Virus record (IMG/VR): IMGVR_UViG_3300047392_000215
Location: 1-53,890 of that record
Length of the DNA stretch: 53,890 bases
DNA from: a virus
Reading direction: 5' to 3' (one strand)
The notes under the pieces are model-generated. The model made no database searches. It saw only the letters and a program-made list of their open reading frames with translations, and was not told the origin of the DNA. Shown here in pieces: positions 1 to 53,890 of this stretch. The translations under genes were made by a program, and so were the position numbers. Position 1 is the stretch's first letter, and the number at the start of each line of letters is the position of its first letter.

Positions 1-262
1 GTCTATTTAACGCAATATCATAAATGAAATATAAATCATTTTCTAATTCGTCATATGAATCTAATTTTTCAGATATTAATTGAATGTCTAAATCCCATGT
101 GTTATTAATGTCGTACATAATTCCACCATAAAGAACAATTTTATATTTCTTATAGATTTTAGTTTTTCTTAATTCAATTAAGAATCTTCTAATTTTTATC
201 CAAGATGGTCGACTCCAAATTGTTTCAGTTGAAAACTCTCCTATTTGATAATAAAAATCCAT
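1..262 (-). CDS. Partial CDS, possible nucleotidyltransferase-fold protein (runs off left edge)
   Basis: An open frame starts with ATG at 262 and stays open through 87 codons to the window edge, so the C-terminus is missing. The start overlaps the preceding stop as TAATG, the usual coupling in this genome. The visible part begins MDFYYQIGEF. Around residues 44-60 it has a Gly-Gly followed by an Asp-x-Asp (LYGGIMYD, then WDLDIQL), the spacing seen in the active site of nucleotidyltransferase (Pol beta-like) folds, where GG or GS precedes DxD. That family call is inference from one motif. It is the next gene after the Hint-domain tail fibre in the same transcript. Confidence 0.6.
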   Translation of the reverse strand, partial: MDFYYQIGEFSTETIWSRPSWIKIRRFLIELRKTKIYKKYKIVLYGGIMYDINNTWDLDIQLISEKLDSYDELENDLYFIYDIALNR

Positions 263-2994
263 TATTCAATTGCTTGAGGTTTATTATGTGTTAATATTCC
301 ATTTGCAAAAAACATGTCATTTTCTTCAACATCAACTTTGTAAACAATATAGTGTCCTTTGGTTTCTACAATACTATTAACTTCTAATTCTACTCCATTT
401 TCTGTAAGTAACATATCTCCAGCTTTAACATCTATTGCATATCCTATTCTCCATAAACCATTAGATTTATAAAGATGCAAGTGGTCTTTTGTTGTAAATA
501 ATTTGCCATCGTTAAATGAAAGAACCACATTTACATTAAATGTTTGAATTCCTACAACTGTAACGTCTTCATCATAAATATCTAATTTATCAGATTTCCA
601 ATCAAATAGATCCTTTGTATTTTCCAACATTGGTAATCCAACAATTGTTTTACTATATAAAGCATCTCCAACTGAGACATCCTGAACATTTTTAAATGTT
701 CCATCATTCATCGATATTTTAGTTCCAAAAAGAACACAACCACCTCCTCCAGATCCTGGAGACGACGTGAAGCACGAAACTGCAGAATTTAATGCTCCAG
801 TAGAACTATTGTTACATTTTCTAGAAATTGATCCATCACTGAAATAATATGCTGAATTTGCATAGTTAATCTCTCCTGATCCAGCACTAGAACCGCCAAC
901 AAACAGATTTGCAATTGATGAAAAAGACTGTGATGTTGCAATAGAACTTTGATAATATCCATAAATGTTATAAGTACCATTACATGCTCCTACTGCGGTT
1001 GTTGCATATCCTAGTGGAGAATATGCATCTATGATATTAACGTAGTCTAACGTAAATATTGCTCCTAAAAAATCATTTCCATCCCAATATCTTCTAGATC
1101 CAGAATCTCTATACCAACCTGCAGAAGCATATGATGTTCCGCTGGAGTTATTTGAGATAAATGTAGAATTTGATAATGAAGATCCATCAATATAATAAGT
1201 TGATTTTGATAATCCACTGAATGCTCCATTTATTCCAGCATTAATTGCTGCAGAATTATAAACTAATTGAGTACTTAAATATGTTACACATGCTACTCTA
1301 CTTGTAAATTTAGCAGTCGCATTATCCCAATATCTTGCTACTCCTCCAGATGCATACCATCCAGAAGAAGCATATGCAGAACTCCCAGAGACATATAATT
1401 TATTATCATTAGTCGTCCATGTACTAGATTCAGTCCATGTTCCAGTTGCAAAATTACAACCAAATCCAATTGATGATGTAACACATGCATATCCAGATGA
1501 AGTTCCACCAAAAGCTAAACTAATTGTATTAATAGTAATAGGAGACCCAGCAGAACTCCATGTAAATCCATCTTCTCCTAAGAAACATAAATAAAATAAT
1601 CCATCTCCTTTACCAGTTGACGTTTCAAGTTGATTTGATGTTGTAGATCCAGTGTATATTAAAGTATCTGGTTCGCCATTATCAATATATGAAGATCTAA
1701 CTGCATCTTGACCTGATGTTCCATTAGAATAAGAATAGTATCCAGCTGCTGCAGGCTGCCAAGCTTTAAATGAAACCTGTGCAGATCCTAAAACTTCTCT
1801 ATTTGTTGTTGTTATGTTAATATTACCAACTCCTACAGGTGGCGGGGTAAGAAGAGAATCAGCATACACAGGATAATCAACATTTAAGTCAAATCCACAT
1901 AAATTTGGTAAAGTATAAGATACTGCTCCTTTTTGCCATGTTTTACCATTACAAAGATACCATCCTTTAAATTTGCCATTTGATAAACCAGCACCAAATG
2001 TAAATTGAATTACTGGAACCGTACTTGCGTATCCTGCAACTGCAGCTAAATCAAGCAGAATTCCTGTTTTATTTAAACTAAAATAAGTATCTGTAAATTC
2101 TTTATCAACTGCAATAATTGAACCGATTGGAAAAGTTGGTAGAACAACATTAATGTCCTTCCACATTACAACTCCAAGAGTACCACTCATATCATAATCG
2201 GTTGCTGCAATTTTATCAACGCCTGCTGTTCCGTAATAATTTGATTTAATTTGAACAGTGTTATTAAATGTTCCACCCGCATTAAAATTACTAACGCTTG
2301 ATTTTGGTTCAAATTTAAGCGGTGAAAGTTCTAACATTTCAGTTGAACTACTTTTAGCTGTTAAGAAAGAAAACTTTCTACCAGTTCCTGGTGAAAGTCT
2401 AAATTTCCAAATCGAATGAATTTCATTTTGAAATCCAGAATCTAAAACAGTGTTTATTATATTTCCATTATTGTCATTACCTGTGTGTAAATTGAAGAAA
2501 ACAGCCTTTCTTGTAGGAAGATTATTATTTCCTGGATCAATGTTTGACGTAACAAACATTAAATTATTTTGTAAAGGATCTTTAGTGTTATATCTTTTAA
2601 CAGTAGTTCCACTAGTGTCGTCTAAAACGTATTCAGTATCGGTATTTGCATATCCAATTCTAGTATTAGAAGGATCGGTCTTAGTTTCAATATATTTTAT
2701 TGTGATATTGTTTTGACCTGCTTTAGTGTTAGCTGCCCAATCTCCATAACCTTTAGGTCCAAATACACCTTGCACTCCTTGAAATCCTCTAAAACCAAAA
2801 TTACCTTGAGGTCCAGTAATTCCTTCAAATCCTAATTTACCTTCAAATCCTTGAGGTCCATAAGGCCCACCATTCGACAATTTAATTTGATCGAAATTCC
2901 AATTAAGTTTTTCAACTTTTTTGCTTGACCACCATAGAGATGGAGATGCTGGATCTAGATCGGATTTGTAAAGTTCTTTAATATCGATAGACAT
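262..2994 (-). CDS. Tail fibre with collagen-like stem, collar-like domain, Cys/Trp repeats and C-terminal Hint domain
   Basis: This 910-aa protein is a probable receptor-binding fibre. Residues 43-84 carry 14 consecutive Gly-x-y triplets (GPQ, GPK, GFE and similar), a collagen-like trimeric stem. Residues about 287-372 resemble a phage tail-collar domain (FPIGSIIA, GWYLCNGKTW, YTLPNLCG). Residues about 500-740 contain three diverged repeats around GSS, then ASSGWY or ASAGWY, then RYWD. After GSGGGG, Cys753 starts a Hint domain with block A (CVLFGTKISM), a TxxH block B (TKDH, near 836) and a terminal His-Asn (903-904), followed only by KPQAIE. Hint domains catalyse N-S acyl shift and Asn-cyclisation cleavage; the residue after Asn is Lys, not Cys/Ser/Thr, so ordinary splicing is unlikely. 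It follows the 1595-aa gene with a 3-nt gap. Confidence 0.85.
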   Translation of the reverse strand: MSIDIKELYKSDLDPASPSLWWSSKKVEKLNWNFDQIKLSNGGPYGPQGFEGKLGFEGITGPQGNFGFRGFQGVQGVFGPKGYGDWAANTKAGQNNITIKYIETKTDPSNTRIGYANTDTEYVLDDTSGTTVKRYNTKDPLQNNLMFVTSNIDPGNNNLPTRKAVFFNLHTGNDNNGNIINTVLDSGFQNEIHSIWKFRLSPGTGRKFSFLTAKSSSTEMLELSPLKFEPKSSVSNFNAGGTFNNTVQIKSNYYGTAGVDKIAATDYDMSGTLGVVMWKDINVVLPTFPIGSIIAVDKEFTDTYFSLNKTGILLDLAAVAGYASTVPVIQFTFGAGLSNGKFKGWYLCNGKTWQKGAVSYTLPNLCGFDLNVDYPVYADSLLTPPPVGVGNINITTTNREVLGSAQVSFKAWQPAAAGYYSYSNGTSGQDAVRSSYIDNGEPDTLIYTGSTTSNQLETSTGKGDGLFYLCFLGEDGFTWSSAGSPITINTISLAFGGTSSGYACVTSSIGFGCNFATGTWTESSTWTTNDNKLYVSGSSAYASSGWYASGGVARYWDNATAKFTSRVACVTYLSTQLVYNSAAINAGINGAFSGLSKSTYYIDGSSLSNSTFISNNSSGTSYASAGWYRDSGSRRYWDGNDFLGAIFTLDYVNIIDAYSPLGYATTAVGACNGTYNIYGYYQSSIATSQSFSSIANLFVGGSSAGSGEINYANSAYYFSDGSISRKCNNSSTGALNSAVSCFTSSPGSGGGGCVLFGTKISMNDGTFKNVQDVSVGDALYSKTIVGLPMLENTKDLFDWKSDKLDIYDEDVTVVGIQTFNVNVVLSFNDGKLFTTKDHLHLYKSNGLWRIGYAIDVKAGDMLLTENGVELEVNSIVETKGHYIVYKVDVEENDMFFANGILTHNKPQAIE
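736..1500 (-). repeat. Three diverged protein repeats in the fibre head
   Basis: Within the 910-aa fibre, three segments (residues about 533-563, 600-642 and 697-735) share the order GSS, a Tyr-Ala-Ser or Tyr-Ala-Asn segment with an aromatic Trp/Tyr, then a Gly-rich turn and RYWD or a degenerate form. Each is preceded by a Cys-containing stretch of roughly 30-50 residues. The third copy is the most diverged. This looks like tandem duplication of a receptor-binding module; the coordinates are approximate. Confidence 0.5.
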
Positions 2995-2997
2995 TCC

Positions 2998-5900
2998 TTA
3001 TGCGATTATTTTAATGGCAGGAATAAATTCGTATTTATAACCAGGCCTTTTGTTATATATTAGCCTGAATCCTAATCGATCTTCGGCAAAAGTTGAATAT
3101 GTGAAATTAGACTGCTTCATGAAAACTGTCTGGTCAATATCTGTGACATCTACGACTGATGAAAAATTAGTTGATATATCTTTACTCTCTTTAGCATATA
3201 GTTCAACTGTGTCAATTATAAACCTAGGAACAATATTAGAATCTACGTATTTAACTAAATCGTCTTCAATAGTAGTTATATCGCCAAATGATTTAGACGG
3301 TGTAATATATTTATTGAATTTATCATTTATGCCTTTTTCAATTAACTCATCAAGTAACGCAAATCTTAAGTATACATCAATGAATATTTTAGAATCATTT
3401 TCATACCAGAAAATTGAATTACTTCTAGATGCTTTAATTTTAGCATTGGTTAATTCTTGTTCTGAACCAACTTGAGTTGCATTAAATCTAGAAAGAGTGT
3501 ACATATCATCTACTTTCATAACGGTCGAAGCCATAAAAGAATTATTTTCTACAGGATTAACTGTTCCGTAAGCTGTTTCAGTTTTATCATTCAACAAACA
3601 CTTAACATAGTAATCATCTTCATATTTAGATTTAAGAATATTAAAATCTTTTTTACCAATTGCAATCTCTCCAATTTTTGGATATAATGGCAATTTATCA
3701 GATGATGTTGATAGTTTTAATACAGCGTCAGCTGATTCTGGATTAACTTTATGGAAGTAGTAATTTTTTAAATATCCATAATGTTCTTCTCCTGTTTGAG
3801 CATACATCGATCCAAAAACAACTCCCATATTGTTATACTTATTGTATAATATAGTTTGCTTATTTTTAATTGGAGCTCCTGCATTATCTAAAGTATAGTA
3901 TATGTTTGATGGATATAATTCATCAAAGAATAGTACATCTTTAAATTTAGGTAAATATTCGCCATTCATTCTTTTTAGAATTGTGAAATACTCATCATCT
4001 CTTTTTTTAATAGTTTTACCAATTTCTTCAGCAGTTACTTTATATGATTTTGGTTTCTCATTATCAACTTCAGTAATTAAACTAGATAATTTTATAATTT
4101 GAGTACCATCTTCTATATTTAAAATAAATTGATTATTTAAGATTGTTCCGTCCTCTTTTACTGTGATGTATTCAATTTCAGAAGGATTATTATTAAATGT
4201 ATCGGATATTCTTTTTGCGTTTAATGATTCCATTGTTTCAATAAATGCTCCTTTACCACCTTTATAATAAGTGTAAACGAATGATTCTTGAACTGCAGTC
4301 GGAACAGATCCAACAGTAGTCCATTCTGCACCAGTTTCAAACGTTGAAGGTGTTGCAATAGAACCCGTTCTAGGCCATCCTTTTACAACAATTGCTTCAT
4401 CACCAATAACTTGATGTACTTTTAATGCTCTTGTAATACCAGAAACGGTAAATAATAAGTATGTAAATTGCCCATCAACTAGGTTAATTTGGCTTTTAAA
4501 TTTAGTGCCAATACCTTTAACAAGAGTATATCCAGACCCATTTGATTCAAAATTATTCCAACTAGCAGTATTTAGACTTAGAGTCCCCGTAATATTTGTG
4601 TTTACCGGATCTCCATTAATATCTAACGCGTTTTCTAATTCATAGAATATTTTTCTAGGAAGAGATTTAACTAAGTTGTTTTGCAGAGTTAAATTAACGT
4701 AAATACAAACATTTTTAAATTTATCGTTTTTAACAACACTTATTGTTTTTGTCGTTGATGTTACATTATCAGTTGAGACTGTATAATTAACAACAAATCC
4801 AAATTTATAACCATTTACTTCTGGAGAAGCAATAAATTCTTTAGGAAGAGATAATGTACTTTCCTTTCTATTCTTTAAAGTATATCTTAATCCTCTAAAT
4901 ATTGTAGAAGGATATTGATTAACTGAATTTCCATTAGAAAACTTAGAATACTTCTTTTGTCTTTTATTTTTAACAAAAGTACCAGTTGGATCACTGTTAG
5001 TATCTATGTTTCTATATACAACATCTCCTATTTTAAATGCATTAACATCAGATCCGCCTGTAGGTCCACCAAGAGTTACCATTTTGTTACTTCCAGCCGC
5101 AATTGTAATATTTGCATTGTAATTTGCTGGATTGGCTCCAATTCTAGTTATACTTGTTCCTGTTGTATATGTTTTTGCGGCAATTGATAGAGGTCCACTA
5201 AATACAAATGTAGTTTGAAAATTACCAGGAGAATATTCATACGTTGAAATTTCTTGTAAAACAACAACCTCACTATAAACTCCATTCCATGTAAAATACT
5301 TATCAAAATAATTATATGACGTCGATTTTAAATCACCAACACTTAATATTCTACCTAATCCAAAATCTAAATAGCTTGAATTTTTGTAAATATTTGTAGT
5401 GTCGGCTATCATAAATGCCGGTGTTTTATTAATATGGAAATGTTCCATGTTAAGAAGTTCAGGACTTCTGGCGTCACCATCAAGACTAGGCGATAGATTA
5501 TTAACACCAAATGATTCATTCACAGATAGGTGATAGGGCTTCATTCTCGCATTAAATCCGTCTTTAAGTACAAACTTATTAATTTTAGGGACTATTCTAC
5601 TTAAAGTAGCAGTTTCCTTGATTTCATTTTCATTAAGTCTATTATATTCTGAAGTAACATTATCAACAAACGATGTTATTTCTCCAGATTCAGATAATAG
5701 TGTGCTTTTTGATCTTCTATCAACTATGTCTTCTTTACTAACTGGTAGTAAATTGGCATAGTAATTTTCCTGAGATATTGAAATATCAGGGTTTGAAGAT
5801 TGACTATACGTTTGATATTGTCTAGATGTTAAGATATATGCTTCAGTAGTTAATTCACCTAGATCTGAATTTGATGTGTCATAAAAATCAAAATCAAAAT

Positions 5901-7785
5901 CTTTAATATCAAATATCTGAAATCTTCCAAATGATGTCTGATATTTTTGGTAAATATTAATAGTCTTAGATTTAGGTAGAGCTATTTCTTTTTCAAATAT
6001 GATTCTCCATAAATCAGAACTTGGATCCTTAACAATTTGATTTATTTTAGTGTAAGAATCTAGTGTCGCAGATTTTACTAAATCTCCGATAGAAACAACC
6101 CCTTTATTTTCAGTTTTTACAAGAACTGCTTTATTTTCAATTGCTCCGCCATGCGGATAGTAAATATCCCAGTTTGTTACAATTGTTGGTGTTGTATTTG
6201 TAGGCACTTCTAATAAACCATCAGAAACTGTTAAGAAATCAGAAACATTTGCTTTTCTAATTCCTAGCATTGTTGATTTTCTTGTAGAACCAACAGCATA
6301 GTCTTCTAATATTATTTTAGTACCATTATATTTTATTTTAAATCCATATTCAGATTGAGATAAACATCCAGCAAGAGCTCTTGTAACATCCGTAAGGCTA
6401 CCATTTATTGAGAACTTATTTTCAGTAAACGTACCTGCTGCTAAAGAATTTTCTGCGGCAATTGTAAATTCATTTGCAACAAAATTAGCAGCTTTTAATT
6501 CAGTATAAGGCACTAAGAAAATCTTATCACCATTTAATGGAGCTTGAACAACTTCCAATACAAAAAAGTCTCGAAGATTTACTGAAAAATCTTCAATTTG
6601 TAGGTTGTTTATTTGAGTAACTCCTTTAAATTCAGAATCTAAAGATTTATTTAAAGAAACTGGTAAAAAATCAGCTTCAGTAAATAACTCAGAATTTCTA
6701 GTATGGAAGTATTCGCCATCTCTGGATTTAACCCAGTTTAAAGATGGCATTTGTAATTCAGAATATTTTGGTAACATATCAACATTTGTTAATGTTGTAC
6801 CAGTTCTATCTAATAAACTAACAACCGAAGTAGCATCAACAAAGATACCTTCTCTTGCATCAGTGTTTACTACTCGATCAACATCAAAATATCCTTCTTT
6901 ATGAGGTGTTACGTAAACTCCAAAATATCTGTAAATATCATAGTTGTCTGCTTTAAAATCATCAAATAAGAATTCTAAATTAATTAGATTTGCAACAGCA
7001 ACTCCATTTCTTTCAAATCCACCTGAGAATATTTCATTACTAAATATTTCTAAATTGTCATGTTGCGCAAAATCAGTGTAAACATTTTCCTTTTTTTCAA
7101 CAAATCCACCTTTAACAGTATCAATTCCTCTAAAAATAGAGTATTGGTCTTTTTCAAAGTTTTGAGAAAGAGGAGAACTTGGAAACTTTTCATTGTTTAA
7201 ATGATTTCTTAAATATCTACCAATTGAAGAATTTTCGGTTAAATCATAAGATTTAATTAGAGTTGCATTCTTAAGAAGTTCTAAAATTCTAGCATTTTGT
7301 CCACCGATAGTTTCAGAATATGCTTGAGAATACGTAGTTCCTTTAACTCTGTAGATAACAAAGTTACTTGGCATGGTTTTATCTAACCAGATTGGAGCAA
7401 AGAATTTATACTGCTCTTTATAGATTTTAGAATTGTTAAAAGAAGCACCATAACTGTATTGCGTTTCATATTGATATGCATAGTCAGTATACACATTAAA
7501 ATCTGATGAAACTCTACCGGCCTTATACTTAATATTGTTTGCTAAGTTTCCAAAGAAATTAGCAACATCTGCTGAGTAGTTTCCAGTATCTGGATTGATA
7601 GGATTCTTTCTATACCCTGTTTTTACAAGTTCACTGTCTGCTAGAAAAGCATCCATGAAAATATACCCGTCACTATCAACAACTAACTTCGCGTTAGTTG
7701 AAAGAGCAGGATTTGTTCTTAATAGACCGAATGATAAATCGTCTATATTGTTGTTCGTTGTATCGAGATTAATTTGAATAGCCAT
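2998..7785 (-). CDS. Very large virion protein (1595 aa), probable baseplate/tail-fibre component
   Basis: This 1595-aa protein sits between a 1225-aa structural protein and the terminal fibre in a continuous late block, so a tail or baseplate role is inferred from position. No catalytic motif, signal peptide or membrane helix is visible. The composition is Ser/Thr/Asn/Tyr-rich with many short beta-like segments, as in large fibre or wedge proteins. The start at 7785 is chosen because a Shine-Dalgarno-like GAAGG lies 8 nt upstream, unusual here, where most genes have A/T-rich leaders. That leader is one arm of a 16-bp inverted repeat (7788-7851) with a late-promoter-like sequence in the loop, so expression may be tied to late transcription. 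Confidence 0.75.
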   Translation of the reverse strand: MAIQINLDTTNNNIDDLSFGLLRTNPALSTNAKLVVDSDGYIFMDAFLADSELVKTGYRKNPINPDTGNYSADVANFFGNLANNIKYKAGRVSSDFNVYTDYAYQYETQYSYGASFNNSKIYKEQYKFFAPIWLDKTMPSNFVIYRVKGTTYSQAYSETIGGQNARILELLKNATLIKSYDLTENSSIGRYLRNHLNNEKFPSSPLSQNFEKDQYSIFRGIDTVKGGFVEKKENVYTDFAQHDNLEIFSNEIFSGGFERNGVAVANLINLEFLFDDFKADNYDIYRYFGVYVTPHKEGYFDVDRVVNTDAREGIFVDATSVVSLLDRTGTTLTNVDMLPKYSELQMPSLNWVKSRDGEYFHTRNSELFTEADFLPVSLNKSLDSEFKGVTQINNLQIEDFSVNLRDFFVLEVVQAPLNGDKIFLVPYTELKAANFVANEFTIAAENSLAAGTFTENKFSINGSLTDVTRALAGCLSQSEYGFKIKYNGTKIILEDYAVGSTRKSTMLGIRKANVSDFLTVSDGLLEVPTNTTPTIVTNWDIYYPHGGAIENKAVLVKTENKGVVSIGDLVKSATLDSYTKINQIVKDPSSDLWRIIFEKEIALPKSKTINIYQKYQTSFGRFQIFDIKDFDFDFYDTSNSDLGELTTEAYILTSRQYQTYSQSSNPDISISQENYYANLLPVSKEDIVDRRSKSTLLSESGEITSFVDNVTSEYNRLNENEIKETATLSRIVPKINKFVLKDGFNARMKPYHLSVNESFGVNNLSPSLDGDARSPELLNMEHFHINKTPAFMIADTTNIYKNSSYLDFGLGRILSVGDLKSTSYNYFDKYFTWNGVYSEVVVLQEISTYEYSPGNFQTTFVFSGPLSIAAKTYTTGTSITRIGANPANYNANITIAAGSNKMVTLGGPTGGSDVNAFKIGDVVYRNIDTNSDPTGTFVKNKRQKKYSKFSNGNSVNQYPSTIFRGLRYTLKNRKESTLSLPKEFIASPEVNGYKFGFVVNYTVSTDNVTSTTKTISVVKNDKFKNVCIYVNLTLQNNLVKSLPRKIFYELENALDINGDPVNTNITGTLSLNTASWNNFESNGSGYTLVKGIGTKFKSQINLVDGQFTYLLFTVSGITRALKVHQVIGDEAIVVKGWPRTGSIATPSTFETGAEWTTVGSVPTAVQESFVYTYYKGGKGAFIETMESLNAKRISDTFNNNPSEIEYITVKEDGTILNNQFILNIEDGTQIIKLSSLITEVDNEKPKSYKVTAEEIGKTIKKRDDEYFTILKRMNGEYLPKFKDVLFFDELYPSNIYYTLDNAGAPIKNKQTILYNKYNNMGVVFGSMYAQTGEEHYGYLKNYYFHKVNPESADAVLKLSTSSDKLPLYPKIGEIAIGKKDFNILKSKYEDDYYVKCLLNDKTETAYGTVNPVENNSFMASTVMKVDDMYTLSRFNATQVGSEQELTNAKIKASRSNSIFWYENDSKIFIDVYLRFALLDELIEKGINDKFNKYITPSKSFGDITTIEDDLVKYVDSNIVPRFIIDTVELYAKESKDISTNFSSVVDVTDIDQTVFMKQSNFTYSTFAEDRLGFRLIYNKRPGYKYEFIPAIKIIA

Positions 7786-7787
7786 TC

Positions 7788-7851
7788 ATTAAGCCTTCTT
7801 TTTGTTCTAATTCTAATAATGTATATATTCGAATCAAAAAGAAGGCTTAAT
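7788..7851 (-). promoter_or_regulatory. 16-bp inverted repeat covering the ribosome-binding region, with late-like promoter in the loop
   Basis: The arms 7788-7803 and 7836-7851 are perfectly complementary (ATTAAGCCTTCTTTTT against its complement), with a 32-nt loop. On the minus strand the downstream arm holds the SD-like AAGAAGG and ends two bases before the ATG at 7785. The loop contains GAATATATAC (7821-7830), a copy of the late-promoter-like element. Transcripts reading through from upstream would contain both arms and fold; transcripts started in the loop would carry only the second arm and stay open. No U-tract follows the stem, so an intrinsic terminator is unlikely. Confidence 0.7.
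7819..7831 (-). promoter_or_regulatory. Late-promoter-like element (GAATATATAC)
   Basis: AATATATAC, 36 nt before the ATG at 7785 and inside the hairpin loop described above. It matches the element before other virion genes and resembles the T4 late promoter TATAAATA class. Confidence 0.5.
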
Positions 7852-7859
7852 TTAAACTA

Positions 7860-10800
7860 TTATTGTATGTAGTTCGTGTAGAACGTAAATTCAGAAGGCT
7901 GAGATAAATTATCTCTTTCTAACCATTTATGATAGAATCCTCCACCTCCACCACCAGCGTTAAAGTTTGTTAACATTGATTTGGTAATGTTTGTTACTGA
8001 AGATCCTTCAGTTTTGTATTTTGCATAAACTTCAACATCAAATTGAAATTCATTCTTGTTTGCGTCTAGAATATCAATACCTATTTTCTTACTATAAGTT
8101 ATATTAGAAAGAGAGGTTGTAACAATTCCACCTACTCGTCCAGTACTATTAGCATCTCCATAATAATCAGTCATTCTATATTGGAATATAAGATCGATTG
8201 AAAGTGCTTTAGAAGCTCCTGAATCAACTCTTGCTACTCCAAATTTATTTTTAGAATCAACTAATAAAGATTTTTGTTCTAATGGAGCAACAAATAAGAA
8301 AGATCCACATGAACGACCACCTAATAAGTATACATCATTTGTATCAAAAGACATTTTAATTGGTCTACTAACGCTAACTCCACCATAATTTTTCCAAGAT
8401 GCTGTTCTATATGGAGTCTGTTTTAAACCACTATCCATGTTAACTCTTCTAGTTGCAGTTTTTGGAATTCCAATAACTCCAGAAGATTGTAGCTCAGGAA
8501 TATCAAATGTTGATGATGCGTTTGCCGTAATAGGATTTAATAATGGATGACTTTTGTGTAAAAATAATCCATTATCATATTGAGTTGATGTTGGCATGCC
8601 AGATCCATCTAATGCAGTTGTTAAAGGTAAATAAGATGGGTTATAACCGCCTGACCAAATAAAATCATTTGAACCTGTTGTTGTAGTGTAAGGAATACCA
8701 GTTGCTCCTGTATACCATCTATCAACATTAACAGCAGGATTGTGTCCCGTTGCATATGTCATGTTATATGATAAACCATATTCATAGTCATCAATACCAG
8801 TTGTATCAAAATTTGTACCAGCATCAATTGGTGATGTTACATATAAAGAGTCGTCATTTGCAATATTTTTAAATCTAGAGTAAACATATTGTCCCTTCAT
8901 TTGAGAAGATTGGAATGGAATTTGACCAAACCATGGAGTTGATGCGTTTATACTTGGAGTATTTTGATATTGAATAGGAACTAAGTCATAACGACCTTCA
9001 TTTGTATAATAAGTATCTGATGCTATTGCTGTATCTATTGTTCCAGTTCCTCTACCAAACTCAGTAAGAGTTGTTGATACATGTGCTGGAGAATCATAAT
9101 CTCCAACTAGTCTAGAAATTAATTCTAATTGAGATGCTTTAGAGTTTGCAAGTTTTAATTTAAATACTTTAGTAATAATAGCACCTTTCTTAGTACCTGC
9201 TAGAGAGTTAACCTCATCAACATAATATCCAGCAAATAATTTTGCAGTACTATTATTAGATACTGTTGTTATATTACCATTTTCATCTTCAATATAAACT
9301 TGAAGTTCACCAAGAGTACCCGCTAATTTAGCAGTTAATCTTTCGATCTCTTGTTGCATTTCAACTAACTTGTCATAAACCGTAACTGGATTTTGCTCTG
9401 CGGTTAAGAATCCAGAAGAAATGCTTTGAGCTGTATGTGCAAAATATTTGTCATTAATATTAAATGAATCTGCAACGTGAGAATAAACTCCAACTGCAGT
9501 TAAATCATTATTAATTTTAACTCTAATAGTTTCCAAACTGTTTTCTTTAACAATGTCTGTTAAATTCTCAACTGGAATTTCTCCGTCTGGGAATGGAATA
9601 CTAATAATTGAAGACCAATCTGATTCTACTGGAGTTGAAGGGAAACCAGCTTCAGAAACTGATTTAATCATAATTTCAACAACTTCTCCAGGTTGAATAG
9701 AAATATCTAATGAATTGAAGTTAATTTCTTGAGAATCTTCTTCATTCTCAACTTTCCAATAATATTTACCGGTTGATGGATCTAAAAGTCTTTTTCTAAT
9801 TGGACCAGGAACTTCAACCCAATTTGAAAACGCTGCGGTTTTTGCAGTGGTTCCATCTTGAAATTTAATTTGGTCAACTTGACTTGTAGAACCGTTAGCT
9901 GATTGGTATCTATATCTAATTTTAAATTGTACAACTTCTTGAGGTGCAGAATCATTAAGAATCTTTGCATCTGGAAGAGACCAAAATCCTCTTACTCTAT
10001 ATTTAGGACTAACGTTAGCTAAATTATTAGAAGTTGCAAGAGTTGCAATTTCTGTTACAACAGAAGAATATGCATCGGCCTCAGCTTTTCTAGAAGAGAG
10101 TAAAGTATTTAATTGAGATTTGTCTTTATCTGCTTCAACTTTAGAAGCATATTTCTTTGTGTTAACTAGAGATCTGGTAGCTCCTAATGAACTATCAATT
10201 TTCTTGATATTTTGTTCAATTGTTGCTTTTTCAGATTTAAGTTTAACAATTTTATTTGTAGCATCATTATCAGTTAAGTGCTTATTGATTTGCACAACTT
10301 TAAAGTTTGCTGTATCTAGAACAGGTTGGTTAGGCACAATACCAACTGAAGCAGGTGGAATTGAATCAACTTTAAGACTCTTAATAAATTGTCCAAAGTC
10401 AGCAACCTCTTTTTTGTAATATTCAGCAAGAGTCATTGTTTCTCCTGATGTTAATAGGATTTGTAATTCATTTGAATAGAATCCAGCACCTGGAGAGAAT
10501 AACTCAGATTGAACCTTTGAATCAGGATCAACTGCTTTAGCAAAGATGATTTGTCTTTCATCAAAAGATACATTAATTTCTAATGCAACTTCTGTGTCAA
10601 CATCTTTGTATATTGAAAGACCATTAACACCAACTTTAATAGCTTCAAAACCTTCAATTAATGAAAGTTCAACTTGAAGAGTATCAGTATTAATAGCATC
10701 TATTTTATATCTTGTTGAGAATTTACCGGTGTTTACAACAAAAGAATCTCCAACCTTGATTGTTTCTGTTTCCTTCAGGGCTTTACTAGAATCTGTGTAT

Positions 10801-11537
10801 GTTAACTTATTTAAAGTAAATAAACGTACGGTTTTAGTTTGAGATACACCGTCGACTATTCTTGTTACTTCAGCATTATCAATTGAGATAACATCAAAAT
10901 AACCATAGTACTGAACTGATCTAACTGGCATCTCAACAACTTGTTTGTCCAAGAAGTATTTGTAACCATTGTTAGTTAATGCAGTTTTAAATGTATCGTA
11001 ATCTATTTCACTGTTGTTTTTATAAAGAGTATCGAACGCTGAAACTGATGCAGCATCATCTCCTTTAAAAACATATCTTTCGATATAAGCCTGTTCTGTA
11101 TTTACAGGAATCTGACCAGTTAAATCAAATTTAACTTTAAGTAATGGATTTAAGAAATCTTCAAAGAATTCATTCTCTCTTGTTTCGAATCCAGTCGGCG
11201 CAGATATTGAATTAATTGTAGGAGCTGGTCCTTTTAATTTACTTGTGTAAACTTTTCTAAAACTACCATCAGCAAGTCTAACATTAGAAGATGCATCATT
11301 AGCTCCAGTTAAAGTAGAAACGTTATTACTCAATCTTTTAACTTCACTCATTAAATATCCAAATGAAGGAACTGACCTAGTACTTGTGGTACCGGTTGCA
11401 GGGTCATACAAATCAATAGTTACAGTTTCTTTATCTGTAGTTATCGCTTCATTTGTTTTTTCAAATGTCGCCAAAGAGTTGTTGTACAGTTCGATAAACT
11501 GTTCTAGAAGTTTTGATATCGAGTTATTTGCGCTCAT
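7860..11537 (-). CDS. Large virion/baseplate-fibre protein (1225 aa) with coiled coil and FN3-like domain
   Basis: This 1225-aa protein probably belongs to the baseplate or fibre network. The N-terminal ~60 residues are helical. Residues about 402-485 form a Lys/Glu/Gln-rich helical segment likely to be a coiled coil. Residues about 530-646 look like a fibronectin type III domain (VQFKIRYRYQ, then a later VVEIMIKSVSEAGFP). A glycine run (NAGGGGGGF) lies about 20 residues before the C-terminus, like flexible fibre tips. It starts 2 nt after the stop of the 651-aa gene, so the two are probably co-translated. No enzymatic motif is visible. The role is inferred from size, composition and position. 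Confidence 0.75.
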   Translation of the reverse strand: MSANNSISKLLEQFIELYNNSLATFEKTNEAITTDKETVTIDLYDPATGTTSTRSVPSFGYLMSEVKRLSNNVSTLTGANDASSNVRLADGSFRKVYTSKLKGPAPTINSISAPTGFETRENEFFEDFLNPLLKVKFDLTGQIPVNTEQAYIERYVFKGDDAASVSAFDTLYKNNSEIDYDTFKTALTNNGYKYFLDKQVVEMPVRSVQYYGYFDVISIDNAEVTRIVDGVSQTKTVRLFTLNKLTYTDSSKALKETETIKVGDSFVVNTGKFSTRYKIDAINTDTLQVELSLIEGFEAIKVGVNGLSIYKDVDTEVALEINVSFDERQIIFAKAVDPDSKVQSELFSPGAGFYSNELQILLTSGETMTLAEYYKKEVADFGQFIKSLKVDSIPPASVGIVPNQPVLDTANFKVVQINKHLTDNDATNKIVKLKSEKATIEQNIKKIDSSLGATRSLVNTKKYASKVEADKDKSQLNTLLSSRKAEADAYSSVVTEIATLATSNNLANVSPKYRVRGFWSLPDAKILNDSAPQEVVQFKIRYRYQSANGSTSQVDQIKFQDGTTAKTAAFSNWVEVPGPIRKRLLDPSTGKYYWKVENEEDSQEINFNSLDISIQPGEVVEIMIKSVSEAGFPSTPVESDWSSIISIPFPDGEIPVENLTDIVKENSLETIRVKINNDLTAVGVYSHVADSFNINDKYFAHTAQSISSGFLTAEQNPVTVYDKLVEMQQEIERLTAKLAGTLGELQVYIEDENGNITTVSNNSTAKLFAGYYVDEVNSLAGTKKGAIITKVFKLKLANSKASQLELISRLVGDYDSPAHVSTTLTEFGRGTGTIDTAIASDTYYTNEGRYDLVPIQYQNTPSINASTPWFGQIPFQSSQMKGQYVYSRFKNIANDDSLYVTSPIDAGTNFDTTGIDDYEYGLSYNMTYATGHNPAVNVDRWYTGATGIPYTTTTGSNDFIWSGGYNPSYLPLTTALDGSGMPTSTQYDNGLFLHKSHPLLNPITANASSTFDIPELQSSGVIGIPKTATRRVNMDSGLKQTPYRTASWKNYGGVSVSRPIKMSFDTNDVYLLGGRSCGSFLFVAPLEQKSLLVDSKNKFGVARVDSGASKALSIDLIFQYRMTDYYGDANSTGRVGGIVTTSLSNITYSKKIGIDILDANKNEFQFDVEVYAKYKTEGSSVTNITKSMLTNFNAGGGGGGFYHKWLERDNLSQPSEFTFYTNYIQ

Positions 11538-11539
11538 AT

Positions 11540-13495
11540 TTATCTTAGTATGTCAATTTCAAATGACTTGTTTATTTCGTCAACACAGATAAGCTCAACG
11601 TAAGGTTTAGAATTCATAAGTTCAGTATAATTAATTACACCAATTTGCTTCCAACCGTTTGTTCCATTTTTATCAGTGAAGAATTTGACGTTGTGACCAT
11701 TTAGAATTAAGTTGCTCTTGAAATTAAATTTAAGAACATGACCTCTCTTCCAATCGATAACAGTATCATCAATGTATATATTAATATCTGAAACCAATGA
11801 ACTAGTGTTATCTAACCAAATATTGATTCTATTAGAATAATTTTTAAATCTAACCCAAATAGCATTAGTTGAAGCGTTAGCAACACTATATGCATTTGTT
11901 GATTCAATTTTAGAACCAACCGACCAGTTAATATTTGAAATATTACTAACATCGAAGTTAAATGCATCTACTAATTCATAACCATAAACTTTATTCTTTA
12001 AAGTTAATAATCCAGGAACAGATTTATCAACATCAACTCCATTACCAGATTTGATAACATCGATATTGTATTGAACTGCGCTTGGAACTGTACCATCTAA
12101 TAATTGATTGATTCGTTTATTAGTTGATTGGATTAATCCTAATAGAGAAGTTGAATTAGCATAATTTAATTTAGCATCTTCAACCATTGTTTCTAACGCT
12201 GCAATTCTAGTTCCTATATTATCAACTTGTGTAGAAGTCAATAATAAAGTTTCTAAGTCTGCTACTTTTTGAGCAATTGACTCATATCTAGCACTTGCAT
12301 TAAGAAGTAACTTAGTTGCTTGGTCTAGAGCAGCTGAAGTATCTAAGAAAATATCCATTGAGAATGTTGTAAAGTCGTTAATATTATTTTCAACTCCAAC
12401 ATTATCTAAAGACGTATTAAACTTAACGTTTAATTTAAGAGCAAATGCGTTACCATTTAGACCAGTAACATCATTTGGTTTGTATTTTGTTAAAGAAGGA
12501 ATATACCAACCGTTTAAGTTTGGTTCCTCTTTAAAATTATCTAGAATCAAGATACCATAAAGATTTGTTGCTCTATTGGCAGTCGTTGATTTTGAGTAAA
12601 TATCGTAATAAACTAAAATTGCATTAAAACTAAAGTCGCTACCTAATTTTGAGTAATCAAAAAGAGTACTTAATTCAGGATTGTTAATAACTCTAGCGTA
12701 TTTAGCAGCATCCCACTCAATTCCATAAGTTGGATGAGTATTAGGATCAAAATTAATTTCGCCTTGATTTGAATCAGCAAGTGCTTGTAAATCTAAATTT
12801 GCATCTGGATGATTTTGTCCAGAACGACCTTCTATATAATTACCAGGATTGTAAATTGTAGATGTTGTGTTCCAAATACCTGATTTAAATAAGATTTCTG
12901 GAGTATGTCCAACTACTGAAGGAACGTTAATGAATACTTCATTGTATGTATTTCCTTGGTAGTTTTTATCATTTGAAACATCAATATTGCCAACATATTT
13001 AACTAATTGAGAATACTCAGATCCTATATCAATTGAATCATCTAATTCAATAAATCTTGAATAACCACTTGAAACTTCTTGAGAAGTTCCAGCTTTCCAA
13101 TTAATAGCTCCAATTTCATACAACCATTTAAACATGATTTGCTCTGAATCAGACTTTAGTAAAGCCGGATCAAAATCATTATCTGTTAAAATAAGTTGCT
13201 CAAAGTTTAAAGCGTAGTTTTGAAAAGTCTGTGCAAAGTGAACGTTTGCATTGTCAACACTAGTGTCATCATACCCAGCACCAGAGGCATCAAATAAGTT
13301 ACTAAATTGAATATAGTTATTTGTTGAGCCCATTGAAGGGATCGCAACTGGCGGTAGGTTTAAAAGAGCAAACTTCGAAAATTCGAAGTTAATATCAGGG
13401 TTATGATATGCTCTAGTTAAATCTCTAGCAGCATTTGCAAAAGCATACAAGGTTCCTCCTTGTTCTTGTGGTATTCTTACTAATGGTGTTGCCAT
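11540..13495 (-). CDS. Virion structural protein, probable baseplate component (651 aa) with central coiled coil
   Basis: Residues about 385-470 are an Ala/Leu/Glu-rich helical region with heptad-like spacing (YESIAQKVADLETLLL, then RIAALETMVEDA), so trimerisation is likely. The flanking regions are beta-rich and contain no enzyme motif. It lies directly between a short fibre-like protein and the 1225-aa structural protein in the late block. In T4 the corresponding stretch after gp7 holds gp8-gp10, so a baseplate or fibre-attachment role is inferred by position only. The start at 13495 has an A-rich leader and no Shine-Dalgarno sequence. Confidence 0.7.
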   Translation of the reverse strand: MATPLVRIPQEQGGTLYAFANAARDLTRAYHNPDINFEFSKFALLNLPPVAIPSMGSTNNYIQFSNLFDASGAGYDDTSVDNANVHFAQTFQNYALNFEQLILTDNDFDPALLKSDSEQIMFKWLYEIGAINWKAGTSQEVSSGYSRFIELDDSIDIGSEYSQLVKYVGNIDVSNDKNYQGNTYNEVFINVPSVVGHTPEILFKSGIWNTTSTIYNPGNYIEGRSGQNHPDANLDLQALADSNQGEINFDPNTHPTYGIEWDAAKYARVINNPELSTLFDYSKLGSDFSFNAILVYYDIYSKSTTANRATNLYGILILDNFKEEPNLNGWYIPSLTKYKPNDVTGLNGNAFALKLNVKFNTSLDNVGVENNINDFTTFSMDIFLDTSAALDQATKLLLNASARYESIAQKVADLETLLLTSTQVDNIGTRIAALETMVEDAKLNYANSTSLLGLIQSTNKRINQLLDGTVPSAVQYNIDVIKSGNGVDVDKSVPGLLTLKNKVYGYELVDAFNFDVSNISNINWSVGSKIESTNAYSVANASTNAIWVRFKNYSNRINIWLDNTSSLVSDINIYIDDTVIDWKRGHVLKFNFKSNLILNGHNVKFFTDKNGTNGWKQIGVINYTELMNSKPYVELICVDEINKSFEIDILR

Positions 13496-13513
13496 TTATG
13501 GTTAATTGTTTTA

Positions 13514-14059
13514 TTAGAATGTTACGCCATAAGATCCAATAACATACCATTTAGTTCCTACGAAACGTAATGTTAAAGTACTCTTATTAGCCATTGAAAT
13601 TGCTGATGGACCAGTTACGTTAGTAACTGCAATTGCGATTGGACCACCGTCTGCGATCAATGTAATTTCTTGTCCAGATAAACCTGCAGCAAGTGCTAAA
13701 GTTCCACTGATACCAGATCCATTAAGTACATAAGTTGAGCTAGTAAAGTTACCAGCTGTCGGTAATGTAGTTACTCCAGTTGTGATTGAATGATAAACTC
13801 CTCTTCCGATGTTAAGTTTTTCATTAATTGTGAATGGAACCGTTGATGTTAGTGAAGAACTGTTTGCGATTACTTTACCATTTGCAATATTTAATGAACC
13901 GAATTTAGCTAAACCGCTAAGTGTAATAGTTTCATTTAGTACATCAAGCAATGCAGCGATGTCAGCAAGTTCCTGGTTAATTGCAGCAAAATTGTCATTT
14001 AGAGTTACTCTTGATGACGATACGCTATCGGTACCTAGAATTGTTGTGATTGTTGCCAT
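13514..14059 (-). CDS. Short fibre/whisker-like virion protein (181 aa)
   Basis: This 181-aa protein begins with a segment common in phage fibre proteins (GTDSVSSSRVTLNDNFAAIN), followed by a helical stretch that may trimerise and then a small beta-rich domain of Gly/Ser/Thr/Val repeats ending YVIGSYGVTF. The last part resembles a compact trimeric fibre-tip fold. It has its own late-promoter-like element 33 nt upstream (14092-14101) and an A-rich leader without Shine-Dalgarno. It could be a fibritin-like whisker, a short tail fibre or an adaptor; sequence alone does not decide. Confidence 0.65.
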   Translation of the reverse strand: MATITTILGTDSVSSSRVTLNDNFAAINQELADIAALLDVLNETITLSGLAKFGSLNIANGKVIANSSSLTSTVPFTINEKLNIGRGVYHSITTGVTTLPTAGNFTSSTYVLNGSGISGTLALAAGLSGQEITLIADGGPIAIAVTNVTGPSAISMANKSTLTLRFVGTKWYVIGSYGVTF

Positions 14060-14087
14060 TTTAGTTATTTTGTTGTTTTTAAATGTC

Positions 14088-14104
14088 TCTTAGTATATAT
14101 CAAG
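14088..14104 (-). promoter_or_regulatory. Late-promoter-like element (ATATATACTAAG)
   Basis: The minus strand reads GATATATACTAAGAG, 33 nt before the ATG at 14059. It is one of the best copies of the late-like consensus and is nearly identical to the sites at 22884 and 35109. Confidence 0.55.
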
Positions 14105-14115
14105 ATAACCGATAA

Positions 14116-16971
14116 TTATCCTGCGACATACTGATATTTTGGGCGTTTTCTAGGTCTAGCATTTATTGGCTCTACCACAGAAATCATATTTCGTTTTGTT
14201 GTATTTATATTACCATTACAATCAGTTGCTGTTAATTGAATTGAATAATCTCCTCTTTCGCTAAAAAGATATGTCAACCATTGACCCTGATATGTTACAG
14301 TTTGATTAGTTCTATTATTAATTATTGACCATTCTTGATTAACAATTCCTGGCATATTTGTTTTGTCATACGACATTGTAATATGCTGAAGCAATGAAAT
14401 ATTTGCATGGTCTTTAAATAGAACAATATCATTAAACTTTGGATTGTATGCTTTATATCTAACTTTAGAATCTGGTATAATTCCTCCACCCATTCCGGTT
14501 GAATCAAAATGAACATCTTTAAAATCATAAGATGAAGAATATTCTTTACCAACGGCAATAATCTTTGTACAATAATCTACAGTACCATCTCCATTAGCAT
14601 CAACTAAAATTGCATTAAATTTAAATTTAGTAAAAATTGGATGCACAATTGGATCTAAATTATTTAATTCATCTTGTATATCAATATATGCCTGCAAATC
14701 ATAATTATCAACCGGATATGTTGTTTGAATCTCATAAGATTCAGTAATATCCTGGTTGTTTGATGTCTTAGTATGTATAATTGTCATTGGATAACCATTA
14801 GTATATCCTCCAGATTGGTCAACTTCAAAAGCAAAAGATGCTGCTAAATCTGGTCCAATTCTAGTTGAATCCCATGTAATTCCATACCCATCATCCCAAA
14901 CATGATTCTTTAAGTTTTTCCAGATAAAAGGTCCTGCAGTTTCAGCAAAGTTAGTTGAAGTACTAGTGTCCTCATATCGAGTAACTGTTGAGAAGTTAAT
15001 TCCATTTGATGCATCATGAGGATAATTTGCTCGATCAAGGGTTAAGTACCAAGATGCAATCATCTCATCCATTATATTGTAGCTATCTTGAGGTTCTTCA
15101 AAATAACCACCGGAAAGATTCCATGGTAAATCATGAAGATTCCATTGGTCTAATTCAGGTTTAAATGAATAGAATCCGTATAAGTCGATTTCTTTATTGT
15201 TAACAACAATATCGAGTTTTCTCATATACGATCTAGCATTATATAAGTCATATAAGTTTAAAATAACTTCATGAGTTCCAGAATTTGGAAGCACAACAAG
15301 CATTTTCTTATAATCATCTACAGATCCTCTCATAGTTACGCTATAACCTCTAGGTCCATTAATAACCCATTCAGCTTCGTATACATCTTTTTTCCATAGA
15401 GAATCCCATGTGTAAAGAGATGAAGCAATTCCAGTATAATCATTTGCTGCTAAATCAGCGTCATTCCAATTAAAATCACAACTATTCCATGTATCAGTTA
15501 ATGAAGTACATTCTAAAATAACTGGACATCCGATTGGCACTGGCGTTAATGTGGTATAAGTATCTTGTGCTTGATTATAGTAATTGTTGTAAAAATATTC
15601 AACATCGGTAATCACACTAGATTGATTAGCAACAGGCCATTGGTTTCCATTATTTTCAAAATGGTTAGCCAAGTCTAAGCTAATTAATCGTAAATCTTCA
15701 ATGAATAATCTACGCTTAGGACTAACAGTAAAATCTACTTCAGTTCCAGAAGTCTGAACCTGAATTGTATGTTGGTCTCTCCAAACATTTTGAGTAAATT
15801 GAGTAAAGAAGTCTCCTTCTCCAGTAATATCAACAATCTTTGCTTGAAGTGGAAGATAGTCTTTTTGCAATCTTCTCTTAAGTCCATATAATTTAACTAA
15901 GATTTCTTCTGGAGTAAAATCAAAAGACTCTTTAACAGTAGGAATATCCCACTCGTCAACATTGCCATTAGGCTCATTAATTTTATAAACTAATGAGAAT
16001 CTTGAAGTTTTCTTTAAATTTGAATTTGGTAATTCAATATCATTGTTTTTCTGTGCTAAATATCCAGGTTGAGTTGGATCTGGTACAGCAACCGCTTTTA
16101 ATTTACCAAAGTTTTCAGACTGTTCGTTAATATTCAACCAATATTCTTTAAGTTTGACATTATCATATCCAAAGAACTTAATTGCATTAATAATAGCCTT
16201 ATAAGTACCAATAAATGGTTTAATATTATGAGCTTCTAAAAGTAACTCTTTTCTCTTATCGTTTATTATTTGATAATCAACTTTAAATTCATTAATGTCG
16301 GTGTTTTTAAAGATTAAGAAATCTTCTTCTTGTAGAGACATACCAAAGTTAGAAAGAAGAGTTGTTAAACGCTCATCTTCTCCTACGGTTTCTCCGTATA
16401 TTTTTATAGTACCAATTAAGTTGATTTTATTTCCAGCAGAATCAGTATCGTAAATGTTTAATAATTTAATATGAATCTTTTCAGAATCAGACATTAAAGC
16501 AATTTTACAATGTAAAGCAACATGTGAAGGAACCGTACTTATTTGTTTATAAGTATTCCCTTGGTTAGAAGCTGAATTCGTATTGTTAGTATTTACATAA
16601 TTGTACGTTGATGTTGATACGGTGTTAGCTAGTATTGACTCAGACTGTTTTGAAATAGCATTAACAGTATAATAACCATTAACGTCGGTTACATTGTATA
16701 AGAAAATGTCTCCTTTAAAACTTTCGTTATCTTCAATTTCAAAAAGAAATTTTGTAGCACTAGAAGATTCAGCAATTGGAGTAACATACTCAAATCCACC
16801 TAATTCTTTATGAACCTCTTCAAGAACAAATAAGTTAACTGTCTCATACAGGCCAACAGAAACTTTGGGAACAAATATAATACCGTCCCATTTTTCAGTC
16901 GTTGAATTATAATTAAAATTCAATTCATGAGATACTCCATTAAAAAATCTAAGATTTGAATATTTTCCCAT
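14116..16971 (-). CDS. Large baseplate wedge protein, gp7-like by position (951 aa)
   Basis: This 951-aa protein follows gp25-like, gp6-like and a 94-aa protein, the place T4 gp7 (about 1030 aa) occupies after gp6. Residues about 235-290 are helical (KRKELLLEAHNIKPFIGTY, then INAIKFFGYDNVKLKEYW), and another conserved-looking patch lies near residues 370-415 (KRRLQKDYLPLQAKIVDI). Residues about 877-934 look like a PKD/Ig-type domain (the Trp-containing segment, then ERGDYSIQLTATDCNGN). The tail end is basic (RPRKRPKYQYVAG). The gp7 identity rests on order and size; direct similarity could not be judged by eye. Confidence 0.65.
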   Translation of the reverse strand: MGKYSNLRFFNGVSHELNFNYNSTTEKWDGIIFVPKVSVGLYETVNLFVLEEVHKELGGFEYVTPIAESSSATKFLFEIEDNESFKGDIFLYNVTDVNGYYTVNAISKQSESILANTVSTSTYNYVNTNNTNSASNQGNTYKQISTVPSHVALHCKIALMSDSEKIHIKLLNIYDTDSAGNKINLIGTIKIYGETVGEDERLTTLLSNFGMSLQEEDFLIFKNTDINEFKVDYQIINDKRKELLLEAHNIKPFIGTYKAIINAIKFFGYDNVKLKEYWLNINEQSENFGKLKAVAVPDPTQPGYLAQKNNDIELPNSNLKKTSRFSLVYKINEPNGNVDEWDIPTVKESFDFTPEEILVKLYGLKRRLQKDYLPLQAKIVDITGEGDFFTQFTQNVWRDQHTIQVQTSGTEVDFTVSPKRRLFIEDLRLISLDLANHFENNGNQWPVANQSSVITDVEYFYNNYYNQAQDTYTTLTPVPIGCPVILECTSLTDTWNSCDFNWNDADLAANDYTGIASSLYTWDSLWKKDVYEAEWVINGPRGYSVTMRGSVDDYKKMLVVLPNSGTHEVILNLYDLYNARSYMRKLDIVVNNKEIDLYGFYSFKPELDQWNLHDLPWNLSGGYFEEPQDSYNIMDEMIASWYLTLDRANYPHDASNGINFSTVTRYEDTSTSTNFAETAGPFIWKNLKNHVWDDGYGITWDSTRIGPDLAASFAFEVDQSGGYTNGYPMTIIHTKTSNNQDITESYEIQTTYPVDNYDLQAYIDIQDELNNLDPIVHPIFTKFKFNAILVDANGDGTVDYCTKIIAVGKEYSSSYDFKDVHFDSTGMGGGIIPDSKVRYKAYNPKFNDIVLFKDHANISLLQHITMSYDKTNMPGIVNQEWSIINNRTNQTVTYQGQWLTYLFSERGDYSIQLTATDCNGNINTTKRNMISVVEPINARPRKRPKYQYVAG

Positions 16972-16974
16972 GTG

Positions 16975-17259
16975 TTATCTTATTTTCTTGTAATTTTTGC
17001 TCACTGTAAAGTTTTTATAAATCTTTAAATGAGTTGCCGAATCAATATACATGACAACAACATCCTGTAATAAGATGATAAAATCGCTAAGATATTGATT
17101 TCTTAATAAGGCATTTGAAACTGCTTTTGTCAAAACAGAATTTCTAAAATCATGCCCTAAGTTTTTCCTATTATCGACCGATTGGTTACGAAAATCGTAA
17201 AGACTTTCATAACCAGCCGAGAATAATCCATCATATAAATTTATTTGCTCTTGAGCCAT
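16975..17259 (-). CDS. Small virion-block protein of unknown function (94 aa)
   Basis: This 94-aa, largely helical protein (MAQEQINLYDGLFSAGYESL) with a basic C-terminus (SKNYKKIR) was not recognised. Its first base overlaps the last base of the gp6-like stop, and the next gene starts 3 nt after its own stop, so it is embedded between two baseplate wedge genes and is probably translated with them. A small wedge component or assembly factor is inferred from that position only. Confidence 0.6.
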   Translation of the reverse strand: MAQEQINLYDGLFSAGYESLYDFRNQSVDNRKNLGHDFRNSVLTKAVSNALLRNQYLSDFIILLQDVVVMYIDSATHLKIYKNFTVSKNYKKIR

Positions 17260-19079
17260 TAGATTTGTTTTCTATTTTGCGTTTGTATTGATGAATATAT
17301 TGTCATCGGTACAGGTGGTTCGTCAAAGTAAACAGAAAGTGCTGCCATTTCTCCAGCTCTAGCGTCATCAGGTACTTTAATACCGTCTCGATCTATCCAA
17401 CCTCCTCTAAACATTGCAACCTCTTCTTTTCCTAATATAATATCTCCAAAAGAATCTAATCCAATTACAGATTCAGGTAAAGCAGCATTTGGTTCAAAAT
17501 TAACTTGAGTTTCAGTTACAGTTCTTTTAAAGAATACAAACTTTTGTTTTCCATTTCCAATTGTTTCCAATGTTGGAGTAGAAGGAGTTACTGTAACCGT
17601 TTTTGAAATATAATAACCATTCTTTCTAGCAGTTTCTTCAGCTTCAGATATAAATCTAATATTTACAGAGTCAACACCGTCAACTCCTTCGATAATTGCA
17701 ATCAAGTCAGATTTTGGTAAACGATCTCTTCTTGTAATATTCATCAAATATTCTGAAACTTTTGCGCGAATGTTTGTATAAATATTAGTCTTTGAAAAAC
17801 CTTCAAAGTATCTAACTTTAATATCCATTCTATAATATTTAGCAATTGGATCTACAATTTGAACTTCAGTTGTAACCATCTGCTGGCCTGAATTTTCTAA
17901 CACTCCAAGTATTCCATTCTTCTCATCTTGAGAAAAGAAGAACTCATTTAGATCCAAACTAAAATAGTCTTTATTCTTTGTTAATTTCTTTTTAGTATCA
18001 GGCAACATGAATAAGTAGATAATATTGTCATCATCGATATATCCATCGTCTGTTGTATTGTAAGCATCGAGGTACGAGAATAAACCATATCTTGATAGGA
18101 AATATTCATAATTTTCAGGAGTTGCTAAAACAAAAGATTTTGAAGCTAAAGGAGCAATCAACTTAGTTGTTTTAATAGACTCTGGATCTGCTCCCATTTT
18201 AGGAGATTGAGTACAGTAAACTTCTAATATTTTATTTAAATCATAAGTTTGTCCAGTAGAATCAGATCCTTCGGTTACAAATTTAAAAGTAAGGTCTTTA
18301 GAATCATTTAAATTTCCAGTAAAACCTTTATGCATGATATATTCAACCATGATTGTAGTTCCAAGATCTGGAATCATTCCAAAACTGCCATTACCAAAAT
18401 AAAGGTCTAGACCTCCATTAATTCCAGTTTTAACTAAATATCCTTTAGTTGTCGGAAGCATGTCATATAATGAATCATATTTAGTCCATAACTTTCCATT
18501 AACTGAAACTCTAATATTAAAATGATCCGTGTATTCTTTAACGTTTAAGTTAAATGATTGTAATGCTGCTCCGGTTCCAGTCACAGTTTGAGCTTCATGA
18601 GCTCCTTGTATAATTGGAATTGTAATATAGTTAAAATTAGATTTTTCAATTCTAAATAAGTCATTATTTGTTCTTAAAATATATTCTAATCCGTTTGAAT
18701 TTGATTTAATAACTGCATTTGCTGGAATTGTAATAGCATCTCCAGCAATTTCATTAATTGATGATGTGTTTAATCTAATTTTGATTTCTCCAATTGCAGA
18801 AGAACCTCTAAATGCATCGTGACCTGTTAATCTAGCAAGACCATAAATAGATTCAGGTTGTTGAGCTGTTAAAATATTCTGTTCAACTGTTGCATCTTCA
18901 ATATAGAAGAATATTAGTTCAGATATTTCAGTTAGTACTGTAATAATCTGAAAGAATGGAGAAGCTGGTGTAAAAACCTCACCTAATCTTGTATATAGCC
19001 TAGCCATATAGGTTTTCGTATCAGTTAATAACTGATTCGCCTGTATTCTAGTTTTTTGTAAAAATGTTAGGTTTGCCAT
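17259..19079 (-). CDS. gp6: Baseplate wedge protein, gp6/gpJ-like (606 aa)
   Basis: This protein matches the baseplate J/gp6 family in layout: an N-terminal helical arm (residues 1-70, with SPFFQIITVLTEISELIFFY), a central beta-rich region with ITIPANAVIKS, and a C-terminal domain with KYYRMDIKVRYFEGF and SDLIAIIEGVDGVDSVNIRF, the hallmark of J-like proteins. At 606 aa it is close to T4 gp6 (660 aa). In contractile tails gp6 dimers form the ring that holds the wedges together and triggers sheath contraction. It follows the gp25-like gene by 11 nt, the conserved gp25-gp6 order. Confidence 0.88.
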   Translation of the reverse strand: MANLTFLQKTRIQANQLLTDTKTYMARLYTRLGEVFTPASPFFQIITVLTEISELIFFYIEDATVEQNILTAQQPESIYGLARLTGHDAFRGSSAIGEIKIRLNTSSINEIAGDAITIPANAVIKSNSNGLEYILRTNNDLFRIEKSNFNYITIPIIQGAHEAQTVTGTGAALQSFNLNVKEYTDHFNIRVSVNGKLWTKYDSLYDMLPTTKGYLVKTGINGGLDLYFGNGSFGMIPDLGTTIMVEYIMHKGFTGNLNDSKDLTFKFVTEGSDSTGQTYDLNKILEVYCTQSPKMGADPESIKTTKLIAPLASKSFVLATPENYEYFLSRYGLFSYLDAYNTTDDGYIDDDNIIYLFMLPDTKKKLTKNKDYFSLDLNEFFFSQDEKNGILGVLENSGQQMVTTEVQIVDPIAKYYRMDIKVRYFEGFSKTNIYTNIRAKVSEYLMNITRRDRLPKSDLIAIIEGVDGVDSVNIRFISEAEETARKNGYYISKTVTVTPSTPTLETIGNGKQKFVFFKRTVTETQVNFEPNAALPESVIGLDSFGDIILGKEEVAMFRGGWIDRDGIKVPDDARAGEMAALSVYFDEPPVPMTIYSSIQTQNRKQI

Positions 19080-19090
19080 GTTAATTTTAT

Positions 19091-19450
19091 TTATATTTCA
19101 ACTTGCACTGATTCTTTACCTCCGTCAATATTAATATTAATAAAGATTGCATCTCGGTCTGGAGATGACGTATCAAAATCAACATCAACGGTTACATTCA
19201 TTTCAGCAGCAAGAGGAACATATCTTGCAAGTTGAGATTCTATTTCATTTTTTATTTGAGAATCATTGTAATTCAGGCTATATACCAAGTCTTCTAAATT
19301 GCAACCGAGTGCTGGTGAACCGACAACTTCTCCTTTTCGTGTGAAAAGAATCACGTCAATTTGAGCCAACAAAATAGCAATTCTACTATCAGATTGCAGT
19401 TTTGTCGGATCATAATTAGGATCCCCATTTGTCTTAATATACAATTCCAT
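19091..19450 (-). CDS. gp25: Baseplate wedge protein gp25 (GPW/gp25 family)
   Basis: At 119 aa this protein has the size of T4 gp25 (132 aa). The family core is visible: an initial strand and helix, then LFTRKGEVVGSPALGCNLED (residues about 35-54), followed by a helix with IESQLARYVPLA and two C-terminal strands. gp25 links sheath and wedge and nucleates sheath assembly. It lies directly before the gp6-like gene, the arrangement conserved from T4 to type VI secretion systems. The ATG directly follows ATACATACTAA with no Shine-Dalgarno. Confidence 0.9.
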   Translation of the reverse strand: MELYIKTNGDPNYDPTKLQSDSRIAILLAQIDVILFTRKGEVVGSPALGCNLEDLVYSLNYNDSQIKNEIESQLARYVPLAAEMNVTVDVDFDTSSPDRDAIFININIDGGKESVQVEI

Positions 19451-19469
19451 TTAGTATGTATCGTTATTT

Positions 19470-20303
19470 TTATGAGTGCATCATCCAATCAACACCTTCA
19501 TCTCCTTTGATTTCTTCAAGAACTCTTTCAAGTTCAGATTCTCCAAGAGATTGAATATTATCGGCGTTTATTGATATATTACCAGGAAGATTAAATCCAA
19601 AGATTCCCATTTTATTTCCTAGTGCTATTTTAATCTTAGCTGCACAGTATCTAAAGAAAATTTCATCGGCAAATAAAGCACATTGTGGAACAGTTTCATA
19701 AACATTAAGAATAACATCTTTTAATGGTGCCAATCCTGTAAAACGAATCTCATGAGTTAATTGACTATAATGATAACTAATCGGATTATCTAGAATTTGT
19801 CTAGTTAAATCAAAATAACTTTCATTAATTACATAGTACTGTAAGTTTTCAGCACCTGATACTGTACCGGTTCCACCATATAAACCACCATACATCATTC
19901 TCTCTAATGCAAAGTCTCCAGTTGTAAAGGTCATTGATGTACCAGATCCAAATCTAGATCCTGTTTGATAAACACCAAACACAGAGAATGTTTCACCACC
20001 ACCTGTTGTTGGATTCTCCTTAGGCAAAGTTAAACTTCTAGTTCTTTTAAAGTATTCAGTTTGAAAAACTTCTTTAGGAATTCCAATAAAACTTTCTCGT
20101 ACTGAATATTCATAGTTCTTAAAAAACCATTTCTTAGCACGTTGTATAATATTTTGAACCTCTTTTTTAGGTAAGTTCATTGGAATCATACAAGATCCTG
20201 TAACGTCATCCGCAAGTTCATTTACGAAATTGTTATAACATTCAGCGTCCCATGATGGTGGAGTTGTTATACCACCTATTCCACTTTGTATAATATCACT
20301 CAT
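19470..20303 (-). CDS. Virion protein, possible neck/connector or tail-completion component (277 aa)
   Basis: This 277-aa protein has an N-terminal Cys-containing segment, a helix with KKEVQNIIQRAKKWFFKNYE (about residues 46-65), a Gly/Ser/Thr-rich central loop, and a C-terminal helical domain with FFRYCAAKIKIALGNKMGIF and an acidic end (EEIKGDEGVDWMMHS). It starts two bases after the amidoligase-like stop and precedes gp25, so it is co-transcribed with wedge genes. A neck or tail-completion role is a guess from its general appearance. No enzymatic motif is present. Confidence 0.6.
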   Translation of the reverse strand: MSDIIQSGIGGITTPPSWDAECYNNFVNELADDVTGSCMIPMNLPKKEVQNIIQRAKKWFFKNYEYSVRESFIGIPKEVFQTEYFKRTRSLTLPKENPTTGGGETFSVFGVYQTGSRFGSGTSMTFTTGDFALERMMYGGLYGGTGTVSGAENLQYYVINESYFDLTRQILDNPISYHYSQLTHEIRFTGLAPLKDVILNVYETVPQCALFADEIFFRYCAAKIKIALGNKMGIFGFNLPGNISINADNIQSLGESELERVLEEIKGDEGVDWMMHS

Positions 20304-20305
20304 TT

Positions 20306-21604
20306 TTATCCAGCTATTTTTGTTGAATTTACTATTTCAGTATCTTTAAATACCGCAGATTTTGTATACTTTCCTTCTCTAAAGATACCATCATTCATTT
20401 GTCCACTAAATACTCCATCAATTCCATACACATAACAATTTGTTGCAACACAACTTTTATTTACGTAGGATGAACCAACCTTAGATCCGTTGATTTGAGT
20501 ACCTTGATAGAAATTACATGAACGAATATCAGAAGCTTTAACGTCACATTGGAATATATCACAATGTGTAAGTTCTCCCATTATACTACATTTGATAAAT
20601 TCATAGTTCATAATAGAAAAACAATACGGTAATTCACCGCCTTCAACCTGAACTCTTCCAGTATCTGAGTCATAGTTAATCTTACCCTTAGTTAATTGAC
20701 CATTCGTGAATAAGTTCATCACCTGATCTTTAATTTGCGGCCAGTAAATATCAATAATTCTTTCGTCTTTTTCAAGATCAACTGTCAATTCAACATTACT
20801 CCATCCCTTTGCAATATTTCTCCAATCAACTCGAGCATCGATAATTCTCTTATTTTTGGTTAATATTCTTTTAAGTTCTAATCTATTGTTACTTGTGAAA
20901 CCTTCATCAGTTGATGTTTTCCAAAGCTGCATTAAGAATGAATCTAATAGAGTTAAGATTTTTGTCTGTTTCTTGTGCCAATCTTCTCCTCCTAAATATC
21001 TAAATTCTAAATAATTCTTTTGTAACTTTTCAAAGTTTACTCCGTAATATTTAGATTGAGGGAAAATGAAGTTATTTTGGCTAATATGATTTCCATCATA
21101 TACATAAGTTTCTGTTCTTGGAAGAACAAACTTAATTGATTTTGCATAAGCAGAATCTTTTCTATTTGGAAATGCTTTCCAAACCTGCTCTTCATTAAAA
21201 TCTAAAATGAATTTAAGTGGACTCATTCTAGAAATTTGGTATCTGTTGCCAGTTAATTTAGGGTCAAAACTTAAGTTTAAGTGGATTGAAGAACGGTTTG
21301 TAGTATAACCATTTTTATTAATCCAATCACAAACTTTAATAATAATCATTCTACCCTCAGAATATGGCAAAGCGCCGGTAACTAATTCCATTAGTCCGGC
21401 GCCACCACTCATATCTGGTTCGATTTTAAACTCCTTTTGATTTGGAGTAAAATCACTATGATGTTTTTTCTCGATTCGAATCTTTTTACCTAGAACTTCA
21501 GCTAATTGTTTTGCTGTCTCTTCTAGACTTACATTTGCATAGAATTCGAATTCTATTCCTACGAGACCTTTTTGAAGAATCTCTGAATCACTTAAGTTAA
21601 TCAT
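20306..21604 (-). CDS. Amidoligase-like protein with C-terminal beta-helix-like region (432 aa)
   Basis: The first ~230 residues carry the pattern of the amidoligase family (COOH-NH2 ligase, glutamine-synthetase-like fold): GLVGIEFEF at 13-21, EFKIEPDMSGG then LMELVTG at 58-77, and NRSSIHLNLSF at 103-113. These correspond to the metal/ATP-binding Glu pairs, the Asp, and the G/S-x-H-x-N motif. Such enzymes join carboxylates to amines. Residues beyond about 325 are short Cys/Ser/Asn-rich strands (CSIMGELTHCDIFQC, CNFYQGTQINGSKVG) resembling a right-handed beta-helix, as in tail spikes. It lies between an S1-domain gene and virion genes with its own late-like promoter. Family call by motif; substrate unknown. 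Confidence 0.68.
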   Translation of the reverse strand: MINLSDSEILQKGLVGIEFEFYANVSLEETAKQLAEVLGKKIRIEKKHHSDFTPNQKEFKIEPDMSGGAGLMELVTGALPYSEGRMIIIKVCDWINKNGYTTNRSSIHLNLSFDPKLTGNRYQISRMSPLKFILDFNEEQVWKAFPNRKDSAYAKSIKFVLPRTETYVYDGNHISQNNFIFPQSKYYGVNFEKLQKNYLEFRYLGGEDWHKKQTKILTLLDSFLMQLWKTSTDEGFTSNNRLELKRILTKNKRIIDARVDWRNIAKGWSNVELTVDLEKDERIIDIYWPQIKDQVMNLFTNGQLTKGKINYDSDTGRVQVEGGELPYCFSIMNYEFIKCSIMGELTHCDIFQCDVKASDIRSCNFYQGTQINGSKVGSSYVNKSCVATNCYVYGIDGVFSGQMNDGIFREGKYTKSAVFKDTEIVNSTKIAG

Positions 21605-21628
21605 TTACGGATTTATATAGTTATGTTC

Positions 21629-21641
21629 ACTATATATATCC
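21629..21641 (-). promoter_or_regulatory. Late-promoter-like element (GGATATATATAGT)
   Basis: ATATATATAG lies 26 nt before the ATG at 21604 in a 46-nt gap between genes. It matches the late-like family in core and spacing but not in the CTAA extension. Confidence 0.4.
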
Positions 21642-21650
21642 TGTTAAGAT

Positions 21651-22856
21651 TTAAACTAGCTTTAAGAATACCTTTCTGGTTTCTTCTTCGATTCTATTTA
21701 CTACAACTGTAATTGGATCTCCTTTTTTCAAATGAGTTGTATCAATTCCACTTAATTCGCTAGAATGTAAAAGTCCAGTAATACCATCTTCGATTTCAAT
21801 AAACAATCCATAATCTTTAATAGATCTAATTGTTCCTTGTACCTCAACCGGTACTTTGTATCTTGATGCAGCACCATTCCATGGATTAACCATTGAATCA
21901 GTTTTCTGAGTTAATGTAATCTTCGTTGTTGATATAATATCTTTAACAAAGAATTTAACTGGAGTACCAGGGTGTAACTCTCCTTTTGCATATAATTCAG
22001 CAGTGTCAGGAGCTAAATCATTAATATGAATCATACCAGTTAAGCAACCATTAAATTCAACGAATACTCCGTATTTTGTTGAACCTGTTACATAACCATC
22101 TTGTTCATTTTCAATGTTAGTTCTAAGTGTCTCAATTTCTTGAGGAATCATTGCTTGTAAATACTTACGGTGAGAAACTACGATTGTACCTTTATCATGT
22201 GAGAATGATACTGGGACAACATACATTTCAGTGCCAATGATTGATTCAAAGTTTGCAAGTTTATTAATTCCTGCTAATGAACCAGGCATGAAACATTCAA
22301 CTCCTTGTACCGTTACCATGTAACCTCCACCCGGAATCATTTGTTCAATTTTACCAGCGTATGCTGTATTTTCAGTTTTAGCAGATGCTAATAACTCATT
22401 AAATACTGCTTGTCTAGTTCCTTCAGTAACTGATCCTACACAAAATCCTTTTGTTGCAGCGTCTCCAACAATTTTAACAGTGAATTCAGCATCTTTAACA
22501 ATAAGTTTCTTAAATGCATTTGATTCTCGGTCTAAATCAATGTAAACAAATTCTCTGTGTCCAACATCGATCGATGCCCAACGAGAATCTACTGACCAGA
22601 TGGTACCTTTTAAATGGTCGCCTACTGAAATTTTAGATACAAAATTCTTAAATGAATTGTTGTACATTTCATACTGGATTTGTGCGTCTTTTGCTTGTGA
22701 AAATACTTTAACGCCTTTGGGAACTTTTACGTGAGGATTTCCCTTCCTCATTCTGCTAGGGCAATCTGCTGTGTGAGCGTCCCAATCGAAATCTGCTAAA
22801 CCAACATTTTTATTGGCTAGAACTTCTGTTTTTTGTTTTGTTAATTCTTGTAACAT
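21651..22856 (-). CDS. Ribosomal protein S1-like protein with four S1 domains (401 aa)
   Basis: Four S1 (OB-fold RNA-binding) domains can be read at residues about 78-143, 164-230, 249-317 and 335-401. The last two have clear core motifs (GYVTGSTKYGVFVEFNGCLT; GTIRSIKDYGLFIEI then GLLHSSELS). The second contains GGGYMVTVQGVECFMPGS, the signature of domain 2 of bacterial S1, and the N-terminus has ADFDWDAHTAD, resembling the start of Bacteroidota S1 proteins (FNWDAFAND-like). Cellular S1 usually has six domains and about 550-600 aa, so this is a shortened form. S1 binds the 30S platform and recruits mRNA. The gene sits inside the virion block with its own late-like promoter, 28 nt before the ATG. 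Confidence 0.87.
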   Translation of the reverse strand: MLQELTKQKTEVLANKNVGLADFDWDAHTADCPSRMRKGNPHVKVPKGVKVFSQAKDAQIQYEMYNNSFKNFVSKISVGDHLKGTIWSVDSRWASIDVGHREFVYIDLDRESNAFKKLIVKDAEFTVKIVGDAATKGFCVGSVTEGTRQAVFNELLASAKTENTAYAGKIEQMIPGGGYMVTVQGVECFMPGSLAGINKLANFESIIGTEMYVVPVSFSHDKGTIVVSHRKYLQAMIPQEIETLRTNIENEQDGYVTGSTKYGVFVEFNGCLTGMIHINDLAPDTAELYAKGELHPGTPVKFFVKDIISTTKITLTQKTDSMVNPWNGAASRYKVPVEVQGTIRSIKDYGLFIEIEDGITGLLHSSELSGIDTTHLKKGDPITVVVNRIEEETRKVFLKLV

Positions 22857-22883
22857 TTGTTTATTTAATTAAAAGTGAACTAC

Positions 22884-22896
22884 TTAGTATATATTA
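22884..22896 (-). promoter_or_regulatory. Late-promoter-like element (TAATATATACTAA)
   Basis: The minus strand reads TTTAATATATACTAAGTAG, 28 nt before the ATG of the S1-like gene. It is a near-perfect copy of the late-like consensus. Confidence 0.58.
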
Positions 22897-22901
22897 AATT
22901 T

Positions 22902-24683
22902 TTAAAAGGCAGTCGGGACAAATCCAATCATAGGAATTGTTGCGGTACCGACAGTTAATTGACCCACATAAATAAATTTAAGTTCCATTAGATGCTTAGC
23001 GCAACATGTTGCAACCGCTGATGCAACTGCTTTAGTCACAGGATGAGTTAATGGTTCAAGTTGTGCCAACTTCCCAGTATTCCAAGCTCTTCTAAGATTT
23101 TTAGCTAATGATTTTTGACTTCCATAATACAATGGAGTATAAATACCAGGAGAAGGAATATTACACGGTGGAACCGGTGGTGAGTTTTTAAATGGTTGAA
23201 CCGCACATGACATCCAATATTGAATAATAGTTTTAGCCATAGTATCATACGGATCCTCTTCAGAATCTGGATCAGCAGCTTTCTTTTCAGATACTGCAAG
23301 CTCATCAATCCATTGCCTTTTTAAAGCATTATACTTTTCTCGATCAAGTGCATAGAGTTTTCTCTTTAACTCGATTCTTTCATTTTCATTAGTATTATTT
23401 GCTTTAGAATGTTTATCTTCGGTTATATCATCAATTCCTGTAACATAACAATATTTACAAATAAAGTAATCGGTTAACCAAGTTGGCCAAACATCCTTAT
23501 CATCATTATATTCTAATTGAATAAGTTTTTTATTCAATGGATTTGTTAAATCGGTTTTAAGATTTGAATTACGTTTAATATAAGCAGTGTCAGATTCTAA
23601 TTTTATTTTATCTTCAACTGTTTTTAAATAATCACCTACCTTAATTTTGCTATCATACAATTTATTTCCTATCATTGCTTGATATTCAATAAATGCAGTA
23701 TTTGCAGTCCCAGGTTTTGGAACTAAAACTTTAGCATCATACAAATCTGTATATTTTTTAGTGATTTGATTTGTTATAGTTTTTATGTCAACTGCTCCTA
23801 ATATACTAAGACATCGATCTCCTACTTTTTTACCATAAGCAGATTCATAAGCTAACGAAAGTCTAGTAAGAAATCTAACAAACTTTATATCGCCATCATT
23901 TTGATACAAAACTCTTTTTACAAGTAGCTCAAATTTCTGGTCTTCTGTTAATGTTAGTTTGGTTTTTTGAGTGCCATTGACAACACTAGCCTCTTTAGTA
24001 CCGTCCTTTGGTATATTTACTTCAACAGTTTGGCTTAATGAATGTGTAATATCTGGAAATGCTGAATCAACGACATTTGTAAGAGTATATTTTAGTTTTC
24101 CGGGAGTATCGAATGGAACATATAAATTATAGAATCCAAATTCATCTGAAAGAATTTCAATAGGTTCACCATTATTTAGAGTGTATGTGAATCTATATGG
24201 AGCAACTCCGCCCTTTCCAGTAAAAGTTAATATTGGTTGATCTGCCTCAATCGCAGTTCCAAACACGTCAGCACCTGTTAATTTTGGTTCTACCGGTTCA
24301 GGTATTGGAAAGAATTCATAAAACTTAGTATCAGGTAATGCATTACCTTTTGATATAATCCATTTTCTAAATTCGGCTTCCGCATTATATTTTTTTGGAA
24401 CTGGTAGAGCTTCTAATAAATCAGCAAATTTAGGGTCTTTAATCTTATCTTCAAGAGATGGAGTAGTTGATTTAAATAAATCATTAAATGCTTTTTTAAA
24501 TCCTTGTTCTAAAACTGCTTTTTGACCGGATTGATGAAGATTTCCAAATGGAGTTTGTGAAGTTTTGACTGCATTAAAATATTCATTAGCCATAAACGTA
24601 CCGAAGTCATCGGGTCCTTTAGAAGACCGACTTGCTAGTTTTGATGATACGTTATTTATAAATATTGGCCACTGTGCAGGCAT
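22902..24683 (-). CDS. Virion/baseplate protein with inserted Ig-like domain (593 aa)
   Basis: This 593-aa protein has helical N- and C-terminal regions split by a PKD/Ig-like domain at residues about 131-231 (LTFTGKGGVAPYRFTYTLNN), a sequence type common in Bacteroidota surface proteins. The N-terminal part (FMANEYFNAVKTSQTPFGN) and the last ~110 residues (IQYWMSCAVQPF, PGIYTPLYYGS, HLMELKFIYVGQLTVG) may form one structural unit interrupted by the middle. A small CKYC motif lies near residue 410. It follows the gp5-type spike gene and was not matched to a T4 protein. A tail role is inferred from location. Confidence 0.65.
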   Translation of the reverse strand: MPAQWPIFINNVSSKLASRSSKGPDDFGTFMANEYFNAVKTSQTPFGNLHQSGQKAVLEQGFKKAFNDLFKSTTPSLEDKIKDPKFADLLEALPVPKKYNAEAEFRKWIISKGNALPDTKFYEFFPIPEPVEPKLTGADVFGTAIEADQPILTFTGKGGVAPYRFTYTLNNGEPIEILSDEFGFYNLYVPFDTPGKLKYTLTNVVDSAFPDITHSLSQTVEVNIPKDGTKEASVVNGTQKTKLTLTEDQKFELLVKRVLYQNDGDIKFVRFLTRLSLAYESAYGKKVGDRCLSILGAVDIKTITNQITKKYTDLYDAKVLVPKPGTANTAFIEYQAMIGNKLYDSKIKVGDYLKTVEDKIKLESDTAYIKRNSNLKTDLTNPLNKKLIQLEYNDDKDVWPTWLTDYFICKYCYVTGIDDITEDKHSKANNTNENERIELKRKLYALDREKYNALKRQWIDELAVSEKKAADPDSEEDPYDTMAKTIIQYWMSCAVQPFKNSPPVPPCNIPSPGIYTPLYYGSQKSLAKNLRRAWNTGKLAQLEPLTHPVTKAVASAVATCCAKHLMELKFIYVGQLTVGTATIPMIGFVPTAF

Positions 24684-24719
24684 GATTCTATATTTTTATA
24701 AGATATTTATCTGAATTAA

Positions 24720-25448
24720 TTATTTACCTTTTTGCTGGTAATCTTTGTGCTTTCCTTTCAACTGACTAATTGTCGCTGGTGTTGGAGGAGATGGAGGTCC
24801 TGAAGGACCTGTTGGAGTTGGGTGAATATGTTTTTGATAATCATCTAATAGAACATTCAACCATTTTTCTAAAGAAACTCCACGAACCGCAGGTTCTTTC
24901 TCATCTTCTGATGCTTCTCCAGTATTTGATAGGAATATGTTACCTGAATCTAAAAAGATTTTAGTATCAGTGCTTATTTTAATATTATTCTTTTCATCGA
25001 TTTGTATTAGGGGTCTCTCCTTGGCACCCTTACCTCGTGTGATAATTATACCATCTTTAGGAGAATGATAGATCCTGATGTTACGGATTTCATCGTATAC
25101 TAATGAGATAGTTTGTTGCGCTTCATCTTCTGATAGAGCATCTAAAACTTCAGATTTTAGGGCTTTACGTTGATTAACCTGATAAAAATATTCAGGATGA
25201 TATAAGTTACCATTATCAAAACGAATTGAAACAATATCTCCAACATTAGGAATTGCATGAGCTCCTACAGCATTTCTGTTTCCACATGCTGCCCAAGGAA
25301 TATCTTCGGTTGGAACGTTATCAAATTTACCAAAGACCATGACTTTACATCTTCCATTTTTCAATGGGTCTTTATTTTCAACAACTTTACCAAGCCAATG
25401 AGTGTCCCTAATATTATCACTACCACCTATTTCATCAACTGTAGCCAT
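24720..25448 (-). CDS. Baseplate central spike protein with gp5/gpV-type OB fold (242 aa)
   Basis: Residues about 15-95 form the OB-fold typical of gp5/gpV/VgrG spikes (WLGKVVENKDPLKNGRCKVM, then VPTEDIPWAACG and NVGDIVSIRFDNGN). Residues about 115-165 are short strands (RIYHSPKDGIIITRG) leading into what may be a brief beta-helix. The C-terminus has HIHPTPTGPSGPPSPP, a His/Pro-rich tail as in spike-tip connectors. The lysozyme domain of T4 gp5 is absent, so any peptidoglycan hydrolase must be elsewhere. The spike docks on the hub trimer and pierces the outer membrane. It follows the 433-aa tail protein by 2 nt. Confidence 0.82.
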   Translation of the reverse strand: MATVDEIGGSDNIRDTHWLGKVVENKDPLKNGRCKVMVFGKFDNVPTEDIPWAACGNRNAVGAHAIPNVGDIVSIRFDNGNLYHPEYFYQVNQRKALKSEVLDALSEDEAQQTISLVYDEIRNIRIYHSPKDGIIITRGKGAKERPLIQIDEKNNIKISTDTKIFLDSGNIFLSNTGEASEDEKEPAVRGVSLEKWLNVLLDDYQKHIHPTPTGPSGPPSPPTPATISQLKGKHKDYQQKGK

Positions 25449-25450
25449 TA

Positions 25451-26752
25451 TTACTTTTTATATACGTTTCCTATATTAATTAATGCGTCTCTATTTGCCT
25501 TATTTAAAACATCAACTAGAGGAGTTCCATCCAGAAAATGGACATTTTTACCAACAACACTTTCAATACCGCCTGCAATTCCTTTAACATCAGTCGCCGC
25601 ATCCAATGCTCTCATAGCTTTACCATAAACATTTTCTAAATTAGGTATTCTTCTATTTACATATCTTTTAGCTTCAATTTCCGCCTCTTCCATTTTGGAT
25701 TTTGACATTCTTTTTAAATCATCAGTCGCTCTCTTTCCATATCCATTAACCTGTTCAGACGCTTTAGTTTTAAGATTTTTAAATCCTTTAGTCAAATTTT
25801 GTTTAAATGACAATTTTCTTTCAGCAGCAGGATCAGTATGTTTTCCCATCTCTTCTATTTTAGCCTTGGTTTTTGCATCTATTCCAGCTTCTGGATCATC
25901 TATGTTACGGTCACCTTCATCTAACTTTGTTTCAAGTTCAGTAGTTGGAGCAATTATATTTTTATAAGCAGTTGGATTTCCTTTTTGAATATCTTTGCTC
26001 ATGAATACAGCGCCATTTAACGCTCTAGCATCAACGTCATATACTCTTTGATAATTAATTGTAATTTCATTTGCAGCAACTTCAGGCGCTGATGCAGATA
26101 AATCAGCAAATGATTTATGTCCACTTTCAGATAAATTAAATTCACAATATCTAAGTTCATACATGAAAAATGGACGATTGTTTTCTCCTGATACAACACC
26201 AGAAGCAGAATTATCATATATTCCTCTAATATCAGAAACATAAATATACATGTTGAATTTTCTTAAATTTGGAGGTAATACATAAGACCATCTATTTTCG
26301 TCCCATACTGCTTTACGATAAAGCTGCATTAAACCTGCAATATTTAAATTAATAGTTTCTAAACAACCAATTACTAACTTAGCATCATCTCCACCAAAAT
26401 AAGCATTTTCAGGAGTAAATTGTGTTAATCGATCTACGCCACCTAAAGATTGCCAATGCCATGGCATTTCGGTATTAATTTTAAATAAAGCTTCTTTAAA
26501 TGCAAGAAGAGAACTTAGTTTATGTTCATATTTAGTAGTATTTAGTCCTCCTCCAGAATTACCAGAAAGATGTTTTTTAATAAAACCTTCAGCTTCACCA
26601 TTAAATAAAGGCGAATTGTAGCTAGTGTCAAATAACAAAGTAAATGATAAATAGGTTGGATCCTGATATGATGACATATCAACTCCACCAGTTGCTCCTT
26701 TTGAAAGGAGACCTGATTTTCTAAATTTATCTAAATCTAAGAATGCTGACAT
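25451..26752 (-). CDS. Tail/baseplate protein, tail-tube-like (possible gp48/gp54 analogue, 433 aa)
   Basis: The N-terminal ~270 residues contain a tail-tube-like pattern: long strands and loops with YLSFTLLFDTSYNSPLFNGE, MQLYRKAVWDENRWSYVLPP and FNMYIYVSDIRGI. Residues about 275-433 are charged and helical with a basic stretch, possibly reaching into the tube or holding a tape-measure end. T4 tube initiators gp48 and gp54 have the gp19-like tube fold, so an initiator role is plausible but unproven. It is flanked by the hub and spike genes, supporting a place in the central baseplate. Confidence 0.65.
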   Translation of the reverse strand: MSAFLDLDKFRKSGLLSKGATGGVDMSSYQDPTYLSFTLLFDTSYNSPLFNGEAEGFIKKHLSGNSGGGLNTTKYEHKLSSLLAFKEALFKINTEMPWHWQSLGGVDRLTQFTPENAYFGGDDAKLVIGCLETINLNIAGLMQLYRKAVWDENRWSYVLPPNLRKFNMYIYVSDIRGIYDNSASGVVSGENNRPFFMYELRYCEFNLSESGHKSFADLSASAPEVAANEITINYQRVYDVDARALNGAVFMSKDIQKGNPTAYKNIIAPTTELETKLDEGDRNIDDPEAGIDAKTKAKIEEMGKHTDPAAERKLSFKQNLTKGFKNLKTKASEQVNGYGKRATDDLKRMSKSKMEEAEIEAKRYVNRRIPNLENVYGKAMRALDAATDVKGIAGGIESVVGKNVHFLDGTPLVDVLNKANRDALINIGNVYKK

Positions 26753-26768
26753 GAATTATATATTGTTT

Positions 26769-28298
26769 TTAAATTGTATTAAGCTTAGATGGCCATTCTC
26801 TTCTTAAAAGAGTTAATTTTTGTCGGATTCCTAAACCATCTTCGGAATCATAAAGGTATTGAATGTTTTCAATAATATAATAACCAGTATGGAATTCATC
26901 CATAACTATTTTATCTCCACCTGGAGATGCAGGATCTTCTCCATACTCCTCTCCAACAGTGTTAAATCCTTTTTCTTTTTTCTTTTCTTTAAGAGAATTT
27001 AATCTAGCAACTTCAGTGTCGTTGTATGCTGTTACAAAAACTGGAATCTTTTGAAACATATAAAGACCAGGATTAATTTGGTCTAATGTTATTTCTAATT
27101 TCATTTTTGTACTTTGAGCATAATTCATTTTGTTCTGAATTGCAGCAAAATAATGGTTAATGTTCATATTTCCATGCTCTTTATCAGCATCAATACGTCC
27201 AACATATTTTTGTTTAACTTCATCTTTGAATCTAGTTTCCTCTTCTTTTCCAGTACCTTCTTTTCTACGACCTCTTAAAGGCTCTTCAATATCTGACATT
27301 GTTTTACTAGCTCGTGGTTCAATATCAAATGAAACTAATCCTTCATCGCTGTCATTTTCAAAATACTGAAGTTTCATAGTATATCCAAACTTGGCAGTTT
27401 TTGCACCGGCCTCATTAATAACTTTAAAGTTCTCAAAAAATTGAGAACTTGAATTATATGTTGGGTGATTTGTTAAAAGCATTGCTGCTTTAATTTTATT
27501 TGTATCGTCAGTATCTTCAGGATTTTTATTCATGTCTTCCTGCATCTTATTAAAATAAGTCAGTTCCAAATCATTTTTAGAATTGAATACTTTGTTAAGA
27601 TCGACGTAATTTAAATTGTAATATGGATCTATTTTACCAACAACAAAACTTTCATCATCAATATATCCGTGTTTTATAATATCTGTGATAAACTGTGCTT
27701 TGGAAATAAATGGACAGAATCTAGACATTTCATCATCAGTTTTATCAATATTAGTTGCAAAACCTAATTGAAGTTCGGTTGCAATTTGTTCTAAATGATC
27801 TAGTGATGTTTTCTTTCCATATCCTTTAGACTCTTCAGCTAATATTTTAGGAACTTTAAGTCTTCCACGTATTGAATATTGTCCACCTGCTAAAGATTGT
27901 GGATTTGCTCCTCCTTCATCAGAAGAACTTGCGTTACAATTAATAATATCAAAATCCATTCTAATATCTTTATAAGTATCAGATTGTCTAGAAGCCAGTC
28001 GAATACTAACAATATCTCCGTCTCTTGGAATAGAATCACCTTTAAATTGGTTATCACTATCCATAAAGGCAATATTTAATGTTGGTAAAAAACTAGAAGT
28101 ATCAATTGTCATTGAATTCAAATCGTATTCTTGAATATCAATATTGTTAATTCTTACTGCTGGAGTAATATTACCATTTGATTTTGAAATCTTTTTACCA
28201 CCTTCTTTTTCCTCAGATCCTGAATCATAATTCATTGGATCCAACTTAATAGTCGGTTCGGTAATTACAAGTATATGTCTATCTAAATCGCTAGCCAT
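26769..28298 (-). CDS. Baseplate hub protein, gp27/gpD-like (509 aa)
   Basis: This 509-aa protein has an N-terminal beta-rich domain (ITPAVRINNIDIQEYDLNSM, then IPRDGDIVSIRLAS), a helical insert around residues 160-200 (LDHLEQIATELQLGFATNID), and a C-terminal domain ending FHTGYYIIENIQYLYD then GLGIRQKLTLLRREWP, the arrangement of gpD/gp27 hub proteins (late-control protein D family). Hub trimers join tube and spike. It overlaps the gp53-like stop by one base and precedes tube-like and spike genes, matching a central hub operon. The hub assignment is moderately strong; the exact T4 equivalent is not. Confidence 0.75.
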   Translation of the reverse strand: MASDLDRHILVITEPTIKLDPMNYDSGSEEKEGGKKISKSNGNITPAVRINNIDIQEYDLNSMTIDTSSFLPTLNIAFMDSDNQFKGDSIPRDGDIVSIRLASRQSDTYKDIRMDFDIINCNASSSDEGGANPQSLAGGQYSIRGRLKVPKILAEESKGYGKKTSLDHLEQIATELQLGFATNIDKTDDEMSRFCPFISKAQFITDIIKHGYIDDESFVVGKIDPYYNLNYVDLNKVFNSKNDLELTYFNKMQEDMNKNPEDTDDTNKIKAAMLLTNHPTYNSSSQFFENFKVINEAGAKTAKFGYTMKLQYFENDSDEGLVSFDIEPRASKTMSDIEEPLRGRRKEGTGKEEETRFKDEVKQKYVGRIDADKEHGNMNINHYFAAIQNKMNYAQSTKMKLEITLDQINPGLYMFQKIPVFVTAYNDTEVARLNSLKEKKKEKGFNTVGEEYGEDPASPGGDKIVMDEFHTGYYIIENIQYLYDSEDGLGIRQKLTLLRREWPSKLNTI

Positions 28299-28918
28299 TA
28301 AAGTTTATTATTAGTATTGTTATTGATTTTGTTAAGCCTTTGAATCTCTCCTTCAAACGCTTTATTTGACGTTAAAAGAGCAGATGTTCTATCTTTAGTT
28401 GTAGGCATTGCATTACCTACAATAGTTTCTCCATTTTGAATAACAACATTAGTTTGATCAGATTTTAAAACGTTTGGTGGTAGAATTTCTTTTGCACCGT
28501 TTGGCTTTTCAGCAGCTTTTCTTTTAAGATAATCAAGTCGATTTTGATCTTTAACTGGAAGTCTTTTAGTGTCAATGAATTTATCTCTAACAACATTAGC
28601 TTCTTTTACTCCAATTCCTGGTTTCTTCCATTGTTTTAGTAAAACATCTAATGGCGGTACATCTAAGACATCACCAACTCCTATTGAAAATGGATTTGAA
28701 ATTCCATTAAATTTTAAAATTTGATCTCCATAATTAGCATTGTTATACAAATTAAGAGAAATCAAATCAATCCTGCCTGCATAATATTCATCAACCACAA
28801 ATGTTTTATCTACCCTAACAAAATCAGGAAATAGCATTGTAGGTTCGGTCATAATAACCTTGTTTTCCGATTCATAATCGGAAGTTGTCATTTTCTTTTT
28901 GTCTAAACTGTTTAACAT
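28298..28918 (-). CDS. gp53: Baseplate wedge/tail protein with LysM-like domain, gp53-like (206 aa)
   Basis: Residues about 43-92 carry the gp53/LysM-like pattern (VVDEYYAGRIDLISLNLYNN, then YGDQILKFNGISNP and IGVGDVLDVPP). In T4 gp53 a LysM-like region completes the wedge and lets wedges join around the hub. The rest is basic and helical, with a disordered Asn/Lys-rich end. T4 gp53 is 196 aa, so the size agrees. The ATG overlaps the previous stop as TAATG; a second in-frame ATG nine codons later is an alternative start. Confidence 0.75.
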   Translation of the reverse strand: MLNSLDKKKMTTSDYESENKVIMTEPTMLFPDFVRVDKTFVVDEYYAGRIDLISLNLYNNANYGDQILKFNGISNPFSIGVGDVLDVPPLDVLLKQWKKPGIGVKEANVVRDKFIDTKRLPVKDQNRLDYLKRKAAEKPNGAKEILPPNVLKSDQTNVVIQNGETIVGNAMPTTKDRTSALLTSNKAFEGEIQRLNKINNNTNNKL

Positions 28919-30810
28919 TAGTCTGCTGCAAATTTTCTAAATGAATCATCTATATGAGAACCACTTTTAGCACTAGTACCAGATAAATTGGCTGCTGGGC
29001 TTCCTTTTTCTCCATATTCAGAAACATCTCTTGTTTTATTAATATCAACGCCATCATTTGGTTTAAGATAGAATCTACCTCTTCCCGCATTGAACATGCT
29101 TTCAATATCTGTTTTATCTCTTGGTCTTCCTGGTTTTAATGTGATTTCAACTTCCATTTCTTCTGGAAAATCTTGTACACCATTACCACCTTTAAAATTA
29201 ATCTTGGTTCCAGTAATAATTAAGTTACCCATAACCATCATTGGATTTAATGGATTTCCAACCGTAATATGCCATTGTCCAGTTGCATCACCGGTTAATA
29301 ACGCATTTGCAATAGCAGGTGCTTGAGGTGAATTAAATAAATCCATTAATGCACCACCTAGTAAGTTACTAACAACCTTAGAACCACCAAGTCCATTCTT
29401 TTTAATATCATCAACTATATTAGTTGCCATTCCTTGTAAATCACTCATTACAGATCCTAAGAATTCTTTGTATTGTCCACCTCTTAATAAGTCAATATTT
29501 CCAAATGGTTTACCAATAGATCCACTACCTAAATATCTAACTTCTCCTCCCCAAAACGGTGCAGTAGAATATGTTAGAGCAAGAATATTTGCAAATTGAT
29601 CCATGAAAAGAACTTTTGGATTTGCACCATAAATACCTTTCATCTCATACTGAAATTTAACAGTAAATTCTTTTTCAAATAATAAACCATTTTGACCACG
29701 GGTCATCATTGATGTAATTTTATTATAAGGACCAAATACGTGGTTTGGATATGTTGCTGTTAATGGATCAAATCCAGCTCCAGCCGCTTCAGTTTGTTTA
29801 ACTTGTACGCCATTCATTCCTTGACCAGCTCCCATAAATGCTTTACCAACACGAGAACTCATTAATCCAGAACCTAACTTACCACCAGAAGAATCGCTAT
29901 TCGTAGCAGTAACAGTTTGAACGTCAGCTTTCTTTTCTTCCCAATCGTACTTGTAATCTAGTGCAAGCATATCTGATAAATTATTACCAGTAGCCTCAGA
30001 CATCCATGTTATTGCGCGAGCAATATCAGGACTTTTTGCATTTTCTTTTTTGCCATCAGCACCAATTACCATTGGCGTAATAATATCGTCTTCAACTGGA
30101 AATGGAAATCTTCTAAGAGTAATCATATAATTGTTAGGGATTTTACCAATGTATTTACACATTGCAAAATCAGAATAATTATATCGATATCCTAAAGAAC
30201 CATGTTCATTAGTCATTTGTATAATATTAGTAATTGTTGGCTCTACTAAAGTCTCAGCATTAATTAAATTATAATCTTTCTTTAAATCCGCATTTGCACC
30301 AGCAACTAGACCAGTGAGAGGAGTTCCTCTGTACTTCATTAATGTATACCTGTTAAATGCAGAATATGGAAGAGGACCTTCATTGTATGCTGTTTCTCCT
30401 TTAGGTCCTTTTTTACGACCTTGTCCTTTAGCGCCTGCTTCTCCTTGTTTGTCCGGTGGATAAAATTTATATGAATCAACAGGTTGATCGTATAGAGTAT
30501 TGTTTCCTTTAATAAGTTTATCAATATCTCTATTATCTGCTGCTTCTATTCCAGCAGCATATGCACTACTTCTACCAAAATTAGTTTGACCTTCTAAAGG
30601 ACTAATTTTATTTTCAGAATTTAAAATTAAATCAGGGAGTTCGTTAGACTCTGTAATTGTTTTAGTCGCATCCTTCGCGTTAATAGTTTTGTACCTCTTT
30701 GGAGCAGACCCAGACGGTTTAGAAGCGCCTTTAGGCTCTTTACCAGCATTCCAAACTTTATTATAAGCATCATCTGCTTTTTTAATATAACCATCAATAA
30801 AACTAGGCAT
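28918..30810 (-). CDS. Large tail/baseplate structural protein (630 aa)
   Basis: This 630-aa protein has a Gly/Ala/Lys/Ser-rich, probably flexible N-terminal ~170 residues, a central region (YRYNYSDFAMCKYIG, then MITLRRFPFPVEDD) and a C-terminal beta domain at about 507-583 (WHITVGNPLNPMMVMGNLII, ITLKPGRPRDKTDIESMFN, GRGRFYLKP). The order of features suggests a tail-tube-like or LysM-associated baseplate component. It starts the baseplate series, with a late-like promoter 37 nt upstream, and is followed at once by the gp53-like gene. Confidence 0.65.
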   Translation of the reverse strand: MPSFIDGYIKKADDAYNKVWNAGKEPKGASKPSGSAPKRYKTINAKDATKTITESNELPDLILNSENKISPLEGQTNFGRSSAYAAGIEAADNRDIDKLIKGNNTLYDQPVDSYKFYPPDKQGEAGAKGQGRKKGPKGETAYNEGPLPYSAFNRYTLMKYRGTPLTGLVAGANADLKKDYNLINAETLVEPTITNIIQMTNEHGSLGYRYNYSDFAMCKYIGKIPNNYMITLRRFPFPVEDDIITPMVIGADGKKENAKSPDIARAITWMSEATGNNLSDMLALDYKYDWEEKKADVQTVTATNSDSSGGKLGSGLMSSRVGKAFMGAGQGMNGVQVKQTEAAGAGFDPLTATYPNHVFGPYNKITSMMTRGQNGLLFEKEFTVKFQYEMKGIYGANPKVLFMDQFANILALTYSTAPFWGGEVRYLGSGSIGKPFGNIDLLRGGQYKEFLGSVMSDLQGMATNIVDDIKKNGLGGSKVVSNLLGGALMDLFNSPQAPAIANALLTGDATGQWHITVGNPLNPMMVMGNLIITGTKINFKGGNGVQDFPEEMEVEITLKPGRPRDKTDIESMFNAGRGRFYLKPNDGVDINKTRDVSEYGEKGSPAANLSGTSAKSGSHIDDSFRKFAAD

Positions 30811-30845
30811 TTATCTCATCATTTTTTTTAAGGCACATTGACCTT

Positions 30846-30859
30846 ATCTTATATATTCG
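30846..30859 (-). promoter_or_regulatory. Late-promoter-like element (GAATATATAAGAT)
   Basis: AATATATAAGAT, 37 nt before the ATG at 30810, in the 72-nt gap after the glycosyltransferase gene. It would start the hub/baseplate transcript. Confidence 0.5.
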
Positions 30860-30883
30860 TATATTAGAAATATTGCCTGAAAA

Positions 30884-31621
30884 TTAATAGTCCCAAAGCT
30901 GGGAATAATGGCATCTAACGTATGATGGAGTATTTATCTGAATGCCTACTTTATACTTCTTACGGAATCTAGTATTAAAATCAACATCTTCACTTGTTTC
31001 AGTCGTATCTCGCCACTGGATGTCATCAACTTTTTTATGTATGAATAACCATGGCGCCATAGTTAACATTCCAGGTTTCATGCGAGTAATAATCCATTCA
31101 CTATCTAAGCCAGGTACTTGATATTTTACAGACTGATCTGATGGAAACATGCCATTAGTTTCGGGCCAGGTTGCAATATGATTATCAAACCAAGATCCAT
31201 TTGAATAAAAATCTAAATTAGGATTGTTATTAAATTCAGTTACAATAGATTGTAAAAAATTTGGAAGTAAGAAATCATCAGAATCCATGTATGTTATCAA
31301 ATCACCAGTTGATAAAGTGACTCCAACTTGTCTAGGAACACCACGATAGTACTTTTGTCCATCAACAAGTTCATACATATTTGGAACACCTTTTTTATCT
31401 ACAAAGGCATATTTAATCAGAGGATCTGTTTTAAAAAGAGTATTGTATGTGTTATGTACTATTTCACAGCCATCGCTAATAATGATTAACTCAGCATTCA
31501 AATAGGTTTGAGCCTTGAACGTGTTTATAGCTCTTATAAATTTATTAATTGAATTATTTCGTGATCCAGGATAGTCTCCTAGATATGCCTGCATAATTAC
31601 TGAAATCTTAGGTTGTAACAT
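30884..31621 (-). CDS. Glycosyltransferase family 2-like protein (245 aa)
   Basis: This 245-aa protein has a GT-A fold: an N-terminal strand (ISVIMQAYLGDYPGS), a long acceptor helix, ELIIISDGCEI around residues 64-74, and YMDSDDFLLPNF around 111-122, where DSDD is the metal and nucleotide-sugar binding site. A C-terminal Trp/His-rich segment with TSEDVDFNTRFRKKY looks like the acceptor side, including the ED motif of the family. Unlike the other transferases it sits at the head of the baseplate genes. The overlap with the preceding stop suggests co-translation. It may glycosylate virion proteins; the acceptor is not visible. Confidence 0.82.
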   Translation of the reverse strand: MLQPKISVIMQAYLGDYPGSRNNSINKFIRAINTFKAQTYLNAELIIISDGCEIVHNTYNTLFKTDPLIKYAFVDKKGVPNMYELVDGQKYYRGVPRQVGVTLSTGDLITYMDSDDFLLPNFLQSIVTEFNNNPNLDFYSNGSWFDNHIATWPETNGMFPSDQSVKYQVPGLDSEWIITRMKPGMLTMAPWLFIHKKVDDIQWRDTTETSEDVDFNTRFRKKYKVGIQINTPSYVRCHYSQLWDY

Positions 31622-32214
31622 TATCCTTTGTCTATTTTATCTAGTTCAGCAGAGTCTGATCTATATAGTAATTTATCAAAATAATCTTTTTGATCAGGTG
31701 TCCGATCTCCTAAGAACTTTTTAAGAGCAATTACGAATTCGTCTTTAACGTGATAGTAATATTTGCCTTTAGAATAGGCTGAACGGTTTGAAAGCTCATA
31801 AAGCTCTTTTAAATGCTTCTCAATAAAGAAGTCATGTAAGTTATTAAATAGTTCTAATTGTTCAACTCGAGTTTTAACACAGAAGATAGAATCAACTACA
31901 AATAGGTAACTTTCCCATTTTTCAGAGAATAGTCTTTCAAGGTCTTCGATCTTAGAATATTCTCGACGACTTAAATTAATTTTAGTTTGTTTTCCTTCAA
32001 AACTGCCGTCAAAAGTTAACCCAAAAAAGTATCTTTTTAGGAAATCAATATCATCATACAATTTATCGATTTTAAGCATATATCTAGGCATGTTCTCATC
32101 AAACTTGACATCATAGATAATTGCTCTTACCGGGAATAGAATGTTTGGAAAACGTTTATTGGATAGGAGTGCATGGATTTTATCACCTTTGGTAAATATC
32201 TTATGCTTTATCAT
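31621..32214 (-). CDS. Unknown protein (197 aa)
   Basis: Not recognised. This 197-aa protein begins MIKHKIFTKGDKIHALLSN and is rich in Lys, Phe, Tyr and Leu, with a beta-strand-like N-terminal half (VRAIIYDVKFDE) and a helical C-terminal half (LHDFFIEKHLKELYELSN). No signal peptide or membrane helix. The start overlaps the previous gene by 14 nt and follows a 9-bp hairpin located in that gene's 3' end. It is co-transcribed with baseplate genes, so an assembly function is possible. Confidence 0.65.
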   Translation of the reverse strand: MIKHKIFTKGDKIHALLSNKRFPNILFPVRAIIYDVKFDENMPRYMLKIDKLYDDIDFLKRYFFGLTFDGSFEGKQTKINLSRREYSKIEDLERLFSEKWESYLFVVDSIFCVKTRVEQLELFNNLHDFFIEKHLKELYELSNRSAYSKGKYYYHVKDEFVIALKKFLGDRTPDQKDYFDKLLYRSDSAELDKIDKG

Positions 32215-32605
32215 TTGTTAAATGACTGACATTGTCAAACAATGTCAATATATTTTCATTCGTCGAAGGAGCTTCACTAATCATAGTTAGATTAAATGTA
32301 AACTCTCGATAGTAGAAATCAGTAACAATCTCCTTAAGATTGGCGATTGTTACTGGTTCTAAGTTTTTCAATAGGTACAGGATTCTATGGTCCTGATGAA
32401 ATAACAATGTAGCTTCTAGTGTCTTAAAAATATGAAGCCCAACAACAGACTGATTTGGTTCCTCTCCATAAGGACAGGATTTAGCCAGCTTATTTGAAAT
32501 AGCCTGGTAATCTATAATTGTGTCATAATTAGATTCTAGTCCCTTTACAAAGCGGACATAGTCTCTTCTATGTTCTGACCAAACACAGTCGATTATTAAA
32601 CTCAT
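32201..32605 (-). CDS. Unknown protein (134 aa)
   Basis: Not recognised. The 134-aa protein has no membrane segment. Its middle is helical (SVVGLHIFKTLEATLLFHQD) and it has one CPYG motif. It overlaps its upstream neighbour by 4 nt and its downstream neighbour by 14 nt, typical of translational coupling. The last codons form part of a 9-bp inverted repeat (32227-32247). Confidence 0.62.
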   Translation of the reverse strand: MSLIIDCVWSEHRRDYVRFVKGLESNYDTIIDYQAISNKLAKSCPYGEEPNQSVVGLHIFKTLEATLLFHQDHRILYLLKNLEPVTIANLKEIVTDFYYREFTFNLTMISEAPSTNENILTLFDNVSHLTNDKA

Positions 32606-32928
32606 GATTTGTTAAGTAGGGATTCGAGCATAGTAATTCTCTTTTTAAGAGAATTGATCCTATCTTCAATCTCAGCTTTAGTTGGCTGATAATGGTCTCC
32701 CCAATCCGTAGTTATTTTTATTTGATCTGAATCTTTAGTGCTACCAAATTCAAGTCCGCAATCTTCAGAAACTTCTAAAAGAAATTTGACTTTATTTTCA
32801 TTAGCATTTTCAGATTCAAAATCGTAAACAATAACAGAACTATAGCTCTCGCCAGCTGCATTTGCATTGTCTTCTAAAACGTATTTGATTACGCCATTAT
32901 CGGCAAGTTCTATTGTTATAGTTTGCAT
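32602..32928 (-). CDS. Unknown acidic protein with C-terminal coiled coil (108 aa)
   Basis: The first ~80 residues alternate like a small beta sheet (TITIELADNGVIKYVLED, then SSVIVYDFESE), and the last 25 form a charged helix (AEIEDRINSLKKRITMLESL) likely to be a coiled coil. Not matched to a known family. It overlaps the next gene by 4 nt (ATGA). Confidence 0.6.
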   Translation of the reverse strand: MQTITIELADNGVIKYVLEDNANAAGESYSSVIVYDFESENANENKVKFLLEVSEDCGLEFGSTKDSDQIKITTDWGDHYQPTKAEIEDRINSLKKRITMLESLLNKS

Positions 32929-32932
32929 ACTC

Positions 32933-33313
32933 TTATTGTTCTTTTCTAGCTAAACGTAATTGATTAGCTTGTTTACTAAGTTCTCTTGATTTTTTCTTGT
33001 CTTCTCTGTAAGTTTCTTTATCCTTTACAGCCATTAAAGTCCAAGACTCTTCTAATAGAGCAATTTCAGCTTCATTATATCCTAGTTCGGTCCAAGTTTC
33101 TTTTTGACGATCTAAGATAATTTGTAATTGATTTTCGATTTGGTCTTGAGCATTACGAGTATTCATCTCATGGATTTTCTCGCCCTCCTCTCTCATCTTA
33201 TCATACCACTCTTTTTTTGCTGGTGAGAAGTGACCAATTTGTTCTTTAGCTTTTAACATGCCAGCTTGTTTGTACATGTTTCTACGAGCTCTTCTGTTTG
33301 GGGTGTTATTCAT
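32933..33313 (-). CDS. Unknown highly charged helical protein (126 aa)
   Basis: This 126-aa protein is almost entirely helical and rich in Lys, Arg, Glu and Gln, with a basic start (NNTPNRRARRNMYKQ) and end (KKSRELSKQANQLRLARKEQ). The charge pattern fits a nucleic-acid-binding or scaffold-like protein; nothing more specific is visible. It overlaps the preceding gene by 8 nt. Confidence 0.6.
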   Translation of the reverse strand: MNNTPNRRARRNMYKQAGMLKAKEQIGHFSPAKKEWYDKMREEGEKIHEMNTRNAQDQIENQLQIILDRQKETWTELGYNEAEIALLEESWTLMAVKDKETYREDKKKSRELSKQANQLRLARKEQ

Positions 33314-33887
33314 AATAATTGTTTAAATAGTTAACGACTTCTTGATTAATATAATTCTGTAGTTTATCTATCTGAATTTGAGATGTCACAACCTGAGAGA
33401 TTGTAGCAATCATTTCTTCACGAGTTTCATCACTATTATCTAATAGCATTGAAAATACTTCTTTCTTTGGTAAATTAATACCAATATTTAAATCTATTGT
33501 TTCTATATTTTTAGAAGATAACTTAATTATAAGTTTTTCTAATGGTGAAACTTCGGTCAGTGTTGCAATTATAGGTTGAGCAATAGGTTGAGCTTTAGGT
33601 AATTCAACCTGATTATTTGCAAAAACATGTTCATTTGCCGGAGGAAATGGAATATTGCCATCTATAATTTGTTCCAAAAATTCATTTTGGATCGATTTAA
33701 AAATTCTAGTACCATCCGTGAAATAATACATCTCGGTATCTTCACGTTCAACTTCAACAATATTGCCAAAGTTTTCACCTTTTTTCCATTGAAACTTTTT
33801 AACTTCTTTTTCTTCAATGACAGTTTCAGTATTGCTCATAGTTTTATCTTTTTTCATTCCTAAAAAATTACTAATTTTCGAGAACAT
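33306..33887 (-). CDS. Unknown protein (about 193 aa)
   Basis: Not recognised. The N-terminal part is basic and possibly amphipathic (MFSKISNFLGMKKDK), followed by a segment with FYFTDGT-like strands (MYYFTDGTRIFKSI), a Pro/Gln/Ala linker and a C-terminal helical region (EEMIATISQVVTSQIQIDKL). The start at 33887 overlaps the previous stop by 17 nt; an upstream ATG at 33908 (overlap 38 nt) and internal ones at 33857 and 33839 are alternatives. A baseplate-assembly role is possible from location only. Confidence 0.6.
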   Translation of the reverse strand: MFSKISNFLGMKKDKTMSNTETVIEEKEVKKFQWKKGENFGNIVEVEREDTEMYYFTDGTRIFKSIQNEFLEQIIDGNIPFPPANEHVFANNQVELPKAQPIAQPIIATLTEVSPLEKLIIKLSSKNIETIDLNIGINLPKKEVFSMLLDNSDETREEMIATISQVVTSQIQIDKLQNYINQEVVNYLNNYYE

Positions 33888-34083
33888 TGAATTCTTCGTC
33901 GGATTCATTATATTTTTTCATGAATTTTTCTATAAATCTTTCAGATTCTTTTCCTTTTTCAGATCCCATCCAACATTCTACTCTCTTAATATACATGTTG
34001 TAAAAATAATGAGAACCTTCATTCTTTAATTTATCCTCTAAAATCTTCACATCCTCTGGATAGTGCCTTACGTTAAATCCCAT
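33871..34083 (-). CDS. Unknown small protein (70 aa)
   Basis: This 70-aa charged, helical protein begins MGFNVRHYPEDVKILEDKL and contains one Cys-Trp pair (VECWMGSEKGKES). No known family was recognised. The upstream sequence is AT-rich (AATATATTATAATATT), possibly a late-like promoter, directly after the dCMP deaminase gene. Confidence 0.55.
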   Translation of the reverse strand: MGFNVRHYPEDVKILEDKLKNEGSHYFYNMYIKRVECWMGSEKGKESERFIEKFMKKYNESDEEFNVLEN

Positions 34084-34098
34084 AATATTATAATATAT

Positions 34099-34536
34099 TT
34101 ATTCGTTATTCCAGACTATGTCTTGGTAGACCGGAATCCCAGCCTTTTCTAATAAATCAACTCCACTAGTATCTCTATACTCTTCGCAATATCGAACTTC
34201 GGATATTCCAGCTTGAATAATCAATTTAGAACATTCGAAACAAGGCATTGTTGTAGTATAGAGAGTAGTTCCAACCGAACTAATAGTGGATTTTGCTAGT
34301 TTTGTAATTGCATTTGATTCTGCATGGAGAACTTCTCGTTTAGTAACATGAGATCCAGTAGAATCTATGTGTTCACATTCATTCTCAAATCCGTGTGGAG
34401 TTCCATTATAGCCAACACTGATGATTTGACCATCTTTTACAATGATACAACCTACCTTACGGCGCTCAGCATAACTTAGTTTTGCAATTTGATATGCAAT
34501 CTGCATGTGTATTTTGTCTATCGGAATTCTCGGCAT
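34099..34536 (-). CDS. dCMP deaminase (145 aa)
   Basis: This cytidine/deoxycytidylate deaminase-family enzyme converts dCMP to dUMP for thymidylate synthesis. The zinc site is complete: HAE at residues 71-73 (the Glu is the proton shuttle) and PCFEC at 98-102 (two Cys ligands). The N-terminal KVGCIIVKDGQIISVGYNGT is the family's usual substrate-side segment, as in T4 Cd and cellular ComEB-like enzymes. The start at 34536 is preferred: an upstream in-frame ATG at 34581 would place codons inside a terminator hairpin (34549-34578) and add a non-homologous N-terminus. Confidence 0.92.
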   Translation of the reverse strand: MPRIPIDKIHMQIAYQIAKLSYAERRKVGCIIVKDGQIISVGYNGTPHGFENECEHIDSTGSHVTKREVLHAESNAITKLAKSTISSVGTTLYTTTMPCFECSKLIIQAGISEVRYCEEYRDTSGVDLLEKAGIPVYQDIVWNNE

Positions 34537-34540
34537 ATTA

Positions 34541-34578
34541 AAATAAAAATGGATCTGAATAATTATATTCAGATCCAT
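34541..34578 (-). terminator. Rho-independent terminator
   Basis: On the minus strand GATGGATCTGAAT and ATTCAGATCCAT form a 12-bp stem with a 6-nt loop, followed by TTTTTATTTTAA. It ends the acidic-protein transcript just before the dCMP deaminase gene. Confidence 0.85.
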
Positions 34579-34602
34579 CAAATAGTTTATTTTAAATAAG
34601 GG

Positions 34603-35082
34603 TTATTCGCCTTCTGCTTCTTCGGCACCATATCCACCTTCGGCTAATTTAACTTCTTCAATTTTCTTAGAGAAAGCCTCTTTAACCATGTTAAGTGCAG
34701 CTTCGTAAGCTTCAACACCAAACTCTTCTTTACATTCTTTAATTGCTTTTGCAGAAAGACCAGCGATTAAAGCTGCATTTTCGCACATATAGCTTTCAAT
34801 AGTATGATCGTCGTGTGCGTCTGTTTCCCATGCTTTAGCTTCTTTAACTACTTTTTCGTAGCATTTTTCAAGCATTTCAGAAACCATTTCTTCGATTTCC
34901 TCTTCTTTAGCTTCTTCGCCTTCTGGCTTTTCTTCAGCTTCATTAGTTTGAACCTTGTCAGCTTCAACTTCGGTTTCTTCAATATCCTTTTTATCAGGAG
35001 TACCTAAGTCAACGATTTCTTTTTCTACTTCCTCAGAACGATCCATTTCTGATACGAACTGATCAAATGATTTATATCTCAT
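34603..35082 (-). CDS. Acidic protein with capsid-targeting-like N-terminus (159 aa)
   Basis: The N-terminus is MRYKSFDQFVSEMDRSEE, sharing the K-S-F-x-Q-F-x-x-E pattern with the 153-aa and ATP-grasp proteins of this window and resembling the T4 internal-protein targeting sequence (MKTYQEFIAEA). Residues about 20-65 are mainly Glu/Lys/Asp and probably disordered. The C-terminal half is helical with three Cys (EMLEKCYEKV, SYMCENAALIAGLSA, AIKECKEEF). It has a late-like promoter 27 nt upstream and a strong terminator after it, so it is a single-gene late unit. An internal head protein is inferred; no enzymatic motif. Confidence 0.75.
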   Translation of the reverse strand: MRYKSFDQFVSEMDRSEEVEKEIVDLGTPDKKDIEETEVEADKVQTNEAEEKPEGEEAKEEEIEEMVSEMLEKCYEKVVKEAKAWETDAHDDHTIESYMCENAALIAGLSAKAIKECKEEFGVEAYEAALNMVKEAFSKKIEEVKLAEGGYGAEEAEGE

Positions 35083-35108
35083 TTCTTTAATTTTATTTTT
35101 AAGATTAT

Positions 35109-35123
35109 TTAGTATATATTATA
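35109..35123 (-). promoter_or_regulatory. Late-promoter-like element (AATATATACTAAA)
   Basis: The minus strand reads TATAATATATACTAAAT, 27 nt before the ATG at 35082, overlapping the stop region of the 153-aa gene. It is a strong match to the sites at 14088 and 22884. Confidence 0.58.
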
Positions 35124-35580
35124 AGTCTCCATCTTTTTCTGGAGTTTTACCAAGAGTGTAACCTTCAGGGCAATGTCCCCAAATCAGCAAAGACTTTAAC
35201 CATCTGGTCATTTCTCCATTTCTAAAGAAGTAAGGCGCTTTCATATTCTTTTTCATACCAATCATTCGACTGTTAAATGAAACTTGTTTACCACACCAAA
35301 ACCACATAGTTGGAGTCCAATTTTTTTCAGCTTCAGCATAAGATTTTCCAATTGGAATCATCTTAATTAACATTTCAGCAGATTCTTTTCCACTGTCAAT
35401 TCCATTTGCATCAGCCTCTTTACTTGTTAATCCAGCATCTTTACCATCATCTTCTCTAAATTTCTTAATCTGATCTGGTGTCATATTAATTAATTTATTC
35501 CACTCAGTCCAAGTGTCTTTAGAAGGTTCAGCAGATCTGTCTTCAGCTTCAAATAAAAATTGATTGAATGATTTAATCAT
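35119..35580 (-). CDS. Phage protein with capsid-targeting-like N-terminus (153 aa)
   Basis: The N-terminus is MIKSFNQFLFEAEDRSAE, close to the T4 capsid-targeting sequence, with FEA as a possible prohead-protease site. The remaining ~135 residues form a compact-looking domain: a helix with WNKLINMTPDQIKKF, a Gly/Ala-rich segment with SKEADANGIDSGKESAEMLI, and WTPTMWFWCGKQVSFNSRM, then a C-terminal MTRWLKSLLIWGHCPEG. The last part looks like a segment I associate with other phage hypotheticals, function unknown. A packaged protein is inferred from the N-terminus. It overlaps the preceding membrane-protein stop by one base. Confidence 0.72.
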   Translation of the reverse strand: MIKSFNQFLFEAEDRSAEPSKDTWTEWNKLINMTPDQIKKFREDDGKDAGLTSKEADANGIDSGKESAEMLIKMIPIGKSYAEAEKNWTPTMWFWCGKQVSFNSRMIGMKKNMKAPYFFRNGEMTRWLKSLLIWGHCPEGYTLGKTPEKDGDL

Positions 35581-35843
35581 TATGATTTTGGTTTTTTATT
35601 GTATTTGCGTTTAGGCTTAACCGTGTCATGATGACTAGCCATTGGAAACTCGGGTTTGGTTTCTTTAGCCTTTTTCTTTTTAGGTGTTGCTGCCATTTTA
35701 GGTGGTGCAATAACCGGCAAATCATTAATAATGTCATCATCCGATAAACCAAATTCAAATGTTGAATCCTTTGGTGCAACAAATTTCTTTGAAAGGTACC
35801 ATGCTAATGCGATCAATGCCGCCAAAATAATAATTACTGTCAT
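35580..35843 (-). CDS. Small single-pass membrane protein with basic cytoplasmic tail (87 aa)
   Basis: Residues 2-17 form one hydrophobic helix (TVIIILAALIALAWYL), followed by a linker with an acidic patch (GLSDDDIINDLP) and a Lys-rich tail (TPKKKKAKETKP; KPKRKYNKKPKS). The positive residues after the helix favour N-outside, C-inside topology. It could bind nucleic acid or a membrane-associated phage complex. A late-like element lies about 20 nt upstream and a terminator just before that. Confidence 0.68.
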   Translation of the reverse strand: MTVIIILAALIALAWYLSKKFVAPKDSTFEFGLSDDDIINDLPVIAPPKMAATPKKKKAKETKPEFPMASHHDTVKPKRKYNKKPKS

Positions 35844-35861
35844 ATAAAATGTTTTTGATTT

Positions 35862-35876
35862 GATTTATATATTCAC
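35862..35876 (-). promoter_or_regulatory. Late-promoter-like element (GAATATATAAATC)
   Basis: AATATATAAATC about 21 nt before the ATG at 35843, directly downstream of the terminator at 35875-35903. Confidence 0.5.
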
Positions 35877-35903
35877 AAAAAAAGGGATCCTTTCGGATCC
35901 CTT
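35875..35903 (-). terminator. Rho-independent terminator
   Basis: AAGGGATCC, loop GAAA, GGATCCCTT, then a run of T on the minus strand: a 9-bp stem with a stable GAAA tetraloop, 20 nt after the stop of the 77-aa gene. Confidence 0.9.
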
Positions 35904-35922
35904 ATCATCATGGAGATGCAAA

Positions 35923-36156
35923 TTACTCTTGTGTTTTAGGCTCTTCTATTACATTAGCAATAAATAATGTTTCCAAGGTCGCAATTAGGTCATTAGCTTC
36001 ACTAACTTTTCGTACTAGTTTGTCCATCTCATCAATGATTTGAGGGTGTTCACCAATACCGGTTGAATTACCATAATATACTTCAAGAGTTGCCAGTGCT
36101 TCTTTCTTTTGTGCTTCATATCTGGCTTTTAAAGCTTCTACTTTTAGTGATGACAT
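35923..36156 (-). CDS. Unknown helical protein (77 aa)
   Basis: This 77-aa protein (MSSLKVEALKARYEAQKKEA) is predominantly helical with heptad-like Leu/Ile/Ala spacing at both ends (LVRKVSEANDLIATLETLFI), probably a helical hairpin or coiled-coil dimer. No family recognised. It is followed by a strong terminator, ending the UvdE-side transcript. Confidence 0.62.
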   Translation of the reverse strand: MSSLKVEALKARYEAQKKEALATLEVYYGNSTGIGEHPQIIDEMDKLVRKVSEANDLIATLETLFIANVIEEPKTQE

Positions 36157-36189
36157 ATAATTTGAATTTTGTTACCGTACTTATACGAT

Positions 36190-37113
36190 CTAAATTAAGA
36201 TTGTTTCATATTTTCTAAGATAATTTATTAGAGCTTTTTCTTTAGCTTTAGCTTCTAAGTCAATGTCAATTGAAAGCCCATATGAATCGATATGTTCGTA
36301 AATGTAATCGGCATGTGCACGATTTACAACTGAAGCATCTTCGTGAATTTTTTTACATGAACTATAATGAACAAGCTGTCTGATACCTTCTGGCCAAGTT
36401 GAAGCTGCTAGGTATAAAGCATCTTTTTGAGACATAGGATCTTCATAACACCAATGGTGATGATAGTCAAATACGATTGGAATTCCTGTGTGAGCTGATA
36501 AACCATAAACTAAATCACTTGTAGAATATTGAGCTTTTTTATCGTCATTTTCTACAGTCATGCGTTCTTTGACAGAAAGGTCTAGAGTATCGAATGCTTT
36601 TATAAAACGATTGAGAGAATCTTCTTTACTGACTGCTGTTGTATTAACATGAATATTGATAGCAGCATCTGGAGTTCTTGGCAAACCAATAAGATCCATG
36701 ATTTCTCCGTGCTGATTAAGTTCTTTGATAGAACGAACGACAACATCTGGATTTTGACTAGCAATTACACAAAAATGACCAGGATGGAATGTCAATCTTT
36801 GACCTGCATCCATTGCAATTTTACCAGCACCTTTAAGAAGGTTAGAGATTTTAGTATAATCTGGTAGGTCTTTGATTTCATACTCAGACATCCATGGAAT
36901 CATATCAGAAGACATCCTGTAAAGCTTGATACCTTGTTGATTATTCCATTTGATAATTTCGATGAGGTCTCGGACATTTTGTAAAGCTAGTTCGCTGGCA
37001 TATTGAATTCCCTTTTGCTCAAAAGTACGTTTAATCATACCACGACCGATTGTAATACCTTTCTGTTCTTGAAGGGTCATATTGATACAACAATAACCTA
37101 GTCTATTCTTCAT
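36190..37113 (-). CDS. uvsE: UV damage endonuclease UvdE/UvsE (308 aa)
   Basis: UvdE nicks DNA 5' of UV photoproducts and abasic sites, starting an alternative excision-repair route. The sequence opens with MKNRLGYCCINMTL, the family start, and keeps the TIM-barrel metal ligands in recognisable motifs: RMSSDMIPWM, LTFHPGHFCVIA, INIHVNTT, MTVENDD and IVFDYHHHWCY. At 308 aa it matches the usual 290-320 aa. The start at 37113 is preferred over an upstream ATG at 37194 because it gives the family N-terminus and overlaps a small upstream ORF by only 11 nt. Confidence 0.93.
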   Translation of the reverse strand: MKNRLGYCCINMTLQEQKGITIGRGMIKRTFEQKGIQYASELALQNVRDLIEIIKWNNQQGIKLYRMSSDMIPWMSEYEIKDLPDYTKISNLLKGAGKIAMDAGQRLTFHPGHFCVIASQNPDVVVRSIKELNQHGEIMDLIGLPRTPDAAINIHVNTTAVSKEDSLNRFIKAFDTLDLSVKERMTVENDDKKAQYSTSDLVYGLSAHTGIPIVFDYHHHWCYEDPMSQKDALYLAASTWPEGIRQLVHYSSCKKIHEDASVVNRAHADYIYEHIDSYGLSIDIDLEAKAKEKALINYLRKYETILI

Positions 37114-37246
37114 AATCTCTAATAATATGTTTACGCCACCAATTTTTAAGTTTAGAATTGTCTGGCAATTTATCAATTCTAGGTTCGAATACAAAAGGAC
37201 ATGATACTAAGACAAGTCCTATAATTATACAAATGATTAGTCCCAT
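37103..37246 (-). CDS. Small membrane protein (47 aa)
   Basis: A 47-codon frame starts at 37246, inside the 3' end of the 134-aa gene (10-nt overlap, ATGGGACTAA), and ends with TAG at 37103, overlapping the UvdE start by 11 nt. The product has one hydrophobic helix (MGLIICIIIGLVLVSC, residues 1-16) and a basic, Trp-rich tail (KNWWRKHIIRDYEE). LVSC resembles a lipobox but no positive residue precedes it, so a membrane anchor is more likely than a lipoprotein signal. The tight overlaps on both sides are the main evidence that it is real. Confidence 0.6.
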   Translation of the reverse strand: MGLIICIIIGLVLVSCPFVFEPRIDKLPDNSKLKNWWRKHIIRDYEE

Positions 37247-37641
37247 TGTTTCTCAAATTTATACCAATGATCTGCACTAGCGCAACATCTTAGTCCATCA
37301 AAAATAAGGGTGTCCATTTCTTTGCCACTAATATTTTCAAAAAAGTCATAAATGATTTGATGAGCTTCTTCAGCATTATCAGTTAAGGTGAATGCATGTT
37401 CGTTTACAGCTGAAAGTATTCTAGTTGCAACTTGGTCATTGTTTGAGAATCTGGTTCCTGCATATAAATCAGCATAAGCATCTCCTTTAGAAATATTTTC
37501 AAAGATTTCTTCATTACTGTGTCTTAGTCTAAAAACACTAAGAGCAGTTTCTATAATTGGTGTAATTCTACTAACTTCTGGCCATGGATTTCGGCCTGAT
37601 ATTCCGTTTGCGTGTACTTTTGTTACGTCGATTTTTTTCAT
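37237..37641 (-). CDS. Unknown protein (134 aa)
   Basis: Not recognised. This 134-aa protein has a mixed helical character (EEAHQIIYDFFENISGKEMD) with a Cys pair (LRCCASADHW) near the C-terminus. It is the first gene of the unit that carries UvdE and has the 21-nt element ending 15 nt upstream. Confidence 0.62.
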   Translation of the reverse strand: MKKIDVTKVHANGISGRNPWPEVSRITPIIETALSVFRLRHSNEEIFENISKGDAYADLYAGTRFSNNDQVATRILSAVNEHAFTLTDNAEEAHQIIYDFFENISGKEMDTLIFDGLRCCASADHWYKFEKQWD

Positions 37642-37655
37642 TTTGTTATTTGTTT

Positions 37656-37676
37656 ATGATATGTAAATATAATCAA
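37656..37676 (-). promoter_or_regulatory. Shared 21-nt element (auxiliary-region promoter-like), copy 5
   Basis: The minus strand reads TTGATTATATTTACATATCAT, one mismatch from the other copies. The ATG at 37641 follows after 14 nt. The TATATTTA part resembles the -7 box (TAnnTTTG) of Bacteroidota housekeeping promoters. Confidence 0.55.
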
Positions 37677-37696
37677 TTTTCTTGACAGTAAAAAAT

Positions 37697-38224
37697 TTAT
37701 TTTAATTTATTTTCTAGCCAAGTGTGAAAATCTCCGTAGTAAGATTTACCACCAATATTCCATGTTGTTAATTCCGTCATAGAATAATTACGATCATAAG
37801 TTTTCCAATCATAAAGAGTGAAGGGTTCTCCTTTGTAACTAAATTCCCATTCAAATTGAACTTTATCATCTCCGCTAGCTTCTTCATAAGTTGGTTTACC
37901 AAACGCTTCTACTAATTGACTATAAGTATAACCTCTTAAATAACCTTGTAGAGAAGTTCCTCCAGCATTGTGACCATCTGTTTTTATACAGATTTCAGCA
38001 ATAACCATTTCCTCTTCCCAAGGTCTTGATTCAAAATAAAGACTTTGCTCTTCTAAATAAGATTCATATTTCTGCCAATTCTTTACTAATTCTAAAGCAA
38101 CTTCTGTGTCCTCTCCAGATTGAGATGGATCGATATTTATAAATCCACAATATTCAGAATTTGTAGGATCTAGTTGATAATCTTTGCGTATTTCGTCGAT
38201 GTACTTTTTAACTTTATTTTCCAT
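37697..38224 (-). CDS. Unknown conserved-looking phage protein (175 aa)
   Basis: This 175-aa acidic protein has no membrane segment. Its C-terminal half (GYTYSQLVEAFGKPTYEEAS, then DDKVQFEWEFSYKGEPFTLY and TTWNIGGKSYYGDF) resembles a small domain I associate with many unrelated phages, with an AFGKP turn and a YDWK motif, but I do not know its function. The N-terminal half (residues 1-85) is separate. It overlaps the preceding ORF by 11 nt. Confidence 0.68.
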   Translation of the reverse strand: MENKVKKYIDEIRKDYQLDPTNSEYCGFINIDPSQSGEDTEVALELVKNWQKYESYLEEQSLYFESRPWEEEMVIAEICIKTDGHNAGGTSLQGYLRGYTYSQLVEAFGKPTYEEASGDDKVQFEWEFSYKGEPFTLYDWKTYDRNYSMTELTTWNIGGKSYYGDFHTWLENKLK

Positions 38225-38399
38225 AATGATTTTTTCTTACTGTTGAATGAATGTGATTAGCCCATGTATTAAAATCTACTTGTGTTGGAGGTGTAACAAC
38301 TCTTGATACTCTGATTTCTCCAGGTTTTGGTAAATTAGCAGGTTCTCCATAAGATTCTCTTTTTCTTTTAAAGAGATTTGTAATTTTAGTTAATGTCAT
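38214..38399 (-). CDS. Unknown small basic protein (61 aa)
   Basis: A small protein with a basic N-terminal part (MTLTKITNLFKRKRESYGE) and a Pro-rich middle (ANLPKPGEIRVSRVVTPP). The start at 38399 has a purine-rich leader and lies 17 nt after the previous stop. An upstream ATG at 38435 would overlap that stop by 20 nt and give 73 aa. Function unknown. Confidence 0.55.
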   Translation of the reverse strand: MTLTKITNLFKRKRESYGEPANLPKPGEIRVSRVVTPPTQVDFNTWANHIHSTVRKNHYGK

Positions 38400-38415
38400 A
38401 CTTTTATTTTTAGGA

Positions 38416-38754
38416 TTAAATGTAATAAGATTCATTTTGATTATACGCTGCTACTTTTTCAGCATCAAATTTTTCATTTCTCCAACAGAAAGTGTTGAGG
38501 TCTAAGTTATGTTTACGAGGTTGATTTGAATTAGGATATGCTGTGATTTGTACAACCTTTTCAGTAATCATTGTAATTGGACCCGTGTAGATTAAATTGT
38601 AACTGTCATATTCAGCTGCATCTCCTAAAGAAAAACGATTAACCATTTTACCATCTACATAAATTTCGATCGATTTGTTTTTAACAATCTCTACTGAGTA
38701 CTTAGTAGGTCTAGATGGGTAGTGTTTTCTGTTTTTAGTTTGAACTTGAATCAT
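38416..38754 (-). CDS. Unknown protein (112 aa)
   Basis: This 112-aa protein looks beta-rich (TKYSVEIVKNKSIEIYVDGK, then MITEKVVQITAYP), with a basic N-terminus and an aromatic C-terminus. No family recognised. It is the first gene of a unit with the 21-nt element 17 nt upstream. Confidence 0.6.
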   Translation of the reverse strand: MIQVQTKNRKHYPSRPTKYSVEIVKNKSIEIYVDGKMVNRFSLGDAAEYDSYNLIYTGPITMITEKVVQITAYPNSNQPRKHNLDLNTFCWRNEKFDAEKVAAYNQNESYYI

Positions 38755-38771
38755 AATGTTATTGTTTTAAT

Positions 38772-38792
38772 GTGATATGTAAATATAAACAT
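38772..38792 (-). promoter_or_regulatory. Shared 21-nt element, copy 4
   Basis: The minus strand reads ATGTTTATATTTACATATCAC, ending 17 nt before the ATG at 38754. Upstream, TACCGTTTGAAA (38797-38808) is also shared with copy 1, so the conserved block extends about 37 nt. Confidence 0.58.
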
Positions 38793-38808
38793 AATTTTTC
38801 AAACGGTA

Positions 38809-38829
38809 TAACTTTTTTGTAAAAAGTTA
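38809..38829 (-). terminator. AT-rich hairpin, possible weak terminator
   Basis: TAACTTTTT and AAAAAGTTA form a 9-bp stem with a 3-nt loop just after the stop of the 93-aa gene and upstream of promoter-like copy 4. No long U-tract follows, so termination is uncertain. Confidence 0.35.
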
Positions 38830-38837
38830 TTAACATT

Positions 38838-39119
38838 TTATTTGTAAAGGTCTGTAGATGAGAATGCATATCCAATGGTGTATTTACCATTTGTACCTTT
38901 AATTAAGAACCTACGGCATCTACGTTTAGTTGACGGCTGGGTTAAATTTACTAAGTGATGATTAAATGAACTACTTCTCTGATATGCTGGTTTTCCCTGG
39001 CAAACAGTCTGGTAGTGAGTGTCCATTTCTTTGTAAGAAACTTCACCATTAAAATATACGAAATCTAGGATTTCCTGAGTGATCCAACCGTGTTGACCTT
39101 TTTTTAATCTTCTATTCAT
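38838..39119 (-). CDS. Unknown small basic protein, possible winged-helix (93 aa)
   Basis: This 93-aa basic protein (MNRRLKKGQHGWITQEILDF) has a helix-turn-helix-like start (GWITQEILDFVYFNG, then SYKEMDTHYQ) and a C-terminal strand pair (RRCRRFLIKGTNGKYTIGYA) that could be the wing. A DNA-binding role is suggested by the charge and order only. It has promoter-like copy 3 upstream. Confidence 0.55.
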   Translation of the reverse strand: MNRRLKKGQHGWITQEILDFVYFNGEVSYKEMDTHYQTVCQGKPAYQRSSSFNHHLVNLTQPSTKRRCRRFLIKGTNGKYTIGYAFSSTDLYK

Positions 39120-39136
39120 TTTGTTAATGTTTTAAT

Positions 39137-39157
39137 GTTATATGTAAATATAAACAA
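39137..39157 (-). promoter_or_regulatory. Shared 21-nt element, copy 3
   Basis: The minus strand reads TTGTTTATATTTACATATAAC, identical in sequence to copy 1, ending 17 nt before the ATG at 39119, directly after a terminator hairpin. Confidence 0.6.
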
Positions 39158-39184
39158 AAAACTCGACATAAAAAAATGCCGAGT
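39155..39184 (-). terminator. Rho-independent terminator
   Basis: ACTCGGCAT and ATGTCGAGT pair over 9 positions (one G-U in RNA) around a T6 loop and are followed by TTTTTGTTTA on the minus strand. It lies 26 nt after the stop of the membrane-protein gene, and the U-tract runs into promoter-like copy 3. Confidence 0.7.
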
Positions 39185-39210
39185 GAATTATTTTTAGAAA
39201 GTTATTAACA

Positions 39211-39555
39211 TTATTTCCAGAATATCTGGACGCATATTATAATAAATGAGAGTATTAAGCAGATTAGGGTCTTAGTGTTTAACGCCTCATCCATCATAAA
39301 GTATGTTAGGAAAGAAAATGAAACCATGCCCATAGTAAATCCAATGAATCTACCTGGCCATAGTTGGCCATCATAATGTTCTGCAATTAGTTGAGTAGCC
39401 CTTATAAAGATATAGGATATTGTAGATCCTCCAATTATAGCAATTAATACCGGGTTCTTTTTAAACCAAGGCCACATAAATTGGCCATTAGTCTGAAACC
39501 AAATAAGAGATTGGCCAAACAGGAATAAAAGAATCCCATAGATTAATGCTCTCAA
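39211..39555 (-). CDS. Polytopic membrane protein of unknown function (114 aa)
   Basis: Four hydrophobic segments can be read: residues about 2-20 (RALIYGILLFLFGQSLIWF), 34-56 (NPVLIAIIGGSTISYIFIRA), 70-88 and 94-113, so four membrane helices are likely. No family recognised. The start overlaps the RNase HII stop by 4 nt (ATGA). It could be an antiholin, superinfection or lysis-related protein, but no sequence feature supports a specific choice. Confidence 0.68.
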   Translation of the reverse strand: MRALIYGILLFLFGQSLIWFQTNGQFMWPWFKKNPVLIAIIGGSTISYIFIRATQLIAEHYDGQLWPGRFIGFTMGMVSFSFLTYFMMDEALNTKTLICLILSFIIICVQIFWK

Positions 39556-40181
39556 AATAAAGACTCGGTTTTAGTAAGTAAATGTGATATGAAACTAGGT
39601 CTATGTTCTATGGTAGGACCAATATCTTGAATTGCTGTAATGTGTTGCTTAGTACCATAACCTTTATTAGAAGCCCAACCGTAAGGTTTATTAGAATCGT
39701 TTTCGTTCAACTCCTTCATAAGATTATCTCGTTCAACTTTAGCTAAAATAGAAGCTGCGGCAATAGAAGTATATTTGTTATCTCCACCAACAACAGTCGT
39801 GTAGCTCTTGTCTTTATAACCATGGAATTGGTCTCCATCAATTAAGACAAAATCAAAATCTTTTTCTTGTTGAACATTTTCTAAAGCTAAATTCATGCCA
39901 TACAGAGTAGCCTTTAAAATATTCATTTCCTCAATATGATTAACATCAACATGGACTACTGAATATGCAAGTGCATTATCTTTAACAATTTGGTATGCTT
40001 GTTTCTTTTGCGCTTCTGAAAGAACTTTAGAATCTTTAATTAACGGATGTTGGAAATCAGCAGGCATAATACATGCTGCAACGGTTACTGGACCAGCCAA
40101 AGCTCCTCTTCCTGCTTCATCTACCCCAATTTCTACTAAATCAGAATCAGTGTTGTACTTTGGTTTAAGTAATATTTGCAT
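39552..40181 (-). CDS. rnhB: Ribonuclease HII (209 aa)
   Basis: RNase HII cuts RNA in RNA-DNA hybrids and at single ribonucleotides. The catalytic acids are in place: Asp21-Glu22 in GVDEAGRGALAGPV, Asp115 in VLIDGDQF, and the conserved GGD (near 134) before SIAAASILAKVERD. The C-terminal GYGTKQHITAI matches the family's substrate-recognition segment. At 209 aa it is a normal-length enzyme. T4 instead uses an unrelated RNase H (FEN family) to remove primers; this phage may use RnhB for primer or misincorporated-ribonucleotide removal. Confidence 0.95.
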   Translation of the reverse strand: MQILLKPKYNTDSDLVEIGVDEAGRGALAGPVTVAACIMPADFQHPLIKDSKVLSEAQKKQAYQIVKDNALAYSVVHVDVNHIEEMNILKATLYGMNLALENVQQEKDFDFVLIDGDQFHGYKDKSYTTVVGGDNKYTSIAAASILAKVERDNLMKELNENDSNKPYGWASNKGYGTKQHITAIQDIGPTIEHRPSFISHLLTKTESLF

Positions 40182-40183
40182 AA

Positions 40184-40600
40184 TTATTTGGATTGTTGCG
40201 TTAAGCTTTCATAGATATTTTTATAAAGAGCTGATTGATTTTTAAAAATTTCAGATTCCATCTCTTTACGAATACCTTCAATATGTGTTTTGATATAACT
40301 GATAATCTTGTCTCCATCATTACTATTAATATGTTTAGAAGCAAAGAACTTGTGATTAGTAATTCTAATATTGTCATAATCTACAACAATAAAATATTCT
40401 AATTCTTTATTTTCTAAGTAATATGTCTGACTAATAGGAGCTGTTAAGAACTTGGTCTTAGGGTGCTTTGACATAGCACGAACAATAGCATACATCATTG
40501 CTGTATCTTTGTCCATTTTTCCGCTAAATCGACTAGAGCTAATTCTAGCTAATTTAACCTTTGACCTTTTTAAAAGTCTTTTAAAATAAGAAAAGCCCAT
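40184..40600 (-). CDS. Unknown basic protein (138 aa)
   Basis: This 138-aa basic protein begins MGFSYFKRLLKRSKVKLARI and has a central strand-like segment (LEYFIVVDYDNIRITNHKF), then a C-terminal helix. No known family recognised. The start codon lies in one arm of an 11-bp inverted repeat (40593-40640), so translation may be structurally controlled. Two nt separate its stop from the RNase HII start. Confidence 0.62.
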   Translation of the reverse strand: MGFSYFKRLLKRSKVKLARISSSRFSGKMDKDTAMMYAIVRAMSKHPKTKFLTAPISQTYYLENKELEYFIVVDYDNIRITNHKFFASKHINSNDGDKIISYIKTHIEGIRKEMESEIFKNQSALYKNIYESLTQQSK

Positions 40601-40640
40601 ATATTTTGGATATCGTTAAACATACAAATTATATGGGCTT
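40593..40640 (-). promoter_or_regulatory. 11-bp inverted repeat containing a start codon
   Basis: On the minus strand AAGCCCATATA (40640-40630) and TATATGGGCTT (40603-40593) are perfect complements with a 26-nt loop. The second arm contains the ATG at 40600-40598. It may hide the start of the 138-aa gene in read-through mRNA. No clear promoter element was seen inside the loop. Confidence 0.5.
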
Positions 40641-40664
40641 ATACTAAAAAGTTTATTAATTCAA

Positions 40665-41357
40665 CTACTTATTATTGTCGAACTTCCATTTTTCATATCG
40701 GCGTACAATCTCTTGTAAGATTTCAGCTCGAACAATATCACTTTCACCAAATTGATGAACACCAACCCCTTTAACGCCAGTCATCAGCTCAATGAATTGC
40801 GGTAAAGATACTTTGCTTCTTTCAATATCATATTGACTAACGTCTCCGGCAATTACAACTTTACTGTCCTCTCCCATACGAGTAATGAATAGCATTAATT
40901 GTTTCCAATCGGCGTTTTGAGCTTCATCTAGAATCATGATAGCATCATCAAATGTATCTCCTCTCATATAAGCAAGAGGTTGAAATTCTACGGCACCAGA
41001 TCCTAATAAGATATGTGCTTCAGAGAACCCAATAATCTTTTCAATATTTGATGTAAATGATTTAATATAAGGTGCAATCTTTTCGTCAATTGTACCAGGC
41101 AAAAAACCTAATTTTTCACCAGCTTCCTGGATAGGTTTAGTTAAAATAATTCTTTTGATTTTCTTTTCTTTAAGTAACTTAATTGCTGCGTAACAAGCTG
41201 AGAAAGTCTTTGAAGTTCCAGCTGGACCGTAACAAAAGGTAACTTGATTTTTAAGGATTGTATCAACATATCCTTGTTGTGATTCTTTTAAATAAATCTT
41301 GTTTAAAGATTGTTCAACATTTTGAGAGCTTGTAGGTTTACCTTTTCTTGTAGTCAT
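40665..41357 (-). CDS. phoH: PhoH-like ATPase (230 aa)
   Basis: This PhoH-family P-loop NTPase has Walker A GPAGTSKT at residues 44-51, the family segment IILTKPIQEAGEKLGFLPG near 70-88, Walker B with MILDEAQNA at 141-149, and a later sensor region (VVIAGDVSQYD). PhoH is common in marine and large phages; suggested roles include RNA helicase or nuclease-associated functions and phosphate stress, but its phage function is unresolved. At 230 aa it is the short form without extra domains. Confidence 0.93.
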   Translation of the reverse strand: MTTRKGKPTSSQNVEQSLNKIYLKESQQGYVDTILKNQVTFCYGPAGTSKTFSACYAAIKLLKEKKIKRIILTKPIQEAGEKLGFLPGTIDEKIAPYIKSFTSNIEKIIGFSEAHILLGSGAVEFQPLAYMRGDTFDDAIMILDEAQNADWKQLMLFITRMGEDSKVVIAGDVSQYDIERSKVSLPQFIELMTGVKGVGVHQFGESDIVRAEILQEIVRRYEKWKFDNNK

Positions 41358-41371
41358 ATTTGTTTTTGTAT

Positions 41372-41632
41372 TTAATCACCAGCCATTATGACTAATGCTT
41401 TTAGTTTCATAAGAGTATCGCATTTTTCATACTCTTCCATTTTTTCAAAATATTCAATAAGTAGTTCGATGAATTTTGAGCGTTGCTTCATACCATGAGG
41501 TATTTCAATTAGGTCTTTTCCTTCCTGAAACACAATAAATCGGTTTACTGTTTTCGTGAAGTTACGGGTCAAAGTATAATAACTTGACCTCATAATGTTG
41601 TCCTTTTCTCTATTTGGTATGTTTTCGCTCAT
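41372..41632 (-). CDS. EEYEKC-family small protein, member 3 (86 aa)
   Basis: Its C-terminal part (LLIEYFEKMEEYEKCDTLMK) shares the pattern [aromatic]F-x-x-[LM]-EEYEKC-x-x-L-x-K with the proteins at 41894 and 43141, and the underlying DNA shares a 17-nt identical stretch (41421-41437). The rest (NRFIVFQEGKDLIEIPHGM) is unlike the others. The helix with conserved EEYEKC superficially resembles a UVR-like helical-pair motif. Function unknown; it follows the bS21 gene. Confidence 0.62.
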   Translation of the reverse strand: MSENIPNREKDNIMRSSYYTLTRNFTKTVNRFIVFQEGKDLIEIPHGMKQRSKFIELLIEYFEKMEEYEKCDTLMKLKALVIMAGD

Positions 41633-41705
41633 TCTCAGTAAAAATCGTTCTTCACATTATATATTTCCAGGTATATACACCTTGTAATCAATAATGTAAA
41701 TTATA

Positions 41706-41903
41706 TTACGATTCTTTTTCTTTCTGAGTTTTTAAAGATTGAATATAAGTTGCCTTACGAACTTCATCTCTTCTTTCAACTGAAGGTTTAACAAATGTTT
41801 GCTTACCTCTTAGTTTTTGAATTTGTTTTGTTTTAACAACTTTACTCTTGTATTTTTTAAGAGCCTGTTCGATGTTTCCGTTTTTAACGTCTATTATAAG
41901 CAT
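41706..41903 (-). CDS. rpsU: Ribosomal protein bS21 (65 aa)
   Basis: Sequence matches the Bacteroidota bS21 type: [20 protein letters not shown], then KTKQIQKLRGKQTFVKPSVE and RRDEVRKATYIQSL. This keeps the family's basic helices and the C-terminal Tyr in ATYIQ. bS21 binds the 30S platform near the anti-Shine-Dalgarno end of 16S rRNA; in Flavobacterium, bS21 with bS18 and bS6 has been reported to cover the anti-SD. A phage copy could replace or compete with the host protein and change initiation. The start overlaps the stop of the previous small ORF by 10 nt (ATGCTTATAA), so it is probably coupled. Confidence 0.9.
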   Translation of the reverse strand: MLIIDVKNGNIEQALKKYKSKVVKTKQIQKLRGKQTFVKPSVERRDEVRKATYIQSLKTQKEKES

Positions 41904-42148
41904 ATTTCCTGTAGTATTTTTTTTAATTCAACACATTTTTCATACTCTTCTAAAGATTCAAACCAGCTAATTATAAAATTTAATGCTTCTATCTTCTCCT
42001 CACGTGTTGAATTTCCTTTTAGTGCACCTTGTTTTTTATTAATGATTGCATGATATACTAAATCCATCATTTTGTCCTTTGGTAGATTTTGTACTGCATT
42101 AAAAAAATTCAGGGCATCATCATCGATTTCTTGATTATGATTTTCCAT
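41894..42148 (-). CDS. EEYEKC-family small protein, member 2 (84 aa)
   Basis: The C-terminal part ([20 protein letters not shown]) carries the shared family motif, and the DNA has the same 17-nt stretch (41934-41950). The N-terminus is acidic ([16 protein letters not shown]). The start at 42148 (overlapping the DnaJ stop by 14 nt) is preferred; an upstream ATG at 42175 overlaps by 41 nt. It sits between the DnaJ-like and bS21 genes and overlaps the latter by 10 nt, suggesting one coupled cistron set. Function unknown. Confidence 0.62.
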
Positions 42149-42953
42149 TAGCCAATTCTTTAATTTTATTAACAAGATCGAGTTGTTCGTTATCTAAACA
42201 ATTAAAAATAGCATGCACTTTAATAAGTAAACTACCATGATCCTGTGTTTTATATATTGGCATTCCTTTGCTTGGAATTCTTAAAATTCTTTCAGAAGCC
42301 GTATTAGGTGGTATATTAACTTTGTATTTTCCAAATGGTGTTTCTACAGTCAGTTCAGTTCCTAAAATTAAATCATAGAATGGAACATAAGAATCCATCC
42401 AAATATCATGACCTTGTAAGATTAGATTGTCATCTGGTAGAATATTGATATTAATAATTAAGTCTCCACGAGGGGCAGTTGTGTTAAATCGATTGTAATC
42501 TCCGCGACCATAAACTTTTAATATCATGCCAGTATGTAGACCTGGTGCAAAGTCAACTCGAACTTTATCAAAACCTAAATCAAATACTCGACTAGTACCA
42601 TGATACGCATCATTAATATTAAATGTCGCATTGATTCTAACATCCTTTCCAGGAGCAGATTTTTCATGATTAAAATGTCTATCAAATTCAGTAGACCAGT
42701 TTCCGCCAAATTGACTGAATAGGTCATTGATATTAAAATTAGCACTTGAGAATTGGCGACTTAAATCATATTGTTGTCGCTTAGAAGGGTCTGAAAGAGT
42801 TTCATAGGCTTCTTGAACTGCCTGGAATTTCTCTTTAGATAATATGTCTGAATTTCGGTCAGGATGATATTGCTTCGCTAGATTGCGATATGCATTCTTA
42901 ATCTCGTCCTGCGTCGCCGTTTCCTGAACGCTTAATGTCTGATAATAACTCAT
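42135..42953 (-). CDS. DnaJ/CbpA-like co-chaperone (272 aa)
   Basis: Residues 1-66 are a J-domain ([20 protein letters not shown], then KQYHPDRN with the HPD at 30-32), which activates Hsp70. There is no Cys-rich zinc domain. The C-terminal part ([39 protein letters not shown] and [13 protein letters not shown]) matches the CbpA/DnaJ C-terminal substrate-binding beta domains, so this is a type II J-protein. At 272 aa it is slightly short for CbpA (about 300 aa). The start overlaps a 65-aa ORF by 56 nt. A role in phage protein folding or host Hsp70 recruitment is inferred. Confidence 0.9.
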
Positions 42954-43095
42954 TCTTTTCTTTATTAAGCTGTTCTTTACGATATTCTATAATGGATTTC
43001 TTCTGATCTCGCTCAACGACATCAGCAATCCTCTTTAACTGAACTGTTAAAGCCATCATAGCGTCGATTAATTGGGTTTCCTTTGGTGTTGCCAT
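42898..43095 (-). CDS. Small helical protein overlapping dnaJ (65 aa)
   Basis: A 65-aa protein ([20 protein letters not shown]) with heptad-like spacing in its first 40 residues ([20 protein letters not shown]), likely a coiled coil, and a Gly/Asp/Arg-rich end. It overlaps the DnaJ start by 56 nt in another frame, unusually long here. The ATG is preceded by AAATATATCATAACAATT after a terminator, so it is probably expressed. Confidence 0.6.
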
Positions 43096-43126
43096 AATTA
43101 AATTGTTATGATATATTTATCTAAAT

Positions 43127-43155
43127 AAAAAAGGAAGCGGTTAGCTTCCTTTTTC
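43127..43155 (-). terminator. Rho-independent terminator
   Basis: AAGGAAGC, loop TAACC, GCTTCCTT, then TTTTATTTAG on the minus strand. The stem includes the stop codon of the 105-aa protein. It ends that unit just before the 65-aa/dnaJ unit. Confidence 0.85.
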
Positions 43156-43458
43156 TAGTTCGACTAGGTACTTTTTTAATAGTCCACATTTTTCATACTC
43201 TTCTAATTCGGCAAACCAGTTAAGCATAAACGTTAGTGTGTTCTTAAGCTCATCTTGGTTTAAGTTAATAAGCTTCATTTGGTCAACGTCGATACCATTA
43301 GCCTCGATGTTTTTAAAGTTAGCTCGAACCAATTGATCGACTACGTCATGGTACATTCCTTTAACTTCGTTTGTTTGCATAATTTGAGTTATTTCATCTT
43401 GTTCGTTTTCTTCGTTCTCTTCAAAGAAATCTTCGTTTTCAAAATCGTCGTTATACAT
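43141..43458 (-). CDS. EEYEKC-family small protein, member 1 (105 aa)
   Basis: The C-terminal part (FMLNWFAELEEYEKCGLLKK) defines the family; the DNA has the shared 17-nt stretch (43187-43203). The N-terminal ~27 residues are extremely acidic (DDFENEDFFEENEENEQDE). A middle helix (VVDQLVRANFKNIEANGIDV) precedes the motif. The 21-nt promoter-like element ends 16 nt before the ATG, and a terminator overlaps the stop, so it is a single-gene unit. Function unknown. Confidence 0.65.
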   Translation of the reverse strand: MYNDDFENEDFFEENEENEQDEITQIMQTNEVKGMYHDVVDQLVRANFKNIEANGIDVDQMKLINLNQDELKNTLTFMLNWFAELEEYEKCGLLKKYLVELEKGS

Positions 43459-43474
43459 TATTTATTAGTTTTAA

Positions 43475-43495
43475 ATGATATGTAAATATAAACAA
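43475..43495 (-). promoter_or_regulatory. Shared 21-nt element, copy 2
   Basis: The minus strand reads TTGTTTATATTTACATATCAT, ending 16 nt before the ATG at 43458. Confidence 0.58.
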
Positions 43496-43531
43496 TTTTT
43501 GCGACATAGAAAAACTTTTTGTGAAATATTT

Positions 43532-43897
43532 TTAAGAAATTTTCACTTTTTTCTTTTCAGGCGCCTTACCAAATGACAGTGATAATAAACCATCTTCCAT
43601 AGATGCTGTTACCTCATCACTTGCGTCATCTGCTAATAGCCAACTTCTTTTAAAAGATTTTCTAAATGGATTCTCATCCTCTTTTGAAATTTCAGCAGAT
43701 ACGATTAATGTTCTACCGTCAATACTAACATCGACGTCTTGTTTTGAAAAACCAGGTAGAGAAATATAAAGAATTCCATTTTCAACAATGTATCCTTTAT
43801 CTTCTGTAAACATTGTAGTTTTCCAGATTGGTTGTTCGAATTTTCCAAAAATGTCTTCGCACATTTTGTCGAAACTTGTTCCTCTTGTTGTAAACAT
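43532..43897 (-). CDS. Hsp20/alpha-crystallin-family small heat-shock protein (121 aa)
   Basis: This 121-aa protein has an alpha-crystallin domain at about residues 30-115, with NGILYISLPGFSKQDVDVSI (the strand pattern preceding the PGF turn), TLIVSAEISKE and MEDGLLSLSFGKAP (the GLL-type strand near the end). The short N-terminus (MFTTRGTSFDKMCEDIFGKF) and basic tail (EKKKVKIS) match small heat-shock proteins, which hold partly unfolded proteins for refolding. With the nearby DnaJ-like gene it forms a small chaperone set. Phage Hsp20 genes are known, for example in cyanophages. Confidence 0.9.
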   Translation of the reverse strand: MFTTRGTSFDKMCEDIFGKFEQPIWKTTMFTEDKGYIVENGILYISLPGFSKQDVDVSIDGRTLIVSAEISKEDENPFRKSFKRSWLLADDASDEVTASMEDGLLSLSFGKAPEKKKVKIS

Positions 43898-43985
43898 AAT
43901 TTAATTTATTTTTAATTTCTGGCTTATGCCATTACTATAATATACTCAAAAAGTGTGCCATTTGGTAAAATATGCCAAATTGTCA

Positions 43986-44714
43986 TTAATAACTTCTAAT
44001 AGGAGACATGTTGGCAAATTTCAACATTAAACTACCGGCTGCTTCAATATCCTCTTCGCAATAGTTTTTAATCTCTTCAATTCGTCCAGCATAAAAAGCT
44101 GCGCCAACTTCTCCGGCATTCATATCATCTTTAGGATTCTTAATTCCTAATAAGATACAAAGATGTGCTAGTGCTGCACTTGACCAACCACCCGCTTTCC
44201 ATACTTCATATGTATCAATAAGGCAGTTTTCCCAAGGTTTAACTTTATGTAAGTGAAGTTGTCTGGGTAATTCTATACTATGTAGAATGGACTTCTTAAT
44301 AATATAAGGTAAATCAAATCCCTTAATGTTGTGTCCAACCAGTTTAATACCAGGTGCCTTAAAGAATACTTGGTTCATAAAGTTAACAAAACTACTTAAT
44401 AAGTCTCTTTCGTCTTCTCCATAGAATGACTTCTTTTGCATAAATGGAATATCGTCATCATTAAACTTAATTTGACCAACTGAGATACAAACTATCCGTC
44501 CCCATTCTGCAGTTAAAGAAGCCTTTTGAAAATAAATATCTGAGCTTTCGGCATCCTTAAGTTCTACATCTTCTGCTCGAATAAACTTTTCTTTACGATC
44601 CCAGAAACTTATAAGCTCAGGATGAGATTCTTTTAATTCATCTAGAGTCTTAAATCCAGATGTCGTCTCGATATCGATGAACAACATCGATTTGATTTCT
44701 TCTTTACTATACAT
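43986..44714 (-). CDS. 3'-5' exonuclease, DEDDy type, PolB-exonuclease-like (242 aa)
   Basis: The three exonuclease motifs are visible: ExoI FIDIET (Asp14, Glu16), ExoII GHNIKGFDLPYI (Asp134) and ExoIII YCEEDIEAA (Tyr218, Asp222). The Tyr makes it the DEDDy type. The protein contains no polymerase domain and resembles the stand-alone predicted PolB-like exonuclease family. It probably trims or proofreads DNA in trans. The start at 44714 (MYSKEEIKSM) overlaps the preceding stop by 8 nt; the longer in-frame start at 44756 would add 14 residues and a 50-nt overlap. Confidence 0.87.
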   Translation of the reverse strand: MYSKEEIKSMLFIDIETTSGFKTLDELKESHPELISFWDRKEKFIRAEDVELKDAESSDIYFQKASLTAEWGRIVCISVGQIKFNDDDIPFMQKKSFYGEDERDLLSSFVNFMNQVFFKAPGIKLVGHNIKGFDLPYIIKKSILHSIELPRQLHLHKVKPWENCLIDTYEVWKAGGWSSAALAHLCILLGIKNPKDDMNAGEVGAAFYAGRIEEIKNYCEEDIEAAGSLMLKFANMSPIRSY

Positions 44715-44988
44715 GTTTGAATTTTGTAATGGATGGAACTTCTTTAATAATGTCAAAGATTGAACAAGAGTAAATCCAATAAGGTCGACCCAATTTCATA
44801 GCATCTTCCTTTGAAGCTTCTACTGAAAATGAATACCATTTAACACCGTATGCCTTTGTTAAATTTGCGTTTTCTTCAAGTAGAGTACCGTGGAAAACTT
44901 GCATTTTAGCCCATGTGAATTCGTATAATTTACCGACTTTAGGATTTTTAACGTTAATTACCTGGATTTCTTTTTGTTTCTTTGCCAT
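44707..44988 (-). CDS. Unknown small protein (93 aa)
   Basis: This 93-aa protein (MAKKQKEIQVINVKNPKVGK) looks beta-rich with aromatic residues (KWYSFSVEASKEDAMKLGRP, then YWIYSCSIFDII). No family recognised. It is the first gene of the unit leading into the exonuclease and has promoter-like copy 1 upstream. Confidence 0.6.
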   Translation of the reverse strand: MAKKQKEIQVINVKNPKVGKLYEFTWAKMQVFHGTLLEENANLTKAYGVKWYSFSVEASKEDAMKLGRPYWIYSCSIFDIIKEVPSITKFKHV

Positions 44989-45002
44989 ATATCTTCTAAT
45001 TT

Positions 45003-45023
45003 GTTATATGTAAATATAAACAA
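45003..45023 (-). promoter_or_regulatory. Shared 21-nt element, copy 1
   Basis: The minus strand reads TTGTTTATATTTACATATAAC, ending 14 nt before the ATG at 44988. Upstream is TACCGTTTGAAA (45028-45039), shared with copy 4, and an 11-bp AT-rich inverted repeat (45020-45050). Confidence 0.6.
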
Positions 45024-45050
45024 AATATTTCAAACGGTAAAATATTTTGT
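45020..45050 (-). terminator. AT-rich inverted repeat, possible terminator
   Basis: ACAAAATATTT and AAATATTTTGT form an 11-bp stem around TACCGTTTG, 39 nt after the stop of the 79-aa gene. It overlaps promoter-like copy 1 by a few bases. It may instead be part of the promoter block. Confidence 0.3.
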
Positions 45051-45088
45051 AAAGTATTTTCAAATTATATGAAAAAAAATGGAAAAGT

Positions 45089-45328
45089 TTAATCTAAGGT
45101 TTCAAAAGGATCTGCCCAGCTACGAATCGAGCGGACTTTAGTATACTGATCGTATGTTAAGTGGATTCCAATATATCCACCTGAAATAGAATACGGCGCA
45201 TCAGATTCATTAAACCAATACGGAGGAGGAGTATCAATCCTATCATTTAAGAAGTCAAATAGTTCATCCACTAGCATGTGGTGAACGTATATCGTTAGTA
45301 CCATACACTTGTTATTCGGATATCCCAT
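45089..45328 (-). CDS. Unknown small protein (79 aa)
   Basis: This 79-aa protein (MGYPNNKCMVLTIYVHHMLV) has a strand-like start, a helix with DELFDFLNDRID and an aromatic, Gly-rich middle (YSISGGYIGIHLTYDQYTKV). Not recognised. Its ATG directly follows the ATP-grasp stop (TAAATG), so it is probably co-translated and could be a partner of that enzyme. Confidence 0.6.
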   Translation of the reverse strand: MGYPNNKCMVLTIYVHHMLVDELFDFLNDRIDTPPPYWFNESDAPYSISGGYIGIHLTYDQYTKVRSIRSWADPFETLD

Positions 45329-46273
45329 TTATTTTTGAACTTTCCAGTTAGGATTTTGTTTCGTGTTCTGCTTAGAATCCGCTTCTTTATACTGTTTTAA
45401 TAATTCAATAGTACTTGGTTCCATTGGAGCTTCATAATAGTCTTCAAAGATTCTTTGATAAACAATCGTAAGCACACCAAATAGAGTACCAGGCTCAGAA
45501 TTCATTTCAAACACATAAATATTTTCATCATTATCTTCTGCTAAATCAATTGCATAGAAGTCTAAATCTTGGTGAGCATCAGAGAAATATCTAATTGCTT
45601 TAATATGAGAGTCCTTGATGTCTTTAACATCTTTAAGAATATATGAAAAGTTAGTTTCCTTTTCTGGATCCTTCTTAGCGATATCTGCCGTTTCATCATC
45701 CATTGGAACTCTTTGGCACCATTGGATAATTTCATCTCTCCACATAAAATATCTATGCTCTTCAGCAATATCTATTTTTTCTGAGAAAGAAGAGAACTTA
45801 CTTAAATCTGCGTTTTCAAATTCTTTAGCATTATTAAATACAGTAATACCTAATCCACTATGTTCGTTGTCAGGTTTTGCAACAATAGGAAACTTAAGTT
45901 TACCAACATCATTTTTGTCGGTTGCAGTAGGAACAATATATCCACTATCAGCATGTTCCTTATAGAATTTTGCCTTTGAAACAATAGTTTCTCTAGCGTC
46001 AATTGTATTATAAACTTGGTATGGTTTAATCATACCGTTTTCTAAAAACTTTTCTAAAGTTTTTCTATCATAATTCAGGACGGGCATATCATCAAATTTT
46101 TCAATTGATTCCATGTCCATTGTTATAACATTCCAGTACTCTTTTGATTTGTATGCTGGACCCGTAATAAAAGAATCGTCAAGAACTTTTCTTCGAGTGA
46201 TACACACTTTCTTGAAATCATCCTTGACGATTGCTTCGTTTATAAATTGTTCAAATGTTAATAGAGATTTCAT
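45329..46273 (-). CDS. ATP-grasp enzyme with capsid-targeting-like N-terminus (314 aa)
   Basis: The core has ATP-grasp features: KFPIVAKPDNEHSGLGITVF near residues 127-146 (nucleotide-binding strand and Gly-rich loop), the DLDFYAIDLAED strand (Asp243) and YVFEMNSEPGT (Glu256, Asn258), which would hold Mg-ATP. ATP-grasp enzymes ligate carboxylates to amines or thiols; the substrate is unknown. The first 14 residues (MKSLLTFEQFINEA) match the F-x-Q-F-x-x-E-A pattern of two other proteins here and the T4 internal-protein targeting sequence, suggesting packaging in the head and injection. It lies after a 2OG-oxygenase gene, so a modification cascade is also possible. Low-complexity tail rich in Lys/Gln/Asn. 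Confidence 0.72.
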   Translation of the reverse strand: MKSLLTFEQFINEAIVKDDFKKVCITRRKVLDDSFITGPAYKSKEYWNVITMDMESIEKFDDMPVLNYDRKTLEKFLENGMIKPYQVYNTIDARETIVSKAKFYKEHADSGYIVPTATDKNDVGKLKFPIVAKPDNEHSGLGITVFNNAKEFENADLSKFSSFSEKIDIAEEHRYFMWRDEIIQWCQRVPMDDETADIAKKDPEKETNFSYILKDVKDIKDSHIKAIRYFSDAHQDLDFYAIDLAEDNDENIYVFEMNSEPGTLFGVLTIVYQRIFEDYYEAPMEPSTIELLKQYKEADSKQNTKQNPNWKVQK

Positions 46274-46290
46274 ACTCTATATATTAAATT

Positions 46291-46890
46291 TTATTTGTAG
46301 TGCTGACCACCTACCCAAAGTACAAAAGAACGACGAGTTCCTTTAGTAACAGGTTTTACTCTGTGCATTAAGTATGATGGAAATACAACAACATTTCCTT
46401 TTCCACGAGGTGCTTGGCGAATCCATTCTCCACCTCCCCATAATTCTAAATCTCCACCTTCATATTCATCAGCATCTGATAATTGAACAGTGATTGATAC
46501 TTTTCTTCTAGAAGCCATACCATTTCCAATATCTTGGTGCCATGTGTAATGACCTTCTTGGTCCGCATAGTACTCAGTATATTGAATAGATTCTGGTGCT
46601 GAAATTAAATCAAAACCCCAAAGAGCTTCATTAGCTTCGCTTGCCATTTGAGTTAACTTGTCATATAGCCAAGACCATTCATTAGATTGTGGAATCCATT
46701 TGATGCTAGAGCTTCTAACTGTTTTGTCTATTTCGGTTTCTTTACCACCGATAACAGTTGCTTTTTCAAAAGGAATTGTAGCAATGTCATTATAGATTTT
46801 GTTTAATTCGGCTGGTGTAAATCCTTTTTCAAACCAGTAATATTGTTGAGGATCATTTTCTGGTTGTACGTAAATGTTTTGAAAGTTCAT
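46291..46890 (-). CDS. 2-oxoglutarate/Fe(II) oxygenase, prolyl-hydroxylase-like (199 aa)
   Basis: Iron ligands are clear: His118 and Asp120 in YTWHQDIG and His176 in SYLMHRVKPV, with Arg186 or Arg187 in TKGTRRSFVLWVGG for 2-oxoglutarate. The pattern GDLELWGGG and NVVVFPSYLMH is that of P4H/PKHD-type hydroxylases. Size (199 aa) and order fit the single-domain form. Such enzymes hydroxylate Pro, Lys, Asn or small molecules. It lies 3 nt after the 224-aa glycosyltransferase stop, so one modification operon is likely. Possible substrates include the collagen-like fibre or a nucleotide. Confidence 0.88.
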   Translation of the reverse strand: MNFQNIYVQPENDPQQYYWFEKGFTPAELNKIYNDIATIPFEKATVIGGKETEIDKTVRSSSIKWIPQSNEWSWLYDKLTQMASEANEALWGFDLISAPESIQYTEYYADQEGHYTWHQDIGNGMASRRKVSITVQLSDADEYEGGDLELWGGGEWIRQAPRGKGNVVVFPSYLMHRVKPVTKGTRRSFVLWVGGQHYK

Positions 46891-46893
46891 ATT

Positions 46894-47568
46894 TTATTTA
46901 TGTTTAGTTATTAAATTTTGTATTGCATTATCCCAATATTGATGTTCCTGTTGCATATGAGTATCTTCAAATTCTTTACTCGTAACCGATACATCTCCTG
47001 GAGTTTTAAGTCCTCTGATTTGATAGATTTTTCTACCTTTCAAATCTTTATTATAGAAATATAAGTAATCATCTCCAAAAAAGACTTTAAATTCATTTGG
47101 GATCTGAACATAATTAGCTTTCTTTAAAATCATCATACAACCAAATCCGTATACTCTACAATCTAGCTCTTCTAATTCTAAATTATCATTGTCAGAATTC
47201 ATTGAGTTAGAATTTAGACCGTCAATTATATTGTCATTATGTAATCCAATCATTCCAAAATCTGGATCAGTCTCTACAAATTTTTTAAAATTATTTAAGA
47301 GACAATCAACATTTAAAGAAATATCATCGTTCAACAGGCAAATATAATTGTTCTTTGCTAGCGTTGCTCCAATATTCCACGCTGGATTGACATAGATATT
47401 ATTTTTTACTCTAATCACTGTGATCCTAGGATCATTTGTAGAAAAGTTCGAATTTAGATTATCTATTATGATTAGTTCTATGTCCTTTCGGTCAGATTTA
47501 ATAATAGATTCTATTGTCCCTTTAATTTTATCAGATTTCCAAAGAGTCGGTATTATAAATGTTATCAT
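46894..47568 (-). CDS. Glycosyltransferase family 2-like protein (224 aa)
   Basis: GT-A fold features: an N-terminal strand (MITFIIPTLWKSDKIKGTIE), ELIIIDN around residues 30-37, a Trp-Asn-Ile-Gly acceptor-side motif (VNPAWNIGATLA), and CLLNDDISLN where NDD is the metal and nucleotide-sugar site. A later FFGDDYLYFYNK segment has a second acidic pair. At 224 aa it is a minimal transferase. Its start overlaps the double-GT stop by 4 nt, and the oxygenase gene follows. Confidence 0.83.
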   Translation of the reverse strand: MITFIIPTLWKSDKIKGTIESIIKSDRKDIELIIIDNLNSNFSTNDPRITVIRVKNNIYVNPAWNIGATLAKNNYICLLNDDISLNVDCLLNNFKKFVETDPDFGMIGLHNDNIIDGLNSNSMNSDNDNLELEELDCRVYGFGCMMILKKANYVQIPNEFKVFFGDDYLYFYNKDLKGRKIYQIRGLKTPGDVSVTSKEFEDTHMQQEHQYWDNAIQNLITKHK

Positions 47569-49412
47569 AGTTCGTAAATTTCATTGACATATCCTTCTTG
47601 ATCGCCAAATCTACTTTCAACGGATAGTGGATTATTTGGAGATTCATTATAAGCCCAATCTTCTTTCCCTAACTCTTCAAATCTTGCTTTGATTTGCTCA
47701 TTATAATGGTACATAATTGTTTTAACTCTACGTTGAATATCTGCTCGACCTAAATTATGAGAGTTTGTAGTATTACCGTCATCATAAATAAATTGAAGGT
47801 AACCTAATCGTGGTATTCTCATCATCTTGGTTTTCAAGAATGTTCTAACGATTAATTCATAATCATCCGCAATTGTAAGGTCTCTACAGTGTCCGCCTAT
47901 TTCAAAATAAGTTTCTCTTCTCCATGCTCGAACATGGTTCGGAACTCCAACGATATGTCTAATTGTTTTTGGATTAATATTAGAAGATACTGCTACTTCA
48001 AAATCTTTGCCCATTACATTTTCAGTTACATAATGTCCATAACTAAATGCAAATCCTGGTCCATATTTTAATGAATTCCAGTTTTGATCGATTTCAGCAG
48101 AATCTGTATAAAAGAATCCTACATCTTTATGTTTTTGAGAAGCATTAAATAAATCTTCAGTACATGTTGGAACTAAATAATCGTCATGGTCTAATTCGGC
48201 TAAGATATAACCTCTAGTAAGAGTTGCACATCTCCATTTTACTTCACCAATATTACCTCCACTTTTTGGATTAAAATCAAATACCTTAACTCGTGGATCT
48301 AATGAAGCTATTTTCTGAGCAATTTTAAGAGTTGCTCCTCCATCGCTAGAATCATTTACCATAACCCATTCCCAGTTAGTATAAGTTTGTTTTGTTAATG
48401 ATTCGTAAGTCATCCATAGTTTCTCTCCAGTATTATAAATTGGAGTAAAATAAGAAATCAATTTAGAAATATCATTCTCTAACATTGCACCCATAGCGCA
48501 TTGATATGCTTTCTCTCCGGCTAAAGGATCTTTAGAATCAACATTGATCCACATTTTTCTTAATTCATATGGAGCATTCCATAGATTAGTTAAATCTGCT
48601 GGATTTTCATATGCACTTACAATTGCAATTGGTTTGATTCTAGTAATATCATTGTAGATATTTGAATCATCCTTAATATATTCAACATCAAGTTCACTTG
48701 ATTCCCAATTTACCGGGTTATTTGATTCTAGAACTGGAGTACCTTCTCCAATATAGAGAATCTTCGGTACTTTAGCTTTAGATGGTTTTTGTAAATAGTT
48801 ATAGTGTGATAGAATCTTGTCAATGAATAAGAATCCGTCTGGATTTACTTCATATACTTTTTCTATAAATTTACCATCTGCGTCATAACCACCTTTAAAA
48901 TCAAAATCATTGAAAACTGATCTGTGTAAGATGAATTGTGCTAAGTCAATTGACCTAACTTTCATATTTTCTGGTTTTGCGTATCTAACATCGACGCCTG
49001 TAAAATCTTTACCAGCAACATGTTGATTAAATACAATTCCAACATGATTTCCAGCTTCGCAGAATCCTACAAGAGCTTCAAAATTATCAAATAATTTTTC
49101 ATGCAAAACATTGTCATCATCTAGAGAATAGATCCAGCCCTCTTGAATATTATCAATAATGATTTTGTTCATTTGAGGATATAAGTAATCTCCACCTTGA
49201 GAAAACTCAAAATAGAGTTTAGCATTGTACTCTTCTTGTAATCTACCAAGAATTTCAGCATCAATATCTTTTAATCTTGTCGAGTCAAAGATAACATGCC
49301 ATCGTACTTGTAATTTACCATCTTTAGTCGGTAGAGATTCTCCAACTTTGATGATATTGTTTAATCTACTACATCTAGTTATGATGTGTAAGATCCTGTT
49401 TTTATCATTCAT
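47565..49412 (-). CDS. Double-domain GT-A glycosyltransferase (615 aa)
   Basis: This 615-aa protein holds two transferase-like domains. The N-terminal one (residues about 1-220) has WHVIFDSTR, WIYSLDDDNVLHE with the DDD at 98-100, and a later PDGFLFIDKI. The C-terminal one (about 310-580) has LISYFTPIYNTGEKLWMTYE, WEWVMVNDSSDGG, AELDHDDYLV (408-411, GT2 DxD-type site), GVPNHVRAWRRETYFEIGGH and IADDYELIVR (acceptor side). The linker (about 220-310) is unassigned. A bifunctional enzyme adding two sugars is possible. It is separated from the DUF6445-like gene by 5 nt. Confidence 0.85.
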   Translation of the reverse strand: MNDKNRILHIITRCSRLNNIIKVGESLPTKDGKLQVRWHVIFDSTRLKDIDAEILGRLQEEYNAKLYFEFSQGGDYLYPQMNKIIIDNIQEGWIYSLDDDNVLHEKLFDNFEALVGFCEAGNHVGIVFNQHVAGKDFTGVDVRYAKPENMKVRSIDLAQFILHRSVFNDFDFKGGYDADGKFIEKVYEVNPDGFLFIDKILSHYNYLQKPSKAKVPKILYIGEGTPVLESNNPVNWESSELDVEYIKDDSNIYNDITRIKPIAIVSAYENPADLTNLWNAPYELRKMWINVDSKDPLAGEKAYQCAMGAMLENDISKLISYFTPIYNTGEKLWMTYESLTKQTYTNWEWVMVNDSSDGGATLKIAQKIASLDPRVKVFDFNPKSGGNIGEVKWRCATLTRGYILAELDHDDYLVPTCTEDLFNASQKHKDVGFFYTDSAEIDQNWNSLKYGPGFAFSYGHYVTENVMGKDFEVAVSSNINPKTIRHIVGVPNHVRAWRRETYFEIGGHCRDLTIADDYELIVRTFLKTKMMRIPRLGYLQFIYDDGNTTNSHNLGRADIQRRVKTIMYHYNEQIKARFEELGKEDWAYNESPNNPLSVESRFGDQEGYVNEIYEL

Positions 49413-49417
49413 ATTTA

Positions 49418-50344
49418 TTAAATTACGTCAAAAAAGAACATGTGAAAGAATCTTGCATTCTCTATAGCATCGCCAAAGTATTTACTTGGCGCATGAATTT
49501 GTTTAGCATCAAATAGAACTAAACGGTTGTACACATTACCAACCTCATCAATTTTGTCAAAATGAGTTCCATCATAGAAGTTCATTTCAGCATTTTTACC
49601 TTTAAATGAAGCAACATAAGCTTCTTCATCTAGGGAAGGGTCATCAAATCTCTTTCTTCCAGTAATTTTACTAGAATAAGTAGAAGTACCTGTATCGAAT
49701 GGAGCATCCTTAGTTAAGAATACCATACCTGCATAATTTTGAGTATCTACATGAAATACTAATGGATCATTTGCTACACAATATTGGAATACACCATTTG
49801 CATATCTTTCATAATTCCAATTAGTAATTTCTCGACCAATGATTTTTTCTAACTTCTCTTTAGTACCTTCTAAGATAAATCTTTCAGCACTTCGTTTACC
49901 TTTATGATAATTAGAAGGATTAAAATCTAGATTTTTCATAGCAAAATCTCTGACAAAATCAGGATTAGCGTAGAAGTTATCAACAACAATTAGACCTTTA
50001 TTCTCATTTGCAAATCCAGAATGGAATGCGATATAGTTATCAATGTTTCCGCAGTTGTATTTGAAATCTCCAAAATGCACGGTAATATCCTTACCCGCTC
50101 TAAAAATGAATTCAACTCCAACTTTAGTGTCTTTACCTGGATAGTAGTCCTGTACATCAGGTCGATGTGTTCTTTCGAATGATATTTCTATTTCATTGAT
50201 ACTCAATGAACTAACTGGTTTAAAGTGGTCACCATCCTTGACAACGATCCAACCTTTTGCTTTGTAATAAACACTTTCTTGTTTTTCAATTGAATCAAAA
50301 TACCAAAATACGTTCTGGTTTAAAGTGTAATGAGAGGTAATCAT
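49418..50344 (-). CDS. 2OG-Fe(II) oxygenase-like protein, DUF6445-like (308 aa)
   Basis: The C-terminal ~190 residues look like a double-stranded beta-helix oxygenase related to DUF6445: GLIVVDNFYANPDFVRDFAM, then LVFHVDTQNYAGMVFLTKD (His198, Asp200), a TGTSTY segment, RLVLFDAKQIHAPSKYFGD (His284) and ARFFHMFFFDVI (Arg298). These fit the Fe(II) and 2-oxoglutarate sites. The N-terminal ~110 residues form a separate beta-rich region with GVEFIFRAGKDITVHFGDF. Function is unknown but location with glycosyltransferases suggests a role in glycan or protein modification. It starts 36 nt after the 342-aa GT stop. Confidence 0.72.
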   Translation of the reverse strand: MITSHYTLNQNVFWYFDSIEKQESVYYKAKGWIVVKDGDHFKPVSSLSINEIEISFERTHRPDVQDYYPGKDTKVGVEFIFRAGKDITVHFGDFKYNCGNIDNYIAFHSGFANENKGLIVVDNFYANPDFVRDFAMKNLDFNPSNYHKGKRSAERFILEGTKEKLEKIIGREITNWNYERYANGVFQYCVANDPLVFHVDTQNYAGMVFLTKDAPFDTGTSTYSSKITGRKRFDDPSLDEEAYVASFKGKNAEMNFYDGTHFDKIDEVGNVYNRLVLFDAKQIHAPSKYFGDAIENARFFHMFFFDVI

Positions 50345-50379
50345 ATTTTATAGTATTATAGTGTAAAATTCTAACTTGT

Positions 50380-51408
50380 TTATCTTCTCTTTTTATCGAA
50401 GTTTATATATGTATCTGGATTTACCATGAGCTCTCCGCCAATTGATTTCATACCATGAATAATCTCATCCTTAGTAGATCCTTTATCAACTAATTCAACT
50501 ACAACTTGCTCGAAGAATTGGTTATGTTTTTCTAGATCCGTAAACTTCCAATTCTTAGGACAGCATCCACAAAAATATTGCTCTAATCTGATATAACCAT
50601 ATTTGCAACTAAATTCTGGTCCAGCAAATCCACATGGTTTTAAGCTTACATAATATGAATCCCAATCTAGTTTAAAAGGCCAATGTTCATCATGTACAAA
50701 GGCTCCAAATTTCATGAAAGCTGATTTAAGTTGAAATCCTTCAGCCTCTTTTTCGATTTCAGCTCGACCCCAATTTGGGTTTCCTTTAACTTCAATTGCG
50801 TCTCCATTCTCATCAAAGAATTCAGGCAATGGAAAGATTCCAGTATCATAGAATCTTTGGTTACGTCGAAAAACTGGGTTATTTGTATATTCTTTTTTCG
50901 AGAGTAACCAATATTGAATATCACTAAATGATTTCTCTTCTAAGAGAACCTCTTCTTTTAACCAATATGAATATCCAAATTGTCTGTCATCAATATCGTT
51001 TTGGTATCTTCGTAAAACCATCTGGTCTAATTCTGGAGTCTGATCAAATAAGTCAATCATTCTCTCAATCCAGTTATTTTCTAATTTGCTAATCATTTGA
51101 GGAAGACAAGTCCAATCTCCTTCTAGGAAAAGAACATACTCAACATGCTCAGTCATTCTATTTAGTTGATTGATTCCAGCACCAACTCCTAAATTCTTTT
51201 TAGAAAGTTCAAGGTGCCATGAGATATTAGAATACTGATTAAATAATCTTTCAGTCACTTCTAATAATTCATCATTATATGAATTTAAGAATATGTACCA
51301 ATCTCCGTCAAAATTAGGATTAGCATCTAGAAAAGAGACAATAGTTCTTTCTAGATATTCTGCTCTAAGTTGAGCATCATGAGACATTGTTGCTATACAG
51401 AATTTCAT
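50380..51408 (-). CDS. GT-A glycosyltransferase-like protein with Cys-rich tail (342 aa)
   Basis: GT-A features: MKFCIATMSHDAQLRAEYLE at the start, then FLNSYNDELL, KKNLGVGAGINQLNRM (nucleotide side), and VLFLEGDWTC near residues 92-101, where Glu-Gly-Asp replaces the usual DxD. Residues about 205-235 include ADEKEAEGF-like helices on the acceptor side, and the C-terminal region has four Cys (SCKYGYIRLEQYFCGCC), possibly a metal site. A late-like element lies 23 nt upstream and tandem terminators separate it from the Hint gene, so it starts the modification operon. The sugar and acceptor are unknown. Confidence 0.8.
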   Translation of the reverse strand: MKFCIATMSHDAQLRAEYLERTIVSFLDANPNFDGDWYIFLNSYNDELLEVTERLFNQYSNISWHLELSKKNLGVGAGINQLNRMTEHVEYVLFLEGDWTCLPQMISKLENNWIERMIDLFDQTPELDQMVLRRYQNDIDDRQFGYSYWLKEEVLLEEKSFSDIQYWLLSKKEYTNNPVFRRNQRFYDTGIFPLPEFFDENGDAIEVKGNPNWGRAEIEKEAEGFQLKSAFMKFGAFVHDEHWPFKLDWDSYYVSLKPCGFAGPEFSCKYGYIRLEQYFCGCCPKNWKFTDLEKHNQFFEQVVVELVDKGSTKDEIIHGMKSIGGELMVNPDTYINFDKKRR

Positions 51409-51429
51409 ATTATTATAATATTATACTAC

Positions 51430-51443
51430 ATTCTATATATAAA
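51430..51443 (-). promoter_or_regulatory. Late-promoter-like element (TTTATATATAGAAT)
   Basis: The minus strand reads TTTATATATAGAATG, 23 nt before the ATG at 51408, directly after two terminators. It would start the glycosyltransferase/oxygenase operon late in infection. Confidence 0.5.
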
Positions 51444-51465
51444 GAAAAACCGGCATCTGCCGGTT
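51441..51465 (-). terminator. Rho-independent terminator (second of two)
   Basis: AACCGGCA and TGCCGGTT (51448-51465) form a GC-rich stem followed by TTTCTTT on the minus strand. It is the downstream member of a tandem pair after the Hint-protein gene. Confidence 0.87.
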
Positions 51466-51507
51466 AAAAAAGACCCGAGAGCAGTTCTAATGGTATGCTA
51501 CTCGGGT
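51464..51507 (-). terminator. Rho-independent terminator (first of two)
   Basis: ACCCGAG and CTCGGGT enclose AGCA/TGCT with one bulged T (11 pairs) and are followed by CTTTTTTAA on the minus strand, 19 nt after the stop at 51526. Confidence 0.88.
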
Positions 51508-51525
51508 ACTGTTATTATGTTATTG

Positions 51526-52662
51526 TTATATTTTAACTGGTCGATTGTGTGTGATTAAACCATTTGCAATATACGTATCCGTTGTTTCAACGTTCATATC
51601 ATATACAATTTTTCTTGGTTTTCCAGGATCTGTTTCATCTCCTTCAACATGTTCATAAAAATCAATTGAAACAATTTCAATACTATTTCCTTCCTTATCA
51701 ACTAGAAAATCTCCAACCTGAACATTTTTTGCCTGTTCAAATTTCCAAGCATCTCCTCTTTTAATAAAATGTGCATGTGAATCAGAAGATTCAAGTAAAC
51801 CATTATTAAAAATATAAGTTTGCGCAGTTGCAATTGGAATAATAGATTTAACCCTAACTTCAGTTTCAGTTAAGTTTAATTCTTCAGTTGACCACCCAAC
51901 AATTGTATCGTCTTCAGGAGCATCACTAATTTTTACACCTTTTAGAACATCACCAACCCGGATTTTTTCAACTAACTTATGAGTTCCATCAGCCATTTCA
52001 ATACTAGTTCCTTTAGTTAAACAAGCACCTGCACCTAAACATTGTTCGCCATATGAATAACCACCATAATCCAATCTTTCCCAACAAGATGGTACATATT
52101 GTCCATAATAGTAGTCAGACCAATAGATACCGTCGCAATCTGTTCCAGAAAAATGCTGATAATAATATAAATAATTAATATAACATGTTGGACCTCCTGA
52201 TGGAGGATTATAAGCAAAATTAGCACCTAGATAATAAGTATCTTGCCATCCATTTGTTGGAACATAATAACTAACGCTAGCATTATATGACCAGATTTCA
52301 TAAGGATTCCGTCTCATCCAATAGCTAAAAGCCCAGTTTGCGTCAGGTATTGCATTTAAACTTACCCATGAATTATTATTAGATGTAACAGCATAAGATT
52401 GCGGAGGATAAAAAGCACCGGCAGTATATCCACTAGACCATGGTGATGTAATTGCAACTTGACCGGATCCAGAATCAACCGCAAGAGTCCAACATTTACT
52501 ATCAATCCAACTATATGTCGCAAATGCCATATTTCCAGTTGATCCGTATCCAGCAAACATACCTCTAATTGATGATGCTGTTGTAAATCCACCATAACCA
52601 CATTCAACTAACGACCTTAATTGTGAAAGTGAATATCCGTCGTAATATGTTAATTTACTCAT
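51526..52662 (-). CDS. Aromatic-rich tail protein with C-terminal Hint domain (378 aa)
   Basis: Residues 1-213 are unusually rich in Tyr, Trp, Ser, Gly and Cys (YDGYSLSQLRSLVECGYGG, YYYQHFSGTDCDGIYWSD), probably a small tail-tip or receptor-binding module. Residues 214-373 form a Hint domain: Cys214 in ACLTKGTSIEMADG, a second-block SDSHAHF in place of TxxH, and the terminal MNVETTDTYIANGLITHN with His372-Asn373, then RPVKI and stop. Arg follows Asn, so a splice nucleophile is missing. The Hint edge and last residues match the fibre ending at 262. The start overlaps the methyltransferase-like stop by 8 nt. Virion role is inferred. Confidence 0.83.
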   Translation of the reverse strand: MSKLTYYDGYSLSQLRSLVECGYGGFTTASSIRGMFAGYGSTGNMAFATYSWIDSKCWTLAVDSGSGQVAITSPWSSGYTAGAFYPPQSYAVTSNNNSWVSLNAIPDANWAFSYWMRRNPYEIWSYNASVSYYVPTNGWQDTYYLGANFAYNPPSGGPTCYINYLYYYQHFSGTDCDGIYWSDYYYGQYVPSCWERLDYGGYSYGEQCLGAGACLTKGTSIEMADGTHKLVEKIRVGDVLKGVKISDAPEDDTIVGWSTEELNLTETEVRVKSIIPIATAQTYIFNNGLLESSDSHAHFIKRGDAWKFEQAKNVQVGDFLVDKEGNSIEIVSIDFYEHVEGDETDPGKPRKIVYDMNVETTDTYIANGLITHNRPVKI

Positions 52663-53428
52663 TGTTGGTTAATATATTTTTTTGAATCCATCTGTGTTGA
52701 TATTTATAACCATTTAAATACTTGTCTTTACTAAAAAGTGATTTAGGTACAACATCATAAGTTTCAGGAATTATCTGTGGATCGATATCAATAATTGTAT
52801 CTTGAATAGAGAATCCGTGATCTTCTAAAATTAATTTAATATTACATGGAACTTCATCAGCCTCATTAACAATAATATTATTCTGCATTCTAGAGTTATT
52901 ACAACTCCACCAAGTAAAGATACCGTCTTGATTAAGGAATTTATTAACTTGATTTGCAAATCCAAAGATTCCATTGTAATCTTCAGGAAATGCATCATAT
53001 CCAACGTTATAGTATATAAAATCAAAATCAGTAGGGAATCCTTCGACACGAGTTGAATCTTCCCAACGATCTTCAATAATATGTGTTGTTCCTCCAGTTT
53101 CAAATCCAGCAAGAGACATTCGGTCTCTTTGAAATTTGTTTGATTCAATAATCCAATGTTCTGCTGGTTCTAAATCTCTAATTAAAGAGTTTAACATGCC
53201 AATTCCATTTCCAACTACTAAAACCTTTTTACCAGCAATATTGCTTGTAAATCTAGTTACAGTGTCTTGAATTACTGGCATATCGAATGGGTTCATAGAC
53301 CAAATATAATAATTCTGTTGTGAAATCAGAATATTTAAATTTGGGTCATAAACATAACACATTGCCTGTTTTTCCTTATCCAATGGTGCAACATTATATT
53401 GAACAATATAGTCGATTCTTGCTTGCAT
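52655..53428 (-). CDS. GAMT/RMT2-like class I methyltransferase (257 aa)
   Basis: The SAM-binding motif I is KKVLVVGNGIGMLN (residues 67-80). It is followed by AEHWIIESN (89-97), RWED (121-124) and DFDFIYYN (134-141), which line up by eye with guanidinoacetate N-methyltransferase (EHWIIECN, WED) and the related Rmt2 arginine methyltransferases. Those enzymes methylate guanidino groups, so an Arg residue or small guanidine is a reasonable substrate. The first 65 residues have an aromatic segment (NYYIWSMNPFDMPVIQD) resembling the family's N-terminal clamp. It lies between the S74-type fibre and the Hint protein, 1 nt after the fibre stop, so it probably modifies a tail protein or co-functions with it. 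Confidence 0.78.
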   Translation of the reverse strand: MQARIDYIVQYNVAPLDKEKQAMCYVYDPNLNILISQQNYYIWSMNPFDMPVIQDTVTRFTSNIAGKKVLVVGNGIGMLNSLIRDLEPAEHWIIESNKFQRDRMSLAGFETGGTTHIIEDRWEDSTRVEGFPTDFDFIYYNVGYDAFPEDYNGIFGFANQVNKFLNQDGIFTWWSCNNSRMQNNIIVNEADEVPCNIKLILEDHGFSIQDTIIDIDPQIIPETYDVVPKSLFSKDKYLNGYKYQHRWIQKNILTNNE

Positions 53429-53429
53429 A

Positions 53430-53890
53430 TTATTTATTTTCTAAGTTTTTAACTTTTTCTGATAATTCTTTAATTGCTTCAATTAAGACTCCAATTAGGT
53501 CATTATAACTTACCTTTTTATATCCATCTACTCCGTCAACTACAATATCTGGTAGGACTTGTTCGATTTCTTGTGCAATTACACCAGTTCTTAATCTATC
53601 TTTTAGAGCATTCTTAAGTTTAAATTGAACACCTCTAAGAGATTCAACTGTTTGTAATGCATTATCTATAGTTTCAATATCTTCTTTTAATCTAGAGTCA
53701 GAACTAATAGTAACATCAACAAATGTTGGTGAATCAACTGTTCTAGTGTATTGATTCATTGCATTTGCATAACCATTATTTGGAATATAAGAAGTCCAGT
53801 TTGTATTTGTTATAATTGCTCTCCACCCATAAAAAGTACCATTGGTTACTCTTCTAATATTAAAACTGTCACCGTGGAATTGATGTTGTA
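53430..53890 (-). CDS. Tail-fibre C-terminus with S74 intramolecular chaperone domain (partial)
   Basis: The frame is open to the right edge, so the real start is outside. The visible ~153 residues begin with a fibre segment (TNGTFYGWRAIITNTNWTSY), followed by a chaperone domain of the S74/endosialidase type: SSDSRLKEDIETIDNALQ (the Ser-Asp-x-Arg-x-Lys motif holding the Ser-Lys active pair), then RTGVIAQEIEQVLPDIV, VSYNDLIGVLIEAIKELSEK and a short C-terminal coil. S74 domains trimerise the fibre and cleave themselves off before Ser. An apparent ATG at 53759 is internal. The methyltransferase-like gene follows by 1 nt. Confidence 0.9.
   Translation of the reverse strand, partial: QHQFHGDSFNIRRVTNGTFYGWRAIITNTNWTSYIPNNGYANAMNQYTRTVDSPTFVDVTISSDSRLKEDIETIDNALQTVESLRGVQFKLKNALKDRLRTGVIAQEIEQVLPDIVVDGVDGYKKVSYNDLIGVLIEAIKELSEKVKNLENK

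Follow-up and report, generated by a model that had tools for sequence, protein, structure and literature searches.

A conserved phage S1 homologue among baseplate genes and its proposed action, with phage bS21, on the host ribosome

Introduction

Proteins resembling ribosomal protein S1 (rpS1, bS1) have been described in huge phages, including the Lak phages, where the authors found true rpS1 hard to confirm (Al-Shayeb et al. 2020, PMC7162821). Because S1 domains are ambiguous, bS1 was excluded from the main survey of viral ribosomal proteins (PMC6375957). Phage S1 and phage bS21 have thus each been published already (PMC7162821, PMC6375957, PMC9723584), as has a cyanophage bS1 (PMC13157829). 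The bS21 of Bacteroidetes phages is expressed with the late structural genes (PMC9723584). In Bacteroidia, bS21 is a platform protein that neighbours bS1 and holds the 3' tail of 16S rRNA; the bS1 of Flavobacterium johnsoniae binds loosely, is present in sub-stoichiometric amounts on purified ribosomes and, when supplied, increases initiation on an mRNA without a Shine–Dalgarno (SD) sequence (PMC9976891).

The window analysed here, the whole 53,890-nucleotide stretch of an uncultivated virus (IMG/VR record IMGVR_UViG_3300047392_000215), encodes an S1 homologue within its virion gene block and, 19 kb away, a bS21. We describe the protein, its place in related phages, its probable origin and the features that bear on its function.

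Results

The window encodes a four-domain S1 homologue

21651-22856 (-): phage S1 gene, 401 residues, four S1/OB domains (open reading frame, match to bS1, AlphaFold2/Foldseek)

The open reading frame is intact and real, and S1 domains are recognised in its product by Pfam (6.5e-19). A phmmer search against the PDB aligns residues 68-399 with residues 12-345 of Escherichia coli bS1, which are domains 1-4 (7.7e-38), and in both phmmer and Foldseek the order of the domains is colinear with bS1 from domain 1 onward. The AlphaFold2 model, built from 42 phage relatives, shows four beta-barrels (OB) after a helix at 58-68, with a mean pLDDT of 78.6 and a pTM of 0.48, the latter as expected for a beads-on-a-string protein. 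Its top Foldseek match is bS1 in a '30S mRNA delivery complex' (4.5e-26). The four S1 domains of the original prediction are therefore confirmed, as is its claim that about two C-terminal domains are missing: the protein ends with domain 4 and has no counterpart of domains 5-6 of the six-domain Gram-negative bS1. The bS1 of Bacteroidota has this six-domain form, at about 590 residues. The S1 of the phage Lak-B5 is also without domain 4, stopping after domain 3.

It had been recognised from the start that the best matches might instead be other OB-fold proteins, such as the S1 domains of RNase E or PNPase. Such an origin is ruled out, since the top NCBIfam families are all '30S ribosomal protein S1' (1e-44), PNPase follows at 4e-12, and the bS1 models lie well above those of PNPase and RNase R. 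The window protein falls below the curated bS1 equivalog cut-offs (144 bits vs 577 for TIGR00717, 128 vs 368 for PRK06676) and is ~27% identical to host-type bacterial S1. The product is thus an S1 homologue that matches bS1, not RNase E or PNPase, in sequence and fold. The dN/dS of 0.07 between the gene and its 95% relative indicates purifying selection.

S1 occupies a fixed slot in the virion block

262-2994 (-): tail-fibre-like gene, part of the long minus-strand virion block
17259-19079 (-): baseplate J/wedge gene (phrog_219, 1e-33), used as an independent seed
19091-20303 (-): gp25-like baseplate wedge subunit gene (19091-19450) and head-tail adaptor (19470-20303) (phrog_43, phrog_211)
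20306-21604 (-): amidoligase_2-like gene (PF12224, 2.6e-7), which follows S1 in the virion block of nearly all relatives
22902-24683 (-): 593-residue virion-block protein directly upstream of S1, syntenic in most window-clade relatives
24720-25448 (-): gpV-like baseplate spike OB gene (PF04717, 4.8e-6; phrog_37871, 1.1e-12), two genes upstream of S1

The placing of S1 amid baseplate genes, read originally from the sequence alone, is borne out by Pfam and PHROG matches of its neighbours to a gpV OB protein, gp25, the baseplate wedge and the head-tail adaptor. Homologues were found by tblastn in uncultured huge phages of 462-735 kb and in all Lak phages, and a profile scan of IMG/VR gave at least 584 stretches that encode S1 relatives. 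The order around S1 is nearly invariant: gpV, (593-residue or other gene), S1, (optional ~265-residue gene), amidoligase, head-tail adaptor, gp25, baseplate J. Loci were also gathered with a baseplate J alignment led by the protein of a 462-kb phage, to avoid ascertainment by S1. Among 60 loci found in this way, S1 lies just upstream of the amidoligase in 49, the sequence ended at the remaining 11, and none lacks S1 where the slot is covered. In the two locus sets S1 fills the slot in 49/49 and 74/74 covered loci, counts that do not represent independent events, as many IMG/VR contigs are near-duplicates and some are in both sets. The identity of S1 among slot-carrying relatives falls to ~35% (LR756500), with the gene order still kept.

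The strict position among baseplate genes, seen in the window clade and the LR756500 clade, together with the frequency of OB folds in phage baseplates, would suit a virion component, that is, an OB protein in or packaged with the baseplate, or an S1 that is injected early. We consider this improbable, and the packaging suggested in the original prediction has become less likely. More than 100 kb separates S1 from the baseplate wedge gene in the Lak and 634-735 kb phages, and the Lak S1 is near DnaB and a Thg1-like gene. Furthermore, five cultivated relatives (Tenacibaculum phages pT24 and PTm1, Flavobacterium phage MaF61, PAU, and Chryseobacterium phage MA9V-1) build homologous baseplate wedges and have no S1 domain, and the nucleic-acid-binding features of the phage S1s are all kept (see below).

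Some further observations concern these neighbours. Downstream of S1 the constant neighbour is the amidoligase_2-like gene, whose product may act on a virion protein or on S1 itself. The optional gene between the two encodes ~262-282 residues in many relatives (L118, L134, L138 and others). Elsewhere in the window, the non-structural part includes a gene for a UvdE-like UV endonuclease (36190-37194 (-), 2.3e-59), and weak intein-like signals (intein C-terminal splicing region, Hom_end_hint) occur at 51526-52662 (-).

The phage S1s form one old clade

In a maximum-likelihood tree (quick search) all phage S1s, including those of the 462-735 kb huge phages and the Lak phages, fall in one clade on a long stem, apart from the bacterial S1s (SH-aLRT 100). 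A clade of phage and Bacteroidota S1s was neither recovered nor rejected (AU p 0.075), the Bacteroidota references being two full S1s and PDB 9zcd; a scan of genome contigs with DNA patterns had yielded mainly S1s from proteobacteria and acidobacteria. Any capture of S1 is ancient on this tree, as the phage proteins form a single long-stemmed clade; a recent capture from Bacteroidota finds no support in it.

The N-terminus is more informative. When 102 bacterial S1s, just two of which are from Bacteroidota, are searched with a profile of 29 phage S1 N-termini, these two score best (1.4e-5 and 2.1e-4; the next is at 0.26), in agreement with the resemblance proposed originally. The motif F[DN]W is common to the phage N-termini and the Bacteroidota S1s; it is FNW in the S1 of PDB 9zcd, an entry that also contains the F. 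johnsoniae bS21 sequence. From this one short region, the N-terminal extension, an old Bacteroidota origin of the phage S1 is likely. As to the proposed capture from the host, the N-terminal extension points to Bacteroidota, any such event would be ancient, and the phylogeny, which had been suggested as a check, neither recovers nor rejects a grouping with Bacteroidota.

Phage collections do hold contaminant bacterial S1 genes, and these would favour reading the gene as a metagenomic artefact, or as a passenger that is not under selection for any role. We rejected as contaminants Acinetobacter MD-2021a, and IspH-S1 fusions and a Bacteroidota S1 in fecal clones; bacterial records among 'phage' entries were used only as bacterial references. 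The record labelled 'Acinetobacter phage MD-2021a' (L012, CAKLQH020000011.1) is bacterial chromosome around this locus, with rpsA beside cmk and himD. For the gene in the window the artefact is refuted for practical purposes by the recurrence of the same slot in >100 loci, the dN/dS and the phage-only clade.

Residues for uS2 docking and RNA binding are conserved

22623-22856 (-): N-terminal extension (residues 1-78), which carries an FDWDA motif and a helix ahead of domain 1; all 42 relatives keep F23 and W25
22428-22622 (-): OB domain 1, residues ~79-143; R101 aligned with E. coli K43 (uS2 pocket)
22164-22367 (-): OB domain 2, residues ~164-231; Y179 and F189 aligned with E. coli F120 and F130
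21906-22109 (-): OB domain 3, residues ~250-317, with YGVF...H nucleic-acid-binding face; G263, F265 and H277 invariant or near-invariant in 42 relatives
21654-21854 (-): OB domain 4, residues ~335-401, the protein end (Pfam S1 339-398); Y349, F352 and H364 invariant in 42 relatives

In E. coli bS1, F5 and F9 stack on uS2, K43 reaches into a pocket of uS2, F120 and F130 touch the mRNA, and domain 1 is clamped to 16S rRNA by bS21 (PMC10123108). The position of K43 is R or K in 43 of 45 phage S1s, and those of F120 and F130 are both aromatic in 45/45. Across the 42 relatives, the YG.F...H faces of domains 3 and 4 vary little or not at all. The N-terminal alignment is ambiguous for the F5/F9 helix, the window protein having its predicted helix at 58-68.

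The S1 of some bacteria has four domains and is not known to associate stably with ribosomes, which counts against action on the ribosome. In E. coli, domains 1-3 are the minimal unit for 30S binding and mRNA docking, and S1 without domains 5-6, which are dispensable, supports growth (PMC3858243). By analogy, the shortening of the phage S1 need not cripple it, and the four-domain form is plausibly complete for initiation.

The conserved RNA faces of domains 3-4 would also be expected of an RNA-binding factor acting off the ribosome. Such a factor might coat A/U-rich phage transcripts (its own leader among them), shield them or control their use, or it might assist a phage nuclease or polymerase, as host S1 does for T4 RegB and Q-beta replicase. 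The wide divergence of phage from host S1 and the absence of domain 4 in Lak-B5 would fit, and phages are known to make use of host S1 off the ribosome (work cited in PMC13157829). We nevertheless regard such a factor as unlikely, because features of the N-terminus and domain 1 that are needed only for 30S docking are conserved as well, and bS21 co-occurs in many of the genomes.

A promoter-like element precedes S1 and the leaders lack SD sequences

22887-22894 (-): promoter-like element ATATATAC, 38 nt before the S1 ATG

Of 66 distinct S1 leaders, 58 contain the motif ATATATA[AC], where dinucleotide shuffles would give 3.8 ± 1.7; the median distance from the motif to the ATG is 37 nt. Such a gap and element are missing from most virion genes, and the other bearers (the 630-residue, 1595-residue and amidoligase genes) head gene groups. 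A second class of element, TTTATATTTACATA, occurs at four places in the 38.8-45 kb part of the window, at three of which a small gene starts ~35 nt further on. A further candidate, AC..TTTTAA as an S1-specific leader box, was rejected: it is found in 74% of S1 leaders, yet also in 34-37% of those of two other promoter-bearing genes. From the class of its element, which is common to virion genes, S1 is probably made late in infection and in quantity. The strong late-like promoter proposed at the outset corresponds to a conserved promoter-like element, whose class makes late timing probable.

SD cores are absent upstream of the genes of the window (0/53), as had been supposed for the phage mRNAs, and the leaders contain >50% A.

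The strong promoter-like element, the shortened form and the retained docking residue could also be those of a decoy or inhibitor, in which a four-domain S1 occupies uS2 and shuts down host translation or frees host S1 for the phage. This seems distinctly doubtful to us, given the growth of E. coli with S1 lacking domains 5-6 (PMC3858243) and the need of the virion proteins for the same ribosomes at that time.

A second ribosomal protein, bS21

41706-41903 (-): phage bS21, 65 residues, Bacteroidia type (PF01165; TIGR00030 over cut-off)

The original prediction had overlooked this gene. It overlaps the end of an upstream small open reading frame (41894-42175) and adjoins genes for DnaJ and PhoH; the neighbours scanned, a set that covers some of the small open reading frames in an incomplete genome, are DnaJ, PhoH, RNase HII, ATP-grasp and a 2OG oxygenase. 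Its best PDB match is F. johnsoniae bS21 (7jil) with 55 bits vs <=25 for Firmicutes-type bS21, and it has a tyrosine at the position of F. johnsoniae Y54, a residue whose conservation is reported to be unique to the Bacteroidia and which redirects the 16S 3' tail (PMC9976891). This Bacteroidia-type bS21 supports a Bacteroidota host, and the uncultivated phages that carry S1 probably infect Bacteroidota.

We found bS21 in 27 of 42 S1-carrying records tested, most of them fragments, and in none of the five S1-less cultivated relatives tested. Neither was it detected in some S1 phages (LR756500, Lak-B5 and the L179 group). Since uS2 is present in 0/13 phage records and L7/L12 exceeds its cut-off in LR756501 only, the recurrent pair is bS1 and bS21. 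In the S1 sub-group L173, L176, L177, L179, L182, L184 and L188, with contigs of up to 236 kb, bS21 was not detected, whereas most closer relatives of the window have it.

Near bS21, small proteins at 41372-41632, 41894-42175 and 43141-43458 (-) share a C-terminal motif, approximately (L/M)EEYEKC..L, and are perhaps a duplicated phage family. The ATP-grasp gene (R2K_3-like, 45329-46273 (-)) has a weak PHROG match named ribosomal protein S6 glutaminyl transferase; we did not accept it as a RimK-like modifier of bS6, as the evidence is weak and other searches point to a D-Ala ligase-like ATP-grasp.

Discussion

The reading that we prefer, with confidence a little above even, is that S1 is a core gene of this phage lineage encoding a phage-specialised bS1, which would be made with the virion proteins and load on the host 30S subunit with phage bS21 to favour SD-less late mRNAs. 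S1 would have a promoter of its own, belonging to the class found ahead of virion genes, and would be made alongside the baseplate proteins late in infection. Its N-terminal extension and domain 1 would dock on uS2, on the side where mRNA leaves the host 30S, with domains 2-4 presenting the A/U-rich, SD-less leaders of phage mRNAs. Host bS1 could be exchanged or supplemented by the phage protein because it is loosely bound. The bS21, where present, would reshape the mRNA-docking platform with phage S1 for phage leaders, so that in phages with both, two adjacent and exchangeable parts of the docking site would be replaced. We infer 30S binding from the conserved residues and fold. A preference for phage mRNA is part of the same inference; the mRNAs of Bacteroidota hosts are also SD-less, and the leaders alone therefore do not explain discrimination.

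More tentatively, and at clearly less than even confidence, the two proteins may amount to a specialised ribosome: the phage would supply bS1, hard-wired in the virion transcription unit, and bS21, and the docking site of Bacteroidota ribosomes would be remodelled for late phage mRNAs in hosts that are SD-independent.

In the open-access literature we found no report of a fixed S1 slot in the baseplate block or of S1/bS21 pairing in this lineage. The conserved place, promoter element, docking residue and partner gene make a role in translation concrete and testable. If it is true, an abundant phage lineage would refit the ribosome as one of its core late functions, and not through a stray acquired gene, and the phage proteins would offer a natural means of studying how mRNAs are selected by Bacteroidota ribosomes in the absence of SD pairing.

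Compared with the six-domain bS1 of E. coli and Bacteroidota, the window S1 is alike in its colinear domains 1-4, docking residue and RNA-face residues; it differs in stopping after domain 4, in its ~27% identity and in lying under the equivalog cut-offs. The jumbo cyanophage PhiMa05 also encodes a bS1 with other ribosomal proteins; its six ribosomal proteins were traced to a Vampirovibrio-like host, and no link of these to a virion block of this type was seen (PMC13157829). The bS21 phages of Chen et al. (2022, PMC9723584) share with the present lineage a 30S platform protein placed with structural genes and proposed to act late, and Bacteroidetes hosts, which are probable for the present lineage. 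In those phages bS21 is near TerL/MCP and S1 is unmentioned, whereas here bS1 is in the baseplate block and the neighbours scanned around bS21 include DnaJ and PhoH. The rpS1 of the huge and Lak phages (PMC7162821) is homologous and in one clade with the window S1. The window lineage is a different one, represented by fragments no longer than 256 kb (a contig of the LR756500 type reaches 429 kb), and for it we can now add the domain order, docking residue, N-terminal extension, place in the baseplate block, promoter element and pairing with bS21.
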